Assembly: GCA_951799425.1 (NCBI GenBank)
Contig: OX637393.1
Location: 13,312,744-13,376,743 of the forward strand
Source of the DNA: Ilex aquifolium
Lineage: Eukaryota > Streptophyta > Magnoliopsida > Aquifoliales > Aquifoliaceae
Length of the DNA stretch: 64,000 bases
Direction: 5' to 3'
The translations under genes were made by a program, and so were the position numbers. Below the pieces are notes generated by a model. It saw nothing but the letters and a program-made list of their open reading frames with translations, did not search any database and was not told where the DNA came from. Below are positions 1 to 64,000 of the stretch, piece after piece (the stretch's first letter is position 1; each line of letters begins with the position of its first letter).

Positions 1-1055
1 ATTTGGCCTTACAAGTGTTTTTATGTCTTTATATGGTAACTTAAATGATGAGCACATGAACCACATGAATAAAATAAAATATTATTTTGAAATTTTTTTT
101 AATGAATATAGTGTAACATTTGGGAATGGTGGTACACTTAATCCCTCCTCAGCTTCTAGTGATATTGTTGGTAATAGTAAAGGTAAAGGTAAAACATCTA
201 TGTTAGCTTCAATTTTGAATAGAGGAGGTATGTCAACGTCTACGGGATTAACTGAGCTTCAACAATATTACAATGCTCCATTGGTAGGTGTTGAAGATCC
301 TGACTTTGATATTTTGGCCTGGTGGAAAGGATATGAAAGTAGGTTTCCAATTCTTTCCACCATGGCTCGTGATATACTAACAGTTCCTATGTTGACTGTA
401 GCATCCGGATCTGCTTTTAGTACAGGTGGACGTGTCATTGATGAACATAGGAGTTGCTTGGATGGAAAGACAATGGAAGCCCTTATGTGTCTTCAAGATT
501 GGTATGCCGCTGAAGCGAGAGATCAAAATATGGAAATAAATCACCCAATGCCAGAATTTGAAGTTTTAGAAATTTAGATATTAAGACTGATGTATTTTTT
601 TTCATGTATTAAATATTCTAGCTTTTCATGTACAAAAGCCTTTAATGGGTAGAATTGTACAAATGATAGATAGGTGGGTAGGTGTCAACCTAGTTGGGAT
701 GTACTCATTCTATAGTGATGCAATTTCTCTTCTATTCATAAATAAAATTATTCATTATTTAATTTTTGTCCATTTTGATTTTGACTATATTTTTAATTCA
801 AAGATATAATTTACAAAAAAATTAAATAAAGTTGTATATTTTTTCAATAAGGCCCAACAAGCCCGCCCAATAGGCCCAACAAAAGCCCGCTCGCAAAGCC
901 CGCCCAATAGGTGACGGGCTGGGCTGAGGGTAGCTTACCCCTACCCGAAGCCCGGCCTGTCACTCGCCCGAGTACGGGCTTGGGCCTACACTACCCAAGC
1001 CTGGCCCGAAAAAAAATTTCTCGGGCCAAGCCCGGCCCGCCCCATGGACAGCCCT
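1..1055 (+). mobile_element. hAT transposon, right-hand part (left end outside window)
   Basis: The 3' part of a plant hAT element: the end of the transposase gene, about 480 bases of AT-rich 3' region, then a GC-rich terminus rich in GGCCC and CCCGCC words from about 848. Read on the minus strand the end begins TAGGGCTGTCCATGGGGCGG, which resembles the TAGGG or CAGGG start of plant hAT terminal repeats. I place the terminus near 1055. The left terminus and the 8-bp target duplication cannot be checked because the element runs off the window. Confidence 0.7.
2..577 (+). CDS. hAT transposase, C-terminal part (RICESLEEPER/Daysleeper-like), 5' end outside window
   Basis: The frame is open to the left edge, so this is a partial gene. 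The first visible Met at 23 is probably internal. Residues about 75-165 from that Met contain L..Y.....V, DILAWWK, FPILSTMARDIL, PMLTVASGSAFSTGGRV and LDGKTMEALMCLQDW. This is the hAT C-terminal dimerisation domain, which forms the transposase multimer and contributes to the RNase H-like catalytic fold. The upstream 60 residues, with a Gly/Ser/Lys-rich linker, match the spacer before that domain in this family. The stop at 575-577 is in the normal place after the dimerisation domain. No break is seen in the visible part. Whether the complete gene is active or a domesticated relative cannot be told from this end. Confidence 0.88.
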   Translation, partial: FGLTSVFMSLYGNLNDEHMNHMNKIKYYFEIFFNEYSVTFGNGGTLNPSSASSDIVGNSKGKGKTSMLASILNRGGMSTSTGLTELQQYYNAPLVGVEDPDFDILAWWKGYESRFPILSTMARDILTVPMLTVASGSAFSTGGRVIDEHRSCLDGKTMEALMCLQDWYAAEARDQNMEINHPMPEFEVLEI

Positions 1056-1214
1056 ATATAGTGCTCTACCGGCAAATGGTGCATAAATAGTGCCCTACCG
1101 GTAAAACTGAAAAATTTATCCTCATTTTTCAGATCTCTACACTTACTAATCAACAAGAACGAGAAACAAATGACTTTGAAGACCTATTGAAATAATAAGA
1201 CGCTGTTAACTAAG
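578..1214. other. hAT 3' region and short AT-rich flank without a gene
   Basis: Holds the untranslated 3' part and terminus of the hAT element, then about 160 bases of flank. The flank contains an imperfect 30-bp direct repeat around 1053-1115, with the core TAGTGC(T/C)CTACCGG seen twice. No coding signal. Confidence 0.5.
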
Positions 1215-1944
1215 CTAAAAGTAAAACTTAGTTATCTGGTTGGTCATATGATTGGATTTGTTATTTTTCCTGCTCATTGGTAGTCTTTTCCTTGTCAATG
1301 TACTGAGAGAGGTGGCCACTCTTCTAGGTGGCGCTTGAGTACCAAGTAATTCTCCGTTCGGTGACCTTTGTCCTTGTGATAAGAACAATGAAGGTTTTGG
1401 TCCCATTTTGATGAATCTCATATCATCTTAGGTGGCCAGCTAAAATATCCCTTGTCTTTGATTTGGTTCAAGACTTGATAGATAGGCTCCTTGAAGACAG
1501 TTTTGGTTCCTTAGCAGGAGTCCCTCATTCCCTTGGATGACCCGTCTCTCCTTGATGGGTTGGGAGTGTTGTCTTCCTCAATTTGGTTTTTCTTTTGCAG
1601 CCGATCGACTGGTCCGTTATCTTCCTCCACCTTTATGTACCTCTTGATATGTTCCTGCAAGTATGACATACTCTGGGCCGACCACATGGTGAGGTGCTTC
1701 CTCAATTTTATTTCCTTGGGGAGGCCCAAATAGAAATAGATAGTAGTGGTCTTCTTATCGCATTCTTCTATGTCGGTATAGGTTTTCAAGTACCTCGTGA
1801 CATACTCACAAAAAGTCTCTCCATGTTTCTGGTGTAGCGCCAAGAGTGTGTCAATGGTCATTGGCTCCTGACTATTGGCTATGAATCGAGACACGAACTC
1901 CCATACCAGTTGTTCCCAAGAGAAGACCGAATTCATTGGCATCC
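1215..1944 (-). pseudogene. Old Ty3/gypsy gag remnant, C-terminal half
   Basis: Minus-strand gag of an old LTR retrotransposon. The open part 1942-1511 has the retrotransposon gag core: WEQLVWEFVSRF, then QKHGETFCEYVTRY and a YLGLP motif. Further 3' (about 1440-1215) a zinc-knuckle-like H.DKGH.TE.Y.L+ stretch and an LSQYIDKE tail can be read only by shifting frame, so the gene is degenerate. Gag would form the virus-like particle. The frame stops at 1944 because a solo LTR sits there; the upstream half resumes at 4092. No matching pol was found in the window. Confidence 0.7.
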
Positions 1945-4086
1945 TGTAAAACCCAGGAAAATAAAAAATCTTAATTAAAGGGGTAATACGGTAATTAAGC
2001 CGTTTAAGTGCGGGTTAAAAATCTAAATTTTTAAATAACGCAGATGATAAAACAAACCTCACCGTTGGATTTGTCTCGTGAAATCGAGTTAGCTAGTCAA
2101 ATTTCATTAAATTAAGAGACGTTAAAACGAGGCGAAACGTGCGATTGGGTGACGTGTGATTAAATTCCAGCAATTTGGTTTCATTCGCGGGACCCATAAT
2201 ATAAATGATCTAGATATTTTAAAGAGCATTATCCAATTAGACATGTGACGCAATTTGACTGGGTGTGGGAGATTTTCAACCAATAAAAAGTTGACAAGTA
2301 GCGCGTTGTGGGCCAAGTGGTGAAGAGTATTTAAAGTGGAAAAAAATGATTTTCCCCCCATTTTTTCTTGCATTTCGTTGGAGAGAGAGAAAGAGAGAAA
2401 GAGAGAGAACCCAACTTCTTCATCTTTTCCAATCTTCCTTCCTCCATAACTCCAAATTCAACTGTTAAAATTCAATCTACCAAGAACAAAAGTTGTTCTC
2501 TTCGACGAGGGCTATGAGACAACACCAATTGCAAACATTTTCCACCATTTTTGAAAATCAAGAGCTCTTGGGCTAGGGCTTTGAAGAGCTTTATTGAGGT
2601 ATTTTGGAGGGCTCACTTAATTGCTTACGCTTCAAGAGGTGGGGGTTCCCTTCTATTTAGATTTTCCTTCAATTCTAGGGTTGCATATGAGATGGGTTGA
2701 ATATGTGTATGTTAATCACATGATTAGCTTATAACTAGTGTAACTAATGGATGTTTGGATGAAATGATGAGCATGTTATGCCTAATTCTGCGAGTTATAT
2801 GAATGAGTATGCTATATGTTTATAGTTTATGTCTTATGGGTGTTTGATAAAATGTCAAAGTATGTTCAAGTATGTTCAAGTATGTTATTTGAATTGATAT
2901 TGTTTATAACATGCTTAGTAATGGTTATGGAATGTTATTATATGTCTCGTGATATAATTAACATGTTGATGCTTATGAGATGTTGTCACATACTTACATG
3001 ATATAGTTGGCATTGTGATGGCATAGAATTGCAATTATACATTACATTTCATATGCGCGAGTTGCACTACATTCATGGACATTGACATGAGTGTGAGTAT
3101 GTGCATGGGTGGGGTCAATCACCACATGATGAGTTGATTGGTGGCCTTGAGGAAATTGGACAAACATCTAATTGAGTCTCATGAAATATTGCATGAAAAA
3201 TATGTCGGGTATAGCATGAAGGGATAGATTTTTCCTCGGGTACAAGACCCAGTTACTTGGTTCACACACTTGCTTGGCGGTGAGATTCCAGAAAAGTGTG
3301 TCAATGTACTCAGAACTGAAGGTGAGATGCCCTCGAATACTGTGTCAGTTTGGTAGCACGTTGGTGTGCTGTCCATAAATTACCTACCCAAGAAAGACAC
3401 AAGTATTGATAAATAGTCATTGGATGTTTAGCATCAATGGTGGGGGCTTGGAATGCCCGGTTCATGTTATGACATCGCAGCTTGTGTCGTGCATGGGAAC
3501 CTGGAAGGGGTTCAGTGTCAAACATGCATTCATGACGTATTATTCATGTTTGACATGCATGGTAGCATTCATATGTTACTTGAGATATATACTTGATGTG
3601 TTTGGTGCACATTCATATCATATTCATTGGGATTGAGAGGTATTCTCTATAGGAGATATCCTATTAGGCTTTAGCTCACCCCTTTGTGGGAATGTTTTTC
3701 AGGTATTGAACGAGCTTCCGTTGACAAGCCTCACTAGGGCTCACTTTGAGGATAGAGCCGGGTTGTGGTTCTTAATTTGGATTTTGTAGTTCCTTGTATA
3801 GAATTATATTTTGGCCTTGTATAATTTTAAGTATTAAACTTGTATTTTATTGAAGGCATGTAATGAGACTTTTATGGACATTATTCTTTTGAGAACAAAT
3901 GGATGATGTATGATGATGGTTATGGATGAATGGTTAATGTTTAATATTTAGACATTGGTGTGTTGGACATTGGAATAGTCCGTGTGTTAGTTAGAACACA
4001 AGTTGTGTGTTGGGTGGAGCTCTCTGTACAAAAGAGACTCCGCCAGGATTTTGTGGAGAATGACCCCCAAATTTTAGGGCATCACA
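1945..4086 (+). mobile_element. Solo LTR (2.1 kb, Ty3/gypsy, Tekay/Del-like) nested in the old gag
   Basis: Starts TGTAAAACCC and ends GGGCATCACA. It is flanked by the perfect 5-bp target duplication CATCC (1940-1944 and 4087-4091), and the gag frame resumes on each side. Plus orientation is suggested by a TATTTAAAG box near 2329 followed by a GA-rich leader, and by an AT-rich 3' part after GTTCCTTGTATAG. No internal region and no second copy is present, so it is a product of LTR-LTR recombination. Small open frames inside it show no similarity that I recognise. Confidence 0.88.
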
Positions 4087-4091
4087 CATCC

Positions 4092-5127
4092 CATGGAACC
4101 ACTTAATAGCTGACCTCTCTAAACTGGAGGGGAATATCTTACACATCAACGCATCGTTGCTCATCTAGAAGGTCATCTTATTAGTAAAGGCCCCAATGTG
4201 GATGACGGGATCAGACTTTCCATCATACAACTCGAAGGACGGAGGATAGAACTTACTTGGGGGTCGGCTTCTCATATGGACCGAACAAAAGCAATCGTGG
4301 TAATTTTTACAAGGGTCTGTCTTGCCCTCTCCTTCATTGAATATATGAGGTCATCTTGAGCGAAGTTTTGTTACAGCCGGGTGGACACTTCACAGGCTGA
4401 TTCAAAGCACCTATGTTTCATTCTTCTATAATCATCGTACCAATCATCTCGTGTAGAGTGATAGTTTGAACTCCCGTGCCTTTCTTGGACAACGTTCCCT
4501 ATGCGACTCACCTTCCCTCTCCATATAACGAGGGTGTCTGGATGAAAGGTCTCAAGGAAAGCATTGAGAAGTAGTGCGTCTTGGTGAACATTTTCCTTAA
4601 TGTTGATCATGGGTCAAATAGCTCCATGCCAGCGACCTGTTCCTATGACGGGTGGATTGAGCATCATGTGAGTGATCGTTGTTGTGGTCAATTTGACAAG
4701 GAAGGCCTTTTGGAGAAGGAGCTCTTGCTTGAAGGCTTCTAACTCTTCTGTCTTTTTCCTTATTGCGTCTTTGCAATCCATCTCAGTAGCTAATCTGCTT
4801 TCTGCACCAATGACAGGTAGGTTGCGATGAGAATGAGGTTTTTCTTTAGAGTACTCCTGTTCATCACGGAGTAGTACATCCTCCGATAATTGGAGGTCAT
4901 AGTTAATGGGATCTTCAAGGATTGGAGGTAGTGGAAGTACCATGTGGCTGGTTCCCGGGACGAAGGCTCTCTTGCCGGACACGGTTCAAGGCTTCTTCAT
5001 TGGTAGAAAGCTTAGTTATTTGACATAGACAATTGTATGGCGATAAATTCGCACTATGAGTCACCACCTCATACGGACGGAGAGGGTGATGAGGAAGTCT
5101 TGAGTAACATGCAACACAAGAGAACAC
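4092..5127 (-). pseudogene. Old Ty3/gypsy gag remnant, N-terminal half
   Basis: Continuation of the gag fragment interrupted by the solo LTR. Readable minus-strand pieces lie at 5127-4915, 4982-4614 and 4610-4371. They contain TKLSTNEEAL, a charged coiled segment (CKDAIRKKTEELEAFKQELL) and a Pro-rich linker. Frame changes and stops separate the pieces, so no protein is made. The assignment to gag rests on position and on the better-preserved half at 1511-1942. Confidence 0.55.
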
Positions 5128-5137
5128 CTAGATGAAC

Positions 5138-5483
5138 TGATGGTCGGAGGCAGCGAAAGGGACTCCGATGCTTAAGTTAAATCGCAAGTCAAAGAAGAGT
5201 ATGAAATAAATAGGCTTGGATTGAATCCCCTATCTGGTACTCGGAGGCCTTTATTTATAGTGGTAAGAAGCTATGTTTCAAAGGGACTCAAACTCTTGGT
5301 TGTGATAGGATGAACCTCATTACTAGCTCCTAGATATTCGGGGTAGAGTTAGACCAGGGCACTTGCTTCTAGGTCCTAATCATTATTTCTTGGTTGTTCA
5401 TAGTAGTATTTAACTAGGACTCTTACTCCTTAGTGCCTTATCACTAACCCCTAGATATTCAAAGCAGAATTGGACTAGGACTA
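5138..5483 (-). repeat. LTR of the old Ty3/gypsy element, left part
   Basis: Lies directly upstream of the minus-strand gag. Read on the minus strand it ends ...CCGACCATCA at 5138 and carries a TATA box (CTATAAATAAA, 5260-5250) about 110 bases before that end. The LTR is split by the composite element at 5484. Its remainder continues from 19875. Confidence 0.5.
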
Positions 5484-6206
5484 TGATGATACCTAAAATA
5501 AACTCCAGAAACGAGCTCTGAAAGTGAGCTCAGCTAGGGAGCTCAGTTGGTATACGCTGAGCTCATCCACCCAGGGTCTGAGCTCGTCCAGCCGGTACTA
5601 GAGCTCCCAGCTAGAGACACGAAATAAGGGATGACAAGAGGACATCAAGATGACACCAGATACCATCATAAAAGGAATCAAGCTGGAACCAAGGCATAAA
5701 ACCGGTAACCAACCAAGATCCTCTCCTAAAATTAAGGGGAATTCCACGGAAGAAGGCAAAGATCTCGAGATGGAAACCACAAAAGCCGGCCATTTGGATT
5801 CGATGTAACTCCGGGATTGGAGAGGGGGAGATGAAGGAAGATCCCTTCATTATAGGAAGCAAATCCGGATTAGAGGTAAGCAAGAGGCTATAAAAAAGGG
5901 GGGAGAGCCACAAAGGACGGGGATCCCAAAACTCTCATCTTTTCACTGCTGTAATACGTTCAACTTGATCAATAAGAAAGAGAGGAGCCAGAGACTCCAT
6001 TACAGAGTGGCCTAGCCGAGCTCAGACCGGTGAACCACTATAATCTTGTCTTGTTATCACCCCCTTTCCCAAATCCCCTAAGCATCATATTGCATTGTCA
6101 AGCACGAGCCTTGCAGCTCAGACACCGTACTCAACTCCACCCAAATCGTCCATACCGAATAATCCTGTTCTATAGCTCAGCTCATTTGCGTAGATTCACA
6201 CCATCA
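5484..6206 (+). repeat. LTR A (left LTR of composite element)
   Basis: 723 bp, TGATGATACC...CACCATCA. It matches LTR B base for base except for roughly 15 differences by eye (about 98%). A TATA box CTATAAAAAA lies at 5888-5897. The U3 part is very rich in AGCT-centred words such as GAGCTCAGCT. The open frames on its minus strand are shadows and also appear in the other LTR copies. Confidence 0.9.
5888..5897 (+). promoter_or_regulatory. TATA box of LTR A
   Basis: GGCTATAAAAAA precedes a leader containing TTGATCAATAAGAAAGAG, with LTR end 309 bases downstream. The same box is at 15892-15900 (LTR B), 19473-19481 complement (LTR C), 21113-21121 and 35784-35793 (element 2). Confidence 0.7.
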
Positions 6207-6211
6207 GTTTG

Positions 6212-9073
6212 GAGTTGACTACCCTACCTGGTTGGCGAATGTGGTCCTCGTCAAGAAAACCAATGGCAAATGGCGACTGTGCATCGACTTCACCGATCTC
6301 AACCGAGCATGCCCCAAGGATAGTTTTCCCTTACCTCAGATCGACTTAATAGTGGATGCCACAGCTGGACACGAGCTGCTTAGCTTCATGGACGCCTTCT
6401 CAGGTTATAACCAGATTAGGATGGATCCCAATGACCAGGAGAAGACCTCCTTTGTAACTGAACAGGGAACATACTGTTATCGGGTCATGCCTTTTGGATT
6501 AAAGAACGCTGGAGCCACTTACCAGCGGCTGGTAAATAGGATGTTCCAAAAACAAATAGGAGCATCCATGGAAGTTTACATCGAGTCCAGATTCTAAGGG
6601 AGTACAAAAATGAAGCTCAACCCTGGGAAATGCGCATTTGGGGTCTCGGCAGGAAAATTCCTGGGTTTTATAGTTAGCAGCAGAGGGATTGAAGCTAACC
6701 CAGAGAAGGTTAGGGCAATGGTGGAAATGCAATCACCATCCAACACAAGGGAGGTGCAACGCTTGACAGGCAGGATAGCTGTCTTGAGCCGTTTTGTGTC
6801 TAGGTCAAGCGATAAGTGCCAGCCATTCTTTCAGATCTTGAAGAAGGCGTTCCAGTGGGATACCAAGTGTGAAGAAGCATTTAAAGCCCTGAAAGATTAT
6901 ATGAGCTCCCCTCTTGTTTTGGTGAGCCCTTCAGAAGGGGAAGTCCTTACTCTCTACCTGGCGGTTTCGGATTTTTCAACAAGCGCAGCGCTGGTTAGGG
7001 AGCGAGGCAGAGCTCAACAACCAGTCTATTACTGTAGCAGAGCCTTAAGGGGGGCAGAGGAGAGATATCCAAAAAATGGAAAAACTCGTTCTAGCGTTAG
7101 TTACGACAGCCAGAAGACTTAGGCCCTATTTCCAGGCCCATACCATTGAAGTTCCAACAGACCAGCCAATGAAGCAAGTGTTACATAAACCAGAGTCCTC
7201 GGGAAGGTTGGTTAAATGGGCCATAGAGCTCAACGAGTTTGACATCAGATATAAGCCAAGAACTGCCATCAAAGGGCAAATTTTGGCGGATTTCATCGCA
7301 GAATTCACAGCCACAACGCCTTTGGAAACCACAGATTTAGTACCAGACCTCCCCATATGGAGGCTTTCAGTAGGTGGAGCTGCTAATGCCCAGGGAAGCG
7401 GTGCAGGAATGATATTGACCTCTCCAGAAGGATTAGATGTCGAGTATGCCCTAAGATTTGGGTTCAAGGCTTCAAATAACGAGGCAGAATATGAAGCTGT
7501 CATCGTTGGGCTCAATCTTGCTTATTCTATGGAAGCAGAGCAGTTGGAGATCTGCAGTGACTCTCAACTGGTAGTAAAGCAGATAGAAGAGTCCTACGAA
7601 GTGAGAGGCGAAAAAATGGTCATTTACCTCAAAAAGGTACGAGAACTAATGAAGAAGTTTGTGCAGGTTAAGGTCAGACACGTGCCCAGAGCAGAGAATG
7701 CACGAGCGGATGCATTGGTGAGGTTAGCAACTGCTTCACAAGAAGATTTGGATAGGCTAATACCAGTAGAGCACCTTCCAGAGCCTTCAGTGGGTATCGA
7801 AGAAGAGGACATGCTACCAATTGAAGCTCAGCCGAGCTGGATGGACCCCATCATAGGGTACCTGCAGAGTGGGACTTTGTCAAGCGATGCCAAGGAGGCA
7901 TCCAAACTGAGGACCAGGTCAGCCAGGTTTTCCTTGCTGCAAGGAAATCTGTACAAACAAGGATTCTCAACGCCTCTCCTTAAGTGCGTGGGAGATGAAG
8001 ATGCCAACTATATACTCAGAGAAGTACATGAAGGGATATGTGGCAATCATATAGGAGCTCGGGCCTTGGCAGGAAAAGTACTAAGACAAGGATATTATTG
8101 GCCAACCATGCTCAAAGATGCCACCGATTTAGTAAAAAAATGCAAGGTTTGCCAGGAACACGCCAATGTTTCCCACTGTCCACCTGAGCTGCTAACCTCG
8201 GTGGTAAGCCTATGGCCCTTCCAACAGTGGGGTTTGGATATTCTTGGATCCCTTCCCACCGGTGTGGGACAATGCAAGTTTGCTATTATAGGGGTGGATT
8301 ACTTCACCAAGTGGGCGGAGGTCGAACCTTTGGCAGCAATCACCGAACAAAAAGTCCAAAACTTCGTTTGGAAGTCGATAGTTTGCAGATTTGGGGTTCC
8401 CAGAGCAGTCGTGTTTGACAATGGGAAGCAGTTTGACAACTCAAAGTTTAAAAGCTTTTGTGCTGAGCTTGGGATAAAGAACTATTTCTCAGCTCCTGCA
8501 CATCCTCAATCCAATGGGCAAGCAGAGGTCACAATCAGAACCATAAAGACAGCTCTGAAGACTAAATTAGAAAACCTAAAAGGCAAGTGGGTGGAGTACG
8601 TCCCTGAGGTATTGTGGGCCTACAGGACCACCGTCAGGTCAGCAACTCAGGAAACCCCCTTCGCTTTGGCCTTTGGAACCAAAGCAATAGCCCCTGTTGA
8701 GGTGGGGCTCCAATCACCAAGGGTGGAATTTGCAGATGTCGAACACAATGATGAGTCTCTTTTATTAAACCTCGATCTCTTGGATGAAAAGAGAGAAAGA
8801 GCTCTGCATCGTGTCCAAATTTACCAAAGGAAAACTGCAAGATACTACGACAGGAAGGTAAGACACAGAAGTTTCAAGGCTGGAGACTTGGTACTTAGGA
8901 GGCTTCTGCTTGCAAGGAAGGATCCCACGCATGGGAAGTTGGGACCCAACTGGGAAGGACCCTATATCGTATCAAGGGTAATCAGACCAGGGAACTATGA
9001 GTTGCAAACAGAGGAGGGGAAGGTCCTACCACACTCTTGGAATGTCGAACACCTTAAGAAGTTCTTTCAGTAA
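6212..9073 (+). pseudogene. Tat pol remnant: RT (broken), RNase H, archaeal-type RNase H, integrase
   Basis: Starts inside RT at a VDYPTWLANVVLV motif, six bases after LTR A, so gag, protease and the RT fingers are absent here. RT continues to VYI at about 6582. About 60 bases relative to element 2 are then missing, removing the YIDD catalytic box, and a stop follows at 6595. The frame resumes at 6610 (RT thumb, Ty3 RNase H) and shifts by one base in the A-run near 7074. From 7076 to 9073 it is open: rest of RNase H, second RNase H (about 7350-7730), integrase zinc finger (H..H...C..C, about 8020-8160) and integrase core. The second RNase H has VGGAAN where element 2 has VDGAAN, so its first Asp is lost. 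Integrase keeps D, D and E (LDIL, FDNG, QAEVT). It ends KKFFQ, stop at 9071-9073. Confidence 0.92.
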
Positions 9074-9169
9074 GTGTTACTTGTAGTAGGGCTGTTTTAA
9101 TAAGAATAAACGAGTTTTTATTCACCCTTATATGGTTTCCAAAGTAAAGGAATGTACAATAAGCTCTAC

Positions 9170-9640
9170 AGCTAACGATAAGCTTCTAAGCTTATAAAGT
9201 ACAAGATGAGCTCCTCAGCTCATAAGCAAACGATAAGCTCCTAAGCTTATAAAGTACAAGATGAGCTCCTCAGCTCATAAGCAAACGATAAGCCTCTAAG
9301 CTTATAAAGTACAAGATGAGCTCCTCAACTCATAAGCAAACGATAAGCCTCTAAGCTTATAAAGTACAAGATGAGCTCCTCAGCTCATAAGCAAACGATA
9401 AGCTTCTAAGCTTATAAAGTACAAGATGAGCTTCTCAGCTCATAAGCAAACGATAAGCTTCTAAGCTTATAAAATACAAGATGAGCTCCTCAGCTCATAA
9501 GCAAACGATAAGCTTCTAAGCTTATAAAATACAAGATGAGCTGTTCAGCTCATAAATAAACGATAAGCTTCTCAGCTTATAAAGCATAAGACGAGCTCTT
9601 CAGCTCGTACACAAGCGACAAGCCTCTAAGCTCATAGAAT
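9170..9640. repeat. 55-bp tandem array, about 8.5 units, each with two palindromes
   Basis: Each 55-bp unit contains ATAAGCTTCTAAGCTTAT, a perfect 8-bp stem with a 2-base loop, and TGAGCTCCTCAGCTCA, a 6-bp stem with a 4-base loop. Units differ mostly at CTCCTC/CTTCTC and AAAGTA/AAAATA. It lies just after the integrase stop and before the antisense genes. The same array is at 28956-29640 in element 2. Confidence 0.9.
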
Positions 9641-10088
9641 TCAAAGCTGGTCTCTTCTTGGAGACACCAACAGTCTTTCCCCCATGACTAGTAGTCCTTG
9701 TGCACTGCCTACGTACTCGAAGACCCCAATATGTTCGGTATAACAGGGATCAGCTACGAAATCAGTTGGGAATTGAGGTCAGTGCAAACATGATCTTCTG
9801 TTTTCCATCAATGTTCGTGGTTCGACCAGTGGAATCAGTCAGGAACTAAGGGCAGTGCAAACATGATCTTCTGTTTTCCATCCACGTTCGTGTTCTGAAC
9901 ACGAAGAGCGTGCTAAAATAACCTTACAGAGTTCGGAGTGAGCTCCTCAGCTCATAAAGAGTTGCATATTCAAAAATAAAAGATCTGATATTCAGAGTAT
10001 CCAACAGTACAAATGTTCAGAAAAATATAAGGAAAGTCATAGTCTGACATCGCTCAAGTAAAGAAGAAAGTACAAGGGGGAAGAGCTC
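9641..10088. other. Non-coding spacer after the array
   Basis: Contains an imperfect direct duplication of about 75 bases: GTGCAAACATGATCTTCTGT occurs at about 9782 and again at about 9860. Probably the 3' untranslated region of the antisense gene that ends at 10089. No open frame of note. Confidence 0.5.
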
Positions 10089-11179
10089 CTAGTCCTTCTT
10101 AGGCCAGGACTCCAGCTCAGCCACTTCCTCCTTCAGATGGGCATTCTCTTCCTTCAACTCGTCTCTCTCTTGCTCAGCCTTATGGAGTGAATCAAGAAGT
10201 TTCTGACCTGCTGGAGTGAGGAAAATAGTGGAAAGAGATTCAGGAGAAAAGGAGCCATCCCTCTTACGTCTCTTAGAACTCGCTCCAGTGTCCCCATCTT
10301 CATCAGAATCTCCCTCTTCATCAGAATTAGAGAAAGAGGTCCAGGAAGAGTAGGGGAGAGAGGAAAATTCATATTCAGTGGCCTCAGCCCCAAGCAGATA
10401 AAGGTTTGCACTCGTCATCAACTCAGAATAAGACCTAGGCTCGACGAGCAGCAACTTATCAATGTTCATCATCTCTGGCACATCCAGATCAGGGGGACCT
10501 GAGCAACAAGAGTATAATAAGAATATGTCTTTCAGAGAAACGTATAGACAAAAGAGCTCAGCTAGAACTTACTAATGCGTGAGAAGCTCTTCCAGGACCG
10601 AGGAATCCTAGCCTCACGACAGCGATCCTCAGGAGACCGCCAGGACTCCCCAGAAACAAAAAAGAAACGACTAGACCATCCTTCAGGATTGGGGGGAAAG
10701 CCGAGAACCAAAGGCCGTAATTTAAAATTCCTCCAACGGAAGAAGCTGAAGCAGGGGGCGTCGTCTTCTTCGATCTCGAAGAAGTATAAGAACTCAAAGA
10801 CAAAAGGGAACCTGCCGAGACCATGCAGGCGGCAGAACAGGAAGAAGCTTACCATAGCGGCCCATCCTCGTGGGGAAAGGCGAGAAGGGCATAGGCCATA
10901 GTAGGCAAGAACTCGCCCTATGGCTGGATGAATGGGAAGGCGAAGTTCCATATCCATGGCGCCTTTAAAAAAGCAAACTTCCCCTCGAGGAAGGTAGCTA
11001 CAGGGCTCATCGGGAGTAGGAACCCTAAGAGAAAGATCAAGATCAGGAAAAAATCGCCTCTTAATGGCAACCAAATCAGAAAGTTTCATGGTCGAAGGAG
11101 TTAAGTATCGACGTTGCCACTTCCATTCAATTCCGAAGGAAGTACGATCCTGGAAAAGGGAAGAAGCAGAGGCAGCCAT
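10089..11179 (-). CDS. Antisense gene Y of the composite element: spliced 338-aa Transposase_28-like protein with coiled coil
   Basis: Two exons: 11179-10573 and 10498-10089. The 74-base intron has donor GTAAGT and acceptor TTGCTCAG and splits a Ser codon; joined length is 1017 bases, 339 codons with stop. Exon 1 (about 202 aa) has FFKGAMDMELRLPIHP, YYGLCPSRLSPRGW and SFFLFCRL blocks, resembling the plant 'putative gypsy type transposon' family (Transposase_28). Exon 2 holds an acidic Ser/Asp/Glu stretch, an RKR basic patch and a C-terminal coiled coil (LHKAEQERDELKEENAHLKE). The start MAASASS is the first Met of the open frame. The reading frame is intact. The function of these proteins is not known; antisense extra genes are a known feature of Tat elements. 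The copy in element 2 has the same length and intron position. Confidence 0.75.
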
Positions 11180-12225
11180 TGAAGGTTAGGGTAAAGACAG
11201 AGAATGGTCACAAGAAGCCAAGAGGAAACTCAAGGATATTTTCTGCAAAGAGAGGAAAGAAACTTAACAGAAGATAGGAGACTTAAAGGAATCAGTAAGT
11301 ATTTAGGAAACCAAGGGCCACGCGAAAGGGAGTCGGCTGCCTTTTTGGTTTCTTAATTAATAGAGGTGGTTACGGTTATGGAAAACGGTTGGGAAAAAGG
11401 CGGGAAAATGAATCAGCGCAAGATTAACCCTCCTATCGCACTCAAAACAACTGAAGAAAATTCTGACCCCACCCAAGCAGAACATTCTTCATGTTTGAGC
11501 TCAGCCCGGTCAAAAACAGAGCACCTATATAGCAAGTCTTTGAGACCTGCAGTTCCAAGAGCCCTGCTCACATCAGAATGGAAAAGTTCCTAATGGGTTC
11601 CTCAGATGATCAAAAGAACTTAGCAGCTCATGAAGTCCATAGCCTTGCTTGAAGGAGGACTGAGGCACTTCTCAAAGCAAGGGGGGTAAGGGAGGTACAA
11701 GAAAAAGAAAACACAGAAGAAAGTTCACAAAAAGAGCCATGAAGCTCAGAAAGAACTTTTAAGTTCAGATAGAAGAGCCCCGAAGCTCAGTAAGAACTTT
11801 AAAGTACACAAAAAAGGCCATGTAACCCAGTAGGAACTCGCCAGTTCACAATACCAAGCTGTGTGGCTCAGAATGAAGGAGAAAAGGGAAGGGATCCCTA
11901 AGATACCAACTACCGAGCTCAACAGCTCAGGAGAAGTCATCTAAGCACAACACCAAGTCTTCTATACTCTTCAAATCTAGTAATGTCGCCTCAAGAAGTG
12001 CACAGCACCCCTCAAAGCGAAGGGGGGAAGGGGAGTATGTAAAGCAAAACAAGTAAGTTGTGCAGTTCGAAATTGAAATTCAAAGGTATATATGTGCTAA
12101 GCCAGCAAAGGAAAAACATATGAAGATTGCAAAGTAACACAAAAATCCTAGCCCGAGGCAAAGTTGCATTAAAAAAAAAAAAAAAAAACATTCTTACAAA
12201 GAAAAGAGGTTACAACTAAAAAATC
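11180..12225. other. Spacer between the two antisense genes
   Basis: Serves as upstream region of gene Y and 3' region of gene X. A TATTAATTAA-like box lies on the minus strand near 11353-11364 and is conserved in element 2 near 31341-31352. Imperfect repeats of AGAACTTT and AAGCTCAG-type words run from 11730 to 11870, and a 20-base A-run is at 12170-12188. No convincing coding frame. Confidence 0.45.
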
Positions 12226-14826
12226 CTAAGTTTTTGGAGGAGGAGTGGACAGAAGATCCTGCAGCTCGGCGGATGCAGCCTCAACAAGAGTGGCAGAACT
12301 CAGGAGCTCAGGGGGCAAGGATCCCAAAGCTGGAGGAGTAGAATTGTCAGGAACGCTGACCCCAGGAGCCTCTGCCCTATCTGGTAATGATCCTTGTTCA
12401 AGAGCTTCGGTCACCAGGTCAGCAGAGAAGGACGCAGCACGAACAATCGAGGGAGGAGCAGGTATATCCTGGAGCAGGGCTTCAGGAGGAAGAGCTGAGG
12501 TATCTTCCTCACCATCAGAGTCAGTTTCTTCCAATTCCCCTTCTGTTGGGATAGGAAAATTGAAATCTAGGTCAGGAAAATTCTTGCAAGCCTTGCGCTG
12601 AAAAGCAATCCATCCAGAGGCCCATTGGGTGGTAGCTTCATCAGTCAGCTCAGCTATTAAATCACTCTTCTCCTTGACCTCCTTGTGGAGAATCCCATTG
12701 GCCTCGCAAATGGTGTCATATTCTCTCTTTGTGAATTCAAGAGAGTTGCGGGCGTCAAAAGCATCCTGGTTAGCCTTAGCCCAGAGCTCAGTTTTGTGCT
12801 TCAGCTCATCCCCCACAATCCTTAGCTCGTTGCGAGCCTTCTTCTCTCCCTCCTCAGCCTTGAGCTTGGCCGCTTGAAAGCCCTTGAGATCAGAGGATTG
12901 CTTCTCCAACTGTTCGGTTAGAGCCTTTACTTGGTTTCTGAGATCCTCATTCTTAAAAGCCTGTTCCGCAACCTTGAGCTCATACGCCTTCAGAGCTTTA
13001 ACAGAAGACTCGGAAGACCGAACTCTCCTCAACAGGCCCTTTACGTGGATAACCATCTAAAAAGACAAAGGTAAATAAAGCAAGCGGCAAACAGCTATGG
13101 CGTAAGGTTAAGCGGGTGACTGAGAATATCGAGACTTACAGAGGTTGCTCCCTGAAGAGCTGAGGTGATGGACTCTTCAAGCTCCATAGTGGCAGCCCTC
13201 TTGATGTCAGACTCGGGGAGAATAGAGGAAACAGCCCCTGCGGCGAGCTCCATGTTTTCAAAAAAGGAATCCTTATCTTCCTTCACGTCGGGTAGCGTCC
13301 CCTTCTTGCCCTCAGAACCCACCGGTGGTGTCTTAATAATCTTCCCTGAAGAGCTGTATTTGAAACTACCAGGTCGGATACGCGGGATCACATCCAAAGC
13401 CTTCTCAATCTCTGACGAGGAAGGAGAGGTCTATCCTCCCGCCAAGATAGGCTGGGTTTTTGGAGAAGGAGGGGTCTTCACAACCTCGGAGGAGCTAGGT
13501 GGAGGAGCCAGATCCTCAGCAGCTGAAGAAGATGTTGGCCCCCCCACCTTTTGAACTTTGGCCTGAGGAGCAGAGCTACTCCCAGAACCGACCTGGACCT
13601 TTCGCTTGCTACCTCTGCCACTCTTTGACAACTTATCCACCTTGGCCTGGATTTCCTCCGGGTTAAGCTTCATAGTGGAAGATCCAGGAAGATCTGAGCT
13701 AAAACAGTTAGATAAAAAGAAATGAAAAGTAAGATAAATGAACCCTTAGGAAAAAGGGGTTACCAGCAGCTCCTTCAGGTCTGACCACAGAAATTGGAAG
13801 CGGAGCCTCAATCTCTACTTCATGGAGGCTGAACCCTCTGTCCACCAAAACCCAAGGCAGAATGAGCTCGGAATACCTTCTTGGGGTGCACTTTGCCAAT
13901 ATCTCCCTCGCCTCTTGTTCCTTAGTACTGAGCTTGAGACGAGTACCTAAAAAAACACAAAGGCAGAGCAGAGTTAGGAGCTCATGTCCCTCGAAACGAG
14001 AAACGCAACTAACCCAATTTAAGGACTCACCCAAGTTCTCCGGAGAAGTCCAGGCCTTGGGAATACCAAGAGTATCCGACCTGTTAGCAGGATTGTATTC
14101 CCAGTTGGTGCCCCCGACAAAAAAGAAATGTTCCTTCCAGTGTTTGTGGGAGGTCGGAATGTTAGAAATAAGCTGCCTAACATTGGCGCGTTTGGAGGCA
14201 TACAAGAAGCCTTCGGAGGTCGGTTTAACATTGAAGAACTCTAGGAACAAGGGAAGGGTAGGGACCCCTAGGTCTAAATCTCTGAAAATAACCAGAAGAC
14301 CCGCTAAGACACCCCAGAAATTAGGAGAAAGTTGAGAGGGGCACACATGGAAGTACTGCAGAATGGTCTTGAAAAAGGGATGTATAGGAAAACGAAGGCC
14401 ATTATCGAAGGCGGCCTAAAAAAAACAGACCCTCTTGTTAACCCGGGCGACGTAGGGAGTAAAACTGTTTGGGCTCAAGAGCTCAACGCCTTCAGGGAAC
14501 CTATAGCGAGTACGCAAAACGTTTAACAAGAAGAGGTTGAGCTTGCTAGGGCCCACCTGCTCAGCTAGCTTATAGGCAGCTCCTAAATACGTTGAGACAT
14601 CAGAAATCCCAACTCCACTGACCTTGCCTTTGCCTTTGTCAGACTTAGGGGGCAGGGGAGAAGATGTTAAGGGAAGCTCCTCGGTGTTGACCCCAGAATC
14701 AACGACATCTACCCCAGGGAAATTGTCTATCTTGTCGCCTACTTCCCCTAATTCAGTATCTTCTTCAGCTGACCTATTCCCTAAGAGTGAAACAGAGGAG
14801 CGAGTGGCTCCAGAAGAGGCTGACAT
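12226..14826 (-). pseudogene. Antisense gene X of the composite element: four-exon Transposase_28-like protein, two nonsense codons
   Basis: Exons, minus strand: 14826-14031, 13946-13764, 13693-13140 and 13056-12226. Donors are GTGAGT, GTAACC, GTAAGT; acceptors end TTTTAG, GCTCAG, TTTTAG. Joined length is 2364 bases, 788 codons, in frame throughout. Exon 1 starts MSASSGATRSS, has an acidic linker, then RLPIHP-like, FHVCPSQLSPNFWGV and GTNWEYNP blocks (Transposase_28-like, paralogous to gene Y). Exon 3 is Ser/Pro-rich. Exon 4 is a long coiled coil followed by a DSDGEED acidic segment. TAG codons at 14418-14416 and 13433-13431 break this copy; the second would derive from CAG by C to T. It may start further upstream, but MS is preferred because the preceding frame is interrupted in this copy. 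Confidence 0.7.
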
Positions 14827-15464
14827 GGTAGGAAGAGAAAAAGGAAGATTAAAAGAACGATAAAGGGAAGGGACACTGGTCAAGCACTCTCTAATGACCC
14901 TTGGGTCAACATAGTAACTCCCAATGGCAAGGATGTGAACTATAGACCCCAATCTACGAAGTGGGGAAGTGGGGCTAGGCAATGGTCACGATTCCAAAAG
15001 TAAAAGAACCGAAAAGCCAAAAAATGAAGCAACCACCTCGAATTCGAGGGATCCAGAGCAAAGGAGGGAGTGAAAGGAGCAAAGGACGTACCTAACTCAA
15101 GAATAGCGGCAAACAGAAGCCTGGAGCAATATCGAAGGGAGGAGGCGCTGCGAGTCGTCAAGACGAGAAGTAGGAATTCGGCTTCAAACAAGAAATCAGA
15201 AAAGTTCGAGAAAGGTGGTCTGAAATCGCAAGAAGAATGGAGACGAAGAGCAATGGAGAAGATGAATAGTGTAAAGAAACGGTTCAGGTAGCCGTTTTGG
15301 GTATTTAAAGCTTGAAAGACGTGGACTGAGACGTGCGCGGGAATCGAGGGGAGTCATGATTGCTGCGAACCGTCAAAAATCGTCAGCCATGTGAGAAGCC
15401 AAGGGAGACCACGTGTAGATCTAGCTCGGGTTGAGAAACAGTTCAGCCCTTACCTAAGCTAACT
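14827..15464. other. 5' region of antisense gene X
   Basis: Untranslated leader and promoter region for the antisense gene, just inside the 3' LTR. The block 15270-15345 is nearly identical to 35180-35256 of element 2. No independent gene is supported. Confidence 0.45.
15301..15310 (-). promoter_or_regulatory. Candidate TATA box for antisense gene X
   Basis: On the minus strand the sequence reads CTTTAAATACCC, about 480 bases upstream of the chosen start and transcribed away from LTR B. An identical box with matching flanks is at 35221-35212 in element 2. Conservation of this block between two diverged elements supports a function; no experimental start site is known. Confidence 0.45.
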
Positions 15465-15487
15465 TAGAGCAAGAGCTGGGGGGCAAC
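15465..15487 (+). promoter_or_regulatory. Polypurine tract of the composite element
   Basis: AGCAAGAGCTGGGGGGCAAC immediately precedes LTR B; it is the plus-strand primer site for reverse transcription. The same GCTGGGGGGCAAC motif precedes the 3' LTR of element 2. Confidence 0.7.
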
Positions 15488-16210
15488 TAATGATACCTAA
15501 AATAAACTCCAGAAACGAGCTCTGAAAGTCAGCTCAGCTAGGGAGCTCAGTTGGTATACGCTGAGCTCATCCACCCAGGGTCTGAGCTTGTCCAACCGGT
15601 ACTAGAGCTCCCAGCTGGAGACACGAAATAAGGGATGACAAGAGGACAGCAAGATGACACCAGATACCATCATAAAAGGAATCAAGCTGGAACCAAGGCG
15701 TAAAACCGGTAACCAACCAAGATCCTCTCCTAAAATTAAGGGGAATTCCACGGAAGAAGGCAAAGATCTCGAGATGGAAACCACAAAAGCCGGCCATTTG
15801 GATTCGATGTAACTCCGGGATTGGAGAGGGGGAGATGAAGGAAGATCCCTTCATTATAGGAAGCAAATCCGGATTAGAGGTAAGCAAGAGGCTATAAAAA
15901 GGGGGGGAGAGCCACAAAGGACAGGGATCCCAAAACTCTCATCTTTTCACTGCTGTAATACGTTCAACTTGATCAATAAGAAAGAGAGGAGCCAGAGACT
16001 CCATTATAGAGTGGACTAGCCGAGCTCAGGCCGGTGAACCACTATAATCTTGTTTTGTTATCACCCCCTTTCCCAAATCCCCTAAGCATCATATTGCATT
16101 GTCAAGCACGAGCCTTGCAGCTCAGACACCGTACTCAACTCCACCCAAATCGTTCATACCGAATAATCCTGTTCTATAGCTCAGCTCATTCGCATAGATT
16201 CACACCATCA
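15488..16210 (+). repeat. LTR B (middle LTR of composite element)
   Basis: 723 bp, begins TAATGATACC (one change from TGATGATACC) and ends CACCATCA. TATA box at 15892-15900. It is followed directly by inverted RT sequence, not by flanking DNA, so it is not a normal 3' LTR end. Confidence 0.9.
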
Positions 16211-19097
16211 GCATCCTATTTACCAGCCGCTGGTAAGTGGCTCCAGCGTTCTTTAATCCAAAAGGCATGACCCGATAACAGTATGTTCCCTGTTCAGTTA
16301 CAAATGAGGTCTTCTCCTGGTCATTGGGATCCATCCTAATCTGGTTATAACCTGAGAAGGCGTCCATGAAGCTAAGCAGCTCGTGTCCAGCTGTGGCATC
16401 CACTATTAAGTCGATCCGAGGTAAGGGAAAACTATCCTTGGGGCATGCTCGGTTGAGATCGGTGAAGTCGATGCACAGTCGCCATTTGCCATTGGTTTTC
16501 TTGACGAGGACCACATTCGCCAACTAGGTAGGGTAGTCAACTTCCCTGATGGCCTCGGCATGGAGGAGCTTGCTGACCTCCTCATTAATTGCTCTTTGCC
16601 TTTCGGAGGCAAAGCTCCTCCTCTTCTGTTTGACGGGCTTGCAAGTTGGGTCCACGCTTAGCTTATGGGTAATAACCGAAGGGTCAATTCCTTCCATGTC
16701 TTCTTGTTTCCAAGCAAACACTCCTATATTCTCCTTTAGGAACTGGATGAGGAGACCTTTGAGCTCAGCGTTCAGTCTGGAACCCACATAAACAAGGTGT
16801 TCTGGCTTCCCATCAAGCTGAATTGGTTCCAGCTCTTCTGAGGGCATTGGTCTTGTCTCCATTTCATCTCTCATATCGAGTTCATCCAATTGGATGTTCT
16901 CAACCTCCTTCCTCTTTACCGAAGCCATGTAGCATTCTCTTGCTACACGCTGGTCTCCTCGGACTACTCCGATTTCATTTTCTGTGGGGAATTTGACGAC
17001 CAGGTGATAGGCCGACGGGATTGCCTTCATGGAATTAAGGGATGGTCTTCCAAGCAAGATGTTGTATGCAGAGGGTGCATCGACCACTAGGAATTTTACG
17101 GTTGTGGTGGCCTGGCAAGGTGGGTCCCCTAGGGTGAGCACGAGTTGGATCGAGCCCAGGGGGAGCACCCTTTCCCCGGAGAATCCCAGCAAGTGAGTGT
17201 TTACAGGTTCAAGTCTCTCCCTTCCTATGTCCATCTTGTCGAATGCAGGTGCGAAAATGATATCCGCCGAGTTTCCGTTATCGATTAGAACCCGATGAAC
17301 GGTTCTATTAGCCACCACAGCTCGCACCACCAATGGATCATCATGAGTGTACTGACATCCCTCCAAATCAGCATCTGAAAAAGTGATAGCTGTATCTAAG
17401 CGTGGTGCTTTGGATACAGCGTGTACTTCGAGAGCTTCTTCGGCTATGATCCGTCGGAGGTGTGCTTTCCTGGCTGAGCTGGATTCTCCGCCTCCTGCGA
17501 ACCCTCCAGATATTACTCTAATCTCACCTAGAGGCTGCTGATGTGGCGCGGGTGCCTGCTGTTGGGGTGGTGGAGGTGGAAGAGCTCGGTTCTGGTTGTC
17601 ATGAGCTACGAAGCGACGTAACTGACCTCGCTGGATCAAGAACTCGATTTCCTTCTTTAGCTGAATGCAGTCATCAGTGTGGTGACCATGATCTCTGTGG
17701 TAGTCGCAGTACTTCGTGGGGTCTCTCTTGGCCGGATCTGCCTTCATCCGAGGTAGCCATCTTAAGAACTTCTCGTTTTGGACCTCATACAGAACTTGTG
17801 ACACAGTGGCAGTGAGTGGGGTGAATCGCTGAGGTCCGTATCTGGGTTGTAGTTCAGGCTGCATGGGGCCCAGGCGATCTCTAACATTTCCTCTTCTCTT
17901 TGGCGAGCGGTCCCTATCTCTTCTTGGAGACCTCTCTCGCCCTTTTTCCTTCCTGGGACTCCGATCCCTTTTCTTCTCTTCTTTTTCCTTTTCCTTTCGT
18001 GAGGATGTACCCCCTACTTTGGAAAGTAGTGCCTCTTCACCATTTATATACTTCTCTGCCTTGGCTAACACTTCAGCCATACTTGCCTGAGGATTCTTTG
18101 ATATGGAGAACATTAAATCCTTTGATTGTACTCCTAACCCTGCAATAAAGGCAGTTATGGCGAATTTTTCGTCTGGAACGTCTACTTTTAGTGTCTCCGA
18201 GTTGAACCTTTGGACATAAGATCTCAGGTTTTCTTGGGGCCCCTGTTTCACATTCAGTAGGTGGTAGCTCGGCTTTCTGTATATTCGGGCTCCTATAAAG
18301 TGAGATACGAAAGCTATGGAGAGCTCTTTAAAGGATTGGATCGAGGCTGGTGGGAGCCTGTGAAACCAGGCTAGGGCGGAGCCTTTCAGTGTGATGGCAA
18401 AAGCTCTGCAACGTATAGGATCCTGGTATCCATGCAGCTCCATCTGGTTCTTGTAAGTGTTGAGATTATCTACGGGATCTTTTGTTCCGTCAAAGACCTC
18501 TATTTGTGGCATCCTGAACTTTGGTGGGAGAGGAAAGTGCAGCACTCCAATGGTGAATGGGGACTCAGTTTGTTGCACCAAGACGTCCATTGTAACCGGA
18601 GCCTTGCTCTTTACAACCTCCTTCATGTGGCTGAGCTCTTGCTGGATGTCTTTGAAGCACTGCTCCCAGTGTTGTTCCCTTCTGTCTTGCGGGTAAGGGA
18701 AAAAATCGTCCCTCTCACCCCCATCATTCTGACTTTGCACTTCCTCGTTGTGGCCATTCCTAGGGGGTAGGTAAGGAACATGTCCCCTGGTCTGGCTTCT
18801 TTCTCCTCCTTCGTTGACCTCTCTAAGGGGGTCCTAGTGTCGTTGTTCCCTATGAGGGGGATTATTCTGGCCTTCTTGGGCCGGTCGTGCCTCCTGCGGG
18901 CGTTGTATGAGCTTTGACAGCTCTGTATTTTCCCTTAGCAAGCGTTTGTTGACGAGGCGAAGGGCCTCCATCTCGTTATTAATGGGGGAATTAGCCTCTT
19001 GGACGTTCCCGAGTTGTCTACCGTTGGTAGTTTCCTGCTGATCTTGCATTCGTGGTAGGTTTGTTTGACTTCTGCTCATATTTCGAGTTGTTACCAT
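16211..19097 (-). pseudogene. Inverted gag-protease-RT(5' part) of the composite element
   Basis: Read on the minus strand from the Met at 19097 (MVTTRNMSRSQ). Gag core with F.G..+P and YVQRFNSETLKV motifs, Arg/Lys/Glu-rich linker, and a Tat zinc-knuckle variant (CDYHRDHGHHTDDC, near 17720-17680) are followed by an aspartic protease (VLIDNGNSADIIF, near 17290) and the RT N-terminal half up to QRLVNRM at 16211, where it abuts LTR B. TAG codons at 18836-18834 and 16526-16524 both stand where the other copy has TGG. The last 330 bases duplicate the start of the plus-strand pol at 6212-6541. Gag builds the particle; protease matures gag-pol. Confidence 0.9.
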
Positions 19098-19139
19098 TAG
19101 TCACTGAGAAATCAGCTTATTTGTAAATAGGAACAGTCG

Positions 19140-19157
19140 TTCCCACAGACGGCGCCA
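19140..19157 (-). promoter_or_regulatory. Primer binding site of the inverted part
   Basis: TGGCGCCGTCTGTGGGAA, three bases after the U5 end of LTR C. The first nine bases complement the 3' end of plant tRNA-Asp; the rest do not fit it well, so the primer tRNA is uncertain. Confidence 0.65.
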
Positions 19158-19160
19158 AAC

Positions 19161-19874
19161 TGATGGTGTGAATCTACGCGAATGAGCTGAGCTATAGAAC
19201 AAGATTATTCGGTATGAACGATTTGGGTGGAGTTGAGTACGGTGTCTGAGCTGCAAGGCTCGTGCTTGAAAATGCAATATGATGCTTAGGGGATTTGGGA
19301 AAGGGGGTGATAACAAGACAAGATTATAGTGGTTCACCGGCCTGAGCTCGGCTAGTCCACTCTGTAATGGAGTCTCTGGCTCCTCTCTTTCTTATTGATC
19401 AAGTTGAACGTATTACAGCAGTGAAAAGATGAGAGTTTTGGGATCCCCGTCCTTTGTGGCTCTCCCCCCCCCTTTTTATAGCCTCTTGCTTACCTCTAAT
19501 CCGGATTTGCTTCCTATAATGAAGGGATCTTCCTTCATCTCCCCCTCTCCAATCCCGGAGTTACATCGAATCCAAATGGCCGGCTTTTGTGGTTTCTATC
19601 TCGAGATCTTTGCCTTCTTCCGTGGAATTCCGCTTAATTTTAGGAGAGGATCTTGGTTGGTTACCGGTTTTACGCCTTGGTTCCAGCTTGATTCCTTTTA
19701 TGATGGTATCTGGTGTCATCTTGTCATCCCTTATTTCGTGTCTCCAGCTGGGAGCTCTAGTACCGGCTGGACGAGCTCAGACCCTGGGTGGATGAGCTCA
19801 GCGTATACCAACTGAGCTCCCTAGCTAAGCTCACTTTCAGAGCTCGTTTCTGGAGTTTATTTTAGGTATCATCA
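19161..19874 (-). repeat. LTR C (inverted right LTR of composite element)
   Basis: 714 bp on the minus strand, same family as LTRs A and B. It differs by an 11-base deletion near 19731 and scattered substitutions. Its U3 end forms the right border of the composite. TATA box is the complement of 19473-19481. Confidence 0.9.
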
Positions 19875-20718
19875 GACTCTAAGTCTTTGATTGGTCCTTA
19901 GCTGAATAGGAGTCTCCTAGCGAAGGTGGACAAGGGAGCTCATAGCAACTTAGGTAACAAGGAGGTAGCTGAATAGTTGATGCTTAGTGGTTACATGTAG
20001 GCTCGTGTAAGGACCCTTCGTGGACTAATGCTGACCGGCAGACCCTTACCCAAGAGGCTGCTGAGTGGCAGTGGCTCTCCTAGGTAGGCACTGACCAGCA
20101 CAAACAACGTAAAAGGTGTCCTCACGAGCCCTTGGTTGAACTAAAGTCTTCCACTTGTGCCTCCTTAAGTGTGACCCACATGGTCTTGCTCCTTTGTAAC
20201 TGTTTGTCGGCAATAGCAAAGTTGAATGGAGTCCCCACATTTGGTGTGTTTTCGATCAATCTTTTGAAAATAAATTTCCAATTTTTTATATGTTTTCATC
20301 ATGACTCCGAATTTGTTTGAAATACCTCCTTTTTCAAGCTAATAGAATATATAAATCGAGATAAAATTTGGATCCTTGGCCTCACCACACTCTTCGCCCT
20401 CCAATCTTTCACTAGTAGCATGCCCTCAAAGTCACACACACTCTCTCTCTCCCCCCCCCTACACACACACCCCGGTACACCTAGACCCACAAGCACACAC
20501 ACTCTCCTCTATTTCTCTGCATGTTTCTCGTAGAATTTGTTTCGATCACTATCAATTGTTTCTTTGCATATCCTTCCTTTTAAACACCTAATAACATGCT
20601 AAAACTCCTTTCTTTGTAGCTTACGCCACTCAATATAGACGATGCACAGTCAGCTTTTCCCTCTAAATACATATTTCCTTCATTCACCTTTTTGGTAATT
20701 CACCTACCATTAGGGATC
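19875..20718. other. Remainder of old LTR and low-complexity flank
   Basis: Roughly 19875-20170 reads as the continuation of the old minus-strand LTR interrupted at 5484. From 20420 to 20500 there is a CT/CA microsatellite with a nine-base C-run. No gene seen. Confidence 0.45.
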
Positions 20719-21425
20719 TGATGATATCTAAAGTAAATCCAGACGCGAGCTTAGATAGTAAGCTCAGCTCGGGAGCTCAGGTAAAGTAAACAGAGCTCAT
20801 CCAGCAATGGTCTGAGCTCTACCAGCTGGCACTAGAGCTCCCAGCTGAAGACACGAACTGAGAAATAACGAGAGGGCAGCAAAATGACAGCAGATACCCT
20901 CGTAATGGGAATTAAGCCAATCCAAGGCGAGAAACCCGTTGTCAACCAAGATCCTCTCCTAAAACCAAGGAGAGGATCCCATGATAAAAGGCAAAGAACT
21001 CGCCATTCGGAGCCAGCCATAAGAAGTTTAGGTAACCCCGAGATTATAGATGAAGATAGGGCACGATCCCTTCGATAAAGGAGGTGATTTCGAATTAGAG
21101 GTAAGCATGAGGCTATAAAAAGGAGGACAAGCCCCCATTGAAGGGGACGAGAAAACCCTAATACCCAAAATACTCTACTGTAACCCGTTCGATTTAATCA
21201 ATGAGAAAGAGAGGAGCCAGAGACTCCATTGCAGAGTGGACTAGCCGAGCTCAGGCCGGTGAACCACTGTAATCTTATTATTCTCCCCTTTCCCCAATTC
21301 CCAAAGCATTAACCCGCTCTATCAAGCACGAGCCTCGTAGCTCAGACGCCGTACTTAGCTCTACGCAGATCGATCATATCCAACAATCCTGCTCCATAGC
21401 TCATTCGCGTAGATTTACACCGTCA
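20719..21425 (+). repeat. 5' LTR of element 2
   Basis: 707 bp, TGATGATATC...CACCGTCA, TATA box at 21113-21121. Related to, but clearly diverged from, the LTRs of the composite element; it shares the AGCT-rich U3 and the leader GAAAGAGAGGAGCCAGAGAC. Confidence 0.92.
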
Positions 21426-21428
21426 GTT

Positions 21429-21446
21429 TGGCGCCGTCTGTGGGAA
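21429..21446 (+). promoter_or_regulatory. Primer binding site of element 2
   Basis: TGGCGCCGTCTGTGGGAA, three bases after the LTR, identical to the site in the inverted part of the composite element. Confidence 0.7.
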
Positions 21447-21487
21447 CGACTGTTCCTATTACAAATAAGCTGATTTCTCAGTGACTG

Positions 21488-24400
21488 ATGGTAACGACTC
21501 GAAATATGAGCAGAAGTCAAACAAACCTACCACGAATGCAAGATCCACAAGAAGTTACCAACGGCAGACAACCCGAAAACGTCCAAGAAATTAATTCCCC
21601 CATTAACAACGAGATGGAGGCCCTTCGACTCGTCAACCAGCGCTTGCTAAGGGAAAACGCAGAATTATCAAAGCTCGTACAACGCCCACAGGAGGCACGA
21701 CCGGCCCCAGAAGGCCAGAACAATCCCACTCATAGGGAACAACGACACTGGGACCCCCTTAGAGAGGTCAACGAAGGGGGAGAAAGCAGCCAGACCAGGG
21801 GGCATGCTCCTTACCTGCCCCCTAGGAATGGCCACAACGAGGAAGTGCAAAGTCAGAACGATGGGGGTGAGAGGGACGATTTTTTCCCTTACCCGCAAGA
21901 CAGGAGAGAACAACATTAGGAGCAACGCTTCAAAGACATCCAGCAAGAGCTCAGCCACATGAAGGAGGCTGTAAAAAATAAGGCTCCGGTTACAATGGAT
22001 GTCCTAGTGCAACAAACCGAGTCCCCATTCACCACTGGAGTGCTACACTTTCCTCTTCCACCAAAGTTCAGGATGCCACAAATAGAGGTCTTTGACAGAA
22101 CGAAAGATCCCGTAGATCACCTCAACACTTACATAAACCAGATGGAGTTGCATGGATACCAGGATCCCGTACGTTGCAGAGCTTTTGCCATCAGATTGAA
22201 AGGCTCTGCCCTAGCCTGGTTTCATAGGCTCCCGCCAGCCTCGATCTCATCCTTTAAAGAGCTCTCCATAGCTTTCGTATCTCACTTTATAGGAGCCAGG
22301 ATATACAGAAAGCCGAGCTACCACCTGCTGAATGTGAAACAGGGGCCTTGATGAGCGCATAATATTGCATATTTGAAGGGCTCATTACATGCATTATAAC
22401 TCAACTTTTGCATTTAAATACTTAGTGTTAGCCAAAATTGTCAATAATGTTGATATTTTGATGTTGCATGTTTTTATACCTTAAATCATGTATTTTATAA
22501 CCTTGCAACTATGATGGATGTGTGGTGAAGGCATAGACACAATACATGAAGAATTGGAGGCTTAAAAGTGAAGAAATCAATAAGGCATTGGTGCTTGGGA
22601 ACAAGGGCATCAGCAGCCACATCATTTGGAAGCACTTCCTTGGTTTTCCTCCATTTTGGCCATGATCTACTCAGAATCAGGAAAAGTTCAAAACATAAAA
22701 GTTGTAGATCTGGATGTCTTCTATATTGTGTCAAAATTTCATCCCAATCCAACGGTTGGATCAAAAGTTATGCCGATTCTACCAAAACTGGTCCAGCGAA
22801 GCCAGATACCGCATTACTACCGGTAGCCGATTGCTTCTGGAGTTGCTGCTACCGCCGAGCTACCGGTAGTTGATTGCCCAGAAGTGCCCAGAACGACTTC
22901 TTTCTTGCTCCACTTGCTTGGGGGTCCCACCTACACTTCTCCCACGCCTAGCCTGACATTTTATCCCTACAACCATGCCTCCCTTACACAAATGGAAGAC
23001 TTTGGAGGCTTGGCATTGAATGAAGAGGAGAGAGAAGTGGGCTGCCATATGGGGTTGCAGGCTACCCTGTCAAGACCCATCAACTCAGCCCCCTCTTGAT
23101 GGGAGGCTTTGCACACACCTTGGGGGGACCACCATGCACGAAATGGAAAGTCTCCCACACTCCATACATTGAGCATTACACATGGGAGGGGGGGTTGGCT
23201 ACCTAAGCTTAGGAGAGAGATAGAAAGCTCTAAGGAAGAAGATGAATAGTAATTTTCGTTTTTTGCATTTCCTTTCCATTGCAAGTGCTGTAAGCTTTAA
23301 ACTTCTTGTATTCCTTAATCCTTGCACTTTAATCTCATCTATTTCAAGTTCATTGCAAGTTTAATCATTTGTTCTAGCTTTCACCATTTATGTTTTCAAG
23401 TTCTTTAATTTTCAAGTTTTACATTTGGGTATTTGTTTCAATATGTGTATTATGTTCATGAATGTCATTTCTCTTTCACCTTAGCTCTTTTCTTGCAATT
23501 TCTACAAGTTCAAATCTCCATTTCTCTTCCATGTCCATTTCATTTATGCTTGTCTTGCATTTTTAATATGAGTAGCTAGGATTTAAGTTGGTTAATCCAA
23601 GGGAAAATTCCTCTTGGGAATACCATGTTCAACTCTTCTTCATTCCTCCCTTTTGAGTCAAATGGTTCGGTTTGACGGGGTTGAGAGTGGATGAGTTGGT
23701 GAGCCTTTGATATTCCGTAGGCCTAGTCACGGTTTATGCTTAGATACTCACCAATCTCGTCCCTAGCTTCCCCCGAATCAATCGTTCATTCATGCTCAAT
23801 CGGAGGAAGGCTTTGAGTTGATTTGGTATTCCCATTGGAATGAACCCTTTGGATTAGCCAACACTTGCTTTATTTGCATTTTCATTTACAAACCAAACAC
23901 AAAACTCAAACATAAGATTTTACATTTTCTTTTCACTTTTGCAAAATCACTTTCACAAAACTCCCTTTCCTTCCCTGAGGAGACGACCTTGGAATACTCT
24001 TCCAAGTAAAACACCGACAACGAAAGACTCCTTGCGATTGGGGAGCGCTTTTGTTCACACCCGCATTTTATTCCACATATTTTGTTCATTCCACATTTAC
24101 ATCCATTTTGTTGTTGTTTCCTATCTTCTTGCATCATCCGGAGGGAGAGTGACACTCCCCCATCACTATAAGCCACATACACACATTGAGGGTGAGGGTG
24201 ATGTTACGAGGTTAGGAACGACGTAATTACCAATCAATCAGGCCTCAAGAAAACTTGAGGTCTTATGTCCAAAGGTTCAACTCGGAGACACTAAAAGTAG
24301 ACGTTCCAGATGAGAAATTCGCCATAACTACCTTTATTGCAGGGTTGGGAGTGCAATCAAAGGATCTAATGTTCTCCATATCGAAGAACCCTCAGGCGAG

Positions 24401-27400
24401 CATGGCTGAGGTGTTAGCCAAGACAGAGAAATATATAAACGGTGAAGAGGCACTCCTTTCCAAAGTAGGGGGTACATCCTCACGGAAGGAGAAGGAAAAA
24501 GAAGAAAAGAGAAGGGACCGGAGTCCCAGGAAGGAAAAAGGGCGAGAGAGGTCTCCGAGAAGGGATAAGGACCGCTCGCCAAAGAGAAGAGGAAATGTCA
24601 GGGATCGCCTGGGCCCCATGCAGCCTGAACTCCAACCCAGATACGGACCTCAGCGATTCACCCCACTCACTGCCGCTGTGTCGCAAGTTCTGTATGAGGT
24701 CCAAAACGAGAAGTTTTTAAGATGGCCACCTCGAATGAAGGCAGATCCAGCCAAAAGAGACCCCACGAAGTACTGTGATTACCACAGAGATCACGGTCAC
24801 CACACTGATGACTGCATTCAGTTAAAGAAGGAAATCGAGTTCCTGATCCAACGGGGTCAGCTACGCCTTTTCGTAGCCCATGACAACCAGAACCGAGCTC
24901 TTCCACCTCCACCACCTCAGCAGCAAGCACCCGCACCACATCAGCAGCCTCTAGGTGAGATCAGAGTGATATCTGGAGGATTCGCGGGAGGCGGAGAATC
25001 TAGCTCAGCCAGGAAAGCACACCTCCGCCGGATCAGAGTCGAAGAAGCTCTCGAAGTGCACGCTGTATCCAAAGCACCACGCTTAGATACATCTATCACT
25101 TTTTCAGATGCTGATTTGGAGGGATGCCAGTACTCTCATGATGACCCATTGGTGGTGCGAGCTGTGGTGGCTAATAGAACTGTTCACCGGGTTCTAATCG
25201 ATAACGGGAGCTCGGCATATATCATTTTCGCACCTACCTTTGACAAGATGGACATAGGCAGGGAGAGACTTGAACCTGTAAACACTCACTTGTTGGGATT
25301 CTCCGGAGAAAGAGTACTCCCCCTGGGCTCGATCCAACTCGTGCTCACCCTAGGGGACCCACATTGCCAAGCCACCACAACCGTGAAATTCCTAGTGGTC
25401 GATGCGCCCTCCGCATATAACATCTTACTTGGAAGGCCATCCCTTAACTCTATGAAGGCAATCCCATCTGCCTATCACTTGGTCGTCAAATTCCCGACAG
25501 AAAATGGAATCGGGGTAGTCAGAGGAGACCAGCGCATAGCAAGAGAATGTTACATGGCCTCTGTAAAAAGGAAGGAGGTTGAGAACATCCAATTGGATGA
25601 ACTCGACATGAGAGATGAAAGGGAGACAAGACCAATGCCCTCAGAAGAGCTGGAGCCAGTTCAGCTTGATGGGAAGCCGGAACACCTCGTTTATGTGGGT
25701 TCCAGACTGAACGCAGAGCTCAAATGTCTCCTCATCCGGTTCCTAAAGGAGAATATAGGGGTGTTTGCTTGGAAGCAAGAAGACATGGAAGGAATTGACC
25801 CTTCGGTTATTACCCATAAACTAAGCGTGAACCCAACTTGCAAGCCCGTCAAACAGAAGAGGAGGAGCTTTGCATCCGAAAGACAAAGGGCAATCAATGA
25901 GGAGGTCAGCAAACTCCTCCATGCCAAGGCCATCAGAGAAGTTGACTACCTTACCTGGTTGGCAAACGTCGTTCTCGTCAAAAAAACCAATGACAAGTGG
26001 CGGCTGTGCATCGACTTCACTGATCTCAACCGAGCATGCCCCAAAGATAGTTTTCCCTTACCTCGGATCGACCTAATAGTGGATGCCACAGCCGGGCACG
26101 AGCTGCTTAGTTTCATGGACGCCTTCTCAGGCTACAACCAAATCAGGATGGACCCCAGCGATCAAGAGAAGACCTCCTTCGTAACTGAACAAGGAACATA
26201 CTGTTATCAAGTCATGCCTTTCGGGTTGAAGAATGCTGGAGCTACTTACCAGCGGTTGGTGAATAGGATGTTCCAAAAGCAAATAGGAGCATCCATGGAA
26301 GTTTACATCGACGACATGTTGGTGAAGTCACTAAAAGCAGAGCTCCACATTGAGCACCTAGCCGAATCATTCCAGATTCTAAAGGAGTACAAAATGAAGC
26401 TCAACCCTGCGAAGTGTGCATTTGGGGTCTCGGCAGGGAAATTCCTGGGTTTTATTGTTAGCAGCAGAGGGATTGAAGCTAACCCAGAGAAGGTTAGGGC
26501 TATGGTGGAGATGCAGTCACCGTCCAACACAAGGGAGGTGCAGCGCTTGACAGGCAGGATAGCTGCCTTGAGCCGTTTCGTGTCTAGATCAAGTGATAAA
26601 TGCCAGCCATTCTTTCAGATACTAAAAAAGGCGTTCCAGTGGGATGCCAAGTGTGAAGAAGCGTTTAAAGCCCTGAAAGATTATATGAGCTCTCCTCCTG
26701 TTCTGGTGAGCCCTTTAGAAGGGGAAGTCCTTACTCTCTACCTGGCGGTTTCAGATTTTTCGACTAGTGCAGCGCTGGTTAGGGAGCGAGACAGAGCTCA
26801 GCAACCAGTCTATTACTGTAGCAGAGCTCTGAGGGGGGCAGAGGAGAGATATCCAAAGATGGAAAAGCTCGTTTTAGCGTTGGTGACAACAGCCAGAAGA
26901 CTCAGACCCTATTTCTAGGCTCATACTATCGAGGTTCCAACAGACCAGCCGATGAAGCAAGTACTACATAAGCCAGAGTCCTCGGGGAGGTTGGTTAAAT
27001 AGGCCATAGAGCTCAGTGAGTTTGACATCAGATATAAGCCAAGAACTGCCATCAAAGGGCAAATTTTGGCGGATTTCATTGCAGAGTTCACAGCAGCAGC
27101 GCCTATGGAGACCACAGATCTAATACCAGACCTCCCCATATGGAGGCTTTCAGTAGATGGAGCTGCCAATGCTCAGGGAAGCGGTGCAGGAATGATCTTA
27201 ACCTCCCCAGAAGGAATAGATGTCGAGTATGCCCTTAGATTTGGGTTCAAGACTTCAAATAACGAAGCAGAATATGAAGCTGTCATCGCTGGGCTCAATC
27301 TTGCTTATTCTATGGAAGCAGAGCAGCTGGAGATCTGCAGTGACTCTCAACTGGTGGTAAAGCAGATAGAGGAGTCCTACGAAGCGAGAGGCGAAAAGAT

Positions 27401-28856
27401 GGTTCTTTATCTCAGAAATGTACGAGAATTAATAAAGAAATTTGTGCAGGTTAAGGTCAGACACGTGCCTAGAGCAGAGAATGCGCGAGCAGATGCATTG
27501 GCGAGGTTAGCAACGGCCTCACAAGAAGATTTGGATAGGCTAATACCAGTGGAGCACCTTCCAGAACCTTCAGTAAGTTTCGAAGAAGAAGATACACTAT
27601 CAATCGGAGCTCAGCCGAGTTGGATGGACCCCATCATTGGGTATCTGCAGAATGGGACTCTGTCAAGCGATGCCAAGGAGGCTTCCAAGCTGAGGACCAG
27701 GTCAGCTAGATTTTCCTTGTTGCAAGGAAATCTGTACAAACAGGGGTTCTCAACGCCTCTCCTCAAGTGCGTGGGAGATGAAGATGCCAACTATATACTC
27801 AGAGAAGTACATGAGGGGATATGTGGCAATCACATAGGAGCTCGGGCCTTGGCAGGAAAAGTACTGAGACAAGGATATTATTGGCCAACCATGCTCAAAG
27901 ACGCCACCGATTTAGTAAAAAGATGCAGGACTTGCCAGGAACATGCCAATGTTTCCCACTGTCCCCCCGAGCTACTAACCTCGGTGGTAAGCCCATGGCC
28001 CTTTTAGCAGTGGGGTTTGGATATTCTTGGGCCCCTTCCCACCGGCGTGGGGCAATGCAAGTTTGCTATCATAGGGGTGGATTACTTCACCAAATGGGCA
28101 GAGGTCGAACCTTTGGCAACAATCACTGAACAAAAAGTCCAAAACTTCGTTTGGAAATCGATAGTTTGCAGGTTTGGAGTTCCCAGGGCGGTGGTGTCTG
28201 ACAACGGAAAACAGTTCGACAATTCGAAATTTAAAAGCTTTTGTGCTGAGCTGGGGATAAAGAATTATTTCTCAGCTCCTGCGCATCCTCAATCCAATGG
28301 GCAAGCTAAGGTCACGATCAGAACCATAAAGACAGCTCTCAAAACCAAACTAGAAAACCTAAAGGGCAAGTGGGTGGAATACATCCCTGAGGTATTGTGG
28401 GCCTACAGGACCACCGTTAGATCTGCAACTCAGGAAACCCCCTTCGCTCTGGCCTTTGGAACCGAGGCAGTGGCCCCTGTTGAGGTGGGGCTCCAATCAC
28501 CAAGGGTGGAATTTGCAGATGCCGAGCATAATGATGAGGCTCTCCTGTTGAACCTCGATCTCCTGGATGAAAAGAGAGACAGAGCTCTGCATCGTGTCCG
28601 AATTTACCAGAGGAAGACTGCAAGATACTACGACAGGAAGGTCAGGCACAGAAGTTTCAAGGCTAGAGACTTGGTACTTAGGAGGCTTCTGCTTGCAAGG
28701 AAGGATCCCACGCATGGGAAATTGGGACCCAACTGGGAAGGACCCTATATCGTATCAAGGGTAGTCAGACCAGGGAACTATGAGTTGCAAACAGAGGAGG
28801 GGAAGGTCCTACCACACTCTTGGAATGCCGAACACCTTAAGAAGTTCTTTCAGTAA
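21488..28856 (+). pseudogene. gag-pol of element 2, interrupted by a solo LTR and four stop codons
   Basis: Starts MVTTRNMSRSQ at 21488. Gag runs to 22348, is split by the nested LTR and resumes at 24246. Then come the zinc knuckle (CDYHRDHGHHTDDC, about 24775-24815), protease (VLIDNGSSA, about 25190-25215), RT with intact YIDD (26304-26315), Ty3 RNase H, archaeal-type RNase H with VDGAAN retained (about 27155), integrase zinc finger and core. Stops: 21917-21919 (TGG in the expected frame), 26916-26918 (CAG), 27000-27002 (TGG), 28005-28007 (CAA or CAG). Integrase has LDIL and SDNG, but QAKVT near 28303-28317 where the other copy has QAEVT, so the catalytic Glu is changed to Lys. It cannot make a working polyprotein. 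Ends KKFFQ like the composite. Confidence 0.93.
22349..24240 (+). mobile_element. Solo LTR (1.9 kb) nested in gag of element 2
   Basis: Begins TGATGAGCGC and ends CAATCAATCA. It is flanked by the perfect 5-bp duplication GGCCT (22344-22348 and 24241-24245), and the gag frame continues on both sides. A stretch near 23960-24045 (GACGACCTTGGAATACTC, then GGGAGCGCTTTTG) resembles the U5 side of Athila/Tat-type LTRs. No internal region and no internal direct repeat was seen. Orientation is inferred from that U5-like stretch. Confidence 0.85.
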
Positions 28857-28955
28857 GTGTCACTTGTAGTAGAGCTGTTTTAATAAGAATAAGCGAGTTT
28901 TTTATTCACCCTTATATGGTTTCCAAAGTAAAGGAATGTGCAGTAAGCTTTACAG

Positions 28956-29640
28956 CTAACGATAAGCTTCTAAGCTTATAAAGTACAAGGTGAGCTCTTC
29001 AGCTCATAAACACACGATAAGCTTCTAAGCTTGTAAAATTCAAGATGAGCTCTTCAGCTCATAAACAAACGATAAGCTTCTCAGCTTATAAAGTTCAATA
29101 TGAGCTCTTCAGCTCATAAACAAACGATAAGCTTCTCAGCTTATAAAGTACAAGATAAGCCCTTCAGCTCATAAACACACGATAAGCTTCTCAGCTTATA
29201 AAGAACAAGATGAGCTCTTCAGCTCATAAATAAACGATAAGCTTCTAAGCTTATAAAATTCAAGATGAGCTCTTCAGCTCATAAACAAACGATAAGCTTC
29301 TCAGCTTATAAAGTTCAATATGAGCTCTTCAGCTCATAAACAAACGATAAGCTTCTCAGCTTATAAAGTACAAGATGAGCCCTTCAGCTCATAAACACAC
29401 AATAAGCTTCTCAGCTTATAAAGAACAAGATGAGCTCTTCAGCTCATAAATAAACGATAAGCTTCTAAGCTTATAAAATTCAAGATGAGCTCTTCAGCTC
29501 ATAAACGAACGATAAGCTTCTAAGCTTATAAAATACAAGATGAGCTCTTCGGCTCATGAATAAGCAATAAGCTTCTCAGCTTATAAAGAACAGAGCGAGC
29601 TCTTCAACTCATACAAACGACAAGCTTCTATGCTCATAAA
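28956..29640. repeat. 55-bp tandem array of element 2, about 12.5 units
   Basis: Same unit as at 9170-9640 with the AAGCTT and AGCTC palindromes, but more copies. Many units read AAGCTTCTCAGCTT, which breaks the perfect symmetry, and a higher-order period of several units is visible (blocks starting near 29060 and 29290 are nearly the same). Confidence 0.9.
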
Positions 29641-30088
29641 ATTCAAGGCTGATCTCTTCTTGGAGACACCAACAGTCTTTCCTCCACGGCTAGTAGCCCT
29701 TGTGCACTGCCTACACACTCGAGGATCCCAATATGTTTAGTACAGTAGGGATCACCTACGAAATCAGGTTGGAATTAAGGTCAGCGCAAACATGATCTTC
29801 TGTTTTCCATCAATGTTCGTGGTTCGATCTGTGCAGTCCGTCAAAGACTAAGGGCAATGCAAACATGATCTTCTGTTTTCCATCCACATTTGTGTTCTGA
29901 ACGCGAAGAGTGTGCTGAAATAACCTTACAGAACTCGGAATGAGCTCCTCAACTCGTAAGGAGTTGCATATTTCAAAAATGAAAGATCAGGTATTCAGAG
30001 TATCCAATAGTACAAATATTCAGAAAAATATAAGGAAAGTCATAGTTTGGCATCACTCAAGAAAAGAAAAAATACAAGGGTAGAGCTC
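29641..30088. other. Non-coding spacer after the array in element 2
   Basis: Counterpart of 9641-10088 with the same duplicated CATGATCTTCTGTTTTCCAT word. No gene. Confidence 0.5.
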
Positions 30089-31177
30089 CTAATTCTTCTT
30101 AAGCAGCGACTTCAGCTCGGCCACTTCCTCCTTCAGGCAAGCATTCTCCTCCTTCAGTTCGTCTCTTTCTTCCTGAGCCTTATGGAGTGAATCAAGAAGC
30201 TGTTGACCTGCGGGGGTGAGGAAGATAGTGGACAGAGAGTCAGGGGAAAAAGAGCCATCTCTCTTACGCTTCTTTGAGCTCGCACCAGTATCCCCATCCT
30301 CGTCAGAATCCCCTTCCTCGTCAGAATCAGAGAAAGAGGTCCAGGAACAGTAGGGGACAGAGGAAAATTCATACTCCGTAGTCAGGCCCCCAAGCAAGAA
30401 AAGGTTTTCATCCGTCATTAGCTCAGAATAGGTCTTGGACTCCGCAAGCAGCAACTCATTAATGTTCACCATCTGGGGCACGTCCAGATCAGGTGGACCT
30501 GTGCAACAAAAATTTTGTTAAGAATGCGTCCTCAAAAGGAGATGCTCAAAAGAGTTCAGCTCGAACCTACCAGTGCGAGAGAAGTTCTTCCAGGACCGTG
30601 GGACCCTAGCTTCGCGGCAACGATCCTCGGTGGACCTCCAAGACTCTCCAGAAGCGAAAAAGAAGCGTTTGGACCATCCTTCGGGATTGAAGGGAAGGCC
30701 TAGAACCAAAGGGCGTAATTTAAAATTCCTCCAACGGAAGAAGCTAAAGCAGGGGGCATCGTCTTCTTCGATCTCGAAGAAATACAGAAATTCAGAGACA
30801 AAGGGGAACCTGCCAAGACCGTGTAAACGGCAGAACAGGAAGAAGCTTACCAAAGTGGCCCATCCCCGAGGGGAAAGGCGAGAAGGACATAGGCCATAGT
30901 AGGCAAGAATTCGCCCTATAGCCGGGTGGATGGGAAGGCAAAGCCCCATGTCCAGAGCACCTTCAAAAAAGCAGACTTCCCCTCGAGGAAGGTAGTTGCA
31001 GGGCTCGTCCGGAGTGGGGATTCGCAAAGGTAGATCAAGATCAAGAAGGAACCGTTTCTGGATAGCTTCCAAATCAGAGGACTCCAGGGACGATGGAGAT
31101 AAATAGCGGCAATGCCACTTCCAGTCAATCCCGAACGAAGTCCTTTCTTGGAACAGAGAAGAAATAGGAGCAGCCAT
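30089..31177 (-). CDS. Antisense gene Y of element 2: intact spliced 338-aa Transposase_28-like protein
   Basis: Exons 31177-30571 and 30498-30089. The 72-base intron has donor GTAGGT and acceptor GCACAG; it splits the same codon position as in the composite copy. Exon sizes (607 and 410) are identical to that copy, giving 339 codons with no break. The central block (YYGLCPSRLSPRGW, LFCRLHGLGRFPFV, EIEEDDAPCFSFFRW) is almost unchanged, while the N-terminus and the exon 2 linker vary. The C-terminal coiled coil is kept. It lies antisense to the retroelement, downstream of gene X on the same strand. Function unknown; a nuclear or Gag-associated role is guesswork. If unspliced, translation would stop shortly after the donor site. 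Confidence 0.75.
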
Positions 31178-32069
31178 TAAAGCTCACGAAGAAAGGGTAA
31201 CCACGAAGAATCAAGAAGAAATTCAGGGTTTTTCGCAAGAGAGGAAAGAAACTTAGCAGGTTAGAGGAAACTTAAAGAAGGCTGTAAGTTTTTAGGAAAC
31301 CAAGAGACATGCGAAAGGAAATCGGCTGTCTTTTTGGTTTCTTAATTAATAAAGGCGGTTATGGTTATGGAAAGAGAAGGCGGGAAAAGGAATCAGCACA
31401 AGATCAACTCTCCTATCGCACTCAAAACGACCAAAGAAAGTTCTGACCCCACCAAAATATTCCTCATATTGGAGTTCAGCCCGGTTGGCAACATTGCACC
31501 TCAGAATGATCTCCCAGACCTGCGGCTCCTAGAGCCTTGCCCACATCAGAATGATAGAACTCCTGATGGGTTCCTCATTTCATCAAAAGAACTTAGCGAC
31601 TCACGAAGTCCATAGTCTTGCATGAAGAAGGGCTGAAATACTTCTCAAAACGCAGAAGAAAGGTTAAAAAAAAAAATTGAAATTTGTTATCTATTTCAGA
31701 AAGGGTCCATTAAACAAGCCATGTATAACTCAGCAGAAACTCCCAAGTTCACAATATCAAGCTGTGTGGCTCAGAAGGGAAAAGAAAAGAGAAGGGATCC
31801 CTAGGATACCAACTACCGAGCTCAATAGCTCAAGAGAATCCATTGAGCATAACACCAAGTCTTCTATACTCTTCAAAACTAGTAATTTTGCTTCAAGAAG
31901 TGCAGAGCACCCCTCAAAGCAAAAGGGGGCAAGGGGGGCAGTATACAAAGCAAAACGCGTATAAAGCAAAACAAGTAAGTGAGCAGTTCAAAATTCGAAG
32001 ATATATATGTGATAAACCAGCAAAAGAAAAACAAGATGAAGATTACAAAGAAATTACAACTAAAAAATC
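31178..32069. other. Spacer between antisense genes in element 2
   Basis: Counterpart of 11180-12225, somewhat shorter. Keeps the TTTATTAATTAAG box (minus strand, near 31341-31354). No supported gene. Confidence 0.45.
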
Positions 32070-34722
32070 CTAAGTTTCTGGAGGGGGAGTAATTGAAGGA
32101 TCTCGCAGCTCAGTAGATGAGCCCTCAGCAACAGAAGCAAAGGAAGAGCTTCCAGAAATGCCTTGGGTCCTTGCTTCCGTTGATTCCGGATCTTGAGCAA
32201 GGGCTTCAGTCACCAAGTCGACTGAAAATGGTGCAAAAACAGGAACAGCAGGATCTACAGCAATGAGCTCAAGAGTCGCCGTTGGAGGCTCAGGAAGCAC
32301 GATAAGAGCCCCAGAAGTCCCAGAGGCAGGTATGTCTTGACTCAAGGCTGCAGCTGAGGGAACCGAGACATCCTCCTCATCATCAGAGACAGACTCTTCC
32401 ATTTATTCTTCGGTGGGGATAGAGAAATTGAAGTCAAGGTCAGGGAAAGCTTTGACAGCCTTGCGCCTAAAGGTAAGCCATCCAGTAGCCCACAATGTGG
32501 TGGCCTCATCTCTTAGCTCAGCAATCTCCTTCTCCCTCTGTTGGACCAAACCTTTCTGCTCCTCGAGCTCTTCGCAGAGCTTGCCGTTAGCCTCGTTGAG
32601 GGCGAGATAATCTTGATTGACCTGGCTGAGCTCTTTCCTGGCATCAAAAGCCTCTTGGCTAGCTTTGGACCATGCCTCAACCTTAAGCTGCAGGTCCTCC
32701 TTAACTAACCTTAGCTCATCTCGAGCTTTCTTCTCCCCTTCCTCAGCTCTGACCTTGACGGTTAATGTGTGTTTGAGGTCGGAGGCTTGCTTCACCGTTT
32801 GCTCTTTGAGGCTCTCCACCTGAGCCCTGAGGTCTTCATTCTGAGCCCTGAGGTTTTCGTTCTCAAGGGATAATTCAGAAACCTTGACTTTATACGTTTT
32901 CAGAACCTTGAAAGAGCTCTCTTGAGACCGAACCCGGTGCAACAGACCTTTCGCATGGAGGGCAGCCTGAGAATATAAAGTTCAGTAAATTGCGCCAGAT
33001 CACTAAATAAAAACAAGTAAAGGGGGGAAAATACTAGCACTTACAGTAGCTGCTCCCTGAAGAGCTGAAGAGATGGACTCCTAAAGGGGCATAGAAGCGG
33101 CCTTCAGGACATCAGACTCAGAAAAAATAGAAGAAAGAGCTCCTGCAGCAAGATCCATGTTGTCAAAAAAATCCTCGTATTCTCCCTCAGATTTTCTCTC
33201 TTTCCCAGAAGCAGTGTATGAGAACTTTCTGGGTTGGAGATCAGGGATCACTCCCAAAGCTTTCTCAACCTCAGAAGAGGAAGGGGAAGCCTGATCTCCC
33301 ATTTGAGCAGACACCAACCCAGGATGGGCCACCGGAGGGGAAGGAGGAATGGCAATTTGAGGGGTGCCGGATGAGGAAGGCGGTGCCTTATTGGGAACCA
33401 GTTCTTTGGTAGCAGAGGGGGGTGAAGGCACCTCCAACCTGGGGATTTTAGCCCGGGTGTTTGGACCACTCCCAGAGCTAACCCGAGCCTTGCGCTTGCC
33501 AGATCTGCCTCCTTTCAACAGTTCCTCAACCTTAGCCTGAAGCTCCTCTGGAGTAGACTTCATGGTAGAAGGACCTGGAAGGTCTGAATAGAACGAGGAG
33601 TAGTAAAAAGAAGAGGAAGAGAAGGAAAGATGATGAAAAAGGAAGAGAAAGAAAGTGACAATGAAATTACCTTCTTCAGCCCCTAAAACAGATAATGGAA
33701 TAGCTAGGGTCACCGCCGGAGGACTCAGACCTAGCTTCACCAAATTTCGAGACTCAATCAGGTCGGCGTACCTCTGTGGCTTAATCTTCCCCAACTTCAC
33801 TAGCACCTTCTTATCTTCAAGGCTGAGCTCAGGACGACCACCTGAAAAGAAGAAAGTGTGCAAATAAGAGAAAAACAAGAGGTCTATAAGTTCCAGATCA
33901 GAACTCAGTCGACTCAAGTGAAGACTCACCCAAGTTGTCTGGTTCTGTCCAAGCCGTAGGGGTACCAAGAGTATCTGTCTTATCAGCAGGATTGTACTCC
34001 CAATTGGTACCCCCAATGTAAAAGAAATATTTTTTCCACGCTTTGTGAGAAGAGGGGAGGTCAGTAATAATTTTCTTAACTTTAGTTCGCTTGGAAATAT
34101 ACAGAAAACCTTTAGCGGATGTCAGTTTGACATTGAAGAGCTCCATAAGCAGAGAAATGCTAGGAACCCTGAGTTTATGCTTCTTAAAGATGACTAAGAG
34201 ACCAACCATGACACCATAGAAGTTGGGAGAAATCTGGGAAGGGCATACATGGAAATGTTGCAGAACAGCCTTGATGAAGGGATGTAGAGGAAAGCGAAGA
34301 CCGTTCTCAAAGGCGGCAAGAAAGAAGCAGACCCTATTGCGTACTTGCTCTACATAGTAGACGGATTTATCTGGACACCAGGGTTCAACCCCAGGAGAAA
34401 AACCGTATCGAGCCTTATAAGCTCTCATTAACTCAGGGGCCTCTCTACTGTAGCCCACAAACTCGGCATGCCTGAAGGCAGACCCCAAATATGAGGTCTT
34501 TTCTTCAACCCCGACTCCACTCACCTTAACCTTGCCTTTATCTGGTCTGGGGGGCATGGGAGAAGAAGTAAAGGGAGGTTCCTCGGTGCCAGCCTCGGCC
34601 TCTCCAGCCTCCACATCGGGAAAGTTATCAATCTCATCGCCAATATCCCCCAGATCGGTGTCCTCAGATCGATCCCCTAATAGGGAAACAGAGGAACGAG
34701 TAGCACCAGAAGAAACAGACAT
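32070..34722 (-). pseudogene. Antisense gene X of element 2: four-exon Transposase_28-like protein, two nonsense codons
   Basis: Exons: 34722-33930, 33841-33671, 33583-33045, 32966-32070; joined length 2400 bases, 800 codons in one frame. Donors GTGAGT, GTAATT, GTAAGT; acceptors TTTCAG, ATTCAG, TCTCAG. Exon order, phases and domains match the composite copy: MSVSSGATRSS start, acidic linker, FPLHP and FHVCPSQISPNFYGV, GTNWEYNPAD, Ser/Pro-rich exon 3, long coiled coil and acidic tail in exon 4. Premature stops at 33083-33081 and 32405-32403 differ in position from those in the other copy, so the common ancestor was probably intact. An upstream in-frame Met at 34929 is possible, but the MS start is the one shared by both copies. 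Confidence 0.7.
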
Positions 34723-35368
34723 ATTTGGGCAAGAAAAGGGAAGATTAAAGGAACGGTATAGAGGAGGAATACTACTCAAACTTTCCCTAATAACCCTAGG
34801 GTCAGCACAGTAACTCCCAACAGCGAGTACGCGCACGATGGAACTCCAGTCCACGAAATGGGGAAGGGGAGACAGGCAACAATCACGAGACCAGAAATAG
34901 AAGAACCTATGGGCCCAAAAACGCAGCAACCACCTAGAACACAGAGGGTTCAGAGTTGGAAAAATCTAAAAAAGGATAGGGAAAACGTACCTAGAGGGGG
35001 AAGAGCAGCGAACAACAAATCCGGAACCGAATCAAGAGGGGAAGCACTGCTAAGCCTTCGAATCAGACACAGAAAGGCCGATTTTGGGCAAGAGTCAGAG
35101 AGCTTCAAGACTGTGGCTCAAAAATTCACAGAGGCAAGGAATTCGGAGAAGCAGAGGAGAAGATGAACAGTGCAAAGAAACGGTTCAGGTAGCCGTTTTG
35201 GGTATTTAAAGCTTGAAAGACGTGGGCTGAGGCATGCGCGGGAATCGAGGAGAGTCATGATTGCTGCAAACCGTCAAAAGTCTTCAAGTCACGTGCCAAA
35301 CCAGGGGCAGCCACATGCAGATCTAACTCGATTTGGGGAAGCATGTCAGCCCCTGCCTAAGCCGACTT
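34723..35368. other. 5' region of antisense gene X in element 2
   Basis: Counterpart of 14827-15464: leader and candidate promoter. No additional gene is supported. Confidence 0.4.
35212..35221 (-). promoter_or_regulatory. Candidate TATA box for antisense gene X of element 2
   Basis: CTTTAAATACCC on the minus strand, identical in sequence and surroundings to that at 15310-15301. Confidence 0.45.
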
Positions 35369-35390
35369 AAGACAAGGGCTGGGGGGCAAC
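35369..35390 (+). promoter_or_regulatory. Polypurine tract of element 2
   Basis: AAGACAAGGGCTGGGGGGCA followed by AC directly before the 3' LTR. Confidence 0.7.
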
Positions 35391-36075
35391 TGATGATATC
35401 TAAAGTAAATCCAGACGCGAGCTTAGATAGTAAGCTCAGCTCGGGAGCTCAGGTAAAGTAAACAGAGCTCATCCAGCAATGGTCTGAGCTCTGCCAGCTG
35501 GCACTAGAGCTCCCAGCTGAAGACACGAACTGAGAAATAACGAGAGGGCAGCAAAATGACAGCAGATACCCTCGTAATGGGAATTAAGCCAATCCAAGGC
35601 GAGAAACCCGTTGTCAACCAGGATCCTCTCCTAAAACCAAGGAAAGGATCCCATGATAAAAGGCAAAGAACTCGCCATTCGGAGCCAGCCATAAGAAGTT
35701 TAGGTAACCCCGAGATTATAGATGAAGATAGGGCACGATCCCTTCGATAAAGGAGGTGATTTCGAATTAGAGGTAAGCATGAGGCTATAAAAAGGAGGAC
35801 AAGCCCCCATTGAAGGGGACGAGAAAACCCTAATACCCAAAATACTCTACTGTAACTCGTTCGATTTAATCAATAAGAAAGAGAGGAGCCAGAGACTCCA
35901 TTGCAGAGTGGACTAGCCGAGCTCAGGCCGGTGAACCACTGTAATCTTATTATTCTCCCCTTTCCCCAATTCCCAAAGCATTAACCCGCTCTATCAAGCA
36001 CGAGCCTCGTAGCTCAGACGCTGTACTTAGCTCTACGCAGATCGATCATATCCAACAATCCTGCTCCATAGCTCA
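35391..36075 (+). repeat. 3' LTR of element 2, last 22 bases missing
   Basis: Matches the 5' LTR with about six differences but stops at ...CATAGCTCA. The 5' LTR goes on for 22 more bases to CACCGTCA. The following flank starts TGGTAGGTAATTTGCCAAG. TATA box at 35784-35793. Confidence 0.9.
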
Positions 36076-37186
36076 TGGTAGGTAATTTGCCAAGAAAAAA
36101 AAAAAGATATGTAAATTGGAGATATCCTTCCCATTTGCATTGAATCCCATCCAATCAATAGGCTTATTCTCCTTGTCTTAATTAACAGGTTATCCCTCTT
36201 GGTTTAACATGCCGCATATATAATTCTTCGAGTCAATTACTATTGAGAATCATATAACATATTGCAAAAATATAGAATCAAAGACATACTTTAATTTGCT
36301 TTAACCTCGAAACTTTTGAAAAATGTTCCACGTACTTTAGAATCCAAAAATCATCTTTTGTTTGATTGCTTGAACAGTTTAGTATTTTTACATAAGATGA
36401 ATCAACACCGAATTTTCACAGCACAAAAAACCTTTCAACTTTATGTACGAAGACAGAGAAACAAAGTAGGAGACTTTAACGTTAGGAATTTCATCACCTG
36501 TAAATTGGTTGTCTTTGGGTTTAGATAGACAATCAATAGATGTCTTGGGAGGGAGATGCCCATTAATGACTTAACAGATATCTTTTGGGTGTAAAGGACA
36601 CCTCCAAGAATCATGTCCCTTGGGCATTATTTGATTGGGTTGACCCACCATGGCGCCCCGATTTGGGTCCATGACTCAAACCCAATATTTAACAATTACT
36701 ATATCATTGTACCTTTTAAACATTACTATTAAATTATTTCTTGATTTAGTATGAAAATTGGTTTAAAAGTGTGTTTGCAAAACACGATTTCAATATTTTA
36801 GTAAAAATATATATTTGAAATTCCATTCTATGTTAAATAATGTAGATTAAGATCACTTTTTTTTTTTATATATAACAACAATATATTAAGAAATAAGTTA
36901 GAATACTTACTTACCGAAAAAAAAGTTAGAATATTTTACTCAATTCAACAAAACTTTTATCCTAAGTATTTTGGGTTGATTAGGTGAATGTTGTTAAAAA
37001 AAAGGAAGTTAATTTTCACTAAATTAATGTTTATGTCCTCTGCTTATTCTTTTCACATTTGGCTCTCTCACATCGTTACATTCTTTATAAATTGTTACCT
37101 CTAGGAAAAGTCCTTCCCTTAATTTTACTAGCATTTTTTCACTTTAGTTACTCTCTCATTCCCAGCATACTCTACATGAAGTTACT
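36076..37186. other. AT-rich intergenic DNA
   Basis: No gene, clear repeat or transposon terminus recognised, except that the first 20 bases are an imperfect inverted copy of 20690-20709 (see findings). Confidence 0.5.
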
Positions 37187-37194
37187 CTCCCACC

Positions 37195-39175
37195 CAAGCC
37201 CGATCCTAGGCATAGGCCATTAAAGGGCTGCCTAGGTCCTCAGTTCTAGAGGGCCGTCAAAAAATTTAGTCCAAGTATATGAGACATTTTTTTTTTTTTT
37301 TTGGAAAATTGAGTATGGGTATATTTTTAAGTCTTATTTGGATATAAGTTCTCAATTTTAACATATAATCATTTAAGTCCAAAATAAGTGTAAAAAATTG
37401 TAAGTAAGTACACTTTTCAATTTTTTTTTTAATATTGTTTAATTATCTCTGTCTTGATTCATGCATAATTGATATGAAAATTTTGAAAAGATTCTTTTAC
37501 AGTGTTATTGTGATATATACAACCGTTTGAATTTTAAAAACCTTATATCAATTCATTTGGTATTATCCATTTGAATCAAAAGTTTTTATTCTTCAACATT
37601 TCAGTTTTCTTCAAAAAAAACTTTTTGTTTTACATAGTATAGCATGTAGTAATTTTTTTTTTGGTGTAGCGAGATTTTGGCTTCTTCTTCACCATTTTAG
37701 AGGTTTTTTTTTTCTCTTCTACCCCGACAAAAATTGCTCAACTAAACGCACTGGTTTTTTTTTTTTTTTTTATGAATCGAATTCTTTTTGAAAAAATGTA
37801 ACAATATAAAAATTAAACAAGTTACTCAAAAATAATGTGACAACATATTAAAAAAATATGACAAGATACTAAAAAATAATGTAACAATATATTAAATGAT
37901 GTGACAACATATTAAAAAAAATGTGGCAAGTTCCTAAAATTTGTTATTTAAAGATTACAAAATTTAAAAACATCAAATCTTGAAAATCATGATTCCGAAA
38001 ACAATTGAACCGAAAATCTTGTTTTGATTCAAAAATTTGGAATGGGCGAAATCAATTGCTTTTCGTTTAAAGATTGAAACGGATTCCGTGTTTGATGGCA
38101 GTGGAGAAAGATTGGCATGATTCAATGAGACGTCTTTTGAGTTTCCATAACCAGTTTTTGTTGTTTCGGTGAGTGTTGTTAAAGAGTATTATAATAATTT
38201 TCATTCAAAGTGAACTTTTATCCAATTTTTTTTTTTAAATGTACTTTTACTCTAATAAGTCCTATAAAGTGTACCAACTTCTAAAGTACTTTTTTTTTTT
38301 TTTTGGAGTTTTAGATAACACCCAAATTTTTAGGACCCAAATCAATGTCTAGCCTTGTTAAGCCCAAAAATACTCTTCAATTGGTTAAGCCCAATAAAAG
38401 TCTTAAAAGAAGGACTCTAGTATAAATATTAAATCTGATTCTACCCACAAAAAAATCTTCTGCTCACGACTCTCTCTCTCTCTCAACGTCTCTCTTGCAA
38501 CTCAATGTCTCTCTCTACTCTTCTCTCTCTCTCTATTACTTTATATATGTTGTCGGTCAAGCTCTTTCTTCAATTAATTTTTTTTTAACAATTTAAAACA
38601 TATGAAAATATTTTTGGATTTTTATTTAGTTTTGAAAAATTAAAATTTTTAGATAAAGATAATTTGCAAAACCATTCTCTTAAACTTGAAAATTTTCTAA
38701 AACATGATGTGTCTACTGATTGATGACTTAGATTTACTTTCAGAATTAAAAATTTTAAAAATTGAAACCAACAATTAAATTGAAACACTAAACTACAAAA
38801 AAAAAATAGATTTTTTTCCTAATGTATGCATTGCTCATAGAATTTTGTTAACAATACCAATAACAGTCAATTAGTTGATTTAGGAAAATATCTTTCAAAA
38901 TTTAACTTGATAAAATCTTATTGCGGTCAACTATATCTCAAGAAAGATTAAATTGATTAACTATATTATCAATTGAGAAATATTTATTGACAAAACTTGA
39001 ATATAAGAATTTGACCAATATTTTTGCTTCTCAAAAAATAAAAAAAATAAATTTAAAAAAAATAAAAAATTAAATCAAGATAATTAAATTTAATATACAT
39101 ATTAATACACAAAATATAAACAGAGCTCTGTATAAAATTTTTGCCTAGGACCCCGTTTACGTTGGGCCGCCCCAG
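37195..39175. mobile_element. Non-autonomous hAT element (2.0 kb)
   Basis: Flanked by the perfect 8-bp duplication CTCCCACC (37187-37194 and 39176-39183). It starts CAAGCCCGATCCTAGGC and ends GGGCCGCCCCAG, whose complement CTGGGGCGGCCC is a degraded partner to the left end. The terminal zones carry the GCCTAGG and GAGGGCC words common in a plant hAT group. The interior is AT-rich, with T-runs and an imperfect GTGACAACATATTAAA repeat at 37795-37935. There is no transposase frame, so it depends on another element for movement. Confidence 0.75.
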
Positions 39176-39183
39176 CTCCCACC

Positions 39184-40599
39184 TCAGTTATCCTGCCTCC
39201 TATTTTGCAGTGTGCTTTTTTTTTTTTGAATTCCTTTTAAATGCTTTAACTGCTTCTACAGTGGGAGAAAATATTCAATGCAATGGTAGATGGTATGACC
39301 AATCAATAATAAAATTCTAAATGGGTAAAATGAACCTCACTTGAGTAGTTGTTAACTTACATGGAAAAAGATTTGATAGTTATTGATTTTTATGAACGGA
39401 TAATTATTGGTTTGTGTGTGATTCACTTTCTTATTTGTTTAAACATTATTGATTGATGATATCACGTGACAATGCTAATGTAGTATCACTACTACATTGA
39501 ATATTTTTCTCTAACGTCGATACGTTGGGCACCCATGGGATTCTAACCTCTGGATGTCTGTTCGTTTGCCAAACTTTATTTTGTGTGTTTGTGTGTGGAC
39601 TTTTTTGTTTGCTAATTTTTTTTTTCAAATCTCTATTCTAAATAATGTGACACAGTTTTTTACCATAAGATAAGTGAAACTTTAAAGATAGAAATTGCAC
39701 CACATCATTTGTGATGGAAGATTTAATAAAAAAATTTAGTAAATATTTTTCTTTTGTCTGGGGGTGTTGAGGGTGGGAGGAGTCTGGGTGCAATATATAG
39801 CATTTACGTAAGAAATGGTAGTTGACATTTTCAAAAAATTTATAGTCAAAGCGTTACTTTTTATATTGACAAAGTTAAAAATTACAGTTAAGGAGGTGTA
39901 TTTAATTTGAAAGTTTAAATCAGAAGAGGGTGCAGTGAAGTTTCAGAATCGAGAGCGGGTGTCATTAAATTTAGACCTAATTAGAGGGGGTGTAGATGAA
40001 ATTTTCCCTAAAAAATTTAATAGGGTGTAAATTGATATTTGTGAGGTGGAAACACTCCCACCCAACTAGATATCATGGCACTCGGGCTCCACAATTCACC
40101 TTCAAATTCCAACAAAGAAATTTTTTTTAGTGAGTTATACACACAATAACGAGTGAAGTGTACCCTAATAAAAAGTTATGTAGGACACACAAATTAACTT
40201 TTTCCAGAAAAAAATTTAAAATTCTTTTTCTGATATGGCTTCTTTGTACATCCGTTTACCTAACCCAAACTAGAAGCATTGTGATAACCTGGAAAATCAT
40301 CCAAATCTCTGAATTCTGAAGCCAAGGGCCTGACCATGATCTAGATTTTAAAACTAAGGCTAAGGTTCTAAACTTGTTACCCTTTCCCACTTCTTTTAAA
40401 TTGGTTATTTTTGAAGTCATAGAATCTTGCTTGGGCAAGTCACACCAGGCCCACCTTCGTAGAGTAAATTCCAAATACGTAATTATTATCCGATAATTAT
40501 AGTTATCAGTCAAAACCCGCAAAAGACGAACCTAAGATGTTCCTGTTTATGATTTGCCTCAAACTCAACGCCACACTCCGGTACTATCAAAGTTTGTCA
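39184..40599. other. AT-rich intergenic DNA downstream of AGO2
   Basis: No gene. The part from about 40230 to 40530 is similar to 56280-56800 and 59040-59130 and belongs to the duplicated AGO2 flank. Confidence 0.5.
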
Positions 40600-40866
40600 G
40601 TGACTAGTGAAACTCTCATTCAATACAGTAAATGGAACCCATCAGAGCAGGTGATCTCCAGGTAAAACTCCATGCAATGAAACTAATCCACACACAACAT
40701 ACGGAATCAAGCATAACAGAGCTTTACAAAGGAAAAAAAAAAACAGCATAACAGAGCATTTTCATATGAATACCTTTTTTAAAAAGAAAATATGATTTCC
40801 AAAAACAAAAAAAAAATACAGACATAAATTTTATTCTGAGAAACAACCCAAGGACCGGGTCCCTTG

Positions 40867-40872
40867 TTTATT
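40867..40872 (-). terminator. Candidate polyadenylation signal of the AGO2 gene
   Basis: AATAAA on the minus strand, about 400 bases after the stop codon. The same signal in the same context occurs at 63560-63555 in the duplicated copy. Confidence 0.45.
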
Positions 40873-41272
40873 ATCCATAGCTTGAGCAATACATTCAGAC
40901 AAACACATCAAACCCAGTAACATCATGCTCCTACAACTGCTTAACCCACATGGTAGATTAGGAAGACCTCAAACACACACAAAGATCCAGAAAACACACA
41001 GTACTCATAGCCTAGTTAACAGTGGTTGTACCAAGCCTCTCGTTTTACATGGCTCCAAGAACCATGGGAACAGGCAGCACAAAGACATGAACCCCAGTTA
41101 GATTCATGCACAAAGTGTTCACATGAAACCCCGTTAGATTCACGCACAAACTCCTTAACTAGTGCTTAGGAAAGGAGATTTGATTTGCGTTTGGGCATTT
41201 CCAACAGTGAATGGTATAATCTCCTTCGCTACTGGGTATATGGAAGGAGATCTAGACAGCCATGTTGGCTGC

Positions 41273-44200
41273 TCAAACAAAAAACATGACATTCTGGAGG
41301 TCCGGGTGCAGTTTGTAGAACCTCTCGTTAAGTGGAGCAGCAGACGAAGAAGACGATGATGTACGAGAAGATGAAGATGATACTGAAGGAGGAGCCGAGA
41401 ACTCCATCACCACCTCTTGAAACATACGTCCCCTGTATGCAACAAGGTCAGCATAGTACACTGGAGGCACAAGCGAGACAGGCTTGGTGCATCGCGCATA
41501 GGTGAAGCACAAGTTATATATCAGCCTCTGTAACTGATCAGATGTAAAGTTGTGCTCATCCCAGAGGACATAGTAGTGCGTAGGCTTGCTTGTCCCAAGG
41601 CTTCCATAATGGCTGCAAAGATAAAAATCAAACTCGAAGGGATGAACAATTGTTGTATCCACAACTGTTCCTGGAGGCACATTTCTAGATTCACCTCCAT
41701 CCCTCTCATTCTCAAGAAACAGGCGGGTCTGGTGTCGCTTCTGGGCAACAACAAGAGTAATAGTTGGGCGGTAATGTTCCTCATATATGGCCCTCTTCAG
41801 ATCAAGTAACTCTTCATTGAGAACCATATCAAACTGGCCTTCACTTACACCATCACGGAAAACCACAATTTTCATTGGCTTCATTCGGTTAAGCTGAGCG
41901 TAAGTGTTGACTAGATCCAAACACATGGTCCCAAAATTAAGAATCTTCTCCTTCCGGTGGCTTTGGGGGCAAACCCGAGCAGCGTAGCGATTGGCAGCAG
42001 GCCAATTCATTGTCGCAACCACTGCGGCTATTGATGGGCATGTTGAATTCAATGCACCAGGGTGGTTGACATCAGCCCCAACAAACATAACAGGTTCTCC
42101 ACCCTCAAATCGAGGGAGCCGTTCGATAAGTTCTACATTGCTACCCCCAAGCTTGGCATTAATCTTGAGAGCAAGGTTTGCAAGATACTGATCCTTACCT
42201 TTGTTTGCTTCACTTGCCAAGCAACATTGAGTAACTATTCCAACCTGGGTCTCAGAAACCCATTTAAGATGCTTGTAGCCGGGATGCCTAGCAGTCATCA
42301 CACAAACAACAATTTGCAATCGGCCCTTACATTTCCCACTAGCCTCCTTAACTACACCTTCAAGAAGTTCTTGAAGCCCATTGACACTAGAGAATTCACG
42401 CATGCTGACAAAACGACATGCAACAGGCTCCTCCATGCGGATCCCTAGATTTCTGAATCTATTTCTCAGATTGTGAATGAAATTCCCAACATTCAGTTTA
42501 TAACGATCAAATGAACTGAAATCTACTAAGGCCCATCGCTCGACTGGTATGCCTTCAACCATAGATTTCCCAAGAAGATTCCAATGACACTTCTCCCTGT
42601 CAACTTTTACTATATTCAACTTGCCACTGGGAGTACCTAGCCTCAAATCAGGTGGCTGGATGACACGACTTAACACCCTTGTCATGTTGTTCTCAACTGC
42701 AATATCAAAATTTCGAGCGACCTCTCTGCACAGACCCAATAAAGCAATTTACATATCCCATATCAATAGAAGCAACATACGTGACCAAACTAAAGATTCA
42801 GTATGAAGGCAGTATTTGCAACCACACAATTCACACACAGCAAATTTCATCAAATGGAAAACAAAGTTCAAGTAATTCCAAGCTGGTGGTTGTAATGCAA
42901 TAAACTCAGGTTCCCATATATACTAATGGTCATGATAAGCTATAACAAGTGAGATTGGGAACCTAATCAATTATTGAATCAAGCATACTATTACGAGAAG
43001 GTCCTTAATAATGCTATTCTAGTGACAGTCCTAAAAATAAAATGAATCTCAGTTCTGGGGGTACAGGTTCATCAGACAAATAGTCAATATTAACACCAAT
43101 TTCTCCAACATTTTACATAATGCCATGTCATGAAAATAGTGGAATATCAGCAATCTGAGCCACCAAGAAATTGCGTAAGACAAAGTAGTATTTGATCCTC
43201 ATGAAGTAGTTGAGGGCTTTGCGTTGTGGGCTATCGAGAAATACTTCAAAAATGGAGTTTTTTTTCCCAAAAATGGCTTGACTTGAAGATTATAATTCCA
43301 AGTCAAATGCACCACAAAAATGTTTGAGCATCCAGGTTTAACTCATTCCTGGTGGCATCCATAACTAGAAACAACCAACCACCTGCCAACCACAAGGTAT
43401 TCCCAACCAAGCAGACTTTTCATGCGAACTATGAGAATCAAGGATCATTTTAAGAAAGAATATTGAAAATATTACAATCTAAATCATGCCACCAAAAAAT
43501 AAAAAAGCAGCTTTAAGTTAAATTATGCAACAAGAAAGTAGAGGCTCAAGAAACACTGAAACGCCTTTTATCATGCAACAAAAAGATAGAGGCTTAGAGT
43601 AAAATTATGCAAAAATGTTTATAGAGAAACAACAGTTTATACACTACACAATATATTATATGAATAAATAGAGATATTAATTACAAATACATACCCACAA
43701 GGTCCATCCCCAGCTCGAACCATCTCACAGATGTTGTTCTTTCTTTCCTTCGGTGGAGCCAGCGATATATTCTTCAAGAACAGGCCAGTGTCTTTATCCA
43801 GCTGCTCCTTCGGGTATCTCTGCCCCTCAACCAAAACACAGAATTCCATAGGGACATAATTTATCTTATTACTTTTTCCTAGATTTAAACAGGGTATATC
43901 CTTATAGATAACTTCCTTGTTATATTTCTCCCTGAAATACTCGACAATGCCAATATCCCTAGGTGGATGCTTGCCCTCTGGATCTTCAAGACTGAATGTA
44001 GTGTCTCGTGCATTTTTATTGGTCAAGCCTGCAATAGTGTACTTCTGCTTGGTCATACGGTGAGTTACAGTAACTTTCAATCCTTTTAAGACACTTGTCA
44101 CATCTCTTATTAACCTTTTTACATCATTTACTTCTTGAAAACCCCTAACATGCTCCTTAAGGAAGTCTATGACTGGCAGTCGCTTGCGAAATGCCAACAC

Positions 44201-47200
44201 AGAATAGTCTAAGCACAGGGCTAGACCCTGGGAGGTGGCCTTCAGACTCTGTTGAAAGCCTCTAAAAGCTGCCAGGCCATAGTAAAGGTCATCTTCCACC
44301 CTGAATTCTCTAGAATAAAAGCTCCGACCAACAGAGATCCTATGCCTAGAAGGATTCTCCTTCATTACCAAATCCATCCCTTGTAATATATCACGAGGGA
44401 TATGAAGGAGATTTCCACTTAAGTAATCTTTTAGCTTGCAAAACTTGAGCTCATTTACTAATTTAATAGTAAATATATACGAGCGACCCTTCTTGTCATC
44501 ACCATCAGAGAACTCCACCTTGAAATGCCCAGTGGGCAGTAGCACTGCACTGAAGATGTTCTTCTCACCATCATACGCAGTCATTTGCAAAGGAAATCGG
44601 GTGGGGTCATCAGAGAATAGCTTGTCCCTGATCAAACGCAGATCAGATTTCGGAATTGGTTTTCTTGAAGAGCGACTGCTGAGAGACATATCTGGTTTAA
44701 TATCAACATCATAGTGCATTATGGTGCTCTCTGGATTGAATCTGACTGGAAAATGGTTGGCAAATAGCCTCACCGACCTGACAGCAAGCGTGCCCCCTTT
44801 GTCAGGCCGTTTTATGGGCAGAACTCTGTTCTCTGTACTTTCCACAAAACTCAATCGAGACTTCTGTTCTGAAATTTCTAATGACTCGATATCTGGAATA
44901 ACAGGATCCATATGAGACAAAAAAAAACATACAAACAATTAGCCAAATCTTTGAGTTTCTATCAATAAATGATTTCTATAATTCAATTGATGAGATATTT
45001 AGTAATTGGGATTAGTGCAACTTGATCTGATCAAACACTAAATACATGAGTTCTATCAAACAAAAAGAGCATATGGAGCAAAGGCAATCTGAGAACAACA
45101 AAAACCCACAATCAACGCTACAATTACACACATAAATTGTAGTTAAGGCCATAGTTATCAAATCGTGTATCGGAAGGCGTATCGTTTTTTAAAAATAGTG
45201 TATCGTATCGTGTATCGTAAGATACGGTGTAATTTTAAATAAATAGTAATAAAATATATATACCTTCGGAAAAAAAAGATTACACTCATAAAAATATAGA
45301 ATTTCATTAATACTCCACCAACTATTCAAGTCATCAACATAGTTCACTTATATTATAATGCAAAGTTCACAACCATAGCTTTGTAAATAAATTAGGGACC
45401 AAATAAATTATCAAATAAATAGCTTTGTAAATAAATTAGGGACCAAAAAGGCAGCTGCAGCTTTGTAATAATTCACAAAAAAAAAAAATATTTGGCTTTG
45501 TAAATAAATTAGGCAGCAAACATCACAGAGGAGAGAAAAAGAGGAATTTTATTTTTTTTTGTAAACACTAGCCACTAAACGACGTCATTTCAGTGGCAGG
45601 GATAAAAAAAATCAGCCTCTTATTAATACAAAACGACGTCGTTCCAGGAAAAAAAAACAGCTTTTGCGCGTATCGTTCGTATCGTACCGATACGTATCGT
45701 AAAAGCGTATCGTGTATCGGACGATACGACGCAAAAACGATACAGACCTACGATCCGTATCGTTTTGGCTCCGTATCGAAACGTATCGTACGATACGTAT
45801 CGCATATCGTACGATACTAACAACTATGGTTAAGGCATATACCAGTGCTTTCATGTTACTAGAAGAAGTTGAAACCAACCAAAGTTTGAAAAAAATCAAC
45901 AGGCCTTTTGATTTTGTTGTAATCACAGTTATAATGACAACTGAAATGTTCATAAACATCAAAAAGCTCCCCCAAGTACCCATATTATAACCACAACTAC
46001 GGCTACAATAGTATATTTCAATTCCAAACATGCCACCAATTCAAAAGAGACCACTCATCTATAAAGCTATTACTTTTCCCATTATATCCTTCCACACCCT
46101 CAAAATCATTTCTATCACATATAGGTACAGTTGTCGACGTTGCAACACAAGTAGATTAATTTTTTAACTAGTCAAAAATCTTAAAATGCAATACAAAAAC
46201 TTTGAATCCATGGACCAGTAATTCAAAAAATAGCAGAAAAGAAAAAGAAACAGACCCTTCTCACATGTCTATAGTCATAAATATATAAATTATAACTATG
46301 AACAAAATTCATGCAAAGAAAAATTTAGGGTGCGTTTTTTTGACATTTTTTGTTTTTATTTCAGTTTTTATCAAAAAAACCAACACAAATGTATTTGGTA
46401 TTTGTTTCTTCTTTTTTTTTTGTTTCATCTAAGTTGTCTTGAAAACAAGCTAAAAAAAATGGGAAAAAGAAATCATGTTTCAGGAAACAACCCAAAATAG
46501 AAACACGCAGTGGCTGCCTCAAAATTTTTTAATGAGGTCTCCACTTCGATCCGAGTTAACAACAAAAGAGGGTTATTTCCTCCATCGTCTCACACTCCTC
46601 ACACATCTCTCTGTTCTGGAAGACGAAGAACAAACGCACCCGAAGGAGACGATGAAGCTTTGCTCCTCGATGCTTTGAACCCAAAACCCAGAATCCCAAT
46701 CGATCTCTCTCCTGATAGAAAGAAGTCGTCCTCGCTTCTTTAGAATCTCCATCAATCTCTCTCTCTCTCGCTATGAAGGTAAGTGTAAATAATCTATATA
46801 CATAGATTTATATATATATATATATATGCTTATATAGGCATTGAATAGGTCAAATATGTGGATTTTAGTGTATTTGTGTGAGTGCGTGTGAATGTGTTAT
46901 GTGTGTTTGAGTGTGTGTTCTGTGTGCAGATCCATCATAGACCCGTCCCCCCTTTTTTTACATTTTCCCCTAAAAAAATTCCATTATGTGTGTTCTTTGT
47001 CGGTGTGTGTGCTGAGTATGTGTGTGAGCGTGTGTTATGTATGTGTGTGAGTTCTGTCTGTGTGTTGGTGTGTGTGTGAGTGTATGTCTGTATGTTCTAT
47101 GTGCTGAGTGTGTGTTATGCATGTGAGTGTGTTGAATATATTGTTGGGTTGAAATTTATATGTTATACAGAATTGTTAGTGAATGAATGGTTATACGTTA

Positions 47201-50200
47201 TATAGAACGGTTATATGTTACATAGAATTGTGTGAATGGTTAGTGAATTTATATGTTAGTGAATGTTGAAATTCATGTTTGGAATATATTGGGAATTTGT
47301 TGTAGATGGAAATGGGTAATGAACAAATTACTTGTTGTGTGAGTGTTCGTTAAGGATATAACTTGTTTTTTGTGAAGTGGTTACCAAACATGTTTTTAGC
47401 TTTTATTTTCATAATTTAGTAAACACAAATGACTCACAAATATATTTTCTATTTTTAGTATTTACCACAACATAAAACAAAAATTTTCTCTATTTTTTAT
47501 TTTTTTGAAAACGCGAAAACAAAAAAGTTACCAAACAACCCCTTAAAAACATCCATATTAATTTAAATTAAGACCACTCAAGTCAAAGAAGTATGATATG
47601 AATTTTTCACGGCAACATGTTGTCTAAGCAACTAAGAGTACAAAAAAAAGAAGAGAGAGAGAATTATTAACAATCCAAACTGCTTAATTAAAAAAGTGAA
47701 ATGTTCCTGGCTAGGAAGCACGAACACTTCATTTTGGACAAAGTATTAGTGTCAGACATGTCTAGGACATGGACACGCTCGAACATGTGTCGGACACGTT
47801 AAAATGAATGTCTGATTTTTTTATTGTTAATTTTTTTTTAGGATACGTTGGGGACACGCAACCGACAAACTCAGGACATGATGGGGATACGCAGCTGATA
47901 CGCTCAAGACACATTGGAGGGAGGGACACGTTTTGAAATTTATTTTCAAATTTTTGAGAACTTCTCAGAAAATTTTATAATTAAGAGCTATTTTTATAAT
48001 TTTAAAGGAATATGAGTCACAATCATAATGTAAAAAAAGTTATAATCATTACATTAAGGATAAAACTGTGCTGCACAAATTTGTTAGCACAAATCTTGTA
48101 TCCCAAGTGATGTGTCAAAATCTCATGCATTGAATTTTGGTAGAGTTAGTGGACCCCACTAATCCAACCACCAGCATTGATTTGGGATACAAAATTTAGG
48201 CAACAATTTGTGCAAAATAGCATTGCTCTTACATTAAAGATAAGACATAAATGTAACATAATTTTGAATACAAATATGAAATTATATACAAATGAATTTA
48301 ACTTTTAAATATGAAAGTAATGAGCAAAATTGGGACTACAAAATTAGGGCTATTGAAAATTGATGAAAATTCGTGTTACGAAGTGGAATATTTTTTAAAA
48401 TAAAAGTTGTAGTAGTCATTGATTGTTGAATCATGGATGTTAATGTTGAATGTATATCAGTATATCTTATATTGTATTTTTTATACAGTGATATTATGAT
48501 GTGAATTTTTAGAATTAGGGAAATAATGAATTAAAAGATCATTATGATAATATTTTTAATTTCTCACATGATTATATATATATATAAAATTTAACGTATC
48601 GCCAACATGTCTGTATTTTATTTTTTTTTTAAATTTCATGTAGACGTGTTGGTGTCGTGTCGTATCCGTGTCCCGTATCAATATCCGTGTTTCTTATAGT
48701 CCTAGTTAACTCATCAAATACAACACCAAAATGTACTCAAAAAAAAAAAAAAAAAAAAACTATCTTCAATCCGGCTCTAACACGTGCAAAATTCAACCCA
48801 ATCAACACCCTACTTCAAAAACATCTGCGATTCCCCCCTTTCATTGGTCTATAACTCTAAATATATCATGGTAACTAAATCTACTCAGCAACCAATTTAA
48901 CTTTAACTTGGACTGTTAAAACTTCCCACTTGTGGAATGGATTTTAACATAAAACAAGCAACTTAGTGTACCAATGAAAGAAGGAATCTTGATGACCAAA
49001 GCTGCTTTAATCATAACAGCCCAACAAACCATCAATCACAATCACAATCACAAAAACAGCACTCAATGCACATGTATAGAATTTACCCAGTCAAAGTTTA
49101 TTTGGCTATGGACTACAAATTTAATAGTGATACTCACACTCGAAATCTTTTTTACTTTCCATGTACTGCAATCATTTCCAGCATAACCAATACCTCCGCC
49201 AAATATTCCAAAAACTGTTACGACTATCCCCAAAAACAATAGCAATGCTCGGATCGTCACTGACACTTTTCCTCTTTATTTTTTAACAGGTACTAAATTT
49301 CATGCCAGAGAAAACAAATACCCTCTACCCGTACTCCAACCAAATAAATACATCTAGATAGAACCACTAAAATTGTGATAAATATACTTGAAACTTCATA
49401 TAGATCACATCATCCTTGCACAAATATCATCAAAATACACATGGAAACATACTGTAATTTCAAAAACACATAGACAACACACAATATCTTCAATAATAAC
49501 TTCAACAAGTCACACAAACAGATCAACAAAACTTATATAAAAAACTGAACAGAAAATCAATCATCTCGTAAAGATGAATTAACTCAGTCAATTAACACAG
49601 CCCCTTTTTACAACAATCTTGTATCTGTATCATACCATAACACCATGATACCCAATATTTATACCTCCCAACCAATCACACTAGATCTTGAGAACAAACA
49701 GAGCAAATCACATAGAAGCGCTTAAATACACACTGATATAAAATGTAAACTAAGATTAAAGGTAAGAGATCTACCAGGAAGAGTTTGTTCAGGAACCCTA
49801 TCAGAGAGAGACCGATCTTGAGACTGAGGAAGAGTTTGTTCAGGAACCCTATCAGAGAGAGATCGATCTTGAGACTGAGATTGAGATTGACCAGGCACAG
49901 AAGTGGGAATCGAAGGCCTCACACTCCAGACTCCTCTTCCTCTACCTGCTGCTCCACCATACCCACCTCTGCCATACCCTTCAGTTGACTCCTCCCTCGT
50001 GGGCCCCACACCGTGAACACTCCCTTGTGGTGGGCCTGGTGGCCTGTAAGCTCCACCACCCAGATCTGTGTGACTTGGCCTAATACCCGACTGTTCCCCA
50101 CCAGTCTGGGTGGGACCCCTACCCCTACCCCAACCTCTTCCTCTTCCATCACCACCACCACCACCACCACCATGATACTGTCCCTCCTGCTGATACTGTT

Positions 50201-50417
50201 GATCTGGATAATTCACAACCCTACCGCCGCCGCCACGATTACGACCACCACCACGATTACGACCACCACCACCTTGATACTGATCCTGCTGCTGGTACTG
50301 TGGCTGTGGGTAATTCCCACCTCTGCCGCCGCCGCTGCCACCACTATTACGACCACCACCGCGATCACCACGGCCGCGAGCACCACCACGGCCACGGTTG
50401 TAGTTCTCTCTCTCCAT
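41273..50417 (-). CDS. AGO2: ARGONAUTE 2-like protein (AGO2/AGO3 clade), three exons, 1097 aa
   Basis: Exons 50417-49775, 44892-43695 and 42725-41273 join to 3294 bases in frame. Introns are 4882 and 969 bases (donors GTAGAT and GTATGT; acceptors TTCCAG and GTGCAG). The product is a small-RNA-guided slicer of the AGO2/3 clade, which in plants acts in antiviral silencing, DNA repair and stress responses. Exon 1 is a Gly/Arg/Gln-rich arm with many RG and GR pairs (possible arginine methylation sites). Exon 2 has the N domain (LFANHFPVRF), linker and PAZ (about 430-570). Exon 3 has MID and PIWI. PIWI motifs GADVNHP (D832), FRDGVSEGQF (D905) and PVYYADLVAYRGR (D1040) give Asp-Asp-Asp; the last Asp replaces the His of AGO1-type proteins, which marks this clade. 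A Ser-rich insert precedes the MFFV C-terminus. The start is MEREN; an upstream in-frame Met at 50441 is less likely because clade members start MER. It has no visible break. Confidence 0.93.
42726..43694 (-). other. AGO2 intron 2
   Basis: 969 bases, AT-rich, GTATGT...GTGCAG. Nothing else recognised inside. Confidence 0.8.
45150..45828. mobile_element. MITE with 8-bp target duplication in AGO2 intron 1
   Basis: 679 bp, starts CATAGTTATCAAATCGTG; the complement of its end reads CATAGTTGTTAGTATCGT. Flanked by perfect GTTAAGGC repeats (45142-45149 and 45829-45836). Both ends are packed with TATCG/CGATA words, so the ends can pair with each other. An 8-bp duplication points to a hAT-type mobiliser. 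Confidence 0.8.
46327..47544. mobile_element. Possible non-autonomous DNA transposon in AGO2 intron 1
   Basis: Ends AGGGTGCGTTTTTTTGACA and, on the complement, AAGGGGTTGTTTGGTAACTT form a loose terminal inverted repeat of a type common in plant MITEs. No clean target duplication. The interior has an exon-like stretch (46540-46777) and a TGTGTG-rich zone (46850-47140). Confidence 0.45.
47713..48697. mobile_element. Possible MITE with GGACACG subterminal repeats
   Basis: Left end AGGAAGCACGAACAC; right end, complement, TAAGAAACACGGATATTG. GGACACG/CGTGTCC-like words cluster at both ends. No clear target duplication; interior AT-rich. Confidence 0.4.
49776..49877 (-). repeat. 51-bp coding tandem duplication in AGO2 exon 1
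   Basis: Two 51-base units differing at one base (ACCGATC versus ATCGATC) encode two identical 17-residue segments with SLSDRVPEQTLP, just before the exon 1 donor. The repeat keeps the frame. Confidence 0.92.
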
Positions 50418-50506
50418 TGAATCAGCAAAGAGCCACACCACACTTACCCCCCCTCCACAACAAGACTGAAGACTTCCCGAGTGGTTTTGGATTTTGATGC
50501 TTTGTT

Positions 50507-50514
50507 TTTATATA
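50507..50514 (-). promoter_or_regulatory. TATA box of the AGO2 gene
   Basis: CTCTATATAAAAAC on the minus strand, about 90 bases upstream of the start codon, which would give a leader of about 60 bases. Confidence 0.6.
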
Positions 50515-50523
50515 GAGAGTGGG

Positions 50524-53500
50524 TGGTGTTAAATGACGGAAATGAACAGACTTTAAGACTAAGATTCGAACAGGGATTAGGTCAAACGTTTGGGCTGAAG
50601 GGTAAAGAAGACAATGCAACAGAAGCAAGGAAGAGATCGGTTTGAGGGGGGGGAAGAATCCGGGGTATTGCAGTCCAGAAGGATCGACGAAAACGTGGCG
50701 CTGTGTTGCCCTTTGTAAGGAAGGGTTAGGAAAGCTAAAGTAACGGGAAGGTTTTTTATAACTAGTAGGTGAACAACACTTTGTATCTTGAAAACAAAAT
50801 TATTAAAAAATTTAATTCATATTTTAAAAGGTCTAATTTTTTAAATTACATGTGAAATCAGATAAAAAAAAATAAAATAAGAATGTGGTCTAAATTAATA
50901 TTTTATATTTCTTTTGATTAAAATAAAGCATATTGATATATTTTTATGTTATTAAGGATATAATATTGTAATTTTAGTTTTTTAAATAAATAAATTTAAA
51001 AAAAAAAAAAAAGTAGATTCAAAATGTTATTGGTCCCATTTAATAAGCTACTTCCCGGAAAGTGAGAGGAAGAGAGAGAGGTGGTGACTGGTGAGGTCGA
51101 TAACGTGGATGTGGTGTGGGGTTCGAGAGTAATGGCGTGGGGGAACATAGGGGTCAAGGTAGTTATGTACGGATGGATAGCTTTTGCTTTTTTGGCGTTG
51201 GTGAGGGATTCCTTGTCCATTGGGTTTGTTGGATTTAGGAGTGAGAGGGAAAGGGGGGAGGGGGTGGGTGAGATAATAAAGTTTCTTTTTGACCATGTGA
51301 GATTAGGAACCTATCTTAGTCTAATAGTATATTTTTTGGACTCTTTCAATTGTTCATGTAGATTTTTTTTTTTTTGATAAAAAAAAAAATTGTCCATGTA
51401 GACTAGGATGTTAATGGATGATATTGTGTGGTGTTGTATTTTCAAACTATATAAATTATATCATGTACTTTGACTCATATATTGTGGTAATATTTTGTAC
51501 AAATTATGTTTATGTCGTGTCAAAAAAATCAAGTTTAGTCGGGTTCTTGTCGTTTTTTGTTGAATTTGTGTCTACCTATTTACTTTATCGGTCTAGTGGG
51601 TTTCCCAATTTATCATGCGAGCCTGCTGAGGCTAAATCTCTATTAGTATCAATTTCACAAGTCGTGTGCAAAATTATCAAACCTAATATAGACATTAAGA
51701 AAATAACCATAGTATATTTAACTAAACATAATATACATAATTAGTAATACTCACATGTCTAGACACACTTCTGCAATACTAAAATATTGCGCATTGATTG
51801 AGATTTTTTAAATTATGCAGTTTAAAATTATAATGGACAAAAGAGAAAATAAGAGAGGCAATTGTAAATTAGTGGGGTTGCCTGACACTGAAAAGTGTAA
51901 TGATTGAGTTGTTTAACATTGAAAACCGTACATAGAAGATAATATTTTTGAGTAAGAAAAAAAAAATTGGGATGAATTTTGAACAATTGAATTAAAATAG
52001 ATTAAAATTGGATTAATCTTAACCGTTATTATATTTTTATGATAATTCAACTTACTAATTGTAATATTAGATAGATTTATAGCCTAAAATTGTATTAACA
52101 AATTTCTAAATTAGATTGGGTTAAGTGGTTAAATATCCACAAAACATAATTAAATCTCCAAAGCCACAAGTTACAGCTCTAATTATTTGAACAAAATATA
52201 GATATCAAGTCAAATCGGTAACAGAACAAGGTGATCTCAATCACACAGGTAACCCATAACCATACACAAATGGGTTAATTACAAAATGTCCTCTTTACGT
52301 TGTGTGATATTACAATTAGCTCCTCATAATTTCAATTCAAACAATTTGCCCCTTCAATTTTCACACATTATCTCAATCACCCTCGTTGTCATTATCTCTG
52401 CCGTGAAAAATTAAGAGAAGTTAACTCTCATCATTGTTAACTCCCATAGCAACCCCAAGAATGCATTCACACTTCAGCTGGCAGGCAGAACCCTATCCAC
52501 TCATTTCCCTAAATGCCCTTCGACTAGTAGCTTAGCCCATCCCCCTATCATTTGTGGTGACCTTCCCCAACCATCAGCCCACGACCACCACTTTCATCCC
52601 ACCAACACAAAGTTGATAATATAAACTCGTCTTGTTATTTCTATTATACATAAATGAATAACAACTCACACAGGCTACAATACACATGCACTGTCCTCCC
52701 TTATACAAGAGTTCTGTTTTTGGGACTTGATTGACTTGGAATTTAGTGTGCCATTCTTTTGTTGATTTCTCATGATGATTGTTGTTTTGTCGGCTACTAC
52801 GATAACAACTGGGATTTTGTTGGGTTGGGGGGGGGGGGGGGGGGGGGGGGTTGGGTCTTTGCCGCTAATTGTAATGGGGGATGGGTCCATGTGATGATGA
52901 GTTTAGTAGATTTTTCTTACCGTTCTTTATGACGATTCGTTTGAAGATGATTTGAAGGATCTTTTAAGAAAAGACATTAAAAGGTGTATTCTTATTGTCC
53001 GATACCGATTTGCAGAACTTCAAGTGGAGTTGGACTGCGACAAAACTTTTCTTTTTGTTTCACCCTTCTTCTCTCCTTTCTTCTCTTTCTTGGAAAACTT
53101 AAGAGTAAGTGTGTCAATCATGTCATGTGGATAGGTTTGTGCTAGGTTTTAGCGGGTTAGTTTAAAAAAACAATTAACCCCTTGCTCCATTAATTTACTG
53201 ACACAACGAATAGTGTCATATCAGATTTATGTCATATATAATCGTGTATAACTAATATATAAATGGGTTGTATCGTACATTTCTTTTAATTGACTTCACT
53301 TATTACTCGATTCGTTTATTAATCGTGTGGTGTTAAGTCTACTTATTTATAAAACGGGTGACTTAAGAAATACACAAACTCTTCAATTTCGTAACATACT
53401 CATATTATATGTTGACACCTCTACTTGAGAGTACTTATCATATATATATATATATGCTAGAGTATTTTACTTAAATACCCTTATAGGATCTTTATGAAGT

Positions 53501-53833
53501 GTGTTATCGAATTTAAAAAATTACGAGATTTACGTTTGAGTTTGTATTATTTAGAATTATAAAATTTAAGTTCAATCTAATTTAATTTTAATAACTCATT
53601 TAATTAGATTTAAGCTAGAATTATAGACAATATTTTATTAATTTTTTTGATGCTACACATTCCATCAAAGTAGAACAACGCTTTTATTGGGAATATTTTT
53701 TGAAGATTAAATTCTCTTACCCCACCACACTCTTTTTCCTCCCGTCGCCACCATACACCCCACACATTCTCTCTCTCTCTCTCTCCAAATTCCTAGTTCT
53801 AAATACCCATCAGAAGTAATAATATTATCTCTT
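50524..53833. other. Intergenic DNA upstream of AGO2, no supported gene
   Basis: AT-rich with A/T runs. The frame 51081-51377 (98 aa, one hydrophobic segment) has no recognised similarity, and its G-rich codons come from a GA/GGT-rich stretch. A Gly-coding-looking strand elsewhere is simple sequence. There is a TATATA run near 53441 and a CT run near 53770. Confidence 0.45.
52827..52850 (+). repeat. Run of 24 G
   Basis: Uninterrupted homopolymer inside TTGGG-like sequence. It is either a real G-quadruplex-prone tract or a sequencing/assembly weak point. Confidence 0.95.
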
Positions 53834-54043
53834 TCTTTCAATTTCCTTCAATACAGTGTTAGATGAGTAACATATGTAAAATTCTGAATTCCAATAGACA
53901 AGATTTTTCTTCGTGGGAAAATTGCTTAATAATGGTTAACACTCCACCAATAATAAAATGAATGAGAAAAAAATATTGTCCATTGAAATTCAGAATCTTA
54001 CACATGTCATTCATTTAGCACTGTATTGAGAGAAATTGAAGGG
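53834..54043. repeat. Inverted repeat, 68-base arms, 74-base loop
   Basis: Left arm 53834-53901 and right arm 53976-54043 are complementary at about 82% by eye. The arms contain matching words such as GAATTCAGAAT and CACTGTATTGA. Could be a MITE-type foldback or a small-RNA hairpin. Confidence 0.8.
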
Positions 54044-55485
54044 AAGAGGTAATAGAAGGAATCCGAATTTGCATAGGGGATAACTAGTTATAACCCGTAC
54101 CTAAAAGTATGATGAAACATAAAATTTGAGTGCCTAAAAAAATTTATCCCATTATATTAAATAATAATTATTTTCTTTCATTTCTTTGATTACATCATTT
54201 AAAATTTATATTTATCTATTATTTTCTTTAAAATATCGATAATTTTTTTTTCAAAATACATAATCCGACAAAATTTTCTCAACATAGGTATACTATCGTG
54301 TATGAATAATATTTAAAATAAAAATTATATTAAACTATAAATTAATCAAATATTAAAATAATTGGGCATGTGATATGAATGAGTAATGTGATATTTTTTG
54401 GGGAAAAAATGTGTAGGGGATAAAATTCAACTTGTGAGCAATCTTATTATATAGATTTGGATTAATTACCAAATTATAGTACTTTTTTTTAAAAACTTTA
54501 TTTACTCTACTATTATTTAAAATTATTTTCAATTTATCTTTATTTATGTAAAACTGTAATTTGAAATTATATTTGCAAAATATGCTTTTAGCAAAATTTT
54601 TTGAGAGCATATTTTACAATCACAGATTTACATTGAAAATAAGTAATTAAAAGTTGTGCTTTCACTGAACAATGATACATTTAAACATAAATCAAAATAC
54701 CCTACTAAGCAAAATCCTTATCTTAATTATTAGAAATCGGTTATCTGAATATTTTGCGATATAAGTTTAATAAATTTAAAAATTAACAATTTTTTAATAG
54801 TAAATAGCGGTGACCTAATGCGGGACATGATATTTTCAATCATTTCCCGCCACCATCTTACCACTACTCCTTATCGTCGCCCCGCCCCTATCACCGTTCC
54901 AATCCTATTATTGAACAATTACATGGTAAATTAATTTATTTAAAACAATAAATGTGAATTAGTTAAAAAAAATGATAAAAAAAATTCAAATTTAAAGTAG
55001 TTTTAAAAGGTGATAGATCAATGTATTTTTATTAATTAATTCAAAATTATGAGAAATTAATATTTGAGGAGGGAAGACTTCCTAAGCACTCTCTATTAAA
55101 TTAATTCCTATAATATATAGTATAGATTGATTGCTATATAGTATAGATAATATAGATGTAAAGAGAAGTTTGAAAGAGAATTGATAAAGGTAAAGGGTTA
55201 TCTTTATCAAAAAGAAATCAAATTTAAAAGAGCTGAATAAGAAGAAGCCACCTAACATTACTAAAATTACAAAAAAATCTAAATTGTAGAAAATTTGGAT
55301 TGAAATCTCACTACATTTAAATAGTACATAAAAATTTGGTCAAAAAGTTTATCTCATCTTCTTATTCTTTTCACATTTGTCCCTCTCCCTCTCGGAACAT
55401 TTCCTTGGAATATGATTCATTTGGGACGGTAGGAAGAGTCCATTTCCTAATTTTGCTTAAAGGAAGGTTCTTTTACTCTTAAGTT
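54044..55485. other. AT-rich intergenic DNA
   Basis: No gene or clear repeat recognised. Confidence 0.45.
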
Positions 55486-55884
55486 AGGTTTGCATTTCAG
55501 AAATTATTTTTCAGTTTTTGAAAATAATTTCTGGGAGAAAAGTTGTTTGGTCAACTTTTATTTTTATTTTTATTTTATGAAAACTGATAATAAAAAAGTG
55601 GATAGATTTAGAGAACAAGTTAAGACTGTTTTATATACTTTTGAAAATAACATTTTCAAAATTTAGAAAATATCACTACGACGACGACCACCACTACCAT
55701 ATTTCTGTTTTTATTATATTTTAGATTACTATCCAAACAAATTTTACTGTTTTCTATTCCGTAAAACTGTTTTTGGAATCATATAACAAAACAAGTTCCA
55801 CAACACAAAAACACCAAAACACACTTTTTTAAAACTCTTCTCAAAAATAATTTTTTAATATTATTTTTTGAGATGCAAACCAAA
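55486..55884. mobile_element. Probable MITE
   Basis: Starts AGGTTTGCATTTCAGAAAT; the complement of its end reads TTTGGTTTGCATCTCAAAAA. AT-rich interior of about 400 bases rich in AAAATAATTT. No exact target duplication found. Confidence 0.5.
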
Positions 55885-56279
55885 CCGGTTCAAAATTTTT
55901 CAAAACTACCCAAAATCAAAAGCAGATGCTATGCAATGCGGGTTGTTCAAGTTTTGGTAGAAAACTAAACAGGATAGATTAATTGTAACCATTTCACTAA
56001 TCTAAGGATAAAAAACGATTACGCAATTCACCACGTTGGGCAAACAAAGCCATTCGGCCCTATCGGATTGAGAATGCAAAGGCCATTTCTCAACACGCAG
56101 CATGGAGAAAGAAAGGGCTGGAGATAAATCAAAATTGAAGGACCATTTTAAGTGTATGGTTCAATGTGCGTTTAGGCAAATTTATCTGAACAAAAATGTA
56201 GAAATAACTATAAAAAATGAAAGTTGTCATATCCAGAGAGATAGATAGGTTCTATGCTTCACTTGCAATTTCCCAACCA
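55885..56279. other. Intergenic DNA
   Basis: Nothing recognised. Confidence 0.4.
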
Positions 56280-56809
56280 CTCTTCTTTGTACAACTGCTT
56301 TTTTATAGAATCAGTACTTAACCAAACAAAAAGCATTCAGACAATCTAGAAAGGCATCCAAATCTCTTTGTTTTAAAGCTAAGGACATGTCCATGATCTA
56401 CAACTTTTTTTTCAATGAAGTCTAAGGTTCAAAAATTATTGCCTTTTGCCACAATTTTTGAATGGGCAATGTTATAAAATCTAAATAAAATCCAAATGCA
56501 TATCATCTATTGGATAAAAAAAAAAAAATGCATACCATCCCTTGGATAAGTGAATTATATCAACTTTTTCAGTGTGACTCACTCATCCAACATTCATCCA
56601 AGGGATGATATGCATTTGTGTTTTAACTTTTGGGTTTTATTTGAGTTATGTAGCATTTTTCTTTCTGAATTGACTATTTTTTTTTATTTGTTTTCTACAA
56701 CGAGAAATCTCTCAGAAGGAGGTTGTACTAGACCCACCCTTGTATCCACCCTTGTAGAGTAAATTATGGATGTCTGCAATCATCTCGTAACCAAAGATAT
56801 CAGTTAAAT
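56280..56809. repeat. Duplicated AGO2 3' flank, first piece
   Basis: Similar to about 40230-40530, with shared words CATCCAAATCTCT, CCATGATCTA and GTAGAGTAAATT, though with many changes. The last 120 bases occur again at 59008-59134. Confidence 0.55.
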
Positions 56810-59002
56810 TGTCACACCCCCACCCCGGATCACATAGGGTGGGCGGCGGACCGGCCACTAAGGCCTTAATCAACCAACTCTGTGCATAATAAATACAAAA
56901 TACAGCAGAAGACAAATAATAAAGTGATACAATCCATCGACCTAATGACTATCAGAGGAAGAAACTAAACATCAACAACATCATTATTAAACTCATGTAA
57001 AACAATAATTAAACTATAAGGTTCACTACTCTAAGCATAAGCAACATTGTTCCCTAAACAATTGAATTTTTTTCTCAAAACTATAAAAGTCATTTATTCT
57101 TGAAGACTTACAATAAAATAAATCTTCAAATCCTCTAATCCCTTATCTATCTGTAGGCTTACTCCTCACCCTGATTCTCACCTGAAAAATGTTACATGTT
57201 TGGACACAATGACCAGTGAATAGCAACCACTTCTAATGAGGTGTGAAAATAAATCTTACAGTTTATATATAAAAATAAACTTGATACATACATAAGTACA
57301 ACAAATGGTACCCAAACCTCTCTCATATAATCATTTAAACAAAATGATCTCATGATCACAAATAACTTTATAAATAAAAAGATATTTATAACCCAAAACA
57401 CCACTTATTTTCACAAATAAGTTTATAAATGAAAGGACATTTATAACCCAAAATACTCACACACACATTCAGTTTCAAATACATTTGTCAAATCATGTTT
57501 GTTACCACTAGCCTGGTAACTGACCCGGTCTCTTGTTACCACTAGCCTGGTAACTGACCCAGTCTCTTGTTATCACTAACCTGATTACTGGCCTCGTCTC
57601 TTGTCATCACTAGCCTGATGACTGGCCTCTATCTCTTGTTACCACTAGCCTGATAACTAGCCCAGTTTCTTGTCATCACTAGCCCAGTCTCTCTTTACCA
57701 TTTAGACTTGGTAACCCCAGTCCCCGTCTCATAAACATGATTTTCTCACCCACAAAAACTGTAGTTTTAGTTCCAATGCACACAAAATTTCCCTTTCTTC
57801 ACCAAAGCAATGATATAAAATCATCCCACAAGTTTTCCAAAATTCACATGTATAACAGTTCACAATTGCAAAACATTTAATTGCACCCCAAATATCAACG
57901 CATATATCACATATATGAAAAATCGACACGTATGCACCCACACATTTAATATAGAAAATTCTCTCAAAAGAAGTAATAACTACTCACCTTGATTCCCAAA
58001 ATCCAATTCAAAACACTTTTTCCCAACCTCAATGCAATCACCACCTAATCCACAATAATATATAACAATCAATCCTTATTCCTAATTTCGCCGTTTCGCG
58101 ATTCTATATTTAATTTACGTACTTCCTACCCATTGATATATACTTAATATATTCTTTACATATAACTATCCTTTTTAATACGAAATAATAGGGTATAGAA
58201 GTAGTCTGGGCTGTTTAGAAAAAGTTTTTAAAGTTTTGGGGTCAAAGTGTAATTTCTTTGAAAAACGAATTTTCTGTTTTTGGGACTGCCATAAATTTTC
58301 CAAAATTCTATTCTTCCAACTTACCAAATAAAACAGTGATTAAAATTAAATTTCAAAGAATATAAGAGTTAAAGTAAAACTCTTTAAAATTAAAAGGGAT
58401 GTTTCTAGAATTTTAAGAAACCTATTTTCTCCACCCACCGAAAGTTACAGAACTTCTAACTTTCTTCCTTCTTCCCCTTTGCTTTTTTTTTTTTTGCTTC
58501 CCTTTTTTTTAACACATTAAATAAATTCTTTAAAAGCTTCAAGACCAGCCAATCTAAATTAGGTCTAAAAATACTTAAATTAGCAACTTTCAATAAAACT
58601 CATTTACATATTCCTCAATATTCTTCATCAATATATATTTTCATTATCACTATTTATAATAAACCTAATACCATTTAATTGAATAAAATACAAAACTCAT
58701 CAAATAATTAATGAATCCATACCTTTAATGGATCAAATCCTTTTTATTTTCTTTTTCATTCTTCTTTCTCTCTCCCCTAAGCCGCCTTTTTCTTTCTTTG
58801 TTTCTTCCTTTTTATTTTTTATTTTTTTTTTATTTTGCCCTCTTTTGACTGCCTACATATATATTTATACAAAGTAAAAGAAACCCTACAGTAACACTAC
58901 AATTCCTCATTTCTTAATTACAATCACATCCCTTTTTAAAAAGAATATCACAAATTGACCTAAAAACTAATATTACATATATTTTAAATTTGGGATATTA
59001 CA
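56810..59002 (-). mobile_element. Solo LTR (2.2 kb, Tekay/Del-like) in the duplicated AGO2 flank
   Basis: Minus-strand orientation: starts TGTAATATCCCAAATTTAA (right end) and ends GGTGGGGGTGTGACA (left end). A TATAAATATATA box near 58860 is followed by a GA-rich leader. The 5-base flanks do not match (TAAAT and TTTAA), so a target duplication cannot be shown. Instead, 120 bases of flank are repeated on both sides. Confidence 0.7.
57498..57720. repeat. 34-36 bp tandem hairpin array in the solo LTR, about 6 units
   Basis: Units of the type TCTTGTTACCACTAGCCTGG then TAACTGACC. Each unit has a 6-bp stem around ACTAGCCT. Stems read GTTACC/GGTAAC twice and GTCATC/GATGAC once, so the two sides change together in that unit. 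Confidence 0.85.
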
Positions 59003-59007
59003 TTTAA

Positions 59008-59211
59008 TTGTTTTCTACAACGAGAAATCTCTCCGGAGGAGGTTGTACTTGACCCACCCTTGTATCCACACTTGTAGAGTAAATTATGGATGTCTGCAAT
59101 CATCCTGTAACCAAAGATATCAGTTAAACTCTAGAGACACTAGTGAGACACGAACCCAAGACGCTTGATTTTATGATTCACTTGAAATTCAACTCCACAT
59201 CACTAGACTAT
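59008..59211. repeat. Duplicated AGO2 3' flank, repeated piece
   Basis: The first 127 bases repeat 56687-56809 with few differences. The rest (to 59211) is the point where a CACTA element starts. Confidence 0.6.
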
Positions 59212-59550
59212 CACTACAAAAAAAAGTCACTTTTAGGCCCTAGATTTAGATTGTAGCTATAAATATTGTCACTGAATGAATATGTTTAGTGGTAAAAAAT
59301 TATTATTGCCATTGAAAGTATGATATTGAAATTATTTAGTTGCCATAATTATTTGTCACCACTAAAGATATATAATTAGTGGTGAAAAAGTATTGTTGTC
59401 ATTGAAGATATGATAATGAATCTAATTAGTTACAATTTAAATGTTGCAGCAAAAATACATTACTAATTCATCACTAATTCTAAATATTTAGTAACAATAA
59501 TTTAAATTTAGCCACTAATAAAATAAAATTTTAGTGATAACATTTTTCAG

Positions 59551-59890
59551 TTGCAGCAACTATGCCCTATTTTAAGCTGCAATTTATTTTTTTTGCCACT
59601 GAATGTCAATTTTAGTACACTATACAAAATTTGGGCGTTTAATAGTTTAATATCGTCGTCGAAATTTGGGCGTTTAATAGTACATTCAGCCCCACCACAT
59701 CGTCAATCTCTCTCACTGTCTCTCTCTCTCTCTCTCTCTCGCGATCGTCGATCTCTCAATTCCTTCGCCGTCACGATTCCCACTGGTTTGAAGACTCCCT
59801 CGAAGACACCTCCATCACCACCACCATCTTGGTTGTTGAGAAGGCTGAGCTCATTTTGAAAATCACCGAGAAGAAGATTAAGGTGCACCA
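59551..59890 (+). other. Exon-like stretch inside the CACTA element
   Basis: Contains a CT microsatellite leader followed by a short readable stretch with KAELILKITEKKIK before a GTGCACC. It may be a 5' exon of the element or a captured host exon; I recognise no family. The 102-aa frame starting at 59551 is mostly simple sequence. Confidence 0.3.
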
Positions 59891-61026
59891 TCGATTTTCA
59901 CGCATATACTTGCTCTCTGTCTGTGCACGCACAATATCAATGATGATCTCTCAACCTCTCGGTGATTGCAGATGAATCTATTTAGCAACTGATTTTATTT
60001 GATTGCAATTTTCAGCTTATGTGTGGAGTAATGGAGTTTTACAAATTGCCTTAGTAAGCCCCTCTCTCTACTTTATGATTTGCTTCTCTGTTCTCCATCG
60101 AGCATTGAATTGTTTTTGGCAGATAATTCAAAATTTTTCTTTTATTCGAATTAAGTTTCTGCAACCAGATCCCTAAATTGTAGATTTGTTTTAGGAAAAG
60201 CACAAATCAATGTGGTGGTTTTGCATAACTTTTGTGAGTTTTGTTTGTGGCAAACCAATTTATTCATGGATTTCGAAATTGTGTTCAAGTTCGCTTACTG
60301 ACCGAGAAATAGTAGCTTGAAGCCTTTCCCTTAGTTTGATTGTCACAAACACTAGGATTGAGCAAATGTTGTTCTTAAATTGTTCAGGGATTAATTGCAG
60401 ACATATCTCAGTAGGTAGCCAATGAGCTTGAAGACATATCTGGAAAGGAATGGTGCCATTGATTTTCTTTAGCTCATTTATCTGACATCATTGGAAGAGA
60501 TTATTGCAGTGGTAATAGATTGATAGTACTTCAGCTTTTTTTTAGAACATTTACCACAAAAATTGTCTTGGCAGTTATCTATTTCACTACCTGTGTAATC
60601 TGAAGAATTGGTTTCCTTTTTTATTTTTTATTTTTTTTATTAAGCCATTGTTTAGCTCTTAAGACCTTGATGATGACTAATATCTCAAAAATGGTTCATA
60701 TGCTTAGAACTAGTTTTTCAGCAAGATGAGTTGCTTTTGTCCCCAAGCATTATTAACCTGTGCAAACCAATGTGATAATGATTGATAACACTTTGAAAAT
60801 CAATGGAACCTTAGAACCCTAGAAGTTAGAACCTTAGAACCCTAGAAATTGATTTTTTTGACTTGTCTTCTAGTCTCAGTGATACATGCTTAATTACAAC
60901 TAAAAACTTCAAATAAGAACAACATATTACAATGTCATAGTTAGGAGGCCCTTATGTGGTTCTCTGTTCAATTTTGTTAATTTACTACAGGGATTCTTCT
61001 TATTCTTCGGGATAGGGTAGGGACAC

Positions 61027-63203
61027 ATGGATAAGACTTGGATGCGGATTAGGGAACGACGCCATGAATACCGTGAAGGAGTTAAACAATTCATGGAGTT
61101 CGCTTTTGCCCACACTAAACCTTGGAAAATGATACGTTGTCTGTGTGTTAAATGCAACAATGTTTATTTTCATACTCATGATGATGTGGAAACTCATTTG
61201 TATTACCATGGTATAGTTAAAGATTACATTACGTGGGTATTTCATGGGGAAGAGTTTGAGTTGAGCAGCGACGATGATGATGATGAGCCTGACGAAGAAG
61301 ATGAAAATGATCACGATGACATGCAAGAAATGATTTATGAACATTACACTGCGGCAACTGTGAATGCTTGGGAAGGAGAGAATTCGAACATTATTGGGAA
61401 TGCAGTGCCTGATTGGGAAACAAATAAATTTATGAGATTGTTGAAGGATACTAACCAACAGTTGTATCCGGGTTGCAAGAAGTTCACCAAGTTGTCATTC
61501 ACTCTGAAGTTATTGCACCTGAAAGTACTAAATCGAGTGAGTAATAAAATGTTTAGTATGATGCTCGAGCTATTTAAGGAGGCACTTCCTGATGGTGAGA
61601 CACTCCATAGCTCCTATTATGAGGCTAAAAAGATCATTCGTGACATGGGGCTTGACTATACAAGGATTCATGCTTGCAAAAATGACTACATGTTATTTTG
61701 GAAGGAGCACAAAGATAAATAAGAGCGTATAGAATGCAAAGAGCCTAGATATAAATTTGATGATGGAAAACGAAAGCAGATTCCTCAAAAAATCTTACGT
61801 TATTTTCCACTAAAACCAAGGCTACAAAAGTTATTTATTTCAAAGAAGATAGCATTAGATATGCGGTGGCACATAGAGAAGCGCGTCGATGATGGTTTGC
61901 CGAGGCATCCAGCTGACACAGAAGTCGGGAAAGAATTTGACAAAATGCATGAATCCTTTGCCCAAGATCCTCACAATGTTAGGCTTGGGCTAGCAAGTGA
62001 TGGATTCAATCCATTTTCAAACATGAGCACTAATTATAGCACATGTCCTGTTGTTCTTGTTCCATATTACCTACCACCATGGAAATGTATGAATGATCCC
62101 TTTTTCCATATGTCAATGCTAATTCCAGGACCCAAATCTCCAGGAAATGACATTGATGTATATTTGCGGCCATTGATAGAAGAGTTGAAAGAGTTGTGGG
62201 AAGATGCTGTCCAAACTTATGATGCCTTCACTGGTGCCAATTTTCTTTTGCATGCTGCAGTTATATGGACTATACTTCCCAGCATACGACAACTTATCAG
62301 GATGGAGTACTAAAGTATTTTTGGCTTGCCCTACCTGCAATAAGGAGACGTCATCTATGTGGCTAAAGAATGGAAAAAAGACTTGTTACTTGGGTCATCG
62401 ACGTTTTTTACCAATCGATCATGTATGGCGACATAAAAATAATTCTTTTGATGGAAAAAAAGAACTTCGGGAGGCACCGATATCTCTTTCTGGGGATGAT
62501 GTACCTGAGCAATTGAGTCACCTCGAAACAGTAAAATTTGGGAAGAAGACAAAACCAAAGAAAAGGAAGCGTGACGGGCAGTTAAATTGGACAAAATGTA
62601 GTATTTTCTTCAAATTGCCTTATTGGAAAACCATTAAATTTTGACACAATTGGATGTCATGCACGTGGAGAAAAATTTGTGTGATAGTATTCTGGCTACT
62701 TTAATGAACATTGATGGTAAAACAAAGGACAACATCAAGACTCGTCTTGACTTGCAAACCATGGGTATAAGGCATCAATTACACATGAAGCTTGATGGTA
62801 ATTCCTATAAAATGCCTCCAGCATGGTACACAATGTCTATGGCTGAAAAAAAGAATTTTTGTGAGTTCTTGGCTTCTGTGAAACTCCCAGACGGCTACAC
62901 TTCAAACATATCAAGATGTGTAAATAGTAAGAAATGTCGAATTGCTGGCATGAAGGGTCATGATAGTCACGTATTTTTACAAGGGTTACTCCCACTTGCA
63001 ATACGTGGATCTTTAACTAATGATGTGTTTGAGGAACTAATTGAGATTAGCCATTTTTTTAAAGAGTTGTGCTCGAGGACATTGAAAAAAGATGTGTTGG
63101 AGTGGCTTGAAAGCCAGATTTTCGTAACACTTTGCAAGCTAGAAAGGATATTTCCACCTTCATTCTTCGATATTATGGTGCATTTGGTCATTCATCTCGT
63201 TTA
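61027..63203 (+). pseudogene. CACTA transposase (TNP2/TNPD type) with stop and frameshifts
   Basis: Starts MDKTWM (61027). Residues 1-80 form the transposase-associated zinc domain (C..C...H....H around CLCVKCNN and THLYYHG). The TNP2 transposase then follows: MRWHIEKRVDDG, DGFNPF, CPVVLVPYYLPPWKCM, ACPTCNKET, LGHRRFLP, LDVMHVEKNLCDS and CRIAGMKGHDSH. Breaks: TAA at 61720-61722, a small deletion with frameshift near 62270, and another frameshift near 62640. After SFFDIMVHLVIHLVY the sequence leaves the transposase at about 63203, so the C-terminal part is lost. In the family this enzyme cuts the CACTA ends. Non-functional here. Confidence 0.9.
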
Positions 63204-63209
63204 TTTGTG

Positions 63210-63987
63210 ACCACTCAAACCCTCATGCAATACAACAAATGAAACCCATCACACAAGGTCATCTCCAGTTAAACCATCAAATCAATGAAACTAATCCGAT
63301 CAGGACCCAAAGAGGGCAACAGATTCAACCTCAAATTATATGAAACAAGTGAAAACCAAAGCACACACTCCAAACCAACCTCCAAAAGAAGTAGAACTTT
63401 CCGTTATACACACACACACAACGCAAAATCAAACATAACAGCATTTTTATACTAGTACCCCCCCCTCCCCCCCCCCCCCCCCCCCCGAAAAAAAAAAGGC
63501 ATAACAGAGCACAAATATTTGTTATGAAAAATAACCCAAGGTTCAGATCCCTTGTTTATTAATGCATATATCGGTTTCCATAGCTTGAGCAACACAAATT
63601 TAGACAAACACATACAAACCCAGCACATCATGCTCCAACTCCTGCTTAACCCACATGGTAGGTGAAGAAGAACAATAAAATAAAAACTAAACAAGACCAC
63701 AAACATACAAAAAGATCCACAAAACACAGTACTCATAGCCTAGCAAACAGTACTTGTATCATGCCTCTAGTTCTACATGGCTTTAAGAACCATGGGAACA
63801 GGCAGCAAACAAAGACATGAACCCCGGTTGGACTCATGCACAAAGTGTACACATGAAACCCTATTAGATTCACGCACAAACTCCTTAACTAGCATTTAGG
63901 AAAAGAAAATTTGATTTGCGATTGGGCATTTCCAACAGTGAATGATATAATCTCTTTCACTACTGAATATAGTGAACGAGATTTAGG
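63210..63987 (-). other. 3' region of a second AGO2-like gene
   Basis: Closely similar to 40600-41272, the 3' flank and 3' UTR of the AGO2 gene: CATGGGAACAGGCAGCA, CACGCACAAACTCCTTAACTA and TTGGGCATTTCCAACAGTGA occur in both. It keeps the AATAAA signal (63560-63555 complement). A C-run (63458-63486, one T) and a CA repeat are specific to this copy. Confidence 0.85.
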
Positions 63988-64000
63988 TTAAACGAAAAAC
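63988..64000 (-). CDS. Last codons of a tandem AGO2-like gene (rest outside window)
   Basis: On the minus strand the final bases read G TTT TTC GTT TAA, which gives the FFV-stop ending of the AGO2-like protein in the position expected from alignment of the two 3' regions. Only 13 bases are visible, so the call depends on the matching 3' UTR beside it. The stop is TAA here and TGA in the full copy. Confidence 0.6.

What the first reader, a model, noticed from the sequence alone, without database searches (positions are those of the whole stretch)
5484..19874. Three-LTR composite retroelement that seems to have integrated as one unit with two U3 ends
Seen directly: LTR(+), 3' half of pol, antisense genes, LTR(+), inverted 5' half (gag to RT), LTR(-). 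The outer borders are both U3 ends, and the flanks GACTA/GACTC are a 4/5 match. Ordinary integration joins a U3 end and a U5 end. A cDNA with two U3 ends would have to form by aberrant reverse transcription, template switching between two RNAs, or autointegration before insertion. The two halves together hold a whole element's information.
Basis: partly seen in the sequence, partly recalled or inferred. Interest (0 to 1): 0.75.

Follow-up and report, generated by a model that had tools for sequence, protein, structure and literature searches.

The report
Retrotransposon inserted by two like ends
A plant jumping gene that was copied wrongly into two overlapping halves, one of them flipped, seems to have entered the chromosome in a single step through two copies of the same end instead of its two different ends.

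Summary
Window 5484-19874 is LTR1(+), 3' part of pol plus antisense genes, LTR2(+), inverted gag-to-RT part, LTR3(-). It belongs to an abundant Retand-like (Ty3/gypsy, Tat) family of this 800-Mb genome. Three tests support one insertion with two U3 ends. (1) The site lies in an older repeat. In 8 of 9 paralogous loci fetched the joined flanks align through the join, and the target 5-mer ends in C in all 8 (GACTC in 5). GACTA is therefore a mutated copy of a 5-bp GACTC duplication. (2) The three LTRs share two changes absent from 20 other family LTRs, and each of the 20 substitutions among them affects only one of the three, so they have one source and one time of origin. (3) Both new inner joints keep bases beyond the U5 end (GTTTGG and G), whereas both outer ends are cleanly processed. 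Each inner joint was found once in the genome. The halves overlap by 331 bp and together equal one element. Most likely two faulty partial cDNAs from one particle were joined U5-to-RT, and integrase inserted the two U3 ends. The order of joining and integration is unresolved. This is an unusual but dead insertion: a new variant of the known three-LTR complexes.

The parts
5479..5483 (+). left target-site copy GACTA (GACTC with a C-to-A change)
   Evidence: in 8 of 8 aligned paralogues the fifth base is C; 5 of 8 read GACTC
5484..6206 (+). LTR1, U3 end facing left flank
6207..6212 (+). GTTTGG: native bases after U5, the last three being the first three of the primer-binding site; joint J1 follows
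   Evidence: nine fetched 5' LTRs of other copies read CATCA-GTTTGGCGCC
6213..6543 (+). 331-bp RT overlap, copy in the 3' half
6213..9073 (+). 3' part of pol: rest of RT (58-bp deletion at about 6583), RNase H, RVT_3 (aRH-like), integrase
9162..9636 (+). 55-bp tandem repeat array, 8.6 copies
10089..15353 (-). antisense ORFs, two with Transposase_28 (TRP28)
   Evidence: six ORFs of 120 aa or more; 5 of the 6 scanned, 2 match
15473..15487 (+). polypurine tract region GAGCTGGGGGGCAAC
15488..16210 (+). LTR2
16211..16211 (+). G: one native base beyond the U5 CA; joint J2 follows
   Evidence: RT copies have A (antisense) here, native LTR/PBS spacer has G
16212..16542 (-). 331-bp RT overlap, copy in the inverted 5' half
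16212..19160 (-). inverted 5' half: PBS, gag, start of RT
19161..19874 (-). LTR3, U3 end facing right flank; 11-bp internal deletion
19875..19879 (+). right target-site copy GACTC

Best explanation
SHOWN: the 14.4 kb between 5484 and 19874 is one insertion into an older repeat. It has a 5-bp target duplication and a U3 end at both borders, and its three LTRs have one exclusive source among the copies compared and one time of origin. INFERRED: within one virus-like particle, reverse transcription produced two faulty partial cDNAs of the same element or of two near-identical copies. Copy a carries an LTR whose end was transferred to an internal RT site resembling the LTR end (shared CCATCAG) instead of to the primer-binding site. 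It therefore lacks the 5' part (LTR1|RT...LTR2). Copy b is a normal 5' part that stops 331 bp further into RT (LTR3-gag-RT|). The unprocessed U5 end of copy a was then joined, without microhomology, to the broken RT end of copy b. That gave a linear DNA with a U3 end at each tip. Integrase processed these two U3 tips normally and inserted them together. Repeated plus-strand priming and surplus strong-stop DNA, reported for Ty1/Ty3-type elements, are a plausible source for the third LTR.
For: Empty site: the left-flank search found the repeat. The joined flanks align across the join in 8 of 9 fetched paralogues, five of them in a single alignment, with target base 5 = C in 8 of 8. The independent right-flank search hit stretches directly next to left-flank hits on C3, C2 and C10, and within about 120 bases on C7 and C8. 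One origin: two shared changes, 0 of 20 other LTRs; each of 20 substitutions in one LTR only. Outer ends exact: TGATG at both. Inner ends unprocessed: GTTTGG and G beyond CATCA, while in 7 of 7 ordinary pairs the 3' LTR joins the host exactly at CATCA with an exact 5-bp duplication. J1: 7-bp match near the joint, reached at 40 of 12164 internal positions. J2: no microhomology. Halves complementary: overlap 331 bp, chance 2.7-5.5%; their sum of 12.6-12.7 kb equals the LTR spacing of ordinary elements, 12,525-12,859 in 9 of 12. Each joint pattern was found once in 800 Mb. Repeated priming in Ty1 and Ty3 and surplus strong-stop DNA: passages of a review, PMC5371799.
Against: No reads were available to check the joints directly. 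The order of events (ends joined before or after integration) leaves no trace. J1 needs TGG copied from the tRNA CCA or from a finished 5' LTR, and one A of the native RT sequence is missing, so it is not a clean annealing product. One of the three overlap differences (site 238) is a family polymorphism (A in 7 of 28 copies), hinting at two different RNA templates, and the nearest copies of the two halves differ (L056 for b, L058 for a), though several copies are almost as near. J2 could be an integrase joint if a single base mutated. The 58-bp RT deletion in copy a could be older or younger than insertion; 6 of 6 family loci inspected lack it.
Confidence: 0.6

Rival explanations
1. Trans-integration: integrase inserted the U3 ends of two separate cDNAs (a and b) at one target, leaving a chromosome break with a free U5 end on one side and a truncated RT end on the other. 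Host end joining then sealed the break, making J2 after integration.
For: Gives the same product; J2 lacks microhomology and looks like end joining of an unprocessed U5 end; a family polymorphism in the overlap hints at two templates.
Against: The near-complementary halves (331-bp overlap) become a coincidence of 2.7-5.5%; J1 still needs a separate event.
Confidence: 0.25
2. Autointegration: the U5 end of one cDNA attacked its own RT gene (J2). The orphaned RT end was extended by about 331 nt and re-capped with an LTR by strand transfer (J1), and the two-U3 product was then integrated.
For: Orientation at J2 is that of a U5 attack with inversion; explains overlap and complementarity with one cDNA plus one extra LTR; inverted autointegration circles are described for retroviruses and Ty (PMC4751563 passages).
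Against: J2 keeps a G beyond the CA that integrase should expose, and the RT copies have A there; single-ended rather than paired; one overlap site hints at two templates.
Confidence: 0.11
3. Two separate insertions in opposite orientation that lost the DNA between them by deletion.
For: Family is abundant (1120 LTR starts by pattern); the LTRs of the closest relatives differ from LTR1 by only about 2%.
Against: Flanks contiguous in paralogues, target duplicated across the whole unit; two LTR changes shared by all three and not seen in 20 others; needs a deletion within 1 bp of LTR2's end.
Confidence: 0.02
4. Assembly misjoin at 16211/16212 or 6212/6213.
For: Repeat-rich region; no reads to inspect.
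Against: Neither joint lies in an overlap shared by the joined parts (0 bp exact homology); the outer flanks match one contiguous target with a duplicated 5-mer, which a misjoin would not give.
Confidence: 0.02

Closest known systems
Template-switching three-LTR complexes of Triticeae, rice and maize (Sabot & Schulman 2007, PMC1950507; whole text read in two parts)
   Same: Three LTRs, 5-bp flanking duplication, outer LTRs highly similar, single integration after abnormal reverse transcription
   Different: Theirs are dimers in which two complete cores share a middle LTR, described as inserted by standard integrase catalysis; here the cores are complementary parts, one inverted, and both outer ends are U3
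Autointegration products of retroviruses and Ty1 (passages in PMC4751563; Garfinkel 2006 not held)
   Same: LTR end joined to an internal site with inversion of a segment
   Different: Those are circles; this one is chromosomal, has a third LTR and retains bases beyond CA at the inner joints
Truncated EVD insertions in Arabidopsis epigenetic mutants (passages in PMC10462705)
   Same: Internally deleted LTR retrotransposons with two LTRs, some with target duplications, like copy a alone
   Different: No inverted half or two-U3 ends in the passages seen
Retand lineage elements (PMC11963269, part 1 of 5 and passages)
   Same: Antisense TRP28 ORFs between pol and 3' LTR, tandem repeats, sizes
   Different: Ordinary two-LTR elements

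Membership tests
Retand lineage (Ty3/gypsy, Tat) | placement in RT phylogeny | not tested
   no reference RTs used
Retand lineage (Ty3/gypsy, Tat) | antisense ORFs with TRP28 (PF04195) between pol and 3' LTR | tested here: met
   5 of 6 antisense ORFs scanned, 2 match PF04195; feature from PMC11963269
Retand lineage (Ty3/gypsy, Tat) | second RNase H (aRH) between RH and integrase | tested here: met
   RVT_3 at residues 113-226 between RT_RNaseH and Integrase_H2C2; feature of Ogre and Retand from PMC6317226 passages; equating RVT_3 with aRH is recalled
Retand lineage (Ty3/gypsy, Tat) | size ranges and tandem repeats (LTR 315-1194 bp, pol-3'LTR 2933-6566 bp, internal 7380-12869 bp) | tested here: met
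   LTR 723 bp, pol-3'LTR about 6.4 kb, internal length about 11.9 kb from the two halves, 55-bp array
Template-switching three-LTR complex | flanking target duplication around the whole unit | tested here: met
Template-switching three-LTR complex | outermost LTRs highly similar, one round of reverse transcription | tested here: met
   12 of 712 differences, shared changes not seen in 20 other LTRs
Template-switching three-LTR complex | two complete cores sharing a middle LTR | tested here: not met
   partial cores, second one inverted
Autointegration product | processed CA end joined to an internal site | tested here: not met
   both inner joints keep bases beyond CA: GTTTGG and G; one mutated base at J2 could hide such a joint
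Autointegration product | paired attack with short stagger | tested here: not met
   overlap is 331 bp, not 5 bp
Integrase-mediated integration | processed ends and 5-bp duplication at the outer borders | tested here: met
   TGATG at both borders, GACTC target; 7 of 7 ordinary pairs fetched show exact 5-bp duplications

The most novel reading that the evidence does not exclude
A natural case of integrase pairing the U3 ends of two different cDNA molecules of one particle and inserting them together. The cell then rescued the broken chromosome by joining the two cDNAs' free ends, so the retrotransposon itself became the patch.
Probability: 0.25. Interest if true: 0.65.

Novelty: new variant of a known kind. 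Interest (0 to 1): 0.5.

Why it matters
It suggests that a plant retrotransposon integrase can use two U3 ends in a cell and make a normal 5-bp duplication. It also records in a genome what can happen to defective cDNAs that are usually dead ends. Such inserts put inverted repeats into chromosomes and could be mis-annotated as two nested or deleted elements. The signature (two outward U3 ends, a shared target duplication, bases beyond CA at inner joints) can be searched for in repeat-rich plant genomes to measure how often this happens.

Tried and rejected
Two independent insertions plus deletion: rejected by the contiguous paralogous target and the shared LTR changes.

Donation of the inverted half by the neighbouring related element (20719-36076): rejected, its gag part is only 92% and its LTR 74% identical.

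LTR-LTR inversion after integration: it would not change the outer ends, so it cannot make two U3 borders. It could, however, interconvert two isomers of the same insert, which cannot be excluded.

A central polypurine tract near the RT breakpoints (a flap model): apart from the tract itself, the best resemblance to it in either half has 5 of 15 mismatches.

First polarisation of the LTR changes with the distant neighbour element left 4 of 20 sites unpolarised. It was redone with 20 closer LTRs.

Viral-contig scans for the J1 pattern and an integrase-region protein found no relative. Inverted similarity of the neighbour element's two flanks was no better than shuffles. Paper searches, seen as listings unless a paper is named as read: (3 papers; 10; 0; 0; 8; 3; 37, 20 listed; 90, 20 listed; 3), 82 (22, 8 listed). 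None of what I saw describes an inverted two-U3 insert; this says nothing about papers outside the library.

Results against or qualifying my reading. Of the 3 differences in the 331-bp overlap, one (238) is a common family allele (7 of 28) and one (126) is seen in 2 of 28 copies, so two RNA templates are possible. Of 41 non-self matches to the left flank only 9 loci were fetched, and many of the others stop about 60 bases short of the insertion point in that search. Of the 9, five cross the join in one alignment (L036, L037, L042, L043, L044), three in a second, shorter alignment piece, apparently because a unit of the repeat varies in number (L038, L039, L041), and one (L040) does not align cleanly across it. 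At 3 of the 20 LTR substitution sites the odd base also occurs in 1 or 2 of the 20 other LTRs, and a 21st site inside LTR3's deletion was left out of the count. Only 100 of 1120 LTR starts were listed for the orientation count. Of 37 other full LTR matches, 20 were fetched: the 19 best ranked and one taken to complete a pair.

Full report
ANATOMY. Self-comparison of the window gave the three LTRs, the inverted part and a 331-bp inverted overlap. LTR1 5484-6206 and LTR2 15488-16210 lie on +, LTR3 19161-19874 on -. Between LTR1 and LTR2 are the rest of RT, RNase H, an RVT_3 (aRH-like) domain, integrase, a 55-bp tandem array and antisense ORFs, two of which carry Transposase_28 (5 of 6 scanned). 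Between LTR2 and LTR3 lies the inverted gag-to-RT part. A related element at 20719-36076 and other family copies show the normal order. By its features the family is Retand-like (PMC11963269, part 1 of 5 and passages; PMC6317226, passages); RT phylogeny was not tested.

THE GENOME. The window is C3:13312744-13376743 of an unnamed 800-Mb assembly. A 26-base LTR-start pattern with up to 3 mismatches has 1120 matches. The 42 matches to LTR1 (a capped list) group in 26 clusters. Twelve are ordinary two-LTR elements with both LTRs on one strand (spacing 11.2-12.9 kb, 9 of 12 between 12,525 and 12,859). Thirteen show one LTR in that list. One has LTRs on both strands: this one. Of the 100 LTR starts listed, the only pairs within 20 kb with U3 ends facing outward are those of this insert.

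ONE INSERTION. The left flank belongs to an older repeat (40 candidates scored of 454). Nine of the 41 non-self matches were fetched and compared with the joined flanks. Eight align through the join: five in one alignment, the best over 815 bases at 86%, and three in a second, shorter piece. The ninth, L040, does not. At the target 5-mer the eight read GACTC five times and AACTC, AACCC and AATTC once each; all end in C. So the right copy GACTC is ancestral and the left GACTA carries one change. The right-flank search independently found stretches directly next to left-flank matches on C3, C2 and C10, and within about 120 bases on C7 and C8. Per-base LTR divergence of 0.93% makes one change in ten duplicated bases about 8.5% likely, against 2.4% for a chance match of 4/5 or better. 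The empty site, not the match itself, carries the weight.

ONE ORIGIN OF THE THREE LTRS. Pairwise differences are 16/723, 12/712 and 13/712; substitutions per LTR are 7, 8 and 5, near the range of seven ordinary pairs (4 to 15 of about 720). Against 20 other family LTRs (of 37 other full matches), each of the 20 substitution sites is a change in one LTR alone, the other two keeping the commonest family base. At 3 of the 20 the changed base is also seen in 1 or 2 family LTRs. LTR3 alone has an 11-bp deletion, and a 2-G insertion also seen in 3 of 20. Two positions (alignment columns 66 and 249) are shared by all three and seen in 0 of 20 others. The three LTRs thus come from one source and began to diverge together.

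THE JOINTS. In 7 of 7 ordinary pairs fetched the 3' LTR joins the host exactly at CATCA with an exact 5-bp duplication. Nine fetched 5' LTRs read CATCA-GTTTGGCGCC. The composite's outer borders are both exactly TGATG. Its inner joints are not of the host type. J1 keeps GTTTGG, that is, the spacer plus the first three primer-binding-site bases. J2 keeps G, whereas the RT copies have A there. J1 has no exact overlap but a 7-bp CCATCAG match just before the joint, matched as well or better at 40 of 12164 internal positions. J2 has no microhomology. Each joint pattern was found once in the genome at up to 2 mismatches.

THE TWO HALVES. They overlap by 331 bp with 3 differences. Together they make an internal length of 11,893 bp, which with one LTR and the 58-bp RT deletion gives about 12.7 kb, the normal LTR spacing. 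Two random breakpoints would lie this close in 2.7-5.5% of cases. Of the 3 differences, one is seen only in the inverted half, one (126 A) also in 2 of 28 family copies, and one (238 A) in 7 of 28. The nearest copies of the two halves differ (L056 at 1.48% for the inverted half, L058 at 1.47% for the other), with several others close behind. Because 80 of 993 possible changes in the overlap are already seen in the family, this is only a hint of two RNA templates.

MECHANISM. Shown: one insertion, two U3 ends, one source. Inferred: copy a lost its 5' part when an LTR end was transferred to RT instead of to the primer-binding site. Copy b stopped inside RT. The U5 end of a was joined to the broken end of b. 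Integrase inserted the two U3 ends. Repeated plus-strand priming in Ty1 and Ty3, and surplus plus-strand strong-stop DNA in particles, are reported in passages of a review (PMC5371799) and could provide the third LTR. Whether the joining came before or after integration cannot be read from the sequence. Autointegration followed by re-capping is possible but must explain the extra G at J2.

KNOWN AND NEW. Three-LTR complexes with flanking duplications were ascribed to template switching by Sabot & Schulman (PMC1950507, whole text); those join two complete cores through a shared LTR. Inverted autointegration circles are described for retroviruses and Ty (passages of PMC4751563). Truncated insertions are known in Arabidopsis mutants (passages of PMC10462705). 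My searches showed no chromosomal insert with two U3 ends in what I saw, within this open-access library only. I rate it a new variant of a known kind. The element is broken (a stop codon in the inverted RT fragment, a 58-bp deletion in the other RT part) and has no expected function of its own.

Noticed in passing
window 20719-36076: A second, related element in normal order; its 3' LTR lacks the last 21 bases of U5 (707 against 686 bases) and no right target copy was seen.
   Followed up: partly
window 22349-24240: A 1.9-kb solo-LTR-like insert (TGATG...ATCA) in the neighbour element's gag, flanked by GGCCT on both sides (read by eye).
   Followed up: partly
window 41276-50507: Argonaute gene pieces on the - strand (Piwi, PAZ, ArgoN domains); a glycine-rich ORF at 49722-50507 (not scanned).
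   Followed up: partly
window 61021-63207: Pieces matching Transpos_assoc and DUF4218, probably of a CACTA-type transposon (recalled).
   Followed up: no
window about 6583: 58-bp deletion in the RT of the 3' half, absent from 6 of 6 family loci inspected; it takes away the region of the YxDD active site (motif recalled).
   Followed up: partly
L017: An LTR followed by what looks like a repeat of its own last 100 bases.
   Followed up: no
L020: A single LTR inserted in the first bases of another LTR, with ATACC duplicated.
   Followed up: no
G000:C3:9740007-9755828: Neighbouring LTRs with U3 ends facing each other 3.2 kb apart, probably two adjacent insertions.
   Followed up: no
L036, L078: The repeat that holds the insert has a paralogue about 12 kb upstream on the same chromosome (C3:13305853-13306612).
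   Followed up: partly
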